Shown: positions 1 through 44,808 of the stretch, piece after piece | How positions within the stretch are numbered: the first letter of the stretch is position 1 | Layout of the letters: each line of letters opens with the position of its first letter | The notes under the pieces: generated by a model | The model's database searches: none | What the model was told of the DNA's origin: nothing | Seen by the model: only the letters and a program-made list of their open reading frames with translations | Origin: an uncultured Myxococcales bacterium | GTDB taxonomy: Bacteria > Myxococcota_A > UBA9042 | Reading direction: 5' to 3' | Length of the DNA: 44,808 nt | NCBI GenBank assembly: GCA_903842345.1 | Contig: CAIMLR010000019.1 | Location: 1 to 44,808, forward strand | Made by a program: the position numbers and the translations under genes

Positions 1-2851
1 CGCCGAGCGTCACCGTGAAGCCGTTCATCGGCCCGCACTGGCTCTTGCCCGCGCCGCCGCCGTAGCCGTCCCCGTCGACGTCCTGGTAGTACGTCGTCAC
101 GGTCAGTCCCTCGTCCGTCTGGCCGTTGCAGTTGTTGTCCAAGCCGTCGCAGATCTCCGGAGCGCCCGGGTGCACGCTGACGTGCGTGTCGTCGCAGTCG
201 GTCGCGTTGGCCACGTAGCCGCTGGGCTCGGCGCAGCCCTGCGCGGTTGAACCGGGATCGCCGTACCCGTCGCCGTCCACGTCGCGGTACCAGGGCCCGC
301 CCCCGCCTTCGTCGATGGTCCCGTTGCAGTTGTCGTCGATGCCATTGCACACCTCGGCGGCCCCCGGGTGGATCGCCGCGCTGGTATCGTTGCAATCGCC
401 ACCGGTCCAGGTGGTGTACGGCGCAAGCAAACCGCACACGCAAGCCTTGCTGGCCGAGCTGCCATAACCGTCGCCGTCTGCGTCCTTGTAGGCCATCGCG
501 CAGCCCTGCGCGCCAGAATCGTCGACGATGCCGTTGCAGTCATTATCCAAGCCATCGCAAACTTCCACCGCGACCGGGTTGACTTTGGCCTTGCTGTCAT
601 CGCAGTCGCCGCCGATAGTGGCTGTGTAGATGCCGGTTGCCGCACAGATACAGACCGACTGCGAACTATTGCCAAAGCCGTCCTTGTCCAAGTCGGCATA
701 GAACGTCGTGCAACCTAGCGCATTGGGGTTGTCCGTGACGCCGTCGCAGTCGTCGTCAATGCCGTTGCACACCTCCGTCATCGCCGGATTGATCTTCGGG
801 TCGTTGTCGTTGCAGTCGTTCCCCTTTGAGGTCGTGTACGTCGCGCTAGGGGCGCAGCGACACGCCGGCGTGCCAGCGCCGTAGCCGTCTGAATCTGCGT
901 CCTTATAGAAGTTCGTGCAGTTCGTTGCGCCCGGCTCATCCGTCAGCCCGTCGCAATTGTCATCAACCCCGTTGCACACCTCGGCGGCACCGGGATGAAT
1001 CGCGGCGTTGCCGTCGTTGCAGTCGCCGCCACAGGCAGCGCCGGGCCCGTACCCGTCGTTGTCCGCGTCCACGGCCACGCCTTGGCACACGCCGGCCACG
1101 CACGAGTCGGCCGTGCACAGGCTGCCATCGCTGCACGTGTTCGAGTCGCTGCCCACGTGGCTGCAGCCCGCCACCGGGGCGCACGCATCCTTGGTGCACG
1201 AATTGCCGTCGTCGCAGTTCGTCGCCCCGCCACTGAAGCACGTGCCGCCGACGCACTGGTCATTGCTGGTGCACGCGCTGCCGTCCTCGCACGCGGCACC
1301 GTCGCTGAGCTTGGTGGCGACGCACTGGCCGGTCGTGGCGTCGCAGGTGTTGGTGGCGCAGGCGATGGCCGGGCAGGTGACGCTGGCGCAGAGGTCGGCG
1401 GGGCTCACGACGCGAATGCAGCGGAGGCCGACGCTGTCCCAAGGCGTGTCGGCCGCGATTGTGTAACGAATGCTGCCCCGAAGCCCTTGCGCGCCCGAGT
1501 AGTAATAGCCTCCGCGGAAGACGCGTGGCTTTACGCCTGTGTCATTCACAGGGTTAACTGAGGGCGAGGACGAGTAGAAATTTGCGTCATAATCATCGCG
1601 CGCCCACTCGGAGAGATTGCCCGCCATGTCATGCAAACCGTAGGGACTATCGCCAGCCGGCTTGGAGCCAACCGCCATTGTGTCATTATTGCCGCACGCA
1701 ACGAAGCCGTTCGCCATCACGGCGTAGTTGCAGGTTGCCGTCGGTTCGCCCCACGGATAAGTCCGCATCGCCGCCGCGCACGTTGGAGCGTCCGCCGTGC
1801 TGCCGTTCTTCTCGCAGCTGCCGCGCGCCGCCATCTCCCACTGCGCTTCGGTCGGTAGGTCAAAGTCTGGACCACGCCACTTGCAGTACTTCTGCGACTG
1901 CGCCCAGCTCACGAAGTTGACGGGGTGGTCCAACTTCCCCGGGTAGGTCGCGTACTGCGTCGGCTCAATGGATGCGGGCACCGTGCACACCCCGGCTTCC
2001 ACGCACGCCTTGTACTGTGCGACGGTCGTCTCCGTCAGATCCATGTAGTACGCCGACAGCGTCACCTTGTGTTGCGGCTTTTCGGAGGCATTCGCATTGC
2101 AATTCACGTCTTTTGCCGCGTTGCACCCCATCCAGAACGTCCCCGTCGGGATGTACGCCATGCCCTTGGCGATCTTCACGTCTGCGCACATCCCTTGGCC
2201 GTCGCAGACCATGCCCACGCCGCACGGGCTCCAGTCCGGCAACTGCGTCCACTGGCAAACGCCTGCAGAACAGGAGTCGATCGTACAGGCGTTGCCGTCA
2301 TCGCAGTTCTTGCCCGCGCACGGGTCGACTGCAACATCCGGAACCACGTCTTGCTGGGCGTCAACGACCGCGTCCACGACGTCGGCGATATCCTCGACGG
2401 GTGATACATCAGGCGGCGGCGTGTCTACCGCGACATCGACCGCGTCGATCACATCCGCGATGTCGGGAGCGTCCGCAGCGTCCACTGTGTCGGTCGCGAC
2501 GGTCACGTCATCAACCACATCGGCCACGTCTGCGACGGCCGCGCTGTCCTCGAGGTCAGGAGCGTCCTCAACATCCCCCGCGTCGGGCGCGACCTCGAAC
2601 GCGGCATCGTCGGGAGAGTCCGCCACGTCCGCAGCGTCTGCTGCATCTGGAGCAACCTCAACTTCTGCGGCGTCTGGGCCACCTGCGCTGTCGGCCACGT
2701 CCACGGCGTCGTCAGGCGGGTCCCCATCCGCGCCGTCGGTCGCGTCGGCCCCAGAACCATCCGCGTCCGGAAAATCAAAATCCGCTGCCGTCGGCACCGC
2801 CCGGCAACCCGCCACCAGCACCACGACCATCGCCAGCCAACCCGCACGCAT
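1..2851 (-). CDS. FGE/SUMF1-like domain lipoprotein with MopE-type metal-binding repeats (C-terminus outside window)
   Basis: The frame is open from ATG at 2851 to the window edge (950 codons). The first 16 residues are a lipoprotein signal ending in VAGC, so it should be exported and lipidated. Residues about 25-190 are an Asp/Ala-rich linker. CDDGNxCTxDxC-type cysteine motifs follow. Residues about 231-483 form a formylglycine-generating-enzyme-like (FGE-sulfatase) domain, with MAYIPTGTFWMG, LPTEAQWEMAARG, GLHDMAGNLSEW and GLRCIR. More Cys-rich motifs come next. From about residue 595 there are five full repeats of DC(N/D)D...(H/N)P...E(V/I)C(N/D)G(I/L/V)D(N/D)(N/D)C(N/D)G, typical of the MopE-like metal-binding family, separated by DxDGDGYG motifs that resemble calcium loops. 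The RGGYYYSGAQGL segment lacks the two cysteines that bind copper in true FGEs, so oxidase activity is doubtful. ATG directly follows the TAG stop of the TPR gene. Confidence 0.9.
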   Translation of the reverse strand, partial: MRAGWLAMVVVLVAGCRAVPTAADFDFPDADGSGADATDGADGDPPDDAVDVADSAGGPDAAEVEVAPDAADAADVADSPDDAAFEVAPDAGDVEDAPDLEDSAAVADVADVVDDVTVATDTVDAADAPDIADVIDAVDVAVDTPPPDVSPVEDIADVVDAVVDAQQDVVPDVAVDPCAGKNCDDGNACTIDSCSAGVCQWTQLPDWSPCGVGMVCDGQGMCADVKIAKGMAYIPTGTFWMGCNAAKDVNCNANASEKPQHKVTLSAYYMDLTETTVAQYKACVEAGVCTVPASIEPTQYATYPGKLDHPVNFVSWAQSQKYCKWRGPDFDLPTEAQWEMAARGSCEKNGSTADAPTCAAAMRTYPWGEPTATCNYAVMANGFVACGNNDTMAVGSKPAGDSPYGLHDMAGNLSEWARDDYDANFYSSSPSVNPVNDTGVKPRVFRGGYYYSGAQGLRGSIRYTIAADTPWDSVGLRCIRVVSPADLCASVTCPAIACATNTCDATTGQCVATKLSDGAACEDGSACTSNDQCVGGTCFSGGATNCDDGNSCTKDACAPVAGCSHVGSDSNTCSDGSLCTADSCVAGVCQGVAVDADNDGYGPGAACGGDCNDGNAAIHPGAAEVCNGVDDNCDGLTDEPGATNCTNFYKDADSDGYGAGTPACRCAPSATYTTSKGNDCNDNDPKINPAMTEVCNGIDDDCDGVTDNPNALGCTTFYADLDKDGFGNSSQSVCICAATGIYTATIGGDCDDSKAKVNPVAVEVCDGLDNDCNGIVDDSGAQGCAMAYKDADGDGYGSSASKACVCGLLAPYTTWTGGDCNDTSAAIHPGAAEVCNGIDDNCNGTIDEGGGGPWYRDVDGDGYGDPGSTAQGCAEPSGYVANATDCDDTHVSVHPGAPEICDGLDNNCNGQTDEGLTVTTYYQDVDGDGYGGGAGKSQCGPMNGFTVTLG

Positions 2852-3919
2852 CTAAAACCTCCCCGCGACGCTGAAACCGTCCCAGGTCGGCACGACCGCC
2901 ACGTTCGCAGGCGCGCCCGCGACCAGCCACGCGCCCACACCCAGCGCGGCCACGCCTACGCCCGCCGCGAGCCCCGCGCCCGTCCACTTGCCGTTGATGC
3001 TCGTCTGTTCGCTCGCGGCTTGGTCCACGGAAATCTTCGCGCCGTCAAAGTGGCCGTTCGCCAGCTTGTTGCCATCCAGCGTCGACTGCTGACCGTTCGC
3101 CAGCACCGCCAGCACGACCGCGCCGATGACCGCCGCGCCGCCCAGGCCAATCGCCGACCACCCGACCACGCGCCGTGGCGACCCCGGCTTCTCCACCGTC
3201 GGCGGCACCGTTACAACCTGCACCGGCTTGGGCTGAACCAAAGGTGGCGTGGCGACCGGCTTGCGCGGCTCCACCACCGCCGGCTTGGGCGCGGGCGCAA
3301 GTTGCGGCGCGCCGCCCAGCTGTTTCAGCAGTGCGTCCGCCGTCCCGCGACCGTTCGCGTCCGACGGGGCGAGCTGCAAATACCGCTGCAGGTGGCCAAT
3401 CGCCGCCTTCTTGTCGCCCAGCTGCCGCTCCAGAATCGCCGCCTTCAGCAGCGGCTCGGCGCGGTCCGGCGCCATGCGCCACGCTTCCAGATAGAACGTC
3501 GTCGCCAGCAGCGCGTCGCCGGCGGCCTCGGCTTTCTTGGCCTCGGCCATCTTCTCGACCGACAGCTCCGCCCGCAGGCTCTCCAGAAACCCCTTGGCCT
3601 TCTGCACCCGCGCCGCATCGGCATTGGGCAGCGCGATGAACGCGACGTAGTCGTCTTCCGCGTGCGTCAAATCCCGCCCCGTGTGCGCCGCCCGCGCCGC
3701 GCCGTACAGGTACGCCGACTCAGCCGGGTCCATCTTGTACGCCTCGCGGTACAGCGTCGCCGCTTCCGTCATGTTGCCGGACTCAAACGCCTTGGCGGCG
3801 CGTTGGGCCAACGCTTCAGCGGTCTTGTGGACGTCGAGCGCGTACACGTCGCGCGCGGGCAGGCAGGTGACCGAGGCCACCTGCAAGGACACCGCGATGA
3901 TGTAGATTATGGCTCGCAT
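2852..3919 (-). CDS. TPR-repeat protein with signal peptide and C-terminal membrane segments
   Basis: 355 residues. Start chosen at ATG 3919, which opens a hydrophobic signal sequence (MRAIIYIIAVSLQVASVTC); the frame stays open further upstream without coding character. Residues about 30-200 hold tetratricopeptide-type helices (AAKAFESGNMTEAATLYREA, then a second block ending in HLQRYLQLAPSDANG). A Pro/Lys/Val-rich linker follows, then two hydrophobic segments near the C-terminus (WSAIGLGGAAVIGAVVLAVL and GAGLAAGVGVAALGVGAWLV). Proteins of this layout are common in myxobacteria and are presumed scaffolds at the envelope; no specific partner can be named. Its TAG stop abuts the ATG of the FGE/MopE lipoprotein, so the two are probably cotranscribed. 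A 172-bp gap separates it from the broken Cys-rich gene upstream. Confidence 0.85.
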   Translation of the reverse strand: MRAIIYIIAVSLQVASVTCLPARDVYALDVHKTAEALAQRAAKAFESGNMTEAATLYREAYKMDPAESAYLYGAARAAHTGRDLTHAEDDYVAFIALPNADAARVQKAKGFLESLRAELSVEKMAEAKKAEAAGDALLATTFYLEAWRMAPDRAEPLLKAAILERQLGDKKAAIGHLQRYLQLAPSDANGRGTADALLKQLGGAPQLAPAPKPAVVEPRKPVATPPLVQPKPVQVVTVPPTVEKPGSPRRVVGWSAIGLGGAAVIGAVVLAVLANGQQSTLDGNKLANGHFDGAKISVDQAASEQTSINGKWTGAGLAAGVGVAALGVGAWLVAGAPANVAVVPTWDGFSVAGRF

Positions 3920-4091
3920 CTTCAGGTAGCTCCGCCCGCAGCACGCACTTTTGCAGTGGGGCGACGTTACCACATTCTGCGCCATGCGGCTAACGCAGGT
4001 TCCAACGCAGACGCCGAAGCGTCCAGGGCGACAGCAGATGCCACGAGCGGACACGGGTCGCGCAGCAGCGACGAACCCAGCCCCGCACTCA

Positions 4092-5307
4092 CTACCACGA
4101 GAGCGCGGGATTGTCCGTCCGGTAACAATGCCCGCCGACGCACGCCAGCCTCGGTATGTACAGCTGCGGCGTCGCGCACTCCTTGTCCGTCGTGCAGGAA
4201 TCGCCAATGCGCGGCTCCAGGCAAACGCCGTCCGCGCGGCACAGCGACGGCGCACAACTCGGGCCACATGGATTCCCGACTGAACAGACCTTGGAATCGG
4301 TGAGGCAGACCGAGTTGAGGCAGCGTTGACCGCCTGCGCAACTCTCGCCCGAATGCGCCCATGGCAGGCAGCTGATTCCGTCGTCGGCGCAGTATTCACT
4401 GGAGTGACACCATTTCTTGCCGCAACGCGGCGCGTCGCCTGTGTCCGGTTGCGGCGTACAAACGCCGTTGACGCAGTCACTGCCGCTGAGGCAGATCGAC
4501 CAGTCCATGCAATGGCCGCCGTCCTTCTGAATGGGCTGGCAATTGCCGTCGTGTTCCGTTGATCCGAGGCAGCGCGTCCGGTCAGCGCACTGAAGTTGGC
4601 TGGCCGCGAAATCGTTCCAGCGTGAGGTCGTCGGGATAGTCTGTGCTGTGTCGCATTTCGCGTGGAGCGGCAGGGGCGTGTTGCTCGTGCACTGGCTGAA
4701 CAAGCAGACGTCGCCTTCAGCGCATGGTCCGGCGACGCCGCGCGTTTTGCCGTGGGCCACTGGGAGCGTGCACACCGCATGCGCGGCGCCCCAACACCGG
4801 GCAGTCGCGCACTCGGCGTCGTCCTCGCAAGCTTCGCCAATTGGCAAATTGCCCGTGAAGACGCGGGCACATGCGTCCGGGATGCTGGGGTGATTCCACA
4901 TCTTGGTCAGAAAGAATTCCAAGGTCAGCACAACAGGATACGTTCTCGCACGTGAGCCCCGCGAGGCACTCGGCCGCGTTGTCACCGTCGTACGCAAGGC
5001 GCCCGAGTTCGACCAGGCGAATCCGTTGCCGCAGCCCCTCGGTTACGGCCGTGCCGAGTTGGAAGGCGCATTCGTCGTCAGGCACGGCTGACGCGGGATT
5101 GAGGCAGCGTTGTCCGCAGTAGACTTCGATAAGCCGCGACGGGAGGTCCGAGAGGGCAACGGGCGGCAAGCGCACGTCGCGGTCGGGTGACGCGCAGCAT
5201 GCAAGCGTGAGAAATAGAGCGAGCGCGACCGCGGCGTACTGCCCAAATGCGCCGCCTCCGTAGCAGGTGCCTCGCTCGCCCGGTTTCTGTGCAGCGCAGA
5301 TCTTCAT
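4092..5307 (-). pseudogene. Cys-rich lipoprotein, single-base frameshift
   Basis: The N-terminal part reads from ATG 5307 (MKICAAQKPG..., hydrophobic stretch then lipobox-like LTLACC) to about residue 120. The rest reads in another frame and ends at 4092 with DNPALSW. The span is 1216 nt, exactly one base too many; removing one near 4905-4950 gives about 404 residues. The joined product is a paralogue of the 424-aa lipoprotein at 8707-9981: both have a helical N-terminal domain, then IG(E/A)(A/D)C(E/D)DDAECAT(A/G)RCWG and more than 20 cysteines in spaced pairs, ending in a CVxGxCxRxDNPA motif. The family seems confined to secreted proteins of this lineage and its function is unknown. ATG 5307 overlaps the TGA of the preceding gene by one base. 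It could be a real pseudogene or an assembly error. Confidence 0.75.
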
Positions 5308-6024
5308 CACGGGTTCCCCAGCCACATACACGCCTTGTTCCGCAGTGCACACTGCCCGTTGGCGCAAATCATCGGATAAATCTGCTGCATATCCGGGTCC
5401 GCGTCCGTGCACGTCGTGCCCGAACACGGGTCGCCCACGCGGAGGTCCAGGCACGTGACGCCGTCCGGGCTGCAGTTGACGCAGCTGGGATCCTGACAGA
5501 CCTGCCACGCGCGACAGTGCAAGGTCGTCTCGTCGCACACGTTCTGGCAGATGCTGTGAGGCGCGTCGCACGGCTCGCCATCCGCGAGCATGGACGCGCA
5601 GGTAATCGCCTTCGCATCGACGCAATGCTGAACGGACGGACAAGCGCCCGTGCCGCACGGCTCCAGGTTGGAGCGGTATGGCCAACACTGCCGCGTCCCG
5701 GCGATGTCCGCCTGGCAATACGCGCCTGAAGGGCAATCGGTCTCGTCTGTGCACGGCGCGCCGATGGCGGCTTGCTGACATTTGCCATTGACGCACGCCA
5801 CCACCGCCAGTCTTGGGGCCGACGATCCACGCGGTCGCGTGCACCGCAGTCACGTGCATGCCGCGCGGCACAAAGAAGCCCGTTGCGGTTGACGAGGAGA
5901 GCGCGGGATCCGGGACCGGGTTGACGTAGACCTCAAAGCCGTAGGCGTGGTTCTTGAGGTTGTTGACCTGAGTAGTCGTCAGATCGTTCAGGGTCATCAT
6001 GTACGCAAGGGTATGGACTGCCAT
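5307..6024 (-). pseudogene. Unknown N-terminal domain joined out of frame to a Cys-rich fragment
   Basis: ATG 6024 has a fair ribosome site (GGGAG seven bases upstream) and opens MAVHTLAYMMTLNDLTTTQ..., coding-like up to VGPKTGGGG at about 5815. The cysteine-rich continuation (VACVNGKCQQAAIGAPC... to WLGNP) lies one frame away. The span is 718 nt, one base over a multiple of three; one deletion in the GGCGGTGGTGGC tract would give about 238 residues. The first 70 residues have no signal peptide and do not resemble the other Cys-rich paralogues, whereas the last about 165 residues match their C-terminal half in cysteine spacing. It may therefore be a chimaeric remnant. It is the first gene after the 42-bp element at 6131-6172. 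Confidence 0.55.
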
Positions 6025-6130
6025 CTGGGTTCTCCCGAAGGGGCTCGCAAAAGTATTGCACCTTGGGCACTTGGACTGCGCGCGGCGTGGATTTGAGGAC
6101 GTGCCCCCATCCTCGCCGCGCCTGCGCACG

Positions 6131-6172
6131 CCGTCAAGCCCGCATCGCAGATCACGCGCAGATCGCGCCCAG
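6131..6172 (-). promoter_or_regulatory. 42-bp upstream element, copy A
   Basis: Matches 10537-10578 at 41 of 42 bases in the same orientation; the only difference is T at 6145 against G at 10551. It lies 107 bp upstream of ATG 6024, and copy B lies 101 bp upstream of ATG 10436. On the minus strand the element ends in CTTGACGG, which could be a -35 hexamer, but no convincing -10 hexamer follows. The conserved distance to two start codons argues for a regulatory role. Confidence 0.55.
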
Positions 6173-6210
6173 GTCAGGTCAGGTCAGGTCAGGTCAGGTC
6201 AGGTCAGGTC
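6171..6210. repeat. (AGGTC)8 pentanucleotide tandem repeat
   Basis: Eight perfect copies of AGGTC in 40 bases, directly abutting the upstream edge of 42-bp copy A. The corresponding place at copy B has only two AGCCC units. A perfect five-base repeat of this length tends to slip, so copy number may vary between cells; here that would alter the spacing of any upstream regulatory site rather than a reading frame. Confidence 0.95.
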
Positions 6211-6338
6211 AAACATCATCGCGAACCGCTCATTCACAAACATCAATCTGCAAATCATCCCAGTCGCTCCGCCATCCACCGTGGCGCCCGCTGCCCCGTG
6301 ATCAGGATTTCCGCGACGCGCCGTTCTGGCACGCCACC

Positions 6339-6716
6339 TTAGTGGAACCATGGGGCAAAGCGCGCAAGACGGTTTATCGAGCCGCCAAGCCCTCCGCAGC
6401 TGCGCGCGTTGCACTCGAATGCGTCCGCTACCCGCACTTCCCGCCCATCGGCGCATTTCCCCTCGCACCCCGCAAAAACCACCAAGCCGCCGCCGCACTC
6501 CCTGTGCGACGACGGCCCAGCAAACAGGGACCGCATCTCGCCGCACAGCACGTCATACGCCAGCATCCAATGCGTGCGCGCCACGGACAGCTGCGTCTCA
6601 AGCTTTGTCGACGCAATCTGCGCTTTTTCATCCTCGGCCAGCGGCGCCGTATACGCGGCAATGCAAGCCTGCAGCGGCTTGACGTGGGCGTGCAACGGGC
6701 TTGTCTTGTCCAGCAT
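6339..6716 (-). CDS. Hypothetical protein, 125 residues
   Basis: Not recognised. From ATG 6716 the product begins MLDKTSPLHAHVKPLQACIA and ends RLARFAPWFH. The first half is predicted helical and charged, the second half has six cysteines (LCGEM, RECGGG, AGCEGKC, FECNARSC). There is no signal peptide from this start and no clear ribosome site; the frame is open upstream to a TTG at 6794 that would add 26 residues. It follows the lipoprotein gene ending at 6813 on the same strand and is probably the last gene of the operon that starts at 10436. Balanced amino-acid composition and cysteine content like its neighbours favour a real gene, but the start is a guess. Confidence 0.45.
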   Translation of the reverse strand: MLDKTSPLHAHVKPLQACIAAYTAPLAEDEKAQIASTKLETQLSVARTHWMLAYDVLCGEMRSLFAGPSSHRECGGGLVVFAGCEGKCADGREVRVADAFECNARSCGGLGGSINRLARFAPWFH

Positions 6717-6812
6717 CAGGGGGGATTTTGTGGCGTTCAGGGTGCGGGGACGGGCCAACTGCAGGGGGGCGTGCCCATCCCGCGCTCCCGCCAAACACGC
6801 CGTTGACGCCCC

Positions 6813-7298
6813 TCAAGGCGTCCCGCCGCAGCACAGCGTTCCCGCCCACAGGCGCGGTGTCGCGCAGTCCGAGGCCGGAAGGCTGAACGTCACGCAACCA
6901 CATGCAGTGCCTGAGCAATCGGTCGAGAGGCGAATGGCGTCTCCGGGTGCGAGGCGCGTCGGCAGCGGCAGGGAAATTGCCGCGTCTGCGGTCAGGCGCC
7001 CGGATTCCCAACCCGGCACGGCGATGCGCAGTGCAAGTCCGCCGGCCCCCGCAACCGTAAAGCCCTTGACCCACATGCCAGCTGGATCCGCATTCGCTGG
7101 AACGAGCGCGACCGTGGCCGTTGGCGCACCGGCAAGGGGTTGGAATTGGCACTTGGCGTCCGAGCCATCCATAAGCTTGGAGGCGCAGGCGGCGTCCTGT
7201 TCAGCGTCACCGTCAGCGCTACCGATTTCCCGGAGTGGCTGGGTGCACCCGGAAAGCGCCAGGAGTAGGCACAGATGTCGGCGAAGGAGGTTGGTCAT
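6813..7298 (-). CDS. Small lipoprotein, unknown function
   Basis: 161 residues from ATG 7298. The N-terminus MTNLLRRHLCLLLALSGC is a clear lipoprotein signal with lipobox ALSGC. The mature part is probably beta-rich, with several cysteines (DAACASKL, DCSGTACGCVTF, ASDCAT, GTLCCGG) that may pair outside the cytoplasm. No family recognised. The ATG overlaps the TGA of the 461-residue gene upstream by four bases (ATGA), so translation is probably coupled and the two products likely work together. Confidence 0.75.
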   Translation of the reverse strand: MTNLLRRHLCLLLALSGCTQPLREIGSADGDAEQDAACASKLMDGSDAKCQFQPLAGAPTATVALVPANADPAGMWVKGFTVAGAGGLALRIAVPGWESGRLTADAAISLPLPTRLAPGDAIRLSTDCSGTACGCVTFSLPASDCATPRLWAGTLCCGGTP

Positions 7299-8680
7299 GA
7301 GGCTGGCCGGACCGTAAAGATACAGTTCGTTTCCACGTACCCGTCGTCAATCCAAGCAAACCCGTTCACTTCTGGTGCTTTGACCTTGATCTGAGCAGGC
7401 CGCACTCCGAAACGGTACACGCGGAGCACGGGTGACTGCGCCGACATGTCGAAGGCAAGGTCCGCTGGGTCAAACGGGAATCCAAAGACCTGCATAGGCA
7501 CGCCAGTTCCGGCAAACGCAGCAACGTACTCGTCAGTCACATCGACACCGCCAGCAACCAACTCGACCGTCACGCCCGAACCTGACGCCCAGGGGATACC
7601 GAATACAGGCGAAGCGACCGCGAACGGCTTCTCGGCCTCGCGAAGGATACTGGCCGCGCCCATGGGCAGGAAGCCCGAACCCGCCGCCCACACGACTGCA
7701 CCGGGCAGGTCGGAAAGCGCACGGTTGGCATCCAACGTGATGGCGATGCCCGCGCCATAGTCGACCCAACTGATTCCAGACTCGATTTCGCCGGGCCACG
7801 GCTCTGCCAAGTGTACGAGGTCCGTGCCAGGCTCGCCGGCAACATGTCGCACTATCCCGTGCGGGCTTGGAGGTGCGCGGAACGCCAGTCCAATCGACTC
7901 CGCCACTTCTTGCGAGCTCTTGTGCAGCAACTCCCAGTTGGCGGTTGCCCCGGGGCGCCAACCGAGCGGGAGCACAGATCGCGCGAACTTCTTCTGAAAG
8001 TCCAAGCTGCCTGCCCCGATCACCACATCCCGGAGTTGCCAGCGCTGAATGAAACACATCTTTGCAGTCGATTTGTTTACGACGAGGTCGACCTCGCCTA
8101 CCTGCTTGAATGCGAACACAGATTGTGCAACGAGGGCACTCCGGTCGCGAGGCGGCGCTTGGTGGTCAGAGTTGTCCCCGGTCGGCGCATGCGACGCTGC
8201 AACGCCGAGGAAGTACCGCTTGCGCGAGTCGATGAAGTGAGGGTCCGGCGCGTGCGCGACCTCGAGTTGACGAGCCCGCTCGCGAGACGTTGTGGCGCCG
8301 ACGGGCGTGTCTACCGATTGGCGGACCAGGCCGTCATTCGCAGCGCACCCGCCACCCGCCTTGCACGGCTGGCCGCCCTCGCCAAACTCCTCGTCAAACG
8401 ACACGACAAACCGACCGCGCCGCCCGTCCGCGCCATATCCCGGCACCGCGCGCGCCGCTGGCAGTGCCTCGGCCGCAACACCATACACTTCATGAAACAC
8501 GACGCGCTCCATCCCGCGGGGCTTCTTGTCCACGGCCGGACGCAACGCGGCCATCTCTTCGCCACCCTTGGCAAACTGCGCCTGCGCGTGGGGCTGCGTC
8601 TGCCCGCGCATGACTGGATTGCGCAGGTCGTGGGTCATCGCGTGTTCGATCTTCTGCTTGCGGAAATTTGTCGATATCAT
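7295..8680 (-). CDS. Unknown 461-residue protein
   Basis: Not recognised. Start taken at ATG 8680 (MISTNFRKQKIEHAMTHDL), which has GGAG six bases upstream; an earlier ATG in the same leader runs straight into a stop. There is no signal peptide or membrane helix. The first about 100 residues are charged, the middle is mixed, and the last about 200 look beta-rich (GAGIAITLDANRALSDL, VTVELVAGGVDVTDEYV). The C-terminus ends VETNCIFTVRPAS. It sits 26 bp after the Cys-rich lipoprotein gene and overlaps the small lipoprotein gene by four bases, so it is the one apparently non-exported member of a run of exported proteins. Function cannot be inferred from motifs. Confidence 0.7.
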   Translation of the reverse strand: MISTNFRKQKIEHAMTHDLRNPVMRGQTQPHAQAQFAKGGEEMAALRPAVDKKPRGMERVVFHEVYGVAAEALPAARAVPGYGADGRRGRFVVSFDEEFGEGGQPCKAGGGCAANDGLVRQSVDTPVGATTSRERARQLEVAHAPDPHFIDSRKRYFLGVAASHAPTGDNSDHQAPPRDRSALVAQSVFAFKQVGEVDLVVNKSTAKMCFIQRWQLRDVVIGAGSLDFQKKFARSVLPLGWRPGATANWELLHKSSQEVAESIGLAFRAPPSPHGIVRHVAGEPGTDLVHLAEPWPGEIESGISWVDYGAGIAITLDANRALSDLPGAVVWAAGSGFLPMGAASILREAEKPFAVASPVFGIPWASGSGVTVELVAGGVDVTDEYVAAFAGTGVPMQVFGFPFDPADLAFDMSAQSPVLRVYRFGVRPAQIKVKAPEVNGFAWIDDGYVETNCIFTVRPAS

Positions 8681-8706
8681 GACATGCTCCGGTGGGCTCG
8701 CTCGCG

Positions 8707-9981
8707 TCACGGCGCGGTCGGTGGAAATGTACACGCTGGGTTGTCCTTGCGCCTGCAGACTCCTTTCACGCACAACAGACTCGTCGCGCGCAGATCATCG
8801 TCGTTGCATTTGTCCACGCAGGAGTCGCCCAGCTTGTTCAATTGGCACCCCTTTCCCTTGACGCACTGCATCGGCTGGCAGGTAGCGCCGCACGGATTGT
8901 CGACGAGGCACTTGTGACTCGCTGCGTCACATGTCGATTGCGCACAGGGCTCGCCATTGCTGCAGTCGGCGCCCGGGAGGGCCCACTGCTGACATTTTTG
9001 CGATGTTTGGTCACACGTCTCGTCGAGTTTGCAGGCGTTGTTTCCGCACTTGACGACCTGCGCCGCCGGCGTCGAGCAATGGCCGCTCATGCAATACAGA
9101 CCCGCGGCACAGACTTGCTGACCACAGACCGCACCTGCCGGTTGCCCGACTGAACATTTGCCAAGCCCGTTTCCGGCGTCCAAGCAGACCCACGGGCTCT
9201 GGCAGGTGATCTGCGTGAACCAGATATCGTTTGATGGCGTCCACGATGTGGCATGGACGACGTCCACGCACGTCGCCCCCAACGGCAACGCGACGTCAGT
9301 CTGACAGGTCCCCATGAAACATAGCCCCTCGGCACATGGCACATTGCGGCCGCACTCGTTGCCGAGCGTGACGCCCTCAGTGCAAATGCCCGTAGGACAG
9401 CCCCAGCAGCGGCCCGTCGCACATTCCGCGTCGTCGTCACAGTCGGCACCGATCTGCTGTGTGCCGACGAAGACCTTGAGGCACGACGCGGGCACCGGTG
9501 GCGCGCCCGCTTGAGGCGCTTTCCAGCCACTCAAGATGTACGCTATCTCTTGGGTGTTCTTGCCATCATCCGCCGCGACGCACGCTGCCGCCGCGAGAGG
9601 GTCGTAGGTCACGCGGCCTGCCTTTGCCAAAGCAACGCGGTCACGTATGGCCTTGCTCGAGTAGTTGTCGGCGAATTGAAGACATTCATCGACCGCCATC
9701 CAAGAGTTCGCCATCCCAAGTTGGGCTCGACACACCAGCACCGCGAATGCCTCGGGCAGTGTGTCCAAGGCAATCGTCTTGTCGACGTGGTCGATGTCGG
9801 CGAGCGCATCCGATGCCGCGTCATTGGACTGGGCTGTGGGCGAGTCGGCTTGGTCGACGTCGGCGAGCGCATCCGCTTCCACGTCAACGGACTGGGCTGT
9901 GGGCGAGGAACACCCCACACCCCCAACAACCAACACCCACACGAGTCTTTCTGCCGCCATCCGCGGAAGTGTCTTCAACAT
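8707..9981 (-). CDS. Cys-rich lipoprotein (intact paralogue)
   Basis: 424 residues. ATG 9981 (MLKTLPRMAAERLVWVLVVG) is preceded by CGGAGG and gives a signal with lipobox GGVGC. A short Asp/Ala linker follows, containing the repeat DALADVDQAD / DALADIDHVD. Residues about 65-170 form a helical domain (LPEAFAVLVCRAQLGMANSW ... ILSGWKAP). The remainder has paired cysteines: IGADCDDDAECATGRCWGC, CQSPWVC, CGNNACKLDETC, CGATCQPMQC and C-terminal CVKGVCRRKDNPAC. It is the intact counterpart of the frameshifted gene at 4092-5307. The start overlaps the end of the upstream gene by seven bases. Exported, probably disulphide-stabilised; ligand unknown. Confidence 0.85.
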   Translation of the reverse strand: MLKTLPRMAAERLVWVLVVGGVGCSSPTAQSVDVEADALADVDQADSPTAQSNDAASDALADIDHVDKTIALDTLPEAFAVLVCRAQLGMANSWMAVDECLQFADNYSSKAIRDRVALAKAGRVTYDPLAAAACVAADDGKNTQEIAYILSGWKAPQAGAPPVPASCLKVFVGTQQIGADCDDDAECATGRCWGCPTGICTEGVTLGNECGRNVPCAEGLCFMGTCQTDVALPLGATCVDVVHATSWTPSNDIWFTQITCQSPWVCLDAGNGLGKCSVGQPAGAVCGQQVCAAGLYCMSGHCSTPAAQVVKCGNNACKLDETCDQTSQKCQQWALPGADCSNGEPCAQSTCDAASHKCLVDNPCGATCQPMQCVKGKGCQLNKLGDSCVDKCNDDDLRATSLLCVKGVCRRKDNPACTFPPTAP

Positions 9982-10436
9982 TGCCAGCCTCCGTCTGTGA
10001 CCCTGACCTGATTCACGCGTGTTGGCAAGGTGGCTTCGCCTTTGGCCCCGCACGTCCGCCCGACGCGCTGGCCGGCGCTGCGCTGCGTTCTGCTTGATAG
10101 GGTCGTGTCTTCCGCATCACCGGCTCGTTCGTCGACAGTGGGCGAGACTTCCTGCGAAATCAAGATCGCAGTGACAGCCGGGAACACGCCGCCAATCGCC
10201 GCGGGCGTGACCGACCGCGCGATCTCCAGCAGGTGGCAGTAGTTTTGCCGGGTCAGCTCAATGTTCTGGCCATCCGCGCGCAGCACCAGCCGCCCGCCAA
10301 ACGCGGACGACGCGAGGTATGCCCCGACCGTCAGGCCGGCGAAGCGGATTGCGACGCGTTTGGGGCCGGGGGGCACGGCGGCGACCGGTGCGCTACCGCT
10401 GGTGACGTCGATGTCGGTGAAGTAGGCTCGAATCAT
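9975..10436 (-). CDS. Unknown 153-residue protein, first gene of operon
   Basis: Start placed at ATG 10436 (MIRAYFTDIDVTSGS), with GGAAG seven bases upstream. The frame is open further up without a better start, and 10436 keeps the same distance to the 42-bp element as in the other operon. No signal peptide or known motif. Residues 15-105 look like beta strands (KRVAIRFAGLTVGAYLASS, GRLVLRADGQNIELT), and the last 45 residues are polar. Its TGA overlaps the start of the Cys-rich lipoprotein gene by seven bases. No family recognised. Confidence 0.6.
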   Translation of the reverse strand: MIRAYFTDIDVTSGSAPVAAVPPGPKRVAIRFAGLTVGAYLASSAFGGRLVLRADGQNIELTRQNYCHLLEIARSVTPAAIGGVFPAVTAILISQEVSPTVDERAGDAEDTTLSSRTQRSAGQRVGRTCGAKGEATLPTRVNQVRVTDGGWQC

Positions 10437-10963
10437 CGGGACTTCCGGAGGCCAGATGTAGGCCGTGGCGCAGTAGCCGCCGATGTTGTTCGTGTCCCGC
10501 GATGTGACAGTCCAAGCCTGCGTGGCGCGCGCGTGCCCGTCAAGCCCGCAGCGCAGATCACGCGCAGATCGCGCCCAGCCCAGCCCAAAATCACCGAAAA
10601 CCACGCATTCCCCAACGCCAATCCCGGCGTCGCCCGCTTCCCCGACCAACCGCCGCCACACCATCCGCCCCGTGATCCGCACTTCCACCGCCCGCCGATC
10701 GCCACCGCCACCTGCCTGTAACCATGCGACAACGCGCCGCAGCGCCGTCGTCGCGCATCGAGGTCCGCCGCTCTTGCCGGTGCGTGCGCTTGCCGCCGGG
10801 CGCGCGCCCGCCATTCACCCCGCTCGCCGCGCGCATTTGCCGTTCGCCATGACAATTGCGTTACAAAACAACGCGCCAGCCGCCTTTGGCCCACTTGCAA
10901 CGCGACCGCAGCCTGCCGCACATTTCGGCCATCTGGCCAATATCGGCCCCTCTGGAGTGTGTC
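10437..10963. other. Divergent intergenic region, 527 bp
   Basis: Separates the minus-strand operon starting at 10436 from the plus-strand gene at 10964. It holds 42-bp copy B at 10537-10578. I find no convincing gene; open frames here lack coding character. Promoters in both directions are expected but I could not identify -35/-10 pairs with confidence. Confidence 0.7.
10537..10578 (-). promoter_or_regulatory. 42-bp upstream element, copy B
   Basis: Second copy of the element at 6131-6172, one mismatch in 42, same orientation, 101 bp upstream of ATG 10436. As in copy A, the minus-strand reading ends in CTTGACGG. It is followed on the plus strand by AGCCCAGCCC where copy A has (AGGTC)8. Similarity drops away just outside the 42 bp, so it is a discrete unit and not the edge of a longer duplication. 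Confidence 0.55.
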
Positions 10964-11794
10964 ATGACAAATCCCAAACCGACCCCTGGTGTGACGACTG
11001 ACTGGTATGCTACCGCACTTTCCCGCGCCAAAGCGGCTGATACTGCAGGCACTCGGCCGCGCTTTACCGCGACGGAATTGGTGCTGGGCGTGCGCGCCGT
11101 TGTGCAATACGTTGCCACGCATGGCGACGTCGCTGCATTGCTCGCGAGCAACAATCGCGTGGACACTGCATTCCTGGCGGCGGGCACACACCTCGCGGAT
11201 GATTTGGATGCGGCGCAAAAGAAGGTGCCTGCGGACCGGCGATTTTACCGCGTGATTACGCCGGCCGATGAGAAGGTCGTCGCCGATGCCGGGCATTTTG
11301 TCCGGCGTCTGCGCGAGAGTACGGCCGATAGCGCCAAGGCGCTGGGGCAGTTGGCGCTGGCGGAGCACATTGGTCGCAACCGCCCGCTGGACGTCGCGCG
11401 CGCGTCGTCCGTGGCGGAAGCCATCCAGAATTTCCGCGATGGCGCGCCCAAAATCGCCGCGCTCTTGGCGGATGCCAGCATTGGCGCCGCGGAACTGGCG
11501 ACGCTGGAAAAACATGCCACAAACCTCGCGAATCTGGAGGTCGACAAGTCAGCGCGCAGTGGGGAGAAGACCGCGGCGTCCACGGCGGTTGACGTGGGTC
11601 GCCTGGCGATTGAGACGTGGAGCGATTTGCTGCGGGCGCGGGCGCGTTTGGCGCTGGCGGATGACGTGGGCGCGTTGGGCGCGCTGCTGGAGCATCTGCC
11701 GCGCCTGACTGATCGGCGCAAGGTGGCGAAGCCAGCCGTGGTTGTGCAGCCGGCGGTGGTTGCGGAGCCCGCGCAGTCGGATGTGAGCGAGTAA
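10964..11794 (+). CDS. Hypothetical protein, 276 residues, mostly helical
   Basis: ATG 10964 is preceded by GGAG seven bases upstream. The product begins MTNPKPTPGVTTDWYATALS and has no signal peptide or membrane helix. It is Ala/Leu/Arg-rich and probably almost entirely helical (VTTDWYATALSRAKAA, LASNNRVDTAFLAAGTHLAD, LEKHATNLANLEVDKSARSG). The C-terminus is a Val/Ala/Pro tail (KPAVVVQPAVVAEPAQSDVSE is its outline). No family recognised; a cytoplasmic structural or regulatory role is possible. It is a single gene, convergent with the acyl-CoA dehydrogenase, with a 21-bp tandem repeat between them. Confidence 0.75.
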   Translation: MTNPKPTPGVTTDWYATALSRAKAADTAGTRPRFTATELVLGVRAVVQYVATHGDVAALLASNNRVDTAFLAAGTHLADDLDAAQKKVPADRRFYRVITPADEKVVADAGHFVRRLRESTADSAKALGQLALAEHIGRNRPLDVARASSVAEAIQNFRDGAPKIAALLADASIGAAELATLEKHATNLANLEVDKSARSGEKTAASTAVDVGRLAIETWSDLLRARARLALADDVGALGALLEHLPRLTDRRKVAKPAVVVQPAVVAEPAQSDVSE

Positions 11795-11886
11795 GAACGT
11801 CCAGGAATGCGCCGCATTCGTTCGCGACACGCGGGCGATCGCCGTGAGGCGCCAGACAACGCGCTGTGGTTTGCTGGCAGTGTCGT

Positions 11887-12012
11887 GTGAGCGCCGTGCA
11901 ATGCCCCGTAAGCGCCGTGCAATGTCCTGTGAGCGACGCGCAATGTCCTGTGAGCGACGCGCAATGTCCTGTGAGCGACGCGCAATGTCCCGTGAGCGCC
12001 GCGCAACGGCGT
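11887..12012. repeat. 21-bp tandem repeat, about six units
   Basis: Units begin at 11887, 11908, 11929, 11950, 11971 and 11992. The core unit is GTGAGCGACGCGCAATGTCC plus one base. Units 3 and 4 are identical and unit 5 differs only in its last base; units 1, 2 and 6 carry several changes. It lies in the gap between convergent genes ending at 11794 and 12049. No spacers separate the units, so it is not a CRISPR array. The 21-bp period keeps frame, but I see no gene using it. Confidence 0.9.
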
Positions 12013-12048
12013 GCAAACTCCGGGAAACCGCCCGTAAACTTCCGGCAA

Positions 12049-13743
12049 CTACGTGCGCATCTCGTACGCGCCCTTGAGCGCCAGCACCTGCCCCGTCCAC
12101 ACCCGCTGGAACCGCGCGGCGTCGGGCGTCGGCTTGCGAATCATCCGCAGGCACAGCAGGCGCTGCAGCGCAGTGCTGCTGGTCTTGGAGTAGAGCTGGA
12201 GGGCAAACTTGGAGAAATCGCGGATCATGAAGTCAAAGATCTGCTCGAGCAGATCGTCGCTCTCGCCGTAAATCTTGACGTTCTCGATAATCAGCTGGCC
12301 ATACGCCACGAGCGTGAACAATTCGCCGAGGATGAGCAGGAAATCAAAGTCCTCCGTCTGCGCCTTGTCGGGCTTGGCCAGCGTCAGGAAGCGCTTGAGC
12401 ATTTTGATCTGCTTGCGGAACACCTTGACGTTGGGCGTATCAACGCTGCGGTAGGCCAGCTCGTAGTCGTGGAATTGAATCCGCGAGAGGCCCTTGGTCG
12501 GTCCCTGGGCAAAGAGAAAATCGTCGTTGGCGTCGTCGTCCCGCCGCGGAATCTGCGGCAGGTCGCCGGGCTTGAAGAAGTAATTGGCCATGAACTTGAT
12601 GATGAGCGCCATGTTGACGTGGACCGTGCCCTCCAATTTCGGCAGCGCGCGGATGTCGCGGGCGATGGTCTCAAACATCATGTCTTTCTCAAAACCCTTG
12701 GCGGCGACGACGTCCCAGAGGAGGTTGACGACCTCCTCGCCCTGGGTCGTGACTTTCATCTTGACCATCGGATTGTAGAGCAAATAACGGCGGTCTTCGG
12801 GCGACGCGGAGCGCATGTAGTCAGCGGCGCGCAGGGCAAACAGCTTCATCGCGGCGAGGCGCGCGTAGGCGTCCGTCATCATCTGCTGGATGTGCTGAAA
12901 ATCCGTGACGTAGTGGTTGAACAGGCGACGATTGGCGGCGTGGTTGATTGTCTCGTACAGCGCGTGCGTGCACATGCCGATGGACGCCCATCCCAGGTTG
13001 TATTTGCCAACGTTGATGGTGTTGAGCGACGAGTCCCAAGCCGCGGCGCCGCGCGACAGAATCTCCGCATCCGTGATGGGATAGTCATGCAGCGCGTATT
13101 CCGCGACGTAATTCTGGGAATTGACGACGTTCTTCACCAGCTCGTATTTCTCGTGTGACGACTCGACGGCAAAGAACACGTATTCGTCCGTGCCGGCGAT
13201 CTTGCCAAACGTGGAGACAAGCGCGGCTTTGTTGCCATTGCCGATGTAGTACTTGCTGCCGCGCGCGAGGTAGGTGCCGTCGGGCTGCGGAAAGAGCGTC
13301 ATTTCGCTGCTGTACAGGTCGGCGCCGTGGGCTTTCTCTGACAGGCCAAAAGCGAAGATGCCGCCTTCCTTGAGCAACTGCGCGGTCTTGCGCTTCATCG
13401 CCTCATTGCTGCCCATCCACAGGGGGCCGAGGCCGAGGATGCTGACCTGCCACGTGTACCAGTAGTTCAGGCCGTAGAAGCCTATGATTTCGCTGAATTC
13501 GCAGTTGCGCCACGTGTCCCAACGCGTGCCGTCGCCGTACGCCTTGGGGGTCAGGAGCTGGGCGAAGATGCCTTCCTTGGCGACGAACGCGAGGAAGTCG
13601 GCGTACCAGATGCGCTCGTGGTCGTCGTGCTTGAGCACCGCCTTGCCGCGCGCCTCAAAGAAGGCGAGCGTCTTGACCATGATGTCGCGGGAGACCGCGT
13701 CGGGATAATTCCGCTCGTGACGATGGGGATGGAGCAACTTCAT
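12049..13743 (-). CDS. Acyl-CoA dehydrogenase family protein
   Basis: 564 residues, longer than the usual 380-residue type. It should oxidise an acyl-CoA at the alpha-beta bond with FAD; the chain length is not evident. The mid-domain motif AFGLSEKAHGADLYSSEMTL (about residues 131-150) matches the flavin/substrate loop, and KLEGTVHVNMAL (Glu about 371) matches the position of the catalytic Glu in YEGT motifs. The extra C-terminal about 150 residues (VFRKQIKMLKRFL to GAYEMRT) are helical, as in larger acyl-CoA dehydrogenase/oxidase-like subfamilies. Start taken at ATG 13743; an in-frame upstream extension to 13830 lacks a ribosome site. It lies 197 bp downstream of the sensor kinase gene on the same strand. 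Confidence 0.85.
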   Translation of the reverse strand: MKLLHPHRHERNYPDAVSRDIMVKTLAFFEARGKAVLKHDDHERIWYADFLAFVAKEGIFAQLLTPKAYGDGTRWDTWRNCEFSEIIGFYGLNYWYTWQVSILGLGPLWMGSNEAMKRKTAQLLKEGGIFAFGLSEKAHGADLYSSEMTLFPQPDGTYLARGSKYYIGNGNKAALVSTFGKIAGTDEYVFFAVESSHEKYELVKNVVNSQNYVAEYALHDYPITDAEILSRGAAAWDSSLNTINVGKYNLGWASIGMCTHALYETINHAANRRLFNHYVTDFQHIQQMMTDAYARLAAMKLFALRAADYMRSASPEDRRYLLYNPMVKMKVTTQGEEVVNLLWDVVAAKGFEKDMMFETIARDIRALPKLEGTVHVNMALIIKFMANYFFKPGDLPQIPRRDDDANDDFLFAQGPTKGLSRIQFHDYELAYRSVDTPNVKVFRKQIKMLKRFLTLAKPDKAQTEDFDFLLILGELFTLVAYGQLIIENVKIYGESDDLLEQIFDFMIRDFSKFALQLYSKTSSTALQRLLCLRMIRKPTPDAARFQRVWTGQVLALKGAYEMRT

Positions 13744-13940
13744 GGGAGCACGCCTCGGATCCACGGCGGATGGGCCGTGGCGCAGAGTGTCGCGCTTTTG
13801 CACGGACAGGAGAAGTGCGAAAAGCGCCAAACCGTCGATGGACGTGGCGAAAATTGCCCAAGGGAATCAGGCGGGCATGGCGGAAAACGCCGGGGACTGT
13901 GACGCGGGCATGACGGAGAAAGCCGACGCGGCGGCGCGGT

Positions 13941-15110
13941 TCAGAACGGCGAACTGCCGAGGACGCGCGGACAGCGGACGTGAAAGACCGTACCGACGGC
14001 GGGCGCCGACTCGAAGGACACGGAGCCGCACAGATAGCGCTCCGTCAGCAGCCGAATGCTGTACGTCCCGAGGCCGCGGCCGGCGCCTTTGGTCGAAAAC
14101 GACCGCTGGAAAATCTGCACCTGCACGTCATGCGGCATCACGCTCGGATTGTGCACGGAGAAGACGACCTCCGGCCCCTCGCGCACGACGCCGACGGTGA
14201 CCGTACTGCCCGCTGGCTCGGCCTCGAGCGCGTTCTTGACGAGGTTCACAAGCACGCGCATGAGCAAGACGCGGTCGCTGTGGATGAGCAGGTTCTCGCT
14301 GGCGGACGCGAGTTCCACGTGACGCCCAAGCCCCGCCGCGTGCGCGACGCACAGTCCCGCGAGCTCGTGGAGCAGCGGCGCGACGCGAAAGAGTGACGGC
14401 CGCACGTGCAAGTCCCCGCGCTCGGCGCACGCCAATTCGCGATGGGAGGCGATCTCATCGATCAGCGAATCCGAGGCCGCCTCCAGCAGCGGCGCGTACT
14501 TGCGCGTCGTCACCTCCGTCGGCGTCGCATGGATCAACCGCGCCAGACCGTTGATTCCACCGGCCGTATTGGCGATGTCGTGGAAGAACACGCGCTCCAG
14601 CGCCACGCGCCGCTTCTCGTCGGAGACGTCGACCGCGGAAAAAATCAGGAACGGCTCCCCGTGGATGTCGAGGGGCGTGATGCGCACGAGCAGCTCCAGA
14701 TCATCGCCGGATTCCAGCGTCTGGATGCGACATTCTGCCACACGCGTGTGCCCGCGCAGGCCCGACGCCACGATGTGCGCGGCGCCGCAGTACCGGCAGC
14801 CGTCGGTCGTCCCGCATCCGCCGTCAGACTCCGCGCCGTGCACGCAGCCGATTGCCTCGCCGGGACGCTGGCCAATGGTCAAGGAGGCACCGCGCTGGTC
14901 AAGGTAATCAGCAAAGGAGTCATTGACATGGATGATCTGACGGTGCTGATTGAGGACCATCGCAAAACCAAGTCCGGCGTCAATCAGCCTGCGCGCGAAC
15001 GGCGCATTCTCAAAAACCATGATTTGACGGTGCAATTCAGCATCAGTCGCACGCTCTGCCGGCAGAAACTCGGTCGGAAGACTACCGCTCTCGCGCGTTG
15101 CTGGACTCAT
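13941..15110 (-). CDS. PAS sensor histidine kinase with Cys cluster
   Basis: 389 residues, no membrane segment, so cytosolic. ATG 15110 has GAGGTGGG just upstream. Residues about 35-165 are a PAS domain (MVLNQHRQIIHVNDSFADYL) with an inserted cysteine cluster: GEAIGCVH, GGCGTTDGCRYCGA (Cys 89, 99, 105, 108). This spacing recurs in a group of bacterial PAS kinases and could hold a metal or act as a thiol sensor; that is inference. Phospho-acceptor His is about 177 in FFHDIANTAGG. The kinase domain has the N box LVNLVKNALEA (about 288-298) and a G box GRGLGTYSIRLL (about 345-355). No response regulator is adjacent. The upstream gap is shared with the divergent SDR gene. Confidence 0.88.
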   Translation of the reverse strand: MSPATRESGSLPTEFLPAERATDAELHRQIMVFENAPFARRLIDAGLGFAMVLNQHRQIIHVNDSFADYLDQRGASLTIGQRPGEAIGCVHGAESDGGCGTTDGCRYCGAAHIVASGLRGHTRVAECRIQTLESGDDLELLVRITPLDIHGEPFLIFSAVDVSDEKRRVALERVFFHDIANTAGGINGLARLIHATPTEVTTRKYAPLLEAASDSLIDEIASHRELACAERGDLHVRPSLFRVAPLLHELAGLCVAHAAGLGRHVELASASENLLIHSDRVLLMRVLVNLVKNALEAEPAGSTVTVGVVREGPEVVFSVHNPSVMPHDVQVQIFQRSFSTKGAGRGLGTYSIRLLTERYLCGSVSFESAPAVGTVFHVRCPRVLGSSPF

Positions 15111-15356
15111 GACCCACCTCGACGTGTCCAATCGGGGGGGTTGGACTGCTCGGTGCCTGGATGTGAAGCGTCCCACTAACGTCCCACACTTCGATTCTGA
15201 GCGTCGCCCCGGCTGAGTCAAGAGGCGAAGTGACGATTCTGTGGCAGGCGCGGCGGTCAGGTGCCGCAATCCGGGGCGCACACCGCGCGGCGGCTTGACC
15301 CTGCGCGGCGGCAACGCCACTCTCCACGCACGGCGGCATCCCGCGGCCCAAGGCGC

Positions 15357-16133
15357 ATGTTCATGAAAATCGCACTCATCACCGGCGCTTCGACCGGCAT
15401 TGGCCTGCACCTCGCGCGTGAACTGGCCCGGCGCGGTTGGCACGTGGCGCTGCTCGCACGGCGTCAGGAGCTGCTGGAGCAGGAAGTCGCGCTGCTTGCC
15501 GCCAGCGGGCAGGTCGCGATGGCGCTGGCGTGTGACGTCGCCGATGCGGCAGCGGTCAAAGCCGCGATTGCGCAGGTGGAGCAGACGTGGGGGCCCATCG
15601 ACCTGGCGATCGCCAACGCGGGACTGGGCGACCCGACGCCGCTCGCGCAGATGCAACTCGCCGACGCGGCCTACATCATGAACGTCAATTTCATGGGGAT
15701 GCTGCACCTTTTTGACGCGGTGCGGCCGTCGATGCTGGCCCGGCAGTCCGGCCATTTCGTCGGCGTCGCGTCGCTGGCGGGCTTCCGTGGCCTGCCGCAG
15801 TCCGGCGTCTATTCCGCGAGCAAGGCGGCAATGCAGGCGTTTCTGGAGGCCGCGCGCATTGAACTGCTGCCGCTGGGCATCACCGTGAGCACGGTGAATC
15901 CGGGTTTTGTGAAGACGCCGCTGACGGACCGCAACACCGTGAAGAAGCCGTTCATGATTTCGCCCGAGCGCGCGGCGGTCATCGTCGCCGACGGGCTGGA
16001 ACGGCGGGCGCGCGAGGTCAATTTTCCCGAGCCCACCGCGACGGCGATGCGCCTGCTGCGCTTGGCACCGAACTGGCTGTTTGATGCGGTCGTCGGCGCG
16101 GGTGCGCGGCGCTTGATGGCCCCGGGCAAGTAA
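15357..16133 (+). CDS. Short-chain dehydrogenase/reductase (SDR)
   Basis: 258 residues. Classical SDR: dinucleotide motif TGASTGIG at residues 9-16, structural ANAG at 86-89, catalytic Ser 139 (VASLAG), Tyr 152 and Lys 156 (YSASK). The PGFVKTPL motif after the catalytic helix is typical. It should oxidise or reduce an alcohol/ketone with NAD(P); substrate unknown. ATG 15357 is used; ATG 15363 two codons later is equally possible. The last about 40 residues include a hydrophobic stretch (LAPNWLFDAVVGAGA), as in SDRs that bind membranes. The xanthine dehydrogenase genes begin 72 bp downstream on the same strand. Confidence 0.92.
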   Translation: MFMKIALITGASTGIGLHLARELARRGWHVALLARRQELLEQEVALLAASGQVAMALACDVADAAAVKAAIAQVEQTWGPIDLAIANAGLGDPTPLAQMQLADAAYIMNVNFMGMLHLFDAVRPSMLARQSGHFVGVASLAGFRGLPQSGVYSASKAAMQAFLEAARIELLPLGITVSTVNPGFVKTPLTDRNTVKKPFMISPERAAVIVADGLERRAREVNFPEPTATAMRLLRLAPNWLFDAVVGAGARRLMAPGK

Positions 16134-16205
16134 GCAACTGTCACACGCTTGCCACCTTTCGCGCGGTCCCCTACGCTCCGCCCAGCGGCGCATGGAGTCG
16201 TCGCA

Positions 16206-17645
16206 TTGCCGGACGGACCGTTGTCTGGACGCCTTGAACGTGAAATCCAGTTTGTCCTGAACCACCGCGTTGTGGCGCTGCGTGCCCACCCGGCGACGCC
16301 GCTGCTTGACGCGATTCGCGGGACTTTTGGCCAAAAAGCGACGAAGGAAGGCTGTCGCGAAGGCGATTGCGGCGCGTGTACGGTGCTGCTCGGCCAACTG
16401 CGCGACGGCCAGATGGCGTACCGCGCCGTAACGTCGTGCCTCGTGCCGATTGGCGACGTCGCGGGCCAGCACGTCGTGACGGTGGAGGGCTTGCAAGGCA
16501 CCGCGCAGCAGCCCACGCCGGTGCAAGCGGCGCTGGTGGCGGAGCTGGGGACGCAATGCGGCTTCTGCACGCCGGGCATCGTGATGGCGCTGACGGGGTT
16601 CCTGCTGACGGCGCCGCACCTCAAACAGGACGAGGCGACGCTCGCACTGGCGGGCAACATCTGTCGCTGCACGGGCTACGCACCGATTCTGCGCGCGGCG
16701 GCGGCGCTTGTGGCCCAACATCAACCGCTCGCGACGGCGACCGACCGCGTGCCGGGCTTGGTGGCGACGCGCGCCCTGCCCGGCTATTTCGCCCGGATTC
16801 CCCAGCTCCTCGCTGAGCTGCCGCCGCGCGTGCGCCTGACGCAGTTGCCCGCGGGTGCGCGCGTCGTGGCGGGCGCGACCGACCTGCTTGTGCAAGGGCC
16901 GCACCGCTTGCTGGATCACGAGGTCGCGCTGGCGGGCGATCTCTGCGGCGACGCGATTGAAGTCGTGGACGGCGATCTCGTCATCGGCGCGGGCGCGACG
17001 ATGGAGGCGCTCTCCCACCATCCGCTGTTTCTCGCCTTTGTGCCGGAGATGCCGCAGTACGCCCGGCTGATTGCGTCCCAGCAAATCCGCGAGCGCGCGA
17101 CGCTGGCCGGCAACATCGTCAACGCCTCGCCGATCGGCGATTTTGTCATTTTGCTGCTGGCGCTCGGCGCGCACATCCGCCTGCAAGGGCCCGATGGGAC
17201 GCGGGAAATGCCGTTGGACCAGTTCCACACGGGCTACAAGCGGATGGATTTGCGCCCGCGCGAGTGGCTCGCGGCGATTCGCCTCCCGGCGGGCCAGCGC
17301 GACAAGCGCGTGGCGTTTGAGAAAGTCAGCAAGCGCACGCACCTGGACATCGCGAGCGTCAATTCCGCGCTGTGGATCCAGGTCGACGGTCAGCGGATTG
17401 TCGCGGCGCGACTGGCGGCGGGCGGCGTGGCGCCGGTGCCGAAGTTCCTCAGCCAGACGTCCGAGGCGCTCCGCGGCAAGCCGCTGGACAACGCGACGGT
17501 GCGGCTGGCGGGTGAGCTGGCGCGCGCGGAAGTGACGCCGATTTCGGACGTGCGCGGCTCGGCGCTCTACAAGTCGCGGCTGCTGGAACGGCAGGTCTTT
17601 GCCCATTTTCAGCGGCTGTTCGCCATCGAGGAGGGCCTGCCGTGA
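16206..17645 (+). CDS. xdhA: Xanthine dehydrogenase small subunit (2Fe-2S and FAD)
   Basis: About 479 residues. It carries electrons from the molybdenum centre to NAD through two [2Fe-2S] clusters and FAD. The plant-type ferredoxin cluster is CREGDCGAC plus Cys 78 (residues 50, 55, 58, 78). The second cluster uses QCGFC (118, 121) and CRC (153, 155). The FAD domain follows from about residue 170, with ARVVAGATDLLVQ and ATLAGNIVNASPIGD. No ATG fits: TTG 16206 has GGAG eight bases upstream and is preferred; TTG 16221 is an alternative. Its TGA overlaps the GTG start of the large subunit (GTGA). The next expected maturation gene, xdhC, is not in the window. Confidence 0.92.
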   Translation: MPDGPLSGRLEREIQFVLNHRVVALRAHPATPLLDAIRGTFGQKATKEGCREGDCGACTVLLGQLRDGQMAYRAVTSCLVPIGDVAGQHVVTVEGLQGTAQQPTPVQAALVAELGTQCGFCTPGIVMALTGFLLTAPHLKQDEATLALAGNICRCTGYAPILRAAAALVAQHQPLATATDRVPGLVATRALPGYFARIPQLLAELPPRVRLTQLPAGARVVAGATDLLVQGPHRLLDHEVALAGDLCGDAIEVVDGDLVIGAGATMEALSHHPLFLAFVPEMPQYARLIASQQIRERATLAGNIVNASPIGDFVILLLALGAHIRLQGPDGTREMPLDQFHTGYKRMDLRPREWLAAIRLPAGQRDKRVAFEKVSKRTHLDIASVNSALWIQVDGQRIVAARLAAGGVAPVPKFLSQTSEALRGKPLDNATVRLAGELARAEVTPISDVRGSALYKSRLLERQVFAHFQRLFAIEEGLP

Positions 17646-19891
17646 AGCCGCAAGACCCGCTCCTGCACGTGCTCGGTCAAAGCGTGTACGTGGACGACCT
17701 GCCTGAGCCCGCCGGCATGCTGCACGCCGCGGTCTTTGGCTCTCCCATCGCGCATGGTCTCCTGCGCGGGCTGGATGTGCGCCAAGCGCGGGCGATCCCG
17801 GGCGTCGTGGCGATCGTCACGGCGGCGGACGTGCCGGGGCGCAACCAAATCGGCGGCATGGTGCAGGATGAGCCGCTGCTGGCTGACGGCGCGGTGCATT
17901 TTGTCGGCCAGCCGGTGGCGTGCGTGGTGGCGACGTCGCGGGAAGCCGCGCATCGCGGCGTGGCGGCGCTGACGGCGGACATCGACGAACTGCCCGGCGT
18001 GTTTGAGCCGCGCGAGGCGCACCGGCTGGGGCAGCTCATCATCCCGTCGCGGACGATGGCGCGCGGGGACGTGGATGCGGCGCTGGCAACGGCGGCGGTC
18101 GTGGTGCGCGGGCAGACGCGGACGGGCAGCCAGGAGCACCTGTACCTGGAGACGCAGGGCGCGCTGGCGGTGCCGGAGGAAGGCGGTCGGGTGCGGATTG
18201 TCAGCTCGACGCAAGCGCCGACGGCGGTGCAGCGCGCGGTCGCGGGCGTGCTGGGCGTGGGCATGCACGACGTGGAAGTCGACGTGACGCGGCTCGGCGG
18301 CGGTTTTGGCGGCAAGGAGGATCAGGCGACGCCATGGGCAGCGCTGGCGGGTCTGGCGGCGTGGCTGCTGCGCGCGCCGGTCAAGCTGGTGCTGAGCCGT
18401 GAAGACGACATGCGGATGACCGGCAAGCGCCATCCGTACGACGCCGACTACGCGATGGGGCTGACCGGGGACGGCGACATCGTCGCGTGGCAGGTCGAGT
18501 TCTTTCAGAATGCCGGCGCGTCGGCGGATTTGTCGCCCGCGGTCCTGGAGCGCTCCCTGCTGCACGCGACGGCGAGCTACGGGATCGCCAACGTCCGCGC
18601 CATTGGCCATTGCTGCCGGACCAACTTGCCGCCCTTCACCGCCTTTCGCGGTTTTGGCGGTCCGCAGGCGATGTTCGTCATGGAGAGCGCGCTGGACCAC
18701 GCGGCGCGCGTCCTCGGCGTGGATCGCAGCGTCCTGCAACAGCGCAACTTGACCCGCACTGGGGACGTGCAGCCGTGCGGCATGCCCATTCGCAGCGACA
18801 ACGCCGTGCGGACGTTTGAGCAGGTGATCAGCCAGTTCGGTTTCGCCGCCAAGCAGCGGGAAATCGCCGCGTTCAATGCCGCCAACCGCCGGTTCAAGCG
18901 CGGCGCGGCGCTGATGCCCGTGTGCTTTGGCATCTCGTTTACGACGACATTCCTCAACCAGGCGTCCGCGCTGGTGCATGTCTACACCGACGGCAGCATC
19001 GCGGTGAGCACAGGCGCGGTTGAAATGGGCCAGGGCGTCAACGCCAAGATCCAGGCGGCGGTCGCGGGCGTGTTCGGCGTCGCGGACGCGCGCGTGCGGC
19101 TGGAATCGACGAACACGGCGCGCGCTGCCAACACGTCGCCAACTGCGGCAAGCAGCGGCGCGGACCTGAATGCGGCGGCGGCAGCGCAAGCGGCGCGTGC
19201 GATTGCCGAGCGTCTGAAGTCCCACGCAGCGGCGCTTCTGGAATGCCCGGAATCGGCGGTTGCCCTCGCCGATGGCCGCGTGACCGCCCACGGCGCGGCG
19301 ACGGAGTGGACGTTTGAGAAACTCGCCCAAGCGGCGTATTTCGCCCGGGTCAGCCTCTCCGCTCAGGCGCACTACGCCACGCCGGGCATCCTGTTCAACC
19401 GCGCGACGGAATCCGGCGTCGCCTTTGCCTACCACGTTTTTGGCACGGCGCTCACGGAAGTCACGCTGGACGCGCTGCTTGGCACGTACACCATCGACCG
19501 CGTGAGCTGCGTCCACGACGTGGGCACCAGCTTGCGGCGGGACATCGACCGCGGTCAGGTGGAAGGCGGCATCGTCCAAGGCGTGGGCTGGATGACGATG
19601 GAGGAGGTCGTCTACCGCGACGGCAAGCTCCAATCGGCCAACCTGGGCACGTACAAAGTGCCCGATATCCTCGCCGCGCCGGCGCTGGACGTGGCGTGGC
19701 TGGAGGAGCCGAATGCGCCGAGTCACGTGACGGGCAAAGCGGTGGGCGAGCCGCCGCTGATGTACGGCATTGGCGCGTATTTTGCCCTGCTGAACGCAGT
19801 CCGCGCGGCTGGCGTCGCCGCTGACGGGATGCTGGAAGCGCCGATGACGCCCGAGCGCGCGCTGCTGTTGCTGTGCGGCGAACGGCCATGA
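17642..19891 (+). CDS. xdhB: Xanthine dehydrogenase large subunit (molybdopterin)
   Basis: 749 residues, normal length for the bacterial molybdenum subunit. Hydroxylates hypoxanthine/xanthine at the molybdenum centre. Visible motifs: QEHLYLETQ (Glu at the substrate site, about 165-173), RLGGGFGGKEDQ (about 217-228), FRGFGGPQA (Arg expected to bind the purine, about 335-343), VEMGQGVNAK (about 459-468), NTSPTAASSGADLN, and GKAVGEPPL with the catalytic Glu near residue 702. The Glu/Arg pair supports a true xanthine dehydrogenase over an aldehyde or CO dehydrogenase. GTG start 17642 overlaps the xdhA stop; the stop overlaps the ATG of the following membrane-protein gene. Confidence 0.95.
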   Translation: MKPQDPLLHVLGQSVYVDDLPEPAGMLHAAVFGSPIAHGLLRGLDVRQARAIPGVVAIVTAADVPGRNQIGGMVQDEPLLADGAVHFVGQPVACVVATSREAAHRGVAALTADIDELPGVFEPREAHRLGQLIIPSRTMARGDVDAALATAAVVVRGQTRTGSQEHLYLETQGALAVPEEGGRVRIVSSTQAPTAVQRAVAGVLGVGMHDVEVDVTRLGGGFGGKEDQATPWAALAGLAAWLLRAPVKLVLSREDDMRMTGKRHPYDADYAMGLTGDGDIVAWQVEFFQNAGASADLSPAVLERSLLHATASYGIANVRAIGHCCRTNLPPFTAFRGFGGPQAMFVMESALDHAARVLGVDRSVLQQRNLTRTGDVQPCGMPIRSDNAVRTFEQVISQFGFAAKQREIAAFNAANRRFKRGAALMPVCFGISFTTTFLNQASALVHVYTDGSIAVSTGAVEMGQGVNAKIQAAVAGVFGVADARVRLESTNTARAANTSPTAASSGADLNAAAAAQAARAIAERLKSHAAALLECPESAVALADGRVTAHGAATEWTFEKLAQAAYFARVSLSAQAHYATPGILFNRATESGVAFAYHVFGTALTEVTLDALLGTYTIDRVSCVHDVGTSLRRDIDRGQVEGGIVQGVGWMTMEEVVYRDGKLQSANLGTYKVPDILAAPALDVAWLEEPNAPSHVTGKAVGEPPLMYGIGAYFALLNAVRAAGVAADGMLEAPMTPERALLLLCGERP

Positions 19892-20385
19892 GCGCCGCGC
19901 AACCCATCCTCTGGACGCCGCGCAACGCGCTCCAGGGCTTGCTGATCTACACGTCGGGGGACATCGTCGCGCAGCTCCTGCTGCACCAATTCAACATCGG
20001 GCGCGTCATGGGCGTGATGATGCTGGGCGCGACAGTCTACGCGCTGGAGATCCCCAACTGGTTCGCCTTCATCGATCGCCGCGTGACGACGACGCTGCCG
20101 CTGCGCCGCGCTACCCTGCGGACCGTGATGGCGCTGCTCTATTTCAATCCACTGTGGATTGCCCGCCACCTGTTCTGCCTCAAGGTCTTCGCGGGCGAAG
20201 TGGTCACGGCGGACCTGCTCCGCGTCGCGATGCTGTCCTGGCTGGCGAACCTGCCCATCGCGCTCGTGGCCAACTCGCTCATCCAGGTCAAGGTGCCGCT
20301 GCGATGGCGCTTTGTGGCAAGCGCGACGTTTTCTGGGCTGATGGCGGTGTATTACGCGCTGTCCGCGGTGTTCTGGCAGCGCTGA
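19888..20385 (+). CDS. Small membrane protein resembling Mpv17/PMP22
   Basis: 165 residues with about four hydrophobic segments. Features in the same order as the eukaryotic Mpv17/PMP22 family: an early SGDIVAQ (family GD..AQ), IGRVMGVMMLG (family GR), WFAFID, and a final block SWLANLPIALVANSLIQV then VPLRWRF and a terminal hydrophobic helix (family W....Q..NF..VP...R). Sequence identity is low, so this is a suggestion from spacing only. In eukaryotes the family is linked to organelle membranes and redox stress. ATG 19888 overlaps the xdhB stop by four bases, so it is translated with xanthine dehydrogenase and may anchor or serve it. Otherwise: unknown membrane protein. Confidence 0.7.
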   Translation: MSAAQPILWTPRNALQGLLIYTSGDIVAQLLLHQFNIGRVMGVMMLGATVYALEIPNWFAFIDRRVTTTLPLRRATLRTVMALLYFNPLWIARHLFCLKVFAGEVVTADLLRVAMLSWLANLPIALVANSLIQVKVPLRWRFVASATFSGLMAVYYALSAVFWQR

Positions 20386-20412
20386 CACTGCCGGGGTCGG
20401 CCAGCGCCAACG

Positions 20413-20955
20413 CTACGGCGCGATCTCGCCCCAAATTCCGGCGTCCGCGCCCATGTAGCCGCCAGCGATCAGGTGCACGTCCGCCTCGGCCGACAGCCGA
20501 CAGCCCGGCGTCGTCGTCCACACGCGCACGTGCGCGGTCTGGCCAATCAGATCCGCGAGCGGCGTGTCATTGAACATGAACGGGACTTCAGTGGTTTCCA
20601 TGCCGCCATTGGCCGTCGTGCGCGTGTTCGCCGGAATCGGTCCGTAGGTCTGGTCCAGCAGCCCGGCAATTGTCACGTGGGTCGCCACTTTCACGATGGC
20701 CGGCAAGGGCAGCCCGGTCCGCAGCCCGACCCGCACGAAGATGAAGCCCTGGAACCCTTGCGTCACCGGCAGCGACGTCCCCAACGTGAGCTCGACCGGC
20801 AGTTCGGCGACGTCGATGCCAAACAGCGTCGCCGTCGCCGTGCAGGCGCTCACGTCTGGCTGCTGTTCCTGGGTCACATCGTTCTGCGCCACGGTCGGCG
20901 GCGTACAAGCCGTCAGCAGCAGCGGGCAGAGCAGGAGCAGGCGCGTCGTCAGCAT
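20413..20955 (-). CDS. Lipoprotein, last gene of the multihaem/ApbE operon
   Basis: 180 residues. MLTTRLLLLCPLLLTAC is a lipoprotein signal (Cys 17). The mature part looks beta-rich, about 140 residues, like an immunoglobulin-type or copper-binding-like sandwich (LPVELTLGTSLPVTQGFQG, VATHVTIAGLLDQTYG, AHVRVWTTTPGC). Besides the lipid Cys it has two cysteines (SACTA and PGCRL) that may bond. ATG 20955 directly follows the TGA of the DUF3570 gene, so it is cotranscribed. No family recognised; its place suggests an accessory of the outer-membrane component. The xdh-linked membrane gene converges on it with a 27-bp gap. Confidence 0.8.
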   Translation of the reverse strand: MLTTRLLLLCPLLLTACTPPTVAQNDVTQEQQPDVSACTATATLFGIDVAELPVELTLGTSLPVTQGFQGFIFVRVGLRTGLPLPAIVKVATHVTIAGLLDQTYGPIPANTRTTANGGMETTEVPFMFNDTPLADLIGQTAHVRVWTTTPGCRLSAEADVHLIAGGYMGADAGIWGEIAP

Positions 20956-22044
20956 TCAAATCTCCAAGGTCACGTCAAAGGAGACGAGCAGCGCGGTCCG
21001 CGACGTCAGGAAAGCGTAGTCCAGGTAGCGCATGTGCAGCACGTCGGCGCCGAGGGAGAAGCGCAGCGCGTCAAAGCGGGAAATCTCCGGGCTCCACTCC
21101 AGGTGCGTGCCGCCGAGCGCGGTCCACATCGGCCCCAGTTCTTTGTCCGCCGTGCGAAAATCGGGCGCCATCGGGAACGTGACGTAACGCGAACGGTAGA
21201 AATTCGCGGCGTTTTGCACGTGCCCGCGGGCCTCGGCGGAGAGCGTCCAGACGTCGCTGCCCAGGCTCCAGGCCGCGCGCAGCGTCAGCGTGTGGGCGAG
21301 CATGCCCCAGGAATCGGCGTAGAACCGGTAGTCGGCGAGGCCAAACAGCGACGGCAAGAGCCGCGAACGGAGGCGCGCGGTCAGCGTCTGGCGAAAGCGC
21401 GTGTCGGGCGTCTGCTCGGCCACTGACGTCTGGTGCAGGCCCTCACTCGCGGCGTACAGGCGCACGTAGCGATACGCGTTGGCCTGAAACCCGTCGACGA
21501 ACGACAGGCCGTACGCGAGGTCGGCCGCGGCGGTCGGCGAGAGGACCCGCGTCAGGGAAAAATCGGCGTCGTGCGTCTGGCGCTGGCGGGAGAAGCTTGT
21601 GTCATGCGTGCGGCCGATCTCCGAGTGGCTGAACCCGTAGTTGATGCCGAGGGAGACCTGGCGCGCGAGGACGTCCCGCGTGCCGCCGACGCGGACGGAG
21701 TGCGTGAGGAAGTCCGGCTCGTAGGAGAGGTGATAGCCCGCGTCAACGTTCTGGCCCTCGCCAAAAGCGTAGCGTCCGCCGGCGTCAACTTGCGTGCGCG
21801 TCTCCGAGTAGCCTTTGGGCGATGCTGCGGTGACGAGATCGACGGACGCCGCGGAGATGAGGTCCATGCTGACGACGGACGTGACGGTCGCCTTGCCCGC
21901 GTCGACGCTGCCGGAGACGGTGGGGGAGATGACCTGGACGTGGTCCGTGTCGCTGTAGATGAGGACGGAGCTGTGCGCGCGATCGGCCGCCCACGCGGAC
22001 GCGCTGGCGAAACAGGCAAGCAAGATGATGGCGTATCTAGTCAC
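20956..22044 (-). CDS. DUF3570 family outer-membrane beta-barrel protein
   Basis: 362 residues from GTG 22044, which overlaps the DUF4266 stop by eight bases. The signal peptide is YAIILLACFASASAWAADR. The rest alternates short strands and turns and ends in a hydrophobic beta-strand (TALLVSFDVTLEI), as expected of an outer-membrane barrel. The N-terminal region contains MDLISAASVDLVTAASPKG (about residues 60-78); DUF3570 proteins keep a D-x-x-S-x-A-[ST]-P-type motif here. The D-L-(I/V)-(S/T)-A-A-S pair resembles the ApbE flavin-attachment consensus D-x-x-[ST]-G-A-[ST] except Gly to Ala. Family assignment rests on this motif, the barrel-like pattern and the neighbours ApbE, thioredoxin and DUF4266, a recurrent gene association. 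Confidence 0.82.
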   Translation of the reverse strand: MTRYAIILLACFASASAWAADRAHSSVLIYSDTDHVQVISPTVSGSVDAGKATVTSVVSMDLISAASVDLVTAASPKGYSETRTQVDAGGRYAFGEGQNVDAGYHLSYEPDFLTHSVRVGGTRDVLARQVSLGINYGFSHSEIGRTHDTSFSRQRQTHDADFSLTRVLSPTAAADLAYGLSFVDGFQANAYRYVRLYAASEGLHQTSVAEQTPDTRFRQTLTARLRSRLLPSLFGLADYRFYADSWGMLAHTLTLRAAWSLGSDVWTLSAEARGHVQNAANFYRSRYVTFPMAPDFRTADKELGPMWTALGGTHLEWSPEISRFDALRFSLGADVLHMRYLDYAFLTSRTALLVSFDVTLEI

Positions 22045-22240
22045 AGCCGCACGCGCCTCCGCCGCCGCCCGCGCCGCCTGAGGCGCCTTCACGGACCGAG
22101 AAGACGTGGGTCCGTGCGTTGCCGCGTTCGGGGTCACGTGCCCACTGCATGCGCCGATCCGCGAGCACACCGCGCTGCCACGGCTGCACCGGCACGCACG
22201 CGGTCGCCAGCAGCAGGATCAACGTCAAGAGCCGCATCAT
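22037..22240 (-). CDS. DUF4266 small lipoprotein
   Basis: 67 residues. MMRLLTLILLLATAC is a lipoprotein signal (Cys 15), then a short mature peptide: WQRGVLADRRMQW, THVFSVREGASGG, a run of glycines and a terminal CGCD. DUF4266 proteins share this exact plan, including W-x-R-G-x-L-A, H-V-(Y/F)-x-S-x-EG-(T/A)-SGG and a C-terminal CGC(N/D). The CxC end could bind a metal or take part in thiol exchange with the neighbouring thioredoxin domain; that is inference. Start ATG 22240 overlaps the ApbE-fusion TGA (ATGA). It is the most telling marker of this gene set because it occurs almost only beside ApbE and DUF3570. Confidence 0.9.
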   Translation of the reverse strand: MMRLLTLILLLATACVPVQPWQRGVLADRRMQWARDPERGNARTHVFSVREGASGGAGGGGGACGCD

Positions 22241-23715
22241 GGCTTCACCACCGGCAGGTCGCTGCTTTGCCAAATCTTGCCCGTCGCGTCGACAAGCACG
22301 CCCTTGGCGCCCTTCGCGCGCAGAAAGTCCAAGCCGCGCGCGCCGCCGAGGATGAACGCTGTCTTGGTGAGGATCTCCGCGTCCAGCGCGTTGCGGGCGA
22401 GCACCGTCGCGCTCTGGCTGGCGGTTGCCGGGAAGCCGGTGCGCGTGTCGAGAATGTGGTGATAGCGGCGGCCGTCGATGATGGCGAAGCGCTCGTAGTC
22501 GCCGCTCGTGGAAAACGCCGCGTCGTGCACGTCCAGGCTGCCGATGAGCTCACCCTTGTTGCGCGGATGGGCGATGCCGACCCGCCACGGCCGTTGGCCG
22601 TTGTGTCCGCCACAGTACAGGTCGCCGCCGGCTTGCACGGCAAAATCCCTGAAGCCCAGTCTGGCCAGCAGCGCGACTGCGATGTCCACCGCCGCGCCCT
22701 TGCCGATACCGCCGAGGTGAATCGCCATGTCGGGCTTGTCCAGGAACGCGGTCCGCTTGGCCGCATCCAGGTGCAAATGCCGCCACCCGACGCGCGCCAA
22801 CCGCTCCTGGACTTCCGCGTCGGTGGGCACGCGCGCCAGCTTGGTCGGCTCGTGGCTGCCCGGCGGCGTGTCAAAACGCCAGACTTCGCCCAACGGCGCA
22901 AACGTGATGTCAAAAAGGCCGTCGGAAGCCTGACTGCCCTGCACTGCCGCCTGCAGCACCGCCAACGTCTCAGGACTCACCGCCACCGGCTGCTTGCCCG
23001 CCGCCGCGTTGATGCGCGACACCTCGCTGTTGGGCGACCACGTGGTCCACAGGCCCTCCAGCCGGCCAAACTCCGCAAACGCCTGCTCCGCCGCCGCTTT
23101 CGCCGCCGCTTCGCCGACCTGCCCCGGGACTTTGGGGCACACGACCGCCTGCACCTTGGTGCCCATCGACACGCCCGCGCGCGTCTGCGCCCCCACGCAC
23201 GCCTGACCGCCCGGCGGCGGCGGCTCCACTGAACCACCCGGCGGGGTCGGCAACAGCTTGAGCACGGCATCCCGCAGCGCCGGATACGGCTCGCCAGCCA
23301 CCCGCGCCACAATCCGCCCCTCCGCGTCGAGCACAATCGCGTACGGCATCTCCGTCATGCCCAGCGCCTCGGCCGCCTTGCCGTCGGGATCGCGCAGCAC
23401 CGGCACCTGCACGTGGTGTTTCGCCAGAAATGTGGCGACCGGCGTCACATCCTCGCCCACGTCCACGGCAAACCAGTGGACGCGGTCGCCCAGCGCGCGC
23501 GCGGTCCGGTCGTGCTCTGGCAGGGCACGCTTGCAGGACTCGCACCACGTCGCCCAGAAATCGAGCACAACGGGCTTGCCCCGCAGGTCCGCCAGCCGCA
23601 CCGGCGCGCGCTGAAGTCCCGCGAGCGTCACGTCTGCGGCCATCGGCAACGGATCCGCGCGGAGCATCGCCGCAAACAGCAGGATCGGCAGGGTCAGCAG
23701 GAGCAGGCATTTCAT
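22237..23715 (-). CDS. TlpA-type thioredoxin fused to ApbE FMN transferase
   Basis: 492 residues. A signal peptide (MKCLLLLTLPILLFAAMLRA) places it in the periplasm. Residues 25-155 are a TlpA/ResA-like thioredoxin with WATWCESC (Cys 58, 61) and the cis-Pro site TEMPYAIV. After a Pro/Gly linker, residues about 180-490 are ApbE, which moves FMN from FAD to a Ser/Thr of a target protein and needs Mg. Its motifs are SDGLFDITFAPL (264-275), HLGGIGKGAAVDIA (333-346), AGGDLYCGG (362-370), STSGDYERF with HHILDTRTGFPA (402-430) and DAEILTKTAFILG. Usually these are two genes; here they are one. ATG 23715 has GGAGGAC upstream. It sits 12 bp after the propeller-cytochrome gene. Confidence 0.93.
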   Translation of the reverse strand: MKCLLLLTLPILLFAAMLRADPLPMAADVTLAGLQRAPVRLADLRGKPVVLDFWATWCESCKRALPEHDRTARALGDRVHWFAVDVGEDVTPVATFLAKHHVQVPVLRDPDGKAAEALGMTEMPYAIVLDAEGRIVARVAGEPYPALRDAVLKLLPTPPGGSVEPPPPGGQACVGAQTRAGVSMGTKVQAVVCPKVPGQVGEAAAKAAAEQAFAEFGRLEGLWTTWSPNSEVSRINAAAGKQPVAVSPETLAVLQAAVQGSQASDGLFDITFAPLGEVWRFDTPPGSHEPTKLARVPTDAEVQERLARVGWRHLHLDAAKRTAFLDKPDMAIHLGGIGKGAAVDIAVALLARLGFRDFAVQAGGDLYCGGHNGQRPWRVGIAHPRNKGELIGSLDVHDAAFSTSGDYERFAIIDGRRYHHILDTRTGFPATASQSATVLARNALDAEILTKTAFILGGARGLDFLRAKGAKGVLVDATGKIWQSSDLPVVKP

Positions 23716-23727
23716 GGCGAGGTCCTC

Positions 23728-26229
23728 CTACAGCGTCCGCACGAAGTTGATGAGGTCCTGCAGCTGATAGCGATCCAGCGAGCTTGTGCCACCGTGCGTG
23801 TCCACCGCGCCGTCGCGTTCATTGCGGCCCACTTCGCCCGGCAGCAGGACGGGATGCCCAGGCGTCGCCAGCGACTCGCGCAGGGAGCGCCCGCGGCCAT
23901 CGTGGAAAAACCGCGTTTGCGGCCGATCCCAGAGCCCGCGCAGCGGCGTCGAACCGACAAAAAGCCCCGCCGGCGATTGCTGCGTCAGCGGAAAAGTCGC
24001 GATGAAGGCGTCGTTGACGAGCATCGCGTCGGAGCCATCGGGCCGCCGCTCCGGCGTGATCACCGGCGGAAACCGGATCGGCATGCCAAACGGGGAAAAC
24101 AGCGTCGGCGCCGACGCGGTCGTTGTCACCGGCAGCGGATGGCAATTGTTGCAGCCCACGCCCGGCTGGCGGAACAGCACTTCGCCGCGCGTCGCCGTCG
24201 GCAGGTTCATCGCGCGGTTGGGATTGGGCAGCAGGCGCGGCGTGCGCAGCATGAAGAGGCCGAGCGCCTTGGTGATCCCGTCAAAATCGAGGTCGATCGG
24301 CTTGCGCGCGCCCGTGCCGTCGTCCTTGAAGAGCGCGTCGCCAAACGTTTTGTCGCGGCCAAAAAGCTTGCGCGCGCCGTCCTTGATGAAGTCCGCGCGC
24401 TTGTTGAACGGCGTCTGCGCGTAGGGCCGCGTCGCGCACTCGGGCGGCGGATCGTCGGCGCAGTGGAGCACGTGATTGCAGCCGGCGATCGCCGGATCGG
24501 CCTGACATGCGGTGATCTTGGGGTACTTGCCCCAGACCATCATGTCCAACTCCTCGCAGCAGAAATTCTCGCGGCGCGCGAACTCATTGAGCACCGGGAA
24601 GAAGTTGTCCTCGTTCATCGCCTGTTCAAAGAACCACGGTCGCGTGTCGTACAGGCCGCGCTGGGCCATCACGTTGCGCAGGCTCCACGCCCGGCTGGAC
24701 TGCAGCGGCATGACGAACGGCCGCGCGATGGCGCCATTGTCGCGGTGGCATTGCACGCACGTCTGGTCGCCGTCGATGGTAAAGACCGACGTCATCTCAT
24801 TGATGCCCTCGCCCAACTCCGCGTCCGTCTGCGGAAACGGCCCGGCGGCCACATCGCCGATCACCACATGCTGTTCCGCGAGTCCCGCCGGCTTGCCCGT
24901 GTCAATGAACGTCAGCGCCTCGCCGAGCCGGTCCACCGTGAGCAGGCGCCCGTTGCCGACCGCGGCAATCGCCTTGGGATTGTAGCCCGTGCGGTAGAGG
25001 TTGCCGGCGGTCTGCAGCGCCGTGAGCGCGCCGTCCTGGGCGATGGCGAAGCCCTGCACTTCGTTTGAGCCGGCAAAAGCCACCCACAGCTTGTCCTCCT
25101 GCACCGCCATCGACTCCGGCAGCGCGCCCGCGACAATCCACGTGTCCTTCTGCGGCAGCCAATTCAGCACGTCCGGCGACCATTGATCCGCCAGCGGCAG
25201 CGCCAGGCCCTTGTTGGGATGCTCCGGGTCCACGTCGCGGAAATCGCGGTAGGCGATGGTATCGGACGTGTAGCGGTGCACTTCCTGCAGCGTCGCGGTC
25301 TCGATGACGCCGATTTCGTTTTGCTGATCCTGAAAGCTCAGGTTGGCCGTGTTGTCGCCCGGATGGCCATCCGCATCGATGTCCAGCCCCGTCGTCGGCT
25401 GCGCGCCGAGGCCCTTGCCCATGTCCGCCACGTAGAGGAAGGCGCCGTGCACGAGCAGCCCGCCGATCGGCGAATGCAGGTCGAGGTGGCTGATGCCCTT
25501 GGGCGCCCCGACCGTCGTCGTCGCCGGATTGGCGTCCACGTCGACGAGCTTGCCAGTCGCCGCATCCAGCACGGCGATCGTGCAGCCCGCGATGGAGCCG
25601 ACAAAGAGCCGCTTGCCATCGCTGGAGAGCGCCATCGGCCCAGGATTGTCGCTCACGGGCGTGCCCATCGCCTCCTCCGGCGCCGCGCCGTCGTAGTTTG
25701 TCGACTGCACCGCAAAGCCGTGCGTCAGGTCCAAATTCCACCACAGCACGCTGTCCTTCCACCGGTTCGCCAGATAGAGCCGCTGCCCATCGGCGCGAAA
25801 AATCGCCGTTTCCGTGTAGTACGGCACCGGCACCCGCGCGACCTCCGCGTCCGTCGCCGCGTCCAGCACGATCGCGTGATCGGCGAAGCGCAGCGTCACG
25901 ACCACGTACTTGCCGCTGGGATCCACGGCGCACTGCCACGGCGCCTTGTCGAGGTGCACGCGCTTCACCGGCTGACCGGTCGCGAGATCGATGACCGCAA
26001 CGTCCGTTCCCGGATCGTCGTCGATGCCCGCGAGCATCACCCACGCCTTCGTCGCATCGGGCGACACACAGACTGCGCGCGGCCGGTCCCGGTGCGGCTG
26101 CGGCGTCCACAACGGGTCCGTGGCGGCCATCGGATTGGGGTCCAAAGGCAGCACGTGGATCGGCGCCGGCGTTGCCGCACACGCCGCGAGCGCGAGCGCC
26201 AGGAACGCGAGGAGCGCGCGAGGCATCAT
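23728..26229 (-). CDS. Beta-propeller / dihaem cytochrome c peroxidase-like lipoprotein
   Basis: 833 residues. Lipoprotein signal with Cys 17 (ALALAAC). Residues about 45-480 form a beta-propeller of YVTN/YncE-like blades (TKAWVMLAGIDD, VAVIDLATGQPVKRV, GKRLFVGSIAGCTIAVLDAA, KLWVAFAGSNEVQGFAI). Then come a first haem site CVQCH (491-495), a stretch with extra cysteines (FCCEEL, ITACQ, AGCNHVLHC, PECAT), and a second haem site CNNCH (693-697). The C-terminal part has TPLRGLWDRPQTRFFHDGRG, the usual distal segment of MauG/CcpA-type dihaem proteins. It probably binds a partner by the propeller and carries out electron transfer or peroxidase-type chemistry in the periplasm. ATG 26229 overlaps the upstream stop (ATGA). 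Confidence 0.9.
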   Translation of the reverse strand: MMPRALLAFLALALAACAATPAPIHVLPLDPNPMAATDPLWTPQPHRDRPRAVCVSPDATKAWVMLAGIDDDPGTDVAVIDLATGQPVKRVHLDKAPWQCAVDPSGKYVVVTLRFADHAIVLDAATDAEVARVPVPYYTETAIFRADGQRLYLANRWKDSVLWWNLDLTHGFAVQSTNYDGAAPEEAMGTPVSDNPGPMALSSDGKRLFVGSIAGCTIAVLDAATGKLVDVDANPATTTVGAPKGISHLDLHSPIGGLLVHGAFLYVADMGKGLGAQPTTGLDIDADGHPGDNTANLSFQDQQNEIGVIETATLQEVHRYTSDTIAYRDFRDVDPEHPNKGLALPLADQWSPDVLNWLPQKDTWIVAGALPESMAVQEDKLWVAFAGSNEVQGFAIAQDGALTALQTAGNLYRTGYNPKAIAAVGNGRLLTVDRLGEALTFIDTGKPAGLAEQHVVIGDVAAGPFPQTDAELGEGINEMTSVFTIDGDQTCVQCHRDNGAIARPFVMPLQSSRAWSLRNVMAQRGLYDTRPWFFEQAMNEDNFFPVLNEFARRENFCCEELDMMVWGKYPKITACQADPAIAGCNHVLHCADDPPPECATRPYAQTPFNKRADFIKDGARKLFGRDKTFGDALFKDDGTGARKPIDLDFDGITKALGLFMLRTPRLLPNPNRAMNLPTATRGEVLFRQPGVGCNNCHPLPVTTTASAPTLFSPFGMPIRFPPVITPERRPDGSDAMLVNDAFIATFPLTQQSPAGLFVGSTPLRGLWDRPQTRFFHDGRGRSLRESLATPGHPVLLPGEVGRNERDGAVDTHGGTSSLDRYQLQDLINFVRTL

Positions 26230-26678
26230 GGCGTCACCCCGTCGATCCACGTGAGGATGGCTTGGCACTCCGGATCGCTCGGCGCGGCAAAGACGGCCCC
26301 GGGCTTGTGGCCACCGACGCCGCCGACCGCGAGGGCTTTTTGGATGAGCGTGGTGTCGCGGCCACGGGACGCGTCGAGGAAGCCGCGCGTCGCGTTGTAG
26401 TCCGCGTCCCATTCGGCGGTCGTCAGCGGATGTGAGGTGAACTGATCGGCGGCGGCCAAGCGCCGACGGCCGACCGCGTAGATGGCATACGGCCGGTCCG
26501 AGTTGCCGTGGCACGTCGCGTCGCCGCAGCGTTTGGCGAGGATGGGGCCGGCCTCAGCGGGAAAGGTGGCGCGCGACGGATTGGGCAGCGCGGTCATGCC
26601 CGACGGATCCACAACGCAGCCAGGCAGGGCCAGCAACAACGCCAGCACGCGAACGCTATTTCGCAACCGGCAAGCCAT
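26226..26678 (-). CDS. Mono-haem (CX4CH) lipoprotein
   Basis: 150 residues from ATG 26678; ATG 26693 five codons upstream is an alternative. VLALLLALPGC is a lipoprotein signal (Cys 21). The only haem motif is CGDATCH (residues 51-57), that is C-x4-C-H, set in AGPILAKRCGDATCHGN like the N-terminal site of the 994-residue neighbour (VPVLETRCADSSCHG). The C-terminal PECQAILTWIDG resembles the last helix of cytochrome c domains. It looks like a single detached cytochrome domain of the neighbour and probably an electron shuttle. It overlaps the upstream gene by 23 bases and the downstream gene by four. Confidence 0.82.
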   Translation of the reverse strand: MACRLRNSVRVLALLLALPGCVVDPSGMTALPNPSRATFPAEAGPILAKRCGDATCHGNSDRPYAIYAVGRRRLAAADQFTSHPLTTAEWDADYNATRGFLDASRGRDTTLIQKALAVGGVGGHKPGAVFAAPSDPECQAILTWIDGVTP

Positions 26679-29640
26679 GATAGGCCGCGCCATACTCGAT
26701 CCAGCGGACAATGGCCAAGCGTTCGTCATCGGTCAGTTGCGCCGATCCAGCCGGCGGGCACGCCTTGTCCAGCGTGCGATCCGCATCATACTCACGATTC
26801 ATGACCTTCTCAGCCAGGTAGGATCCGCGCGCCCGGTAGCCATCGGCGTCCACGTACTTGTATCCAGCGGCTGATCCGGCGCCTTTTTGCAGCAGATTTT
26901 CATAAGCTTGCGTGTAGTGCTGGGTCTGCGTCGCCGATAGATCCAGACCACCCGCGGGCGTGACATTGCCATGACAACCGGAGGTCGCGCATTTCGCCGT
27001 CAGGACCGGCTGGACGTCCTTGGTGAAGTCACTGAACACGAAGAACGAGCTGTCGATGATCGGCAGCACGTTGGGCGTCCGGCGATCGGCTTGGGCGTAC
27101 ATCGCCGCCGTGACAGAAGCTTGCGTGATGAAATCCGTTGGCGCCTGGAGCACGGAGCTCTTCTGGCCATCCATCGCGCCGTGACAGCCGCCGCAACGGG
27201 CGTTGTAGGAGGTGAGCGGGATGCCGACCGGGAAACGCTCGCCCGGCAGGGTCGCGTACCACTGATGCTGCAGCGTGCCGACGGCGATGTGGTCCTTGTC
27301 CAGCGTCACGACGCGAACCGGCACTTGCGCCGGAATCATCGCCGCCAGACTGCCGTCCGACGCCGGTGGCACTTCCAGCGCGGCAAACAGCGGCATCCGC
27401 CCGGTGAGGGACGTCACGGTCGCATTGGGCATGTTGTGCAGCGTCTCCGCCGCCGGCACGGGCGAGACGTCCAGCGGCCCGGCGATCGACACCGGCACCA
27501 CCGCACGCACATAGGCGATGTCGTCGCGCAGCGTGCGCGCCGTCGTGGGCGACAAGTGCGCGAGCACCGCTTCAATCACCTGCACGCCGCTGTGGACAAG
27601 CGTCGCGGTCTTGTCCGTGTCGTTCCACTTGCGGGCGTGCGGCGGATCCTCCGCCGGGCGCTGATACACCGCCACCGGCTGCGACCACGCGATCTTCGGG
27701 TCAGTCAGCAGCACCGTCGTCTTGGCGATCTTAGGCCGATTCGTCGCGCGATCCTCCGTCAGCGTCACCTGCACGAGCTCCGTGCGCGGCGTCAGCGTCC
27801 CATCGCTCAGGTCCATCGGCCCGGCGGCATGCGCCACGAGCAGGCTGCCATCGGGCAGCGGCGTCGGGTCGCGCCACAGGCCATCCACCGACGGGCCGGT
27901 CCGCGCCGCGTCCTGCGTCAGGATCGTCAGCGCGTGGCGGAAGTTGGGCAGCGTCGCATCCGCTTCCTTGCCTTCCGCGATCTCCACTGCGAATTGCCGT
28001 TCCAACACAGCGAGTTGCCCGCCGCGCCAGCGATTATTCTGGTCCATCAGCACCAGCGTCGCACGTCCGTCCGCCAGCTCGCGAATCCGGTAGAAAACCT
28101 GCGGATCTTCACTCATGCCAAAGTGCGGATGCGCTTCCGGCTGGATGTGGTACGTCGAGTCGTGATCGATCGGGAAGCGGAAGAAGACGCCCTTGTACCC
28201 GCCTTCAGCCGACCGCTTGATGGTGTACGCCATGGTGCCCGCGAACTCGCCGACCGCGAGGAAATGCGGCGCCACTTCCGGCACGACCGTGTACGTCAGG
28301 CGCTCCACGTTCTGGCCATCGGCGTCCATGACATACAGGTCGGCATTCTGGAACGACGCCAGGTCCGCCAGATCCGCCGCGCGCGTCGAGCTGAAGTAGA
28401 TGCGTTCGTCAGGCGGCGTACCGGTCTTGGGCGTGAAACCGCCGTTGGGGCCCCACGTCGGCGCAAAGTTGCCGACCGTCAGGCCGTTGGCCGCCGCAGA
28501 TTTGTCGCTGGTCAGCTGCTTCAGGCCCGTGCCGTCGACGCCAATCGTGTAGAGGTTGTGGGCGTCAGCGGCGGTCGTGCGCATGGAGAACACAATCGTC
28601 TTGCCGTCGTGGCTGATGGCCGGATCGCGCACGTCCGCGGGCTGGCTGTGCGCGCTGGCGGTCAGGTTGACCGGCGCTCCCGTGTACGGCGGATCGAGGC
28701 GGTAGAGGTCGCTACCCGGCGTGAACGGCGCAACGTCAAACGGACCGGCAGCAGGCAGTGGTCCACCGACGAGGACGATTGGCGGCTGAGCCGGCGCGGC
28801 AATTTCGTTGCCAACGGCCGCTTTGCGCTCCGCGGCGATCCACTCCAGGATGCCCTTGACGGTCGCCGAGTCGCGTGGATCCTTGCCCCCTTCCATCTCC
28901 TTGGCCAGGAAGATGTCATTGCCGCCTTTGTGCGGAATGCCCCCCTGCTCGAACGGCAGGATCTTCGCCAGCAAGCGCGACTGCAGCGGGTTGCCCCACA
29001 TCGAGACGTTGCGCTTGGCCTCGCCATACGTGGCGCGCAAGTCAGCGCGGGAGAGGTTGAGGGTGCCCGGGACCGTGGGCGCCTGGAAAACCGCGCCGCC
29101 AAACATCAAGCTGCCGTGGCAAGTCGAGGTCGCGCAGCCACGGTCGATGAGCAGCGGATAGACGTTGGTGGCGAAGAGCTGTTCATTGATGGTGAGCGGC
29201 GCATCCTTGGCCGCCTCGCCGCCGTCGCTGACCGTCGCGGCCCAATCGGCGAGCGTGCGGTAGTCGGCGTCGTCACGCGACTGGAAGAGCGAACCCTTGA
29301 AGTGATACTGCCCACCCATCGCGACCGGCAGCGTCTTGCGCAAGAAGCTGGAGTAGCTGACGTCCTCGGTCGAATTGATCTTCGCCTTGACCGATGCCAG
29401 CGCGCTGGGCACGTCCGTGATGCGCCCCGTCGCGTCAACCGTAAAGGTCAGCCAGCGCTGCGGATCCAGCTGATGCTGCACGTCCCCGGCGAGCGCGCCA
29501 TGGCAACTGCTGTCCGCGCACCGCGTCTCGAGGACCGGCACCACTTTCTCCTGAAACGCGTCAGAGGAAGAGGAAGTGCCACACGCGGTGAGCGCGAGAA
29601 AGGCCAGAAGAAGGGGACGAATCCGGAACGAAGCAGCCAT
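26656..29640 (-). CDS. HzsA-like tetrahaem propeller lipoprotein, first gene of operon
   Basis: 994 residues. ATG 29640 is chosen because GGAGG lies six bases upstream and the lipoprotein signal follows at once (LLLAFLALTAC, Cys 20). Four haem sites: CADSSCH (41-47) and CATSTCH (169-175), both CX4CH; CGGCH (816-820); CATSGCH (884-890), CX4CH. Residues about 300-700 form a TolB/WD-like propeller (DPAISHDGKTIVFSMRT, DERIYFSST, NADLYVMDADGQNVERLTY). N-terminal haem domains, central propeller and C-terminal haem domains reproduce the order of the hydrazine synthase alpha subunit family. No HzsB/HzsC partner is in the window, so hydrazine synthesis is not claimed. The reaction is unknown; it is probably the catalytic or substrate-binding core of this operon. 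Confidence 0.85.
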   Translation of the reverse strand: MAASFRIRPLLLAFLALTACGTSSSSDAFQEKVVPVLETRCADSSCHGALAGDVQHQLDPQRWLTFTVDATGRITDVPSALASVKAKINSTEDVSYSSFLRKTLPVAMGGQYHFKGSLFQSRDDADYRTLADWAATVSDGGEAAKDAPLTINEQLFATNVYPLLIDRGCATSTCHGSLMFGGAVFQAPTVPGTLNLSRADLRATYGEAKRNVSMWGNPLQSRLLAKILPFEQGGIPHKGGNDIFLAKEMEGGKDPRDSATVKGILEWIAAERKAAVGNEIAAPAQPPIVLVGGPLPAAGPFDVAPFTPGSDLYRLDPPYTGAPVNLTASAHSQPADVRDPAISHDGKTIVFSMRTTAADAHNLYTIGVDGTGLKQLTSDKSAAANGLTVGNFAPTWGPNGGFTPKTGTPPDERIYFSSTRAADLADLASFQNADLYVMDADGQNVERLTYTVVPEVAPHFLAVGEFAGTMAYTIKRSAEGGYKGVFFRFPIDHDSTYHIQPEAHPHFGMSEDPQVFYRIRELADGRATLVLMDQNNRWRGGQLAVLERQFAVEIAEGKEADATLPNFRHALTILTQDAARTGPSVDGLWRDPTPLPDGSLLVAHAAGPMDLSDGTLTPRTELVQVTLTEDRATNRPKIAKTTVLLTDPKIAWSQPVAVYQRPAEDPPHARKWNDTDKTATLVHSGVQVIEAVLAHLSPTTARTLRDDIAYVRAVVPVSIAGPLDVSPVPAAETLHNMPNATVTSLTGRMPLFAALEVPPASDGSLAAMIPAQVPVRVVTLDKDHIAVGTLQHQWYATLPGERFPVGIPLTSYNARCGGCHGAMDGQKSSVLQAPTDFITQASVTAAMYAQADRRTPNVLPIIDSSFFVFSDFTKDVQPVLTAKCATSGCHGNVTPAGGLDLSATQTQHYTQAYENLLQKGAGSAAGYKYVDADGYRARGSYLAEKVMNREYDADRTLDKACPPAGSAQLTDDERLAIVRWIEYGAAYHGLPVAK

Positions 29641-29767
29641 GCGGACCTCCACGAAAACGTGTGGAAGAGCAAAGAAACAGCGGCGTTGGACCGCAGTGCA
29701 TCCGTTTGACACACCACTGAAGACCATACGCCGCTTGCCAAGCGATTGCGAGTGGCTGGCGAAACGC

Positions 29768-29799
29768 GAATTGCCGCGATCCCACCGGAATCGCGGACG
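29768..29799 (+). repeat. 32-bp direct repeat, unit 1
   Basis: Equal length to 29975-30006 and identical at 25 of 32 positions without gaps. The conserved parts are GAAT-GCCGCGATCCCA at the left and GGACG at the right. The invariant core and fixed length inside a divergent promoter suggest an operator pair, though a chance or degenerate repeat is possible. Confidence 0.6.
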
Positions 29800-29974
29800 T
29801 ATTTGGTCCTGATTGAGCGGAAACCGGCGCATTCAGAGCGGATCTCAACGGCGAATCAAGTGTCAGGGAAATGTCACGGCGGTTATCTTTTTGCTCAAGA
29901 CCCCGTGGAGAAGTGGCTGGAATCGAACGCTGATCGTGCTTGACGAAGGCCGTGAGCGCGCGCAGAGTCTGCGA

Positions 29975-30006
29975 GAATCGCCGCGATCCCATACGAGTCA
30001 GGGACG
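29975..30006 (+). repeat. 32-bp direct repeat, unit 2
   Basis: Second unit, same orientation, ending 25 bp before the ATG of the dihaem peroxidase gene. That is close enough to overlap its promoter or transcript start. The two units start 207 bp apart. Confidence 0.6.
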
Positions 30007-30030
30007 ATTCGGCCGATTCCGGAGGCTCTC

Positions 30031-31119
30031 ATGGTCATTTCGCGCCGTCTCATCTCCCTGTCCATCGCCACTGCGCTGCTGTCCAGCGGCCTCGTCGCCT
30101 GCAAGAAGGACGCCCCCGCGCCGACGCCTGCCGCGAGCACGCCGGCTGCGGCCAAGTCCCTGCAACGCAGCGATTTGGCGATGTTCGGTCCGTTGCCAGA
30201 AGCGTTTGACAGTCCGACCAACCCGCCGAGCGCAGCGAAGATCGCGCTGGGGCAGCTGCTCTACAACGACAAACGGTTGTCGAAGAATCAGGACATCTCC
30301 TGCGCCTCGTGCCATGAGTTGGACAAAGGCGGCGCCGATTCCCGGCCGACGTCTCCGGGCCACAAGGGGCAGCTGGGCGGCCGCAACGCGCCGACCGTGT
30401 TGAACGCTGCCGGTCAGTTCGTGCAGTTCTGGGACGGTCGCGCCAAGGACGTGGAAGAGCAGGCCAAAGGGCCGATTCTCAATCCGGTCGAGATGGCGAT
30501 GGCGAGTTCCGAGACGGTACTCGCCGTGCTGAAGTCGATCCCGGAGTACGTCGCGGCGTTCCAAGCGGCGTTTCCGGGCGAAGCCGATGCGCTGACGTAT
30601 GACAACCTCGGCAAGGCGATTGGCGCATTTGAGCGCAAGCTGACGACCCGTTCGCGCTGGGACAAGTACCTGACCGGCGACGATGCGGCGCTTCAGGATG
30701 ACGAAAAGGCCGGCGCGCTTGAGTTCATCGCAGCGGGTTGCACGGCTTGCCACAACGGCGTGCTGATCGGCGGCGCCATGTATCAGAAAGCCGGACTCGT
30801 GAAGGCGTGGCCGAATCAGAAGGACTTGGGACGTTTTGGCGTGACCAAGCAGGAGGGCGACAAGCTCTTTTTCAAGGTGCCCTCCCTGCGCAACATCGCG
30901 AACACGGCGCCGTATTTCCACGATGGCAGCGCCGCGACGCTGGACGTGGCGATCCGGACCATGGCGGCGCATCAGTTGGGCAAGGAGTTGACGGACGCGC
31001 AGGTGGCGGCGATTGCCAAGTGGCTCGGTTCGTTGACGGGCGAAGTGCCGGCGGCATTGGCGGCCGTTCCCAAGCTGCCGGCGTCCACGGAGACGACGCC
31101 GAAACCGGTTGCGGATTGA
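30031..31119 (+). CDS. Dihaem cytochrome c peroxidase / MauG family lipoprotein
   Basis: 362 residues; ATG 30031 follows GGAGG by five bases. Lipoprotein signal LLSSGLVAC (Cys 24), then an Ala/Pro linker. The two haem motifs are CASCH (91-95) and CTACH (237-241), with the family segments LGQLLYNDKRLSKNQDISC, NAPTVLNAAGQF, FWDGRAKDVEEQA and VPSLRNIANTAPYFHDG. The family reduces peroxide with electrons from small cytochromes or, as in MauG, oxidises a partner protein. No methylamine dehydrogenase genes are near, so a general peroxidase or partner-oxidase role is open. It is divergent from the HzsA-like operon and upstream of a second dihaem gene. Confidence 0.93.
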   Translation: MVISRRLISLSIATALLSSGLVACKKDAPAPTPAASTPAAAKSLQRSDLAMFGPLPEAFDSPTNPPSAAKIALGQLLYNDKRLSKNQDISCASCHELDKGGADSRPTSPGHKGQLGGRNAPTVLNAAGQFVQFWDGRAKDVEEQAKGPILNPVEMAMASSETVLAVLKSIPEYVAAFQAAFPGEADALTYDNLGKAIGAFERKLTTRSRWDKYLTGDDAALQDDEKAGALEFIAAGCTACHNGVLIGGAMYQKAGLVKAWPNQKDLGRFGVTKQEGDKLFFKVPSLRNIANTAPYFHDGSAATLDVAIRTMAAHQLGKELTDAQVAAIAKWLGSLTGEVPAALAAVPKLPASTETTPKPVAD

Positions 31120-31319
31120 CCCGCGCCGGCATGGCGTGAAGATATGTAACGCAGGCCTCATTCGTCACAGGCGCGTCATGCCGCTCCGCCCGCGCGGCGC
31201 GTGAACGCGGGTGGCGACGGCTTTCACGCCGCACCCTCCCTGCCGTCGCCGCGATTGCCTCCGGGGGCGCGTGGCGTACGATCCCTGCCACGTCATGGGA
31301 GTGACGAGGGGGAGGGATA

Positions 31320-32678
31320 ATGACGAAGCATTCTGAACGGTTGTCTATGGAATTTGCGACGGGCCGCGGTCGCTGGGCGGGTGTCGCACTCGCGCTCGCG
31401 ACGTCGTGGTCGTGCGCACGCGAGGCCCCCAAGGTCGTCGAGCCGCCACCGGAAGCCCCAACGGCTGAAGCGCCCGCGGTTGCCGTGCCCGTCGCAGCCT
31501 CGCCAGTCGCAGCCTCGCCAGTCGCCGCGCCTGTTGCACCCACGCCTGCTGCGGCGTTGGCTCAGGACCTCATCACCGGAGCCTCCCCCAAGCCCGGCGA
31601 TCTGCCGATGCCCAAGCTGAACGCGCCGAAACTGGCCGTCCCGAAAGGCGGCGAAGCGTGGGCGCGGGAGTTTGCGAATACGCCGGCCGTCGGCGAATTG
31701 GGCGGCCCGCGCGCCGGTCTGAGTGACCAGGAACTGATCGACTTTGTCCGCGGCCGCATCGCGTTTCGCGACGGACCGGGTGAAGCGGGCGGGCTGGGAC
31801 CGCGCTACATCCAGAAGGCCTGCGCGGAGTGCCACTCCAATCCGGTCATTGGCGGCGAAGGGGACATGGACCACGCGCTCACGATTGGCATCCGCCCGGG
31901 CGAGGTCGAGGTCGTCTTCGTCCACGAAAAAGCGATCCCAGGATTCAAGCCGGACGTCGTCCCCAAGGGCATGATCCTCGCGAAGTCGCGCGCGCCCAAC
32001 CTGCTGGGCGTTGGCCTGATGGACAAGATTCCGCCGGGCGTCATCGCCAGCCACGCCGATCCGGAGGACCGGGATCACGACGGCGTCCGCGGCGTGGTCA
32101 ACATGCGGGACAACGTGCTCGCCCGCTGGGGCCTGAAGTCCCAGGACCTGACGCTGCACCGCCTTGTCGTCGGTTCGCTCTACCAGGACCTCGGCATGAC
32201 GCTCGAGGAAAACGCGGACATGCAGAAGGACGCCGACAAGGTCGCCGATCCGGAGGCGAGCAAGGAGCTGATCCACCTGTATGAAGCGTTCCTCAGCAAC
32301 CTCGCGCCGCCGACGCGCGGTCCGATCAACGACGCGGTGCGCGCGGGCGAGCATGAGTTCGCACTCGCCGGGTGCACGGCGTGCCACATCGCCGATTTGG
32401 GCGAGGCCAAAGGGATCTACAGCGACCTGCTGATCCACGACATGGGCAAGGACGACGACAACAAGATGCCCGACGCGAAGGCCGGTGGTCATGATTGGCG
32501 GACGGCGCAGTTGTGGGGGCTCCGCCTGCACAAGGGGTTCTTCCACGACCATCGCGCCAAGAACTACGATCAGGCCATCGACATGCACCGCGGCGAAAGT
32601 GACAAGTCCCGCCAGGCCGTGCAGTTGCTGCCGCCGGAGCGGCGCAAGCAGTTGATGGCGTTCCTCGCCTCACTCTGA
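31320..32678 (+). CDS. Dihaem oxidoreductase-like protein (DHOR, DUF1111)
   Basis: 452 residues. ATG 31320 is preceded by GGGGGAGGG. The N-terminus has a hydrophobic stretch ending ATSWSC (possible lipobox, Cys 32), then a repetitive Pro/Val/Ala linker (SPVAASPVAAPVAP). The haem motifs are CAECH (168-172) and CTACH (352-356). RAPNLLGVGLMDKIPPGVI, followed by SHADPEDRDHDGVRG and ARWGLKS, matches the DUF1111/DHOR core (R-x-P-x-L-x-G-x-G-L...IP...ADP-D...DG...G...G...W-K). The family was called a putative thiol oxidoreductase, but its true substrate is not established. It lies 200 bp downstream of the dihaem peroxidase on the same strand. Confidence 0.92.
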   Translation: MTKHSERLSMEFATGRGRWAGVALALATSWSCAREAPKVVEPPPEAPTAEAPAVAVPVAASPVAASPVAAPVAPTPAAALAQDLITGASPKPGDLPMPKLNAPKLAVPKGGEAWAREFANTPAVGELGGPRAGLSDQELIDFVRGRIAFRDGPGEAGGLGPRYIQKACAECHSNPVIGGEGDMDHALTIGIRPGEVEVVFVHEKAIPGFKPDVVPKGMILAKSRAPNLLGVGLMDKIPPGVIASHADPEDRDHDGVRGVVNMRDNVLARWGLKSQDLTLHRLVVGSLYQDLGMTLEENADMQKDADKVADPEASKELIHLYEAFLSNLAPPTRGPINDAVRAGEHEFALAGCTACHIADLGEAKGIYSDLLIHDMGKDDDNKMPDAKAGGHDWRTAQLWGLRLHKGFFHDHRAKNYDQAIDMHRGESDKSRQAVQLLPPERRKQLMAFLASL

Positions 32679-32773
32679 ACAGGCCCTGACTCAAGACTCC
32701 CCCGTCCGTCGGCCAGCGTGGATAGGATTTGCCCAAACGCCGGGCCTCTGCCACGCTTGTGGCCGGAGGTCCC

Positions 32774-33331
32774 ATGGGTGAGAATCTGATCGCAGCGTTC
32801 CTGGGCATCGCGACGTGGTCGTTGGCGGAGTACCTGCTCCACCGCTTCCTTGGCCACGACAAGCGCACGTGGCCCAACGCGTTTGCCACCGAGCACATCC
32901 GCCATCACAGCCAAGGCGACTACTTTGCGCCGACGTACAAGAAGGCCGGTGCGGCCCTGGGCGCGCTCGCGTTGGTGCTGCCGCTGGCGGCGTGGCTGGT
33001 CGGCTGGCACCACGGCGCGGTGTTCAGCGGCGCGTTTGTGGCGATGTACGTGACCTACGAGGCGCTGCACCGCCGCGCGCACACGCATCCGGGCGTCGGC
33101 GCGTACGGCAAGTTCCTGCGCCGCCATCACTTTCACCACCACTTTGGCAATCCCAAGTCCAACCACGGCGTGACGTCGCCGATCTGGGATTGGGCGTTTG
33201 GCACGCTGGAGCCGTCGACGCGCGTGCGGGTGCCGGAGAAGCTGGCGATGGCGTGGCTGTTGGACCCGACGACGGGCGACGTGCGGACCGAGTTCACCGG
33301 CGCCTACGAGCTGGCGCGCAAGCGAGCCTGA
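32774..33331 (+). CDS. Fatty acid hydroxylase / sterol desaturase superfamily protein
   Basis: 185 residues; ATG 32774 has GGAGG six bases upstream. An integral membrane di-iron protein: the histidine clusters are HRFLGH, HIRHH, HRRAH and HHFHHHFG with a final NHG. These are the expected ligands of the fatty-acid-hydroxylase superfamily. Hydrophobic segments flank them (LIAAFLGIATWSLAEYLL, LGALALVLPLAAWLVGW). It is shorter than sterol desaturases and nearer the carotenoid/fatty-acid hydroxylase size. Substrate unknown; a membrane lipid is likely. It is convergent with the MFS gene, with only three bases between stops. Confidence 0.9.
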   Translation: MGENLIAAFLGIATWSLAEYLLHRFLGHDKRTWPNAFATEHIRHHSQGDYFAPTYKKAGAALGALALVLPLAAWLVGWHHGAVFSGAFVAMYVTYEALHRRAHTHPGVGAYGKFLRRHHFHHHFGNPKSNHGVTSPIWDWAFGTLEPSTRVRVPEKLAMAWLLDPTTGDVRTEFTGAYELARKRA

Positions 33332-33334
33332 CGG

Positions 33335-34537
33335 CTAGGGATGCGGAGCGTTGCGCCGGTAGCTGCGCAAAGTCGCCATCAGCAAGCCGGCCACGACCGC
33401 CACAACGCTGACGCACGCGGCATAGAGGCCGAGCGCCGGGATTGGGCCCAGCGCCGCCAGCAGCAGCCCTGAGAGGAGCCCGGAGAGGGCCGGAAAGAAC
33501 TGCGTGGTAATCGCGTAGCTGGCCATGACGCGGCCCCGGTAGGCCTCCGCGCTGACGTCCTGCAGCGAGGCCGCGAGGAAGGCCACCGCCGATCCCGCCA
33601 GCACACACGCGCCGATGAACACGGCGACCGCCAGCGGCAGCGCCGTCACGTTCGCCAGCACCGCGCAGAGGAGCGCGCTCGCGACGACGCCCGCCATCAG
33701 CGCGCGCCCGGGATACGCAAGGCGTTTCAGGCTCAGGGCAATCAATCCGCCCGCGATCAGCGATGGCGCCGCCAGCCCCAGGAACACGCCGCGCGCGCCG
33801 GGCTCCAAGTGCAGGGCAGAATCGAGATAGCGCGGCATGATGACCTGAATCGGCCCCATGAGCAGGTGGGCAATCGCGGACGCGGCGAGCAGCTGCAGCA
33901 CGATGGGCGTGCGCCGCACATAGGCCCAGCCGGCACGGATACTGCCGACGCCGCTTTGGCCCGGCGCGCGATGGGCCGCCGGCAAGCCGACCATGCACAG
34001 GACGCTGGCCAGCAGCAGCCCCACCGCGACGAGAAAGACCGTGACCCAGGGAAAATGCTGGCGCACTTGGCCGACGAGCAGCGGCGCGCCGCCAAAACCG
34101 ACGGTTGTCAGCACGTTGAACAGGATGGCCGCGCTGCGCAGCCGGTCGGACGGCGCCAAATTGGGCAAGTAGGCGAGGCGCGCCGGAGCCGCATAGCTCC
34201 ACGCCAGCCCAGCGAACAGCGCCGCCAACGACGCGAGCGCCAGCGCCTCCCGCCGCATCCACGGGACCCACGCGGTGAACGCGAGCGTCAGCGCCGCCAG
34301 CACCAGGCCGAAGTGCCCTGCCCGCACGACCCGCAGCGGATTCACGCGATCGCACACCGCGCCGCCATGCCAGCCAAACACGATCGGCAGGCCAAAACAG
34401 AGGAGCAGCAGCGCGCCCGACCAAGCCGGCGCCTGCAGCACCTCCTGGGTCCACTGCACGAGGCCAAAATTGATCATGTGGCCACCGAGGAACGCCAGCA
34501 GACAACCAACCAGATAGCGAAGCAGTTGCGGGCTCAT
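33335..34537 (-). CDS. MFS transporter (exporter type)
   Basis: 400 residues with about 12 hydrophobic helices in two halves. The signature WHGGAVCDRVNPLRVVRAG between helices 2 and 3 corresponds to the MFS G-x-x-x-D-R motif, and FLAASLQDVSAEAYRGRVMA in the second half is typical of the MFS_3/EntS-like group that exports siderophores and similar molecules. The cargo is unknown. ATG 34537 overlaps the TGA of the cytochrome/Vgb-like gene, and that gene overlaps the epimerase, so three coupled genes form one operon. Confidence 0.9.
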   Translation of the reverse strand: MSPQLLRYLVGCLLAFLGGHMINFGLVQWTQEVLQAPAWSGALLLLCFGLPIVFGWHGGAVCDRVNPLRVVRAGHFGLVLAALTLAFTAWVPWMRREALALASLAALFAGLAWSYAAPARLAYLPNLAPSDRLRSAAILFNVLTTVGFGGAPLLVGQVRQHFPWVTVFLVAVGLLLASVLCMVGLPAAHRAPGQSGVGSIRAGWAYVRRTPIVLQLLAASAIAHLLMGPIQVIMPRYLDSALHLEPGARGVFLGLAAPSLIAGGLIALSLKRLAYPGRALMAGVVASALLCAVLANVTALPLAVAVFIGACVLAGSAVAFLAASLQDVSAEAYRGRVMASYAITTQFFPALSGLLSGLLLAALGPIPALGLYAACVSVVAVVAGLLMATLRSYRRNAPHP

Positions 34538-36327
34538 GGCGTCACCTTGGCCCACGGCGGCGTGATGTGGATGAGGGTTGGCTGCGCGCCTTCAATGTGC
34601 CACGCGGGAAAGGCGCCGTTGGCGGTGAAGATGCTGCCGTCGCGGGCGATTTCAACGTCGCGCGTGAACGTGGTGCGGTGGGGCATGGGAAAGACGCTCC
34701 AGCGGCCAGTCGCGATGTGGAGCGCGTTGACCGTGTCCGATGCGGTGCCCGTGACCCACACGATGCCGCGCGCGCGGTCGACGTTGAGCGCGTACGGCGT
34801 GTCACTGCCTTTGGGGAGCGTCGGCATGTCAAAACGCGTAAAGACGCCGAGCTTTGGCATGTACCGCAGAATCGCCGACTCCGCGAACGCCGTGATCCAC
34901 ACGTTGCCCTCAGCGTCGCTGCGCAGACGGCGCGGTCCCTTGGCGGGAAACGCGATGAGCGTCGGCACCAGCGTCTGGGGGTCGATGCGCACAAGGTCGT
35001 TGGCGTGCAGGCGCGCCACCCAGACCACGCCATCGGGCGTCAGGTCGATGCCATACGGCAGCGGCGTCCCCGACGCGCGCTCGTCAATTGGCAGCGCCGA
35101 GAGAGGCAGCCCCAACGTCGCGAGCTTGAACATCAGCGGCACGATCCGCACGGTGAACGCTTCGCCAAGGCTGCGCGTCGGCAGGTCGATGAAATGCTGC
35201 TCGCCCGTCGCGCGGTCAAGCATGCCGACCTGGTTGGACAGCGCCAACGTGAACCAAACGCGGTCTTTGGCGTCCACGCGAATCGTGTGGGGATACAGGC
35301 CATCCTTGAGCCGGTGAACGGTGAACTGCTTGGACTTCGGGTCAAACTCGACGATCCGCCGCTGCACGGACGGCGTCAGAAACACGTGGCCGTCCTTGGC
35401 GCTCACCGCCAGCGAATGCAGCGCGAGGAAGCTCTCGTGCTTGGGAAAACTCGCCAGCCGCGCCGCGAACATGCCGCCCAGTGTCTCGTCGCGGTCGTGC
35501 GGCAGCTTGTACACCGTAAAACGGCCGGTCAGTGGGTCGATTTCGTAGAGTCGATCCTGCAGATTGTCGCCCAGATAGACCTTGCCGTTGGCGTGCACCA
35601 GCATGTCGTGCATCTGGCTCATCGCGTCGCCCATCGGCCACTCATCGATGCGCACTTGCGCCAGCGCGTCCTGCCACGCCAGCGGCTCCACCAGCTTTTC
35701 CGGATGGGCGCGCAAGTCGGCATACCCCGCCTGCAGCGCTTCCGGCGCCAGTTTCTGCACCGTCGTCGCCAGGCGCGCGCCGTAGCCAATCATCCGGCTG
35801 ATCGTCGTGCGCCACTGCGCGGGCGTGTGTTCGGCGCGGATGAACGGCGCGCCCTGTTGATGGCAAAAACCGCACTGCATCCGGAACTGCTTGTCCTGCT
35901 CGGGCGTCCCCACGTGCACGCCCGCGGCCCAGACGTTTGCCGGCTTGGCCGCCGCCAGCGCCTGACGATCGGTCTCCGCGCGCAGGACCGTATTGAGCAC
36001 CGCATCCGCCGGGACCTCCGCGAGTTTCAGGTCGATGAAACCCGGACGTCGCAGCCGCACGTTGATCCGCCCCGCGCCTGGCGGCAGGTCAACGCGCACG
36101 TGCCCCGTCGCATCGGTGAAGGCCGTGTGCCACGCGTCCGCGGTCTGCGGCGCACCCGGCGTGGCGTAGCCGTTGTCGCTCCGGTCCACCGGCAACGGAT
36201 GCGTCGGCGTGACCGTCGCCATGACGAGCGCGAGAGGCCGACCGTCCGCGCCCTGGACCGTCAAATCGAGCGCGTGCGCAGACGCGGGCACGGCGAACGC
36301 GAGCAGAAGCGCGAGTCGAAGCTTCAT
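34534..36327 (-). CDS. Cytochrome c / Vgb-like beta-propeller fusion, periplasmic
   Basis: 597 residues. Signal peptide MKLRLALLLAFAVPASAHA. Residues about 20-115 look like a carboxypeptidase-regulatory-like beta sandwich (LTVQGADGRPLALVMATVTP, GHVRVDLPPGAGRINVRLRR). A single haem site CGFCH lies at 152-156, within a small cytochrome domain to about 225. Residues about 235-590 form a propeller with virginiamycin-B-lyase-like blades (NGKVYLGDNLQDRLYEIDP, TGRFTVYKLP, YGIDLTPDGVVWVARLHAND, LRSDAEGNVWITAFAES). Many Vgb-like proteins are not lyases, and the haem suggests a redox role. Start 36327 overlaps the epimerase stop (ATGA). Confidence 0.9.
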   Translation of the reverse strand: MKLRLALLLAFAVPASAHALDLTVQGADGRPLALVMATVTPTHPLPVDRSDNGYATPGAPQTADAWHTAFTDATGHVRVDLPPGAGRINVRLRRPGFIDLKLAEVPADAVLNTVLRAETDRQALAAAKPANVWAAGVHVGTPEQDKQFRMQCGFCHQQGAPFIRAEHTPAQWRTTISRMIGYGARLATTVQKLAPEALQAGYADLRAHPEKLVEPLAWQDALAQVRIDEWPMGDAMSQMHDMLVHANGKVYLGDNLQDRLYEIDPLTGRFTVYKLPHDRDETLGGMFAARLASFPKHESFLALHSLAVSAKDGHVFLTPSVQRRIVEFDPKSKQFTVHRLKDGLYPHTIRVDAKDRVWFTLALSNQVGMLDRATGEQHFIDLPTRSLGEAFTVRIVPLMFKLATLGLPLSALPIDERASGTPLPYGIDLTPDGVVWVARLHANDLVRIDPQTLVPTLIAFPAKGPRRLRSDAEGNVWITAFAESAILRYMPKLGVFTRFDMPTLPKGSDTPYALNVDRARGIVWVTGTASDTVNALHIATGRWSVFPMPHRTTFTRDVEIARDGSIFTANGAFPAWHIEGAQPTLIHITPPWAKVTP

Positions 36328-37277
36328 GGCGCCCTTCGCAGATTGGGCTGCGCCCGCAACAGCGCGGCGAACGCCTCAGCGGACGTGAAACGCGGCGTGT
36401 AGGCAAAATCGCGTTTCAGCCGCGCGTTGGCGAGCACCGGGCGGTATTGGAGGAACCCGACCTGCTCCGGGCCATACTGCACCACACCAAGCGGATGCAG
36501 CACGGTCAGCAGCGCGCGCAGGAGCCACGCCGGCACCGGCACGTAGGGCTTGTGCAACTGCCGGGCAATCTCACGCATCGTCAGCGCGCCGTCGCCGGCC
36601 AGATTGAACACGCCCGTCGTCTGGTTCCGCACGCCCTGGAGCAGGATCTGCACGACGTCGTCGTCCCAGATGAACACAAACGGACTGTCGCAGCCCGCCA
36701 CGCCCAGCACGCGCGGCTTGGCAAAAAGCGCAGTGATTTGATTGGCCACGTGCTGGCCAAGAATCGTCCCCGGCCGCAGGATGAGGAGCTTGAGTTCGGG
36801 ATGCGCCACGCGCGTCTCCGCCAGCATCTCCTCAATCAGCCGTTTGTGATCGGAATAGGCGAACTCCACGTTGCCGCGAATGGGCGTGCCCTCATCGATC
36901 CAGGCTGGATTGTCCGCGTGATAGCCGTACGCCGCGCCGCTCGTCGTCACCGTCAGGTGCGCGACGTGGTGGGCCAAGCACAGGCGCACGAGCGTTTCAG
37001 TCGCGCCTACATCGATCGCGCGCATCTCCGCACGGCTCATCCCCGGCGGCGGCGTCACGATGGACGCAAGGTGGATGACGGACGTCGGCTTGAACGACTC
37101 AAATACCGCCGTCAGCGCCGGCGTGTCGCGCAGGTCGACCTGCCGGAACCGCTCTTGCGGCTGCACCGGCGGCCGGATGTCAACGCCACAGACCTGCGCG
37201 TCGGGCCATTGCGCCAGCGCCGGCACGAGCGCGCTGCCGATGAAGCCAGCCGCACCGGAAACAAGAATCCTTTGCAT
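36324..37277 (-). CDS. NAD-dependent epimerase/dehydratase (extended SDR)
   Basis: 317 residues. Rossmann motif GAAGFIG at 8-14, acidic residue VDIRP at 32-36 favouring NAD, and the catalytic pair Tyr 141/Lys 145 in AYSDHKRLIEE. It probably acts on a nucleotide sugar or another hydroxylated ring; sequence alone does not settle which. ATG 37277 opens directly with the Rossmann strand (MQRILVSGAAGFIG). It is the first gene of the epimerase - cytochrome/Vgb - MFS operon, and the 207-bp upstream gap is shared with the divergent small gene at 37485. Confidence 0.92.
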   Translation of the reverse strand: MQRILVSGAAGFIGSALVPALAQWPDAQVCGVDIRPPVQPQERFRQVDLRDTPALTAVFESFKPTSVIHLASIVTPPPGMSRAEMRAIDVGATETLVRLCLAHHVAHLTVTTSGAAYGYHADNPAWIDEGTPIRGNVEFAYSDHKRLIEEMLAETRVAHPELKLLILRPGTILGQHVANQITALFAKPRVLGVAGCDSPFVFIWDDDVVQILLQGVRNQTTGVFNLAGDGALTMREIARQLHKPYVPVPAWLLRALLTVLHPLGVVQYGPEQVGFLQYRPVLANARLKRDFAYTPRFTSAEAFAALLRAQPNLRRAP

Positions 37278-37484
37278 TGCGTACCCTTGGAAAACTCGCG
37301 CGTGTCCAACCGGCCCCTCCGCCCGACACGCGCCTCACCGCGTCGAGACTGTGCGCTTGCGGCTGGATAGGGTCAAGCGCCCCGGGGAGGCAGCCTCTGG
37401 TGGCGCGACAAGCCCTTATGATACAAGCCCAACCGCGAGGGGATAGCCAAGCCCCAGCACCACTGCATCGGAAAGGAGAGAGTC

Positions 37485-37700
37485 ATGGTCAACACTGAAG
37501 AGTCCGCGCCGGAGTTCATCCTCAAGCTGCTCGGCAAGGACGCCGAGTTGGAATGGCAGATTGCCGACATCCACGAGGCCTGCGGCGGCCGCTGGACCAA
37601 GGCCAACCTCAACAACGCCTTGGATCGCTTGCTGAAGAAGGGTCAAGTTGCGCGCACAGTGGACCCGAATCGCGCGGCCTGGTGGTCGATCGTCGTGTGA
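37485..37700 (+). CDS. Small winged-helix-like protein, 71 residues
   Basis: ATG 37485 has an excellent ribosome site (GGAAAGGAGAGAG). The predicted order is helix (ELEWQIADIHEACG), a second helix (TKANLNNALDRLLKKG) and a two-strand wing (QVARTVDPNRAAWWSIVV), which suits a winged helix-turn-helix. The first 15 residues are acidic. It may regulate the divergent epimerase operon or the downstream PQQ-propeller gene, but no binding site is evident. The small size and clear ribosome site support a real gene. Confidence 0.8.
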   Translation: MVNTEESAPEFILKLLGKDAELEWQIADIHEACGGRWTKANLNNALDRLLKKGQVARTVDPNRAAWWSIVV

Positions 37701-37849
37701 GGCGAGTGCAAGCGCCGGGGCACACCGCCCGCGGCCTCGGCGACGGCGGAAAACTGCCGATGCGGGCGACGGAACCGCGATTGACGCTCGGCGGAGGGAC
37801 GACCAAACTGGCGACAAGGGGAGGCACGCGCCGCCCACGGAGCCGTGTC

Positions 37850-40405
37850 ATGCGTCCAGTCCTGCCTGCCCTCGTCCTCGCCGCCCTCCTCGCCGCTTGC
37901 GGAACCAAGGCGGCGCCGCCCGCCGCTGACCTCGATGGCACCGGATCGGATGCCGCCGACGTCGCCAGTGACGCAACCGCGACCGCGGGTGAAGTGCCGC
38001 TCGACGGCCAAAGCCCGTGGCCCAAATTCCGCCGCGACGCCCGGCAAACCGGCCGCAGTCCGATGCAGCGCGCAACCGCGAGCAACGCGCCGTGGACGCT
38101 GCAGACCGGCAAGGGCATCTTTTCCTCCCCCATCGTCGGCGCCGATGAGACCGTCTACATCGGCTCGGCCGACCGCAAGTTCCGCGCGATCGACCGCTCC
38201 GGCAAGGTCACCTGGGAGGTCGAAACGGGCGAAATCATCGACAGTTCCGGATTGCTTGACGACGCGGGCCACATCTACTTTGGCTCGGGCGACGGCAAGC
38301 TTTACGCCCGCAACGCGGCCACGGGTGCGGAACTGTGGACCTGGACGGCGGACTCAGCCAAGGACACCGGTGGCATCATCAGCTGGTTTGAGGGCAACGT
38401 CGCGATTGGCCCCGACGGCACGCTGCTGGTCCCCAACGACAACTTCCGCGTGTACGGCATCGATCGCCTGACCGGCCAGCCGAAATGGCATGAACAGCAC
38501 ACCGACCAGACGTGGTCTTTGCCGGCGGTGGACGTGGCCAACGGCCTCCTTGTGCACGGCAATAACCAGCTGCTTCCCGCGCTTGGCGACAACCTGTTTG
38601 CGCTGAAGCTCGATGGCACGCCGGCGTGGAGCGCGAGCGCACCGGGCTCAATCGCCGCAAGTCCACTCGTCACGAGCACGGGTCTCGTCGTCGTCGGCGG
38701 TTTTGACGGCTATGTCCACGCCTACGACGCCAAGACCGGCACGACCAAGTGGTCACGGCCCACGCGCGACCACGTCTACGCGAGCGCGGCGGAGTTGTCT
38801 GACGGCACGATTGTCATCCCCTCCTGCGACGGCACCATCTACGCGCTCGATCCAGCGGACGGCCACGTGCGCTGGGCGTTCGACACGCTCGACCCAATTC
38901 GCGGCTCGCCCGCCGTGGACGCAGACGACCGGATCTACGTCGGCGCGGGCGATGGCCATCTCTACGTCATCGAGAAAGACGGCAAGAAGCGCTTTTCCCT
39001 CCAGCTGATCAACGCCGACCGCAATGACCTGAACGCGTCGCCAGCGCTGGGCCGTGAGGGAATCTACCTGGGCGGCGAGGATGGGCGCGTCTTTGCCGTC
39101 GCGTACGACCAGTGCTTGACTGCGGGCAAGAGCGACCCAAATTGCGACACCTCGCCGACCGAGACGCTGCCAGCGGACGGCGCGCTACTCCTCTTTACCA
39201 GCAAATTTGGCTCGCCGCTGCTGACGGCGCCTGCGGCGATCGACGCCAACCAAGCGATGGCGTTTTCGCTTTTTGTGCGCGCTGCAGGTGACACGCTTCT
39301 CGGGCTTGTGGACGACGCAACCCTCCAAGTCTCGGTCGAGCCACCGGCGGACGTCGTATTGCAGGTCTCGGGCGACCGTCGCTTCTTCACGCTCTCGCCC
39401 AAGACGGCGTTTCAGGCGGGGACCGACGGCAAAGTCACGCTGCACGTGACCGGTCAATGGCTGAAGGACCCGCAGCGTGATGGCCTGAAGACCACGGGCG
39501 GAATGGTGGGCGGCGCGCTGGACCAGACCTTCACGTTTTCCCTGAGTCATCCCAATGACGCGCCCACGGCGTTGCCGCTGCCTGTGCCAACGACACCGGG
39601 TGACGATGCCGGTATTTGGGAGATGGCGCGGCTCGCGGCGCCGCTGCCGACGATCCTGCCTTCCTACAATCAAATTGGCTTTGATTCCCTGCACTGGGAA
39701 GTCGGCCTGGTGCACGGCAATGGCCAGGACGCGGTCGGTTGGGTGATGGGCGCGCTGCCGAGCGACCAGCCGCCGGGCGTCATGCCGGACCCGGCGACCA
39801 AGGCCCTGTTTCCAGTGACAATCCACTTTGAAGCTGGCCGCGTGACGCTGGAGAACCAAGCGGGGCTTGCGCTCGAGGCGATGGGCGCGCAATTGTCATT
39901 TGACGATTTTCGGCTGAGCGCTCGACTGGACGGCAAGGGCGAGGCGCAAGCGGGCGGCGCGGTGCTGTCGGTCACCAGCACGTGCAGCACCATTGCCTTC
40001 TACGGCACATTCCTGCAGCAGCTCGGATTCTGCAATCCCACGACGGACCAGCTCGTGGCCTTTGGCGCCGCGCTGATCCGGCCGGTGGGGAGCGGCATCC
40101 AACATGCGCCGACGGGCGTCGGAACGGCGACCGGCCTGCGCACGCCAACGACGGTGCGTTTCACCCTGGCCGGTGGCACACTGAGCGCCACGCAGCACCG
40201 GCTGGGCATCCTGCTGGAGGACGCGGCGAACGGGACGCCACTGCCGCTTTCCTATGGCCCGAAGACGGCGCAGGCCAGCGACGCGCAGGCGCATTTGACG
40301 TCCGTTACGCTCGATGTTGCGAGCGCCAAATTGCCGACGAAGGTCCGGGCGTGGCTGATGGTGGACACGTATCCGGCGGCGGTCACCGAGCTCACGCTGC
40401 CGTAG
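37850..40405 (+). CDS. PQQ-type beta-propeller lipoprotein
   Basis: 851 residues. Signal MRPVLPALVLAALLAAC (Cys 17), then an Asp/Ala linker like those of the Cys-rich lipoproteins in this window. Residues about 55-430 are PQQ/BamB-like blades (PWPKFRRDARQTGRS, SSPIVGADETVYIGSADRKF, GKLYARNAATGAELWTW, GYVHAYDAKTGTTKWSRP, GTIYALDPADGHVRWAF, DGHLYVIEKDGKKRFS). The last about 400 residues are beta-rich and unrecognised. No quinoprotein active-site residues can be confirmed, so a scaffold or binding role is as likely as a dehydrogenase. The 14 terminal bases overlap the convergent haemerythrin-like gene. Start ATG 37850. Confidence 0.88.
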   Translation: MRPVLPALVLAALLAACGTKAAPPAADLDGTGSDAADVASDATATAGEVPLDGQSPWPKFRRDARQTGRSPMQRATASNAPWTLQTGKGIFSSPIVGADETVYIGSADRKFRAIDRSGKVTWEVETGEIIDSSGLLDDAGHIYFGSGDGKLYARNAATGAELWTWTADSAKDTGGIISWFEGNVAIGPDGTLLVPNDNFRVYGIDRLTGQPKWHEQHTDQTWSLPAVDVANGLLVHGNNQLLPALGDNLFALKLDGTPAWSASAPGSIAASPLVTSTGLVVVGGFDGYVHAYDAKTGTTKWSRPTRDHVYASAAELSDGTIVIPSCDGTIYALDPADGHVRWAFDTLDPIRGSPAVDADDRIYVGAGDGHLYVIEKDGKKRFSLQLINADRNDLNASPALGREGIYLGGEDGRVFAVAYDQCLTAGKSDPNCDTSPTETLPADGALLLFTSKFGSPLLTAPAAIDANQAMAFSLFVRAAGDTLLGLVDDATLQVSVEPPADVVLQVSGDRRFFTLSPKTAFQAGTDGKVTLHVTGQWLKDPQRDGLKTTGGMVGGALDQTFTFSLSHPNDAPTALPLPVPTTPGDDAGIWEMARLAAPLPTILPSYNQIGFDSLHWEVGLVHGNGQDAVGWVMGALPSDQPPGVMPDPATKALFPVTIHFEAGRVTLENQAGLALEAMGAQLSFDDFRLSARLDGKGEAQAGGAVLSVTSTCSTIAFYGTFLQQLGFCNPTTDQLVAFGAALIRPVGSGIQHAPTGVGTATGLRTPTTVRFTLAGGTLSATQHRLGILLEDAANGTPLPLSYGPKTAQASDAQAHLTSVTLDVASAKLPTKVRAWLMVDTYPAAVTELTLP

Positions 40406-41051
40406 CGGAGTCCTGGATTGGCCAATCGAGTGCAGGAACGAGCCCGCCGAGCGAGGCACGCAGTTCAGCGATTTCCGCCGCCCCGAGGCGCGCGCACAAG
40501 GACGCGAGGACTTCAGTCCGTTCCAGCGCCGTGGCGGCCGGCAACATCGCTTTCAGGTTGTAACGCAAGATCGACGGGGCGGTCGCCGCCACGATGCGCC
40601 TCTGGATCCCGGACAGCGTCATTTCGTCGAAAGTCTCCAGAAGCGCTGGCATCGCGCCGACTTCCTCCAGATCCAGATGCGACAAATACGCCGCCACAAA
40701 CCGCGCCAGCGCCCGATAAACGGCAAGGTCATACTCCGGCGCCTTTTCCAGGAGCGCAATCGCCGTGGCGTTTTGCAGCGCCGCGACCTTCGCCTCCACC
40801 GCGGAATGCTCGTTCTCCAGCCGCTTGGCGATTTCCGGCGCGGATTCGCGGATCAGGGGTTGCAGGAATTCGTCTTCCTTGTCCGCATGGTCGAGCAACG
40901 CGGCGATGAGCGCATCGATGTCGCGCACGAGATCGACGCGGGCCGCATCCTCGCGCGAATCCAATTGCCCAGCCCGCCCTGACAATTCAAAGAGCGCATG
41001 CCGCTGCCCTTTGTGGACGAGAAGGTAGAAATCCGTACGTGATGCAGCCAT
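40392..41051 (-). CDS. Haemerythrin-like (HHE) protein
   Basis: 219 residues from ATG 41051. A four-helix HHE domain is visible: His 13/His 18 (HKGQRHALFELSG), His 55 with Glu 59 (LLDHADKEDEFLQPL), Glu 80/His 82 (LENEHSAVEAKV) and His 125 with Glu 129 (YLSHLDLEEVGAMPAL). These can bind a di-iron centre that holds oxygen or senses it. The C-terminal about 80 residues form further helices of unknown role. It is cytosolic, without a signal peptide. The gene converges with the PQQ-propeller gene and overlaps it by 14 bases; 286 bp upstream of it ends the diguanylate cyclase gene. Confidence 0.88.
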   Translation of the reverse strand: MAASRTDFYLLVHKGQRHALFELSGRAGQLDSREDAARVDLVRDIDALIAALLDHADKEDEFLQPLIRESAPEIAKRLENEHSAVEAKVAALQNATAIALLEKAPEYDLAVYRALARFVAAYLSHLDLEEVGAMPALLETFDEMTLSGIQRRIVAATAPSILRYNLKAMLPAATALERTEVLASLCARLGAAEIAELRASLGGLVPALDWPIQDSATAA

Positions 41052-41337
41052 CTCAACCTCCGACTCAGATACGCTCCAGCGCCAAATTGGCGACGCCGCA
41101 AAAAGACCCCGGGGGCCATGACACGCGACGGTTTGCGGAGCCTCCGCCATTGTAAGCAAGCTGCGGGACCTTAGGCAACGCTTTAGGGTCGCGCGGGGTC
41201 ATCGTGCAGCCGGGAAAAAGGCCGCCGCAAACACGCGCTCGGGGTACAGCAATCCCGCAGCGCGCTGCCAGACCCGGTATTTGTCAATCCGAGCGGCCGC
41301 TTGAGTGAATGGGCCGACTTGAGTTGCCGCGCAACTC

Positions 41338-42330
41338 TCACGTCTCGTCGATGACGATCAGATTGCGGCCTGACGATTTGGCTCGATAGCAGGCCTGATC
41401 TGCGCGGCCCACGAAAGCATCGCGGGACTCACCAGGCCTGCGCGCGGCGACGCCCGCCGACACGGTCACGTGCACCCCTGGGGCAAATTCGGCGGCGTCA
41501 ATCCCTTGCCTCGCGCGTTCCGTCACGGCAGCGGCGGCAGCCAGTGGCGCGCCCGGCAAAATGATCAGAAACTCTTCGCCACCCATGCGCAACACGCGGT
41601 CCTCTTTGCGGAGCTGGCCGTGCAGCAGGTCGACGACGCGCCGCAGCACGATGTCCCCCGTCGCGTGGCCATGGCGATCATTGATGGACTTGAAGTGATC
41701 GAGATCGAGCATCACCGCGGAGAGCGGCGCCGAGTCGCCAACGCCTGGGACAATTTGCTCCAGCGCGCGGCGGTTGTAGGCGGAAGTCAGCGGGTCCAAC
41801 GTCATCAACCGCCGGAGCCGACCCACCTGCAGGCTGCGCTCCATCATGCCGACCGCGAGGCGGACGCGGTCCTCGTCCTGCTGGTCAAACGGCGGCGTGC
41901 GCGGGGACATCGTCGAGAGGACGCCAATGCACCCCTGCTCGTCCAGTACCGGCACGCCCAGGAACGAACCGAATGCCGCGAGTTGTCCGGATTTCTGAAC
42001 ATAGCGCGGATCGCATTCAGCATTTTCCAAGCGCAGGAGCTGCTGGTTCCCCACGACCCAGCCCACCAGTCCCTCGCCGACGCCAAACTCGACGCTCGGG
42101 TGCGCGCGGACCAACGGCCCGGACCGGGCCGCCACAAGGAGCCGACACCGCGTTTCGTCGAGCAGCCGGACGCTGACGCGCTCGACGCCGAGAAGCTCTG
42201 CGACGGTCGCGCAGAGCCGCTGCAGCGCGACGTCCAGCTCCGCGTCCTCGTGAATCGTCGCCACGAGGCGCAGCAGCGCCGGAACCGGATCAAGCGGCGG
42301 ATTGCGAGTCGGATGGAGCTGCGTCGACAT
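41338..42330 (-). CDS. GAF-GGDEF diguanylate cyclase
   Basis: 330 residues. Residues about 20-165 are a GAF sensor (LDVALQRLCATVAELLGVE, GEGLVGWVVGNQQ, FGSFLGVPVLDEQGCIGVLS). The GGDEF domain follows, with DPLTSAYNRRALEQ, the metal site DLDHFKSINDRHGH, and the active motif GGEEF at about 250-254. The inhibitory I-site RxxD is present as RKED at 241-244. It should make cyclic di-GMP with product inhibition. Start at ATG 42330 is uncertain: the ribosome site is weak and the frame is open to a TTG at 42393. It has no membrane segment, so it is cytosolic; it could respond to the oxygen or redox state handled by nearby genes, but that is a guess. Confidence 0.92.
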   Translation of the reverse strand: MSTQLHPTRNPPLDPVPALLRLVATIHEDAELDVALQRLCATVAELLGVERVSVRLLDETRCRLLVAARSGPLVRAHPSVEFGVGEGLVGWVVGNQQLLRLENAECDPRYVQKSGQLAAFGSFLGVPVLDEQGCIGVLSTMSPRTPPFDQQDEDRVRLAVGMMERSLQVGRLRRLMTLDPLTSAYNRRALEQIVPGVGDSAPLSAVMLDLDHFKSINDRHGHATGDIVLRRVVDLLHGQLRKEDRVLRMGGEEFLIILPGAPLAAAAAVTERARQGIDAAEFAPGVHVTVSAGVAARRPGESRDAFVGRADQACYRAKSSGRNLIVIDET

Positions 42331-42554
42331 CAGGAATACCAGCCGCCACGCGGCGACCTTCTGTAGTCTCGCGTGCAGGGCCTCGACGGTCAACGAGGAA
42401 ATGTTGGACGGCAGGAGCGGGCGCGGTTCGCGATGGGAACTCAGTGCGTGTCGCGCCGGCAGGGGCAGGAACGGCGCTTCCCCGCCACCCGGCTGACGTG
42501 CTAGCGTCCTCGGAGCCGGTCGGACGAGACGACTGACGAACTTTGGAGCGTGAC

Positions 42555-43355
42555 ATGCCCCCTTTGCCTCAGTTGACGCCGGAGGACTTGGCCATCCTGA
42601 GGGGTGCCAGGACCTTGTTGGAGAACCCTGGCCTTGCAGCCAAAGCGACCAACCTCCTGGGGGCGCCCATCGAGAAAGGTTTTGACGCGCTGCCGGCCAA
42701 TTGGCGGGAGAAGGTCACGCTCGCGACGGAAGCCGCACTGACGAAGGCGCTCGCCGTCGCCGTCCGGACGATGACCGATGGCAAAGCGGAGCCGCCCAAT
42801 GACCGATGGCACATGCTCGCTGTTGGCGTCTCTGGCGCCCTGGGAGGTGCTGCCGGGCTCGCCGCACTGCCGTTGGAACTACCCATCAGCACGACGATCA
42901 TGCTGCGTTCCATCGCGGACATCGCGCGGAGTGAGGGCGCGAACGTGAGGGACGTGGCAACTGGGCTCGCATGCATGGAAGTGTTTGCGATGGGCGGGCG
43001 AACGGCTGATGACGATGCGGCCAATTCCGCGTATTTCGCCACGCGAACGATGCTCGCCCGCTCAGTGACCGAAGCCGCGGAGTTCATCGCCGAGAAGGGG
43101 CTGACGGAAGCGGGCGCGCCGGCCATTGCGCGACTCATCGCAACTCTTGCCTCACGCTTTGGCATTACAGTTTCCGAAAAAGCCGCGGCGCAGGCGGTGC
43201 CCATCATCGGTGCAGCGGGCGGCGCGCTCCTGAACACGCTGTTCATGGATCATTTCCAAAACATGGCACACGGGCATTTCACCGTCCTGCGCTTGGAGCG
43301 AAAGTACGGCGCGGAAGCGGTGCGCCTGGCCTACGAGACGACGCCAACTACTTGA
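42555..43355 (+). CDS. EcsC family protein
   Basis: 266 residues; ATG 42555 follows GGAG by seven bases. EcsC-family features: an N-terminal helical lead, a central hydrophobic Gly/Ala-rich stretch (AVGVSGALGGAAGLAALPLELPISTTIMLRSIADIA in outline), CMEVFAMGG, and a second hydrophobic block near the C-terminus (AAAQAVPIIGAAGGALLNTL) ending in MDHFQNMAHGHF. The family is named after a Bacillus gene next to an ABC transporter; its molecular function is not settled. Here it stands alone, divergent from the diguanylate cyclase. Confidence 0.85.
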   Translation: MPPLPQLTPEDLAILRGARTLLENPGLAAKATNLLGAPIEKGFDALPANWREKVTLATEAALTKALAVAVRTMTDGKAEPPNDRWHMLAVGVSGALGGAAGLAALPLELPISTTIMLRSIADIARSEGANVRDVATGLACMEVFAMGGRTADDDAANSAYFATRTMLARSVTEAAEFIAEKGLTEAGAPAIARLIATLASRFGITVSEKAAAQAVPIIGAAGGALLNTLFMDHFQNMAHGHFTVLRLERKYGAEAVRLAYETTPTT

Positions 43356-44715
43356 CCTTATTTCGCTACCTGAGTTCCTCGGTCACACCGGCTCATTTTG
43401 GAATGCAACCTCGAACGTGCACCCTGGTCGCACGCGCTCGTCGCAGACTTTCGCGCCCGAAATCGCGTCGTCATGTGCTGAGGTTCCTGCCTGGACCTGG
43501 GATCCGACGAAGCGCGCCGTGTGAGCACGCGCCGATCGGCTGTCGGCTGCAGTGCCGAAAGGTCGCGGTCAGCGCCGCGCTCGGCGGCCGTGAAGTGAAA
43601 GTCGGCCGCTGCGATGGCGATGGCGCCATCACCTCGAGAGGTCACGCATTCGCCACATGTGGGCAAGTGCGGCTGACCTCCGCGGCGCGCCCAGACCGGC
43701 GCAGGAACGGGTCGAGCGGGAGGGGCACCTCGCCGAGGAATCAGAAGTCCGCGGCTTGCGGTCGTTTTCGTGAGAGCTGAGGGGCGATTTCACTTCCGGT
43801 CGCGCTGTGGTTCCCCGTCCACGCCCGACCGGTGTTTGTGGTGCGGCGACAGCCGAATCAACCGATTGGGCGCAATAGGCGCGGCGACACGGTCCGGTCG
43901 GCGCGCGACGACCCAGCGCGCCCCGAACAACCCGGCCACGAGGGGCACATCCGGAATGCAGGCTGTGGACCGGCGTCTGGCGGTCCACCATCGGGCGCAC
44001 ATCGCGAGCCCGTCTCGCGTCCAGGCGTGAGCCCGCGTTCGCGACCGGACGGCACGCAAGTACGCAACGGTTCCACGAACGCTGGGTTGCCTCAAATCAC
44101 CAAGTAGTTCAAGTCACTCCGCCTTGGACGGGGCACGGAAGCGGTCTCGAGGACGCGATTTCCGCTGACATCGTCCGCCGCGGCACGCGCGCGTCGCCAG
44201 TTCGACGGTAGTGGTCGTGGACTTCGTGCCCATCCGCGGAACGCAGCGGGAGGAAAGGTTGAGCTTCGTGGGTCCTGCAAAAGACGGGAATTAGTGGGGC
44301 GGAATCGGTCGCGTGGGCATGTCAGCGCGGAACAGGGGATGACGATGGGTTAATTTGTGGTTTGGTTGGTGATTTTGCGAAGACCCTTGGCTTCGGAGGC
44401 AACGGGGTGCGCCTTTTCCGATCTCGCGTTTTCCATGTTTATGCCTAGTTAGCGTTGGCCTCCGACCGGCCGAGATGCCTCCAGATTCAAAATGTAGTGA
44501 CCCATGTAGTGACCCAGACGTGCCACGACGGCAAATTTGGCGGAAATTGAGGAAGGAATCAAGAAACACCAAGACAGAATACACGGATGCGACGAACCTC
44601 GCCGACTGTCCAGGACCTTTCATCTTGCGCAATAGATACTTACGTTCGGTAGAAACCACCTGAAATCGCCTAGTACCCCAGATCCCAAATTCGCACCGCA
44701 TTCCAGCAGTTCCCG
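43356..44715. other. About 1.36 kb without a convincing gene
   Basis: Open frames here are short and Arg/Pro/Ser-rich, as expected of non-coding high-GC DNA, and none has a good ribosome site. The part from about 44290 to 44700 is clearly richer in A/T than the rest of the window and contains a perfect 12-bp tandem duplication. The longest frame there (44291-44701, minus) would give 136 residues of unconvincing composition. It could be a decayed mobile element or lost gene. I found no tRNA, rRNA or terminator that I could support. Confidence 0.6.
44492..44515. repeat. 12-bp perfect tandem duplication
   Basis: ATGTAGTGACCC occurs twice in a row (44492-44503 and 44504-44515) inside the A/T-rich part of the gene-free region. 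It might be the footprint of an integration or excision event or the edge of a mobile element; no matching partner end or transposase was found. Confidence 0.9.
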
Positions 44716-44808
44716 CTAATCCTGCGGCGCAAGTGTCCAGCCAAACTGTTCCACCAGCGTCGCGACCAGGTTGGTCGCCGTGTCGCGAAACGGCGTCGGC
44801 TCCCAGCG
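44716..44808 (-). CDS. C-terminal 30 codons of a gene entering from the right
   Basis: The frame is open from the window edge to a TAG at 44716-44718. The visible residues begin RWEPTPFRDTATNLVATL and end GWTLAPQD. The composition is normal for a globular protein helix, and the stop lies just before the A/T-rich gap. Too short to assign a family. Confidence 0.55.
   Translation of the reverse strand, partial: RWEPTPFRDTATNLVATLVEQFGWTLAPQD

Follow-up and report, generated by a model that had tools for sequence, protein, structure and literature searches.

Hydrazine synthase-like haem proteins encoded with an ApbE-DUF3570-DUF4266 gene set in Myxococcota

Hydrazine synthase (HZS) has, to our knowledge, long been held to be without relatives outside the anammox bacteria. 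The Kuenenia enzyme (PDB 5C2V) has an alpha subunit with a propeller region and the alpha-I and alpha-II haem sites, and anammox HZS also has a beta propeller and a gamma dihaem domain, which are encoded by adjacent genes and are fused in Scalindua. The gamma subunit is a member of the dihaem peroxidase/MauG superfamily and receives electrons from a low-potential cytochrome (PMC12607021). HZS-like clades I-IV have been described (Hagglund et al. 2025, PMC12758564) in which alpha and fused beta-gamma proteins are co-localised and lack key HZS residues; these loci belong to Planctomycetota, Desulfobacterota and others and have FG-GAP/ABC neighbours or c554 extensions, and the published description makes no mention of ApbE, flavin, DUF families or Myxococcota. 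Clusters of ApbE, DUF3570, DUF4266 and thioredoxin-like genes have also been reported (Meheust et al. 2021, PMC8238504); C. luteolum has a DUF3570 protein with two flavinylated sites, DUF4266 carries a CXC motif, and DsbD often accompanies the TlpA-like/ApbE/DUF3570/DUF4266 set, but no HZS-like or other haem complex is described there. HZS-like pairs and ApbE-DUF3570-DUF4266 clusters are thus already known separately, and our literature search found no publication linking the two. Here we describe an operon of an uncultured Myxococcales bacterium that contains both.

The operon occupies minus-strand positions 20413-29640 of the window, the whole 44,808-nucleotide stretch of DNA that was analysed, and contains seven genes (Table 1). 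A sequence-only reading had placed these genes no more than 12 bp apart or overlapping, and both this arrangement and the coordinates are correct. Promoter and terminator scans gave a signal no greater than in shuffled sequence, and P7 has no match above cut-off in Pfam or NCBIfam. A MauG-like and a DHOR-like gene adjoin the operon divergently inside the window; we considered these as operon parts and rejected them, as they are not common to other loci.

Table 1. Genes of the operon, in window coordinates.
Gene	Coordinates	Strand	Length (aa)	Product	Start, stop and junction
P1	26656..29640	-	994	HzsA-like (HZS alpha-type) lipoprotein	Coding span 29640-26659, stop at 26656
P2	26226..26678	-	150	Small CX4CH monohaem lipoprotein	Start 26678; overlaps P1 by ~20 bp
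P3	23728..26229	-	833	HzsB-HzsC-fusion-like lipoprotein, beta-propeller and dihaem peroxidase/HZS-gamma-like domain	Start 26229; ATGA overlap with P2
P4	22237..23715	-	492	Secreted TlpA-like thioredoxin (WCESC) fused to ApbE flavin transferase	Start 23715; 12 bp gap from P3
P5	22037..22240	-	67	DUF4266 small lipoprotein, C-terminal CGCD (CXC)	Start 22240; ATGA overlap with P4
P6	20956..22044	-	362	DUF3570, predicted outer-membrane barrel	GTG start codon at 22044; overlaps P5
P7	20413..20955	-	180	Lipoprotein, no family assigned	Start 20955, directly abuts P6; stop ends 20413

P1 had been recognised as a tetrahaem HzsA-like protein, and this assignment holds. Its four haem motifs are CX4CH at residues 41-47, 169-175 and 884-890 and CX2CH at 816-820, and the two N-terminal CX4CH sites are additional to those of HZS. 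The lipobox Cys20 and the haem Cys and His residues are invariant in the ortholog alignment; the spacing of the 884-890 motif varies, with CX2CH in some orthologs. A nine-sequence profile of P1 has HZS alpha (5c2v_A) as its sole PDB match (E=1.1e-25), a match that takes in the alpha-II haem domain, although the Pfam HZS_alpha score itself (18.6 bits) is below the threshold of 26.6, and NCBIfam HzsA scores 50.7 bits, where the equivalog cut-off is 800. The structural comparison with hydrazine synthase proposed earlier points the same way, in that the best Foldseek match of the predicted P1 model is 5c2v_A (E=3.6e-16 over 852 columns). The P1 and P3 models were predicted from alignments of 9-10 sequences and are of low confidence (mean pLDDT 52.7 and 59.6), and we take Foldseek matches as support and not as proof. 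A TGA inside several P1 matches suggested recoding, but in the two that were checked (G034 and G210) it is the natural stop, aligned to the last model column.

P2 has no Pfam match but resembles the N-terminal haem domain of P1 (26-31% to P1 N-termini by tblastn) and adjoins P1 in the cassette loci; P2 counts exclude hits of the CX4CH search that stem from P1's own N-terminal domains. Many short signal peptides escaped a strict lipobox regular expression, and the lipoprotein calls rest on invariant Cys residues in alignments together with reading of the sequences.

The description of P3 as a peroxidase-like propeller/dihaem protein was right as to its domains but incomplete, and its likeness to an HzsB-HzsC fusion had been missed. 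Its profile matches both 5c2v_B (E=7e-17) and 5c2v_C (E=3.8e-7), 5c2v_B ranks second in Foldseek with the predicted model, and the NCBIfam hydrazine_BC score (26.9 bits) is sub-threshold. P3 has two CX2CH motifs, and in a residue alignment with real anammox beta-gamma proteins both gamma haem motifs align. The C-terminal domain shares these motifs and a related fold with bacterial dihaem cytochrome c peroxidases and MauG, although a Pfam CCP_MauG hit is absent. It differs from them in lying behind a propeller, in having an HZS-gamma-like C-terminal DTHGGTSxL motif, and in its constant pairing, within the cassette, with an alpha-type subunit. P3 is therefore, as judged from its sequence, the cognate beta-gamma partner of P1, and what the operon encodes is a complete HZS-type pair of alpha and beta-gamma proteins and not a lone HzsA-like protein. 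With P3 in this role the operon encodes a candidate substrate enzyme, contrary to the earlier statement that no soluble substrate enzyme is present.

We predict that this pair is not a hydrazine synthase, and the lack of a catalytic residue leads us to reject hydrazine chemistry. Tyr591, the proximal ligand of haem alpha-I (CxxCHxxxY), is present in 9/9 anammox HZS sequences, and no equivalent is found in P1, its aligned relatives or any cassette member examined. At the position aligned with gamma His144, a residue close to haem gamma-I in HZS, there is a Phe in P3 (PWFFE) and in most cassette members, with a Trp two residues before it in the gamma-like domain of P3. The Cys557-Cys558 pair of P3 (ENFCC) lies 22-23 residues past a shared Glu, as against 20 for HZS Cys165, the residue of the third covalent haem link, and does not align with it; all ten of the closest sequences keep the pair, and some of the more distant loci depart from it. 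The pair differs from anammox HZS also in the two extra CX4CH domains of alpha, in that beta-gamma is always fused and the alpha gene comes first, and in being composed of lipoproteins linked to ApbE and DUF3570. HZS branches far from the cassette members in both the alpha and the beta-gamma trees, and the NCBIfam HzsA cut-off is passed by 27 Planctomycetota genomes. The presence of both subunit types, with beta-gamma fused as in Scalindua, is what a true hydrazine synthase outside anammox would have, but the absence of Tyr591, the Phe in place of His144, the HzsA score so far below its cut-off and the distance in both trees make this exceedingly improbable. Weak HzsA matches in Myxococcota genomes are accordingly no basis for calling anammox potential.

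The same gene set recurs across Myxococcota families despite shuffled order, and the neighbourhood is not due to chance. Among 44 P1-family places in Myxococcota (at least 400 bits, with neighbours scored within 9 kb), an HzsBC-like P3 is present in 35, DUF4266 in 32 and DUF3570 in 31, and a P7 homologue occurs in 27/44 cassette-family places; six of the 13 places without DUF3570 are at contig ends and seven are untruncated. DUF3570 is present in 137/379 genomes at few copies per genome, and we therefore estimate random adjacency to P1 within 9 kb at <1%. The loci compared show three gene orders with the same content, with TlpA and ApbE variously fused, split or relocated. ApbE is missing from many loci and is often encoded elsewhere, being found somewhere in 26/27 cassette genomes; none was detected in the G034 genome (86% complete). 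The alpha and beta-gamma trees are broadly congruent, and in both the DUF3570-linked members group together within Myxococcota, with few exceptions. HZS-like pairs without DUF3570 do exist, as do ApbE/DUF3570/DUF4266 clusters without HZS (PMC8238504), but this recurrent linkage leaves almost no room for two unrelated systems lying side by side by accident in one genome. The HzsA-like and ApbE/DUF3570 parts co-occur in other genomes, which disposes of the possibility, raised with the original proposal, that they never do. It is supported that the gene set behaves as a single extracytoplasmic redox unit; the complete pathway suggested earlier would go beyond this.

The flavin and thiol genes were assigned correctly from the outset, and in the HMM search ApbE (261 bits) and AhpC-TSA/Redoxin (AhpC-TSA 61 bits) in P4, DUF4266 (PF14086, 67.5 bits) in P5 and DUF3570 (PF12094, 106 bits) in P6 are all above Pfam cut-offs, so that ApbE, thioredoxin-like, DUF4266 and DUF3570 genes are together in the operon as in the published clusters. 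The CXC motif is kept in 32/32 DUF4266 cassette members, and paired ApbE-type sites in 31/31 DUF3570 sequences of the examined set. In P6 these are DLISAAS and DLVTAAS, with the Asp kept and the Gly replaced by Ala. The suggestion that a flavinylated barrel moves electrons thus draws support from published DUF3570 flavinylation (PMC8238504) but is weakened by the SAAS/TAAS sites of the window, where the clusters described there have SGAS/T; in a model protein a Gly-to-Ala change gave about half flavinylation, lowered and not abolished (PMC12052999). No DsbD is encoded within the operon cluster, and DsbD-type and cytochrome c assembly proteins are present in the host genome.

We consider it reasonably probable that the operon specifies a single redox complex of the envelope, a haem oxidoreductase at the outer membrane to which flavin covalently bound to DUF3570 feeds electrons. 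The lipoproteins P1 and P3 would together form a membrane-attached HZS-like haem oxidoreductase, to which P2 would add a further monohaem relay, and the ApbE part of P4 would attach FMN at two sites in the N-terminal region of the P6 barrel. Thiol electrons may pass from a DsbD/CcdA-type protein through the P4 thioredoxin moiety and the CXC-bearing lipoprotein P5 to the FMN of P6, which would exchange electrons with the haems, most likely passing them to the peroxidase-like gamma haem. This haem would then reduce a small oxidant, either at the outer membrane or beyond it, with peroxide or a nitrogen oxide as first candidates. Several observations count against the flavin-fed model: the window sites are not [S/T]GA[S/T], ApbE is missing from many loci, seven untruncated P1-family loci are without DUF3570, DsbD is outside the cluster, and the P1 and P3 models are of low confidence.

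The many haems, the barrel and the lipoproteins also have the look of a porin-cytochrome-like conduit, and the haem proteins might do no more than conduct electrons, for extracellular transfer or for reducing metal (iron), without a dedicated small-molecule active site. We know of no conduit with a propeller and dihaem fusion, which counts against this reading, as does the fact that the gamma-type dihaem domain is strongly conserved, the Cys pair and the D-x-HG-x-TSHL motif included. A VIT1 iron transporter occurs in some DUF3570 clusters elsewhere (PMC8238504), but we noticed no iron transporter among those genes that are conserved here, and we regard a wire-only role as quite improbable.

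RNF-type modules are able to move cytosolic electrons outward, and a separate HZS-like lineage adjoins RNF-type genes in Planctomycetota, Verrucomicrobiota, Acidobacteriota, Myxococcota and Cloacimonadota, in a cross-phylum contig scan that used two peptide patterns and so covered the phyla incompletely. The neighbours are RnfC-like, FMN_bind and NQR2/RnfD (Pfam-confirmed in representatives), and ApbE is also present in most of these loci. The outward supply of electrons normally provided by such modules argues against an oxidative role, in which the HZS-type complex would, like MauG/CcP, oxidise an extracellular substrate or carry out a protein modification, while the flavinylated barrel, together with the thiol proteins, would remove electrons or protect the haems. 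The dihaem peroxidase layout retained by the gamma-like domain, its Trp close to the His144-aligned position and the divergent MauG-like and DHOR-like genes would fit such a role, but those neighbours are not common to other loci and in the loci compared the cassette has no conserved protein-substrate gene beside it; we think this role unlikely, and prefer the reductive, flavin-fed model. More tentatively, the HZS-type alpha/beta-gamma proteins could make up a widespread family of haem reductases outside the cytoplasm, commonly fed by covalently flavinylated carriers (a DUF3570 barrel in Myxococcota, an FMN protein of RNF type in several further phyla), of which anammox HZS would be a specialised, cytochrome-using branch.

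The cassette links functionally orphan HZS-like proteins to a defined electron-transfer module, with two lineages and two flavin systems. For HZS-like enzymes it points to an electron donor that can be tested, and for the orphan DUF3570/DUF4266 systems to a candidate enzyme, and its recurrence across Myxococcota suggests a surface redox machine.

The seven minus-strand genes of the operon (P1 to P7) are all present, at exactly the coordinates assigned to them in the sequence-only reading. Intergenic gaps are no larger than 12 bp, and at four of their six junctions the genes overlap one another, an arrangement typical of a single transcript. P1 scores as weakly HzsA-like against family models, and a profile of nine P1 orthologues matches a single protein in the PDB, the alpha subunit of Kuenenia hydrazine synthase (HZS; 5c2v_A, E=1.1e-25). 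The same chain is the best match to a low-confidence structure model of P1, in agreement with its earlier description as hydrazine-synthase-alpha-like. P3 had been described as a propeller/dihaem protein and does match a generic propeller, but its likeness to HZS beta (E=7e-17) and HZS gamma (E=3.8e-7), ranked after that propeller, was overlooked; it has a sub-threshold score (26.9 bits) with the NCBIfam fused HzsBC model, and 5c2v_B is the second-ranked match to its low-confidence structure model. Because P1 matches the alpha subunit and P3 both beta and gamma, the operon is predicted to encode both halves of an HZS-type complex, with the low-confidence models in agreement.

For comparison with genuine HZS, anammox loci were fetched and aligned, 27 Planctomycetota genomes scoring above the family cut-off. 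The anammox alpha subunits have CxxCHxGSY at haem alpha-I (9/9 sequences), whereas in the P1 proteins the CxxCH is followed by a GAMDG-like sequence; P1 also has two additional N-terminal CX4CH haem sites that are missing in HZS. P3 shares both haem sites and a C-terminal D-x-HG-x-TS motif with HZS gamma. Identity as a hydrazine synthase is made very unlikely by the lack of Tyr591 in P1, by a Phe in P3 at the position aligned with gamma His144, and by the alpha and beta-gamma trees, in each of which anammox HZS forms one long, fully supported branch. Judged by sequence, P1 and P3 are HZS relatives outside the catalytic family. A broader HZS-like family was proposed in 2023 (PMC10732223), and HZS-like alpha and fused beta-gamma pairs without key residues were published in 2025 (PMC12758564), with no mention of ApbE, flavin, DUF families or Myxococcota. 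ApbE-DUF3570-DUF4266-thioredoxin clusters were published in 2021 (PMC8238504). Among openly licensed literature no paper was found combining 'hydrazine synthase' with 'ApbE' or 'flavinylation', an absence that is not proof.

The proposed joining of HzsA-like and ApbE/DUF3570 parts is borne out by whole-genome searches and HMM scans of fetched loci, the same set (the cassette) recurring in many Myxococcota families. Relatives in named records are for the most part Myxococcota metagenome assemblies, and nearly all compared loci come from such assemblies of metagenomes; the window, 44.8 kb long, is one contig from a genome of 5.85 Mb that is 95.7% complete. We counted 44 places where P1 scores at least 400 bits (one of them listed twice, giving 45 rows) and scored neighbours within 9 kb: P3 in 35/44, DUF4266 in 32/44, DUF3570 in 31/44, P7 in 27/44, thioredoxin in 19/44 and ApbE in 14/44. 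Where the cassette has no local ApbE, one is mostly found elsewhere in the genome (26/27 genomes). DUF3570 is missing near P1 at 13 places, six of which lie where a contig ends. Another three, which are not truncated (L090, L098, L100), look like duplicates that have lost their partners, since they form a single clade in the alpha tree and their host genomes also hold a complete cassette. Three gene orders are seen: P1-P2-P3-[P4]-P5-P6-P7, in cassettes of the window's type; [thioredoxin]-P1-P2-P5-P6-P7-P3-[ApbE]; and ApbE-P5-P6-thioredoxin-P1-P2-P3. That the gene set survives such reshuffling argues most strongly for a joint function. Around the cassettes no other gene is conspicuously conserved in the loci compared, and the two dihaem-protein genes beside the operon are absent from other cassette loci.

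Features in the window and in loci fetched for comparison (L numbers)
Locus	Coordinates	Strand	Feature
Window	20413-29640	-	P1 to P7
Window	30031-31119	+	MauG/MbnH-like dihaem protein; divergent, directly upstream of operon
Window	31320-32678	+	DHOR-like dihaem oxidoreductase; divergent, directly upstream of operon
Window	16149-17645	+	Resembles xanthine-dehydrogenase-type small subunit (by sequence reading); overlaps next
Window	17642-19891	+	Resembles large subunit of the same pair
L047	9599-10888		Close to cassette; similar to L065 and L066 proteins; CxxCHPxxYxxW, resembling cytochrome c554-type proteins
L065	1258-2592		As L047, motif included
L066	1664-3376		Close to cassette; similar to L047 and L065 proteins
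L062 (Cloacimonadota)	6471-8195		One open frame joining ApbE and FGE domain
L054, L055, L056, L058, L060, L061, L062			Downstream of HZS-like pair: RnfC-like, FMN_bind with SGAT, NQR2/RnfD, small multihaem cytochrome; ApbE in most
L031, L032, L034, L082			Another Myxococcota HZS-like type, then FGE-sulfatase-domain proteins
L073-L081			Lone Myxococcota HzsA-like paralogues (about 175-260 bits); neighbours without HzsBC-like, DUF3570 or DUF4266

P4 (a fusion of TlpA-like thioredoxin and ApbE), P5 (DUF4266) and P6 (DUF3570) all exceed Pfam cut-offs. All 31 DUF3570 proteins have paired D-x-x-[S/T]-x-A-[S/T] sites spaced 8-12 residues apart, the first being canonical SGAT-like in about half; the window subtype has SAAS and TAAS. 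A DUF3570 protein is flavinylated at two [S/T]GA[S/T] sites (PMC8238504), and the window sites are plausible but weaker flavinylation sites, because a Gly-to-Ala change in the motif of a model protein reduced flavinylation to about half (PMC12052999). All 32 DUF4266 proteins have a C-terminal CXC, preceded in some cassettes (L051, L052, L053, L102) by an SGAT/TGAT-like motif that is possibly an extra flavinylation site or a mere Gly-rich linker. The host genome encodes DsbD-type and cytochrome c assembly proteins. The lipobox Cys is invariant in P1, P3 and P5, and P2 and P7 read as lipoprotein-like, which fits membrane anchoring; we infer an outer-membrane location.

More distant HZS-like pairs, without DUF3570, are present in Planctomycetota, Verrucomicrobiota, Acidobacteriota, Myxococcota and Cloacimonadota, and adjoin RnfC-like, FMN_bind and NQR2/RnfD genes (Pfam matches in representatives). 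ApbE lies between or beside the two HZS-like genes in most of these loci; in two acidobacterial loci with RNF-type genes none was detected nearby. Planctomycete loci show the module in part, as either the contig or the segment fetched stops soon after the RnfC-like gene. With DUF3570 linked to one lineage and RNF-type genes to the other, both HZS-like lineages are thus tied to flavin-based electron carriers. RNF-type modules can carry cytosolic electrons to the outside. HZS is itself an electron consumer (PMC12607021), and for these two reasons we favour an electron-consuming role.
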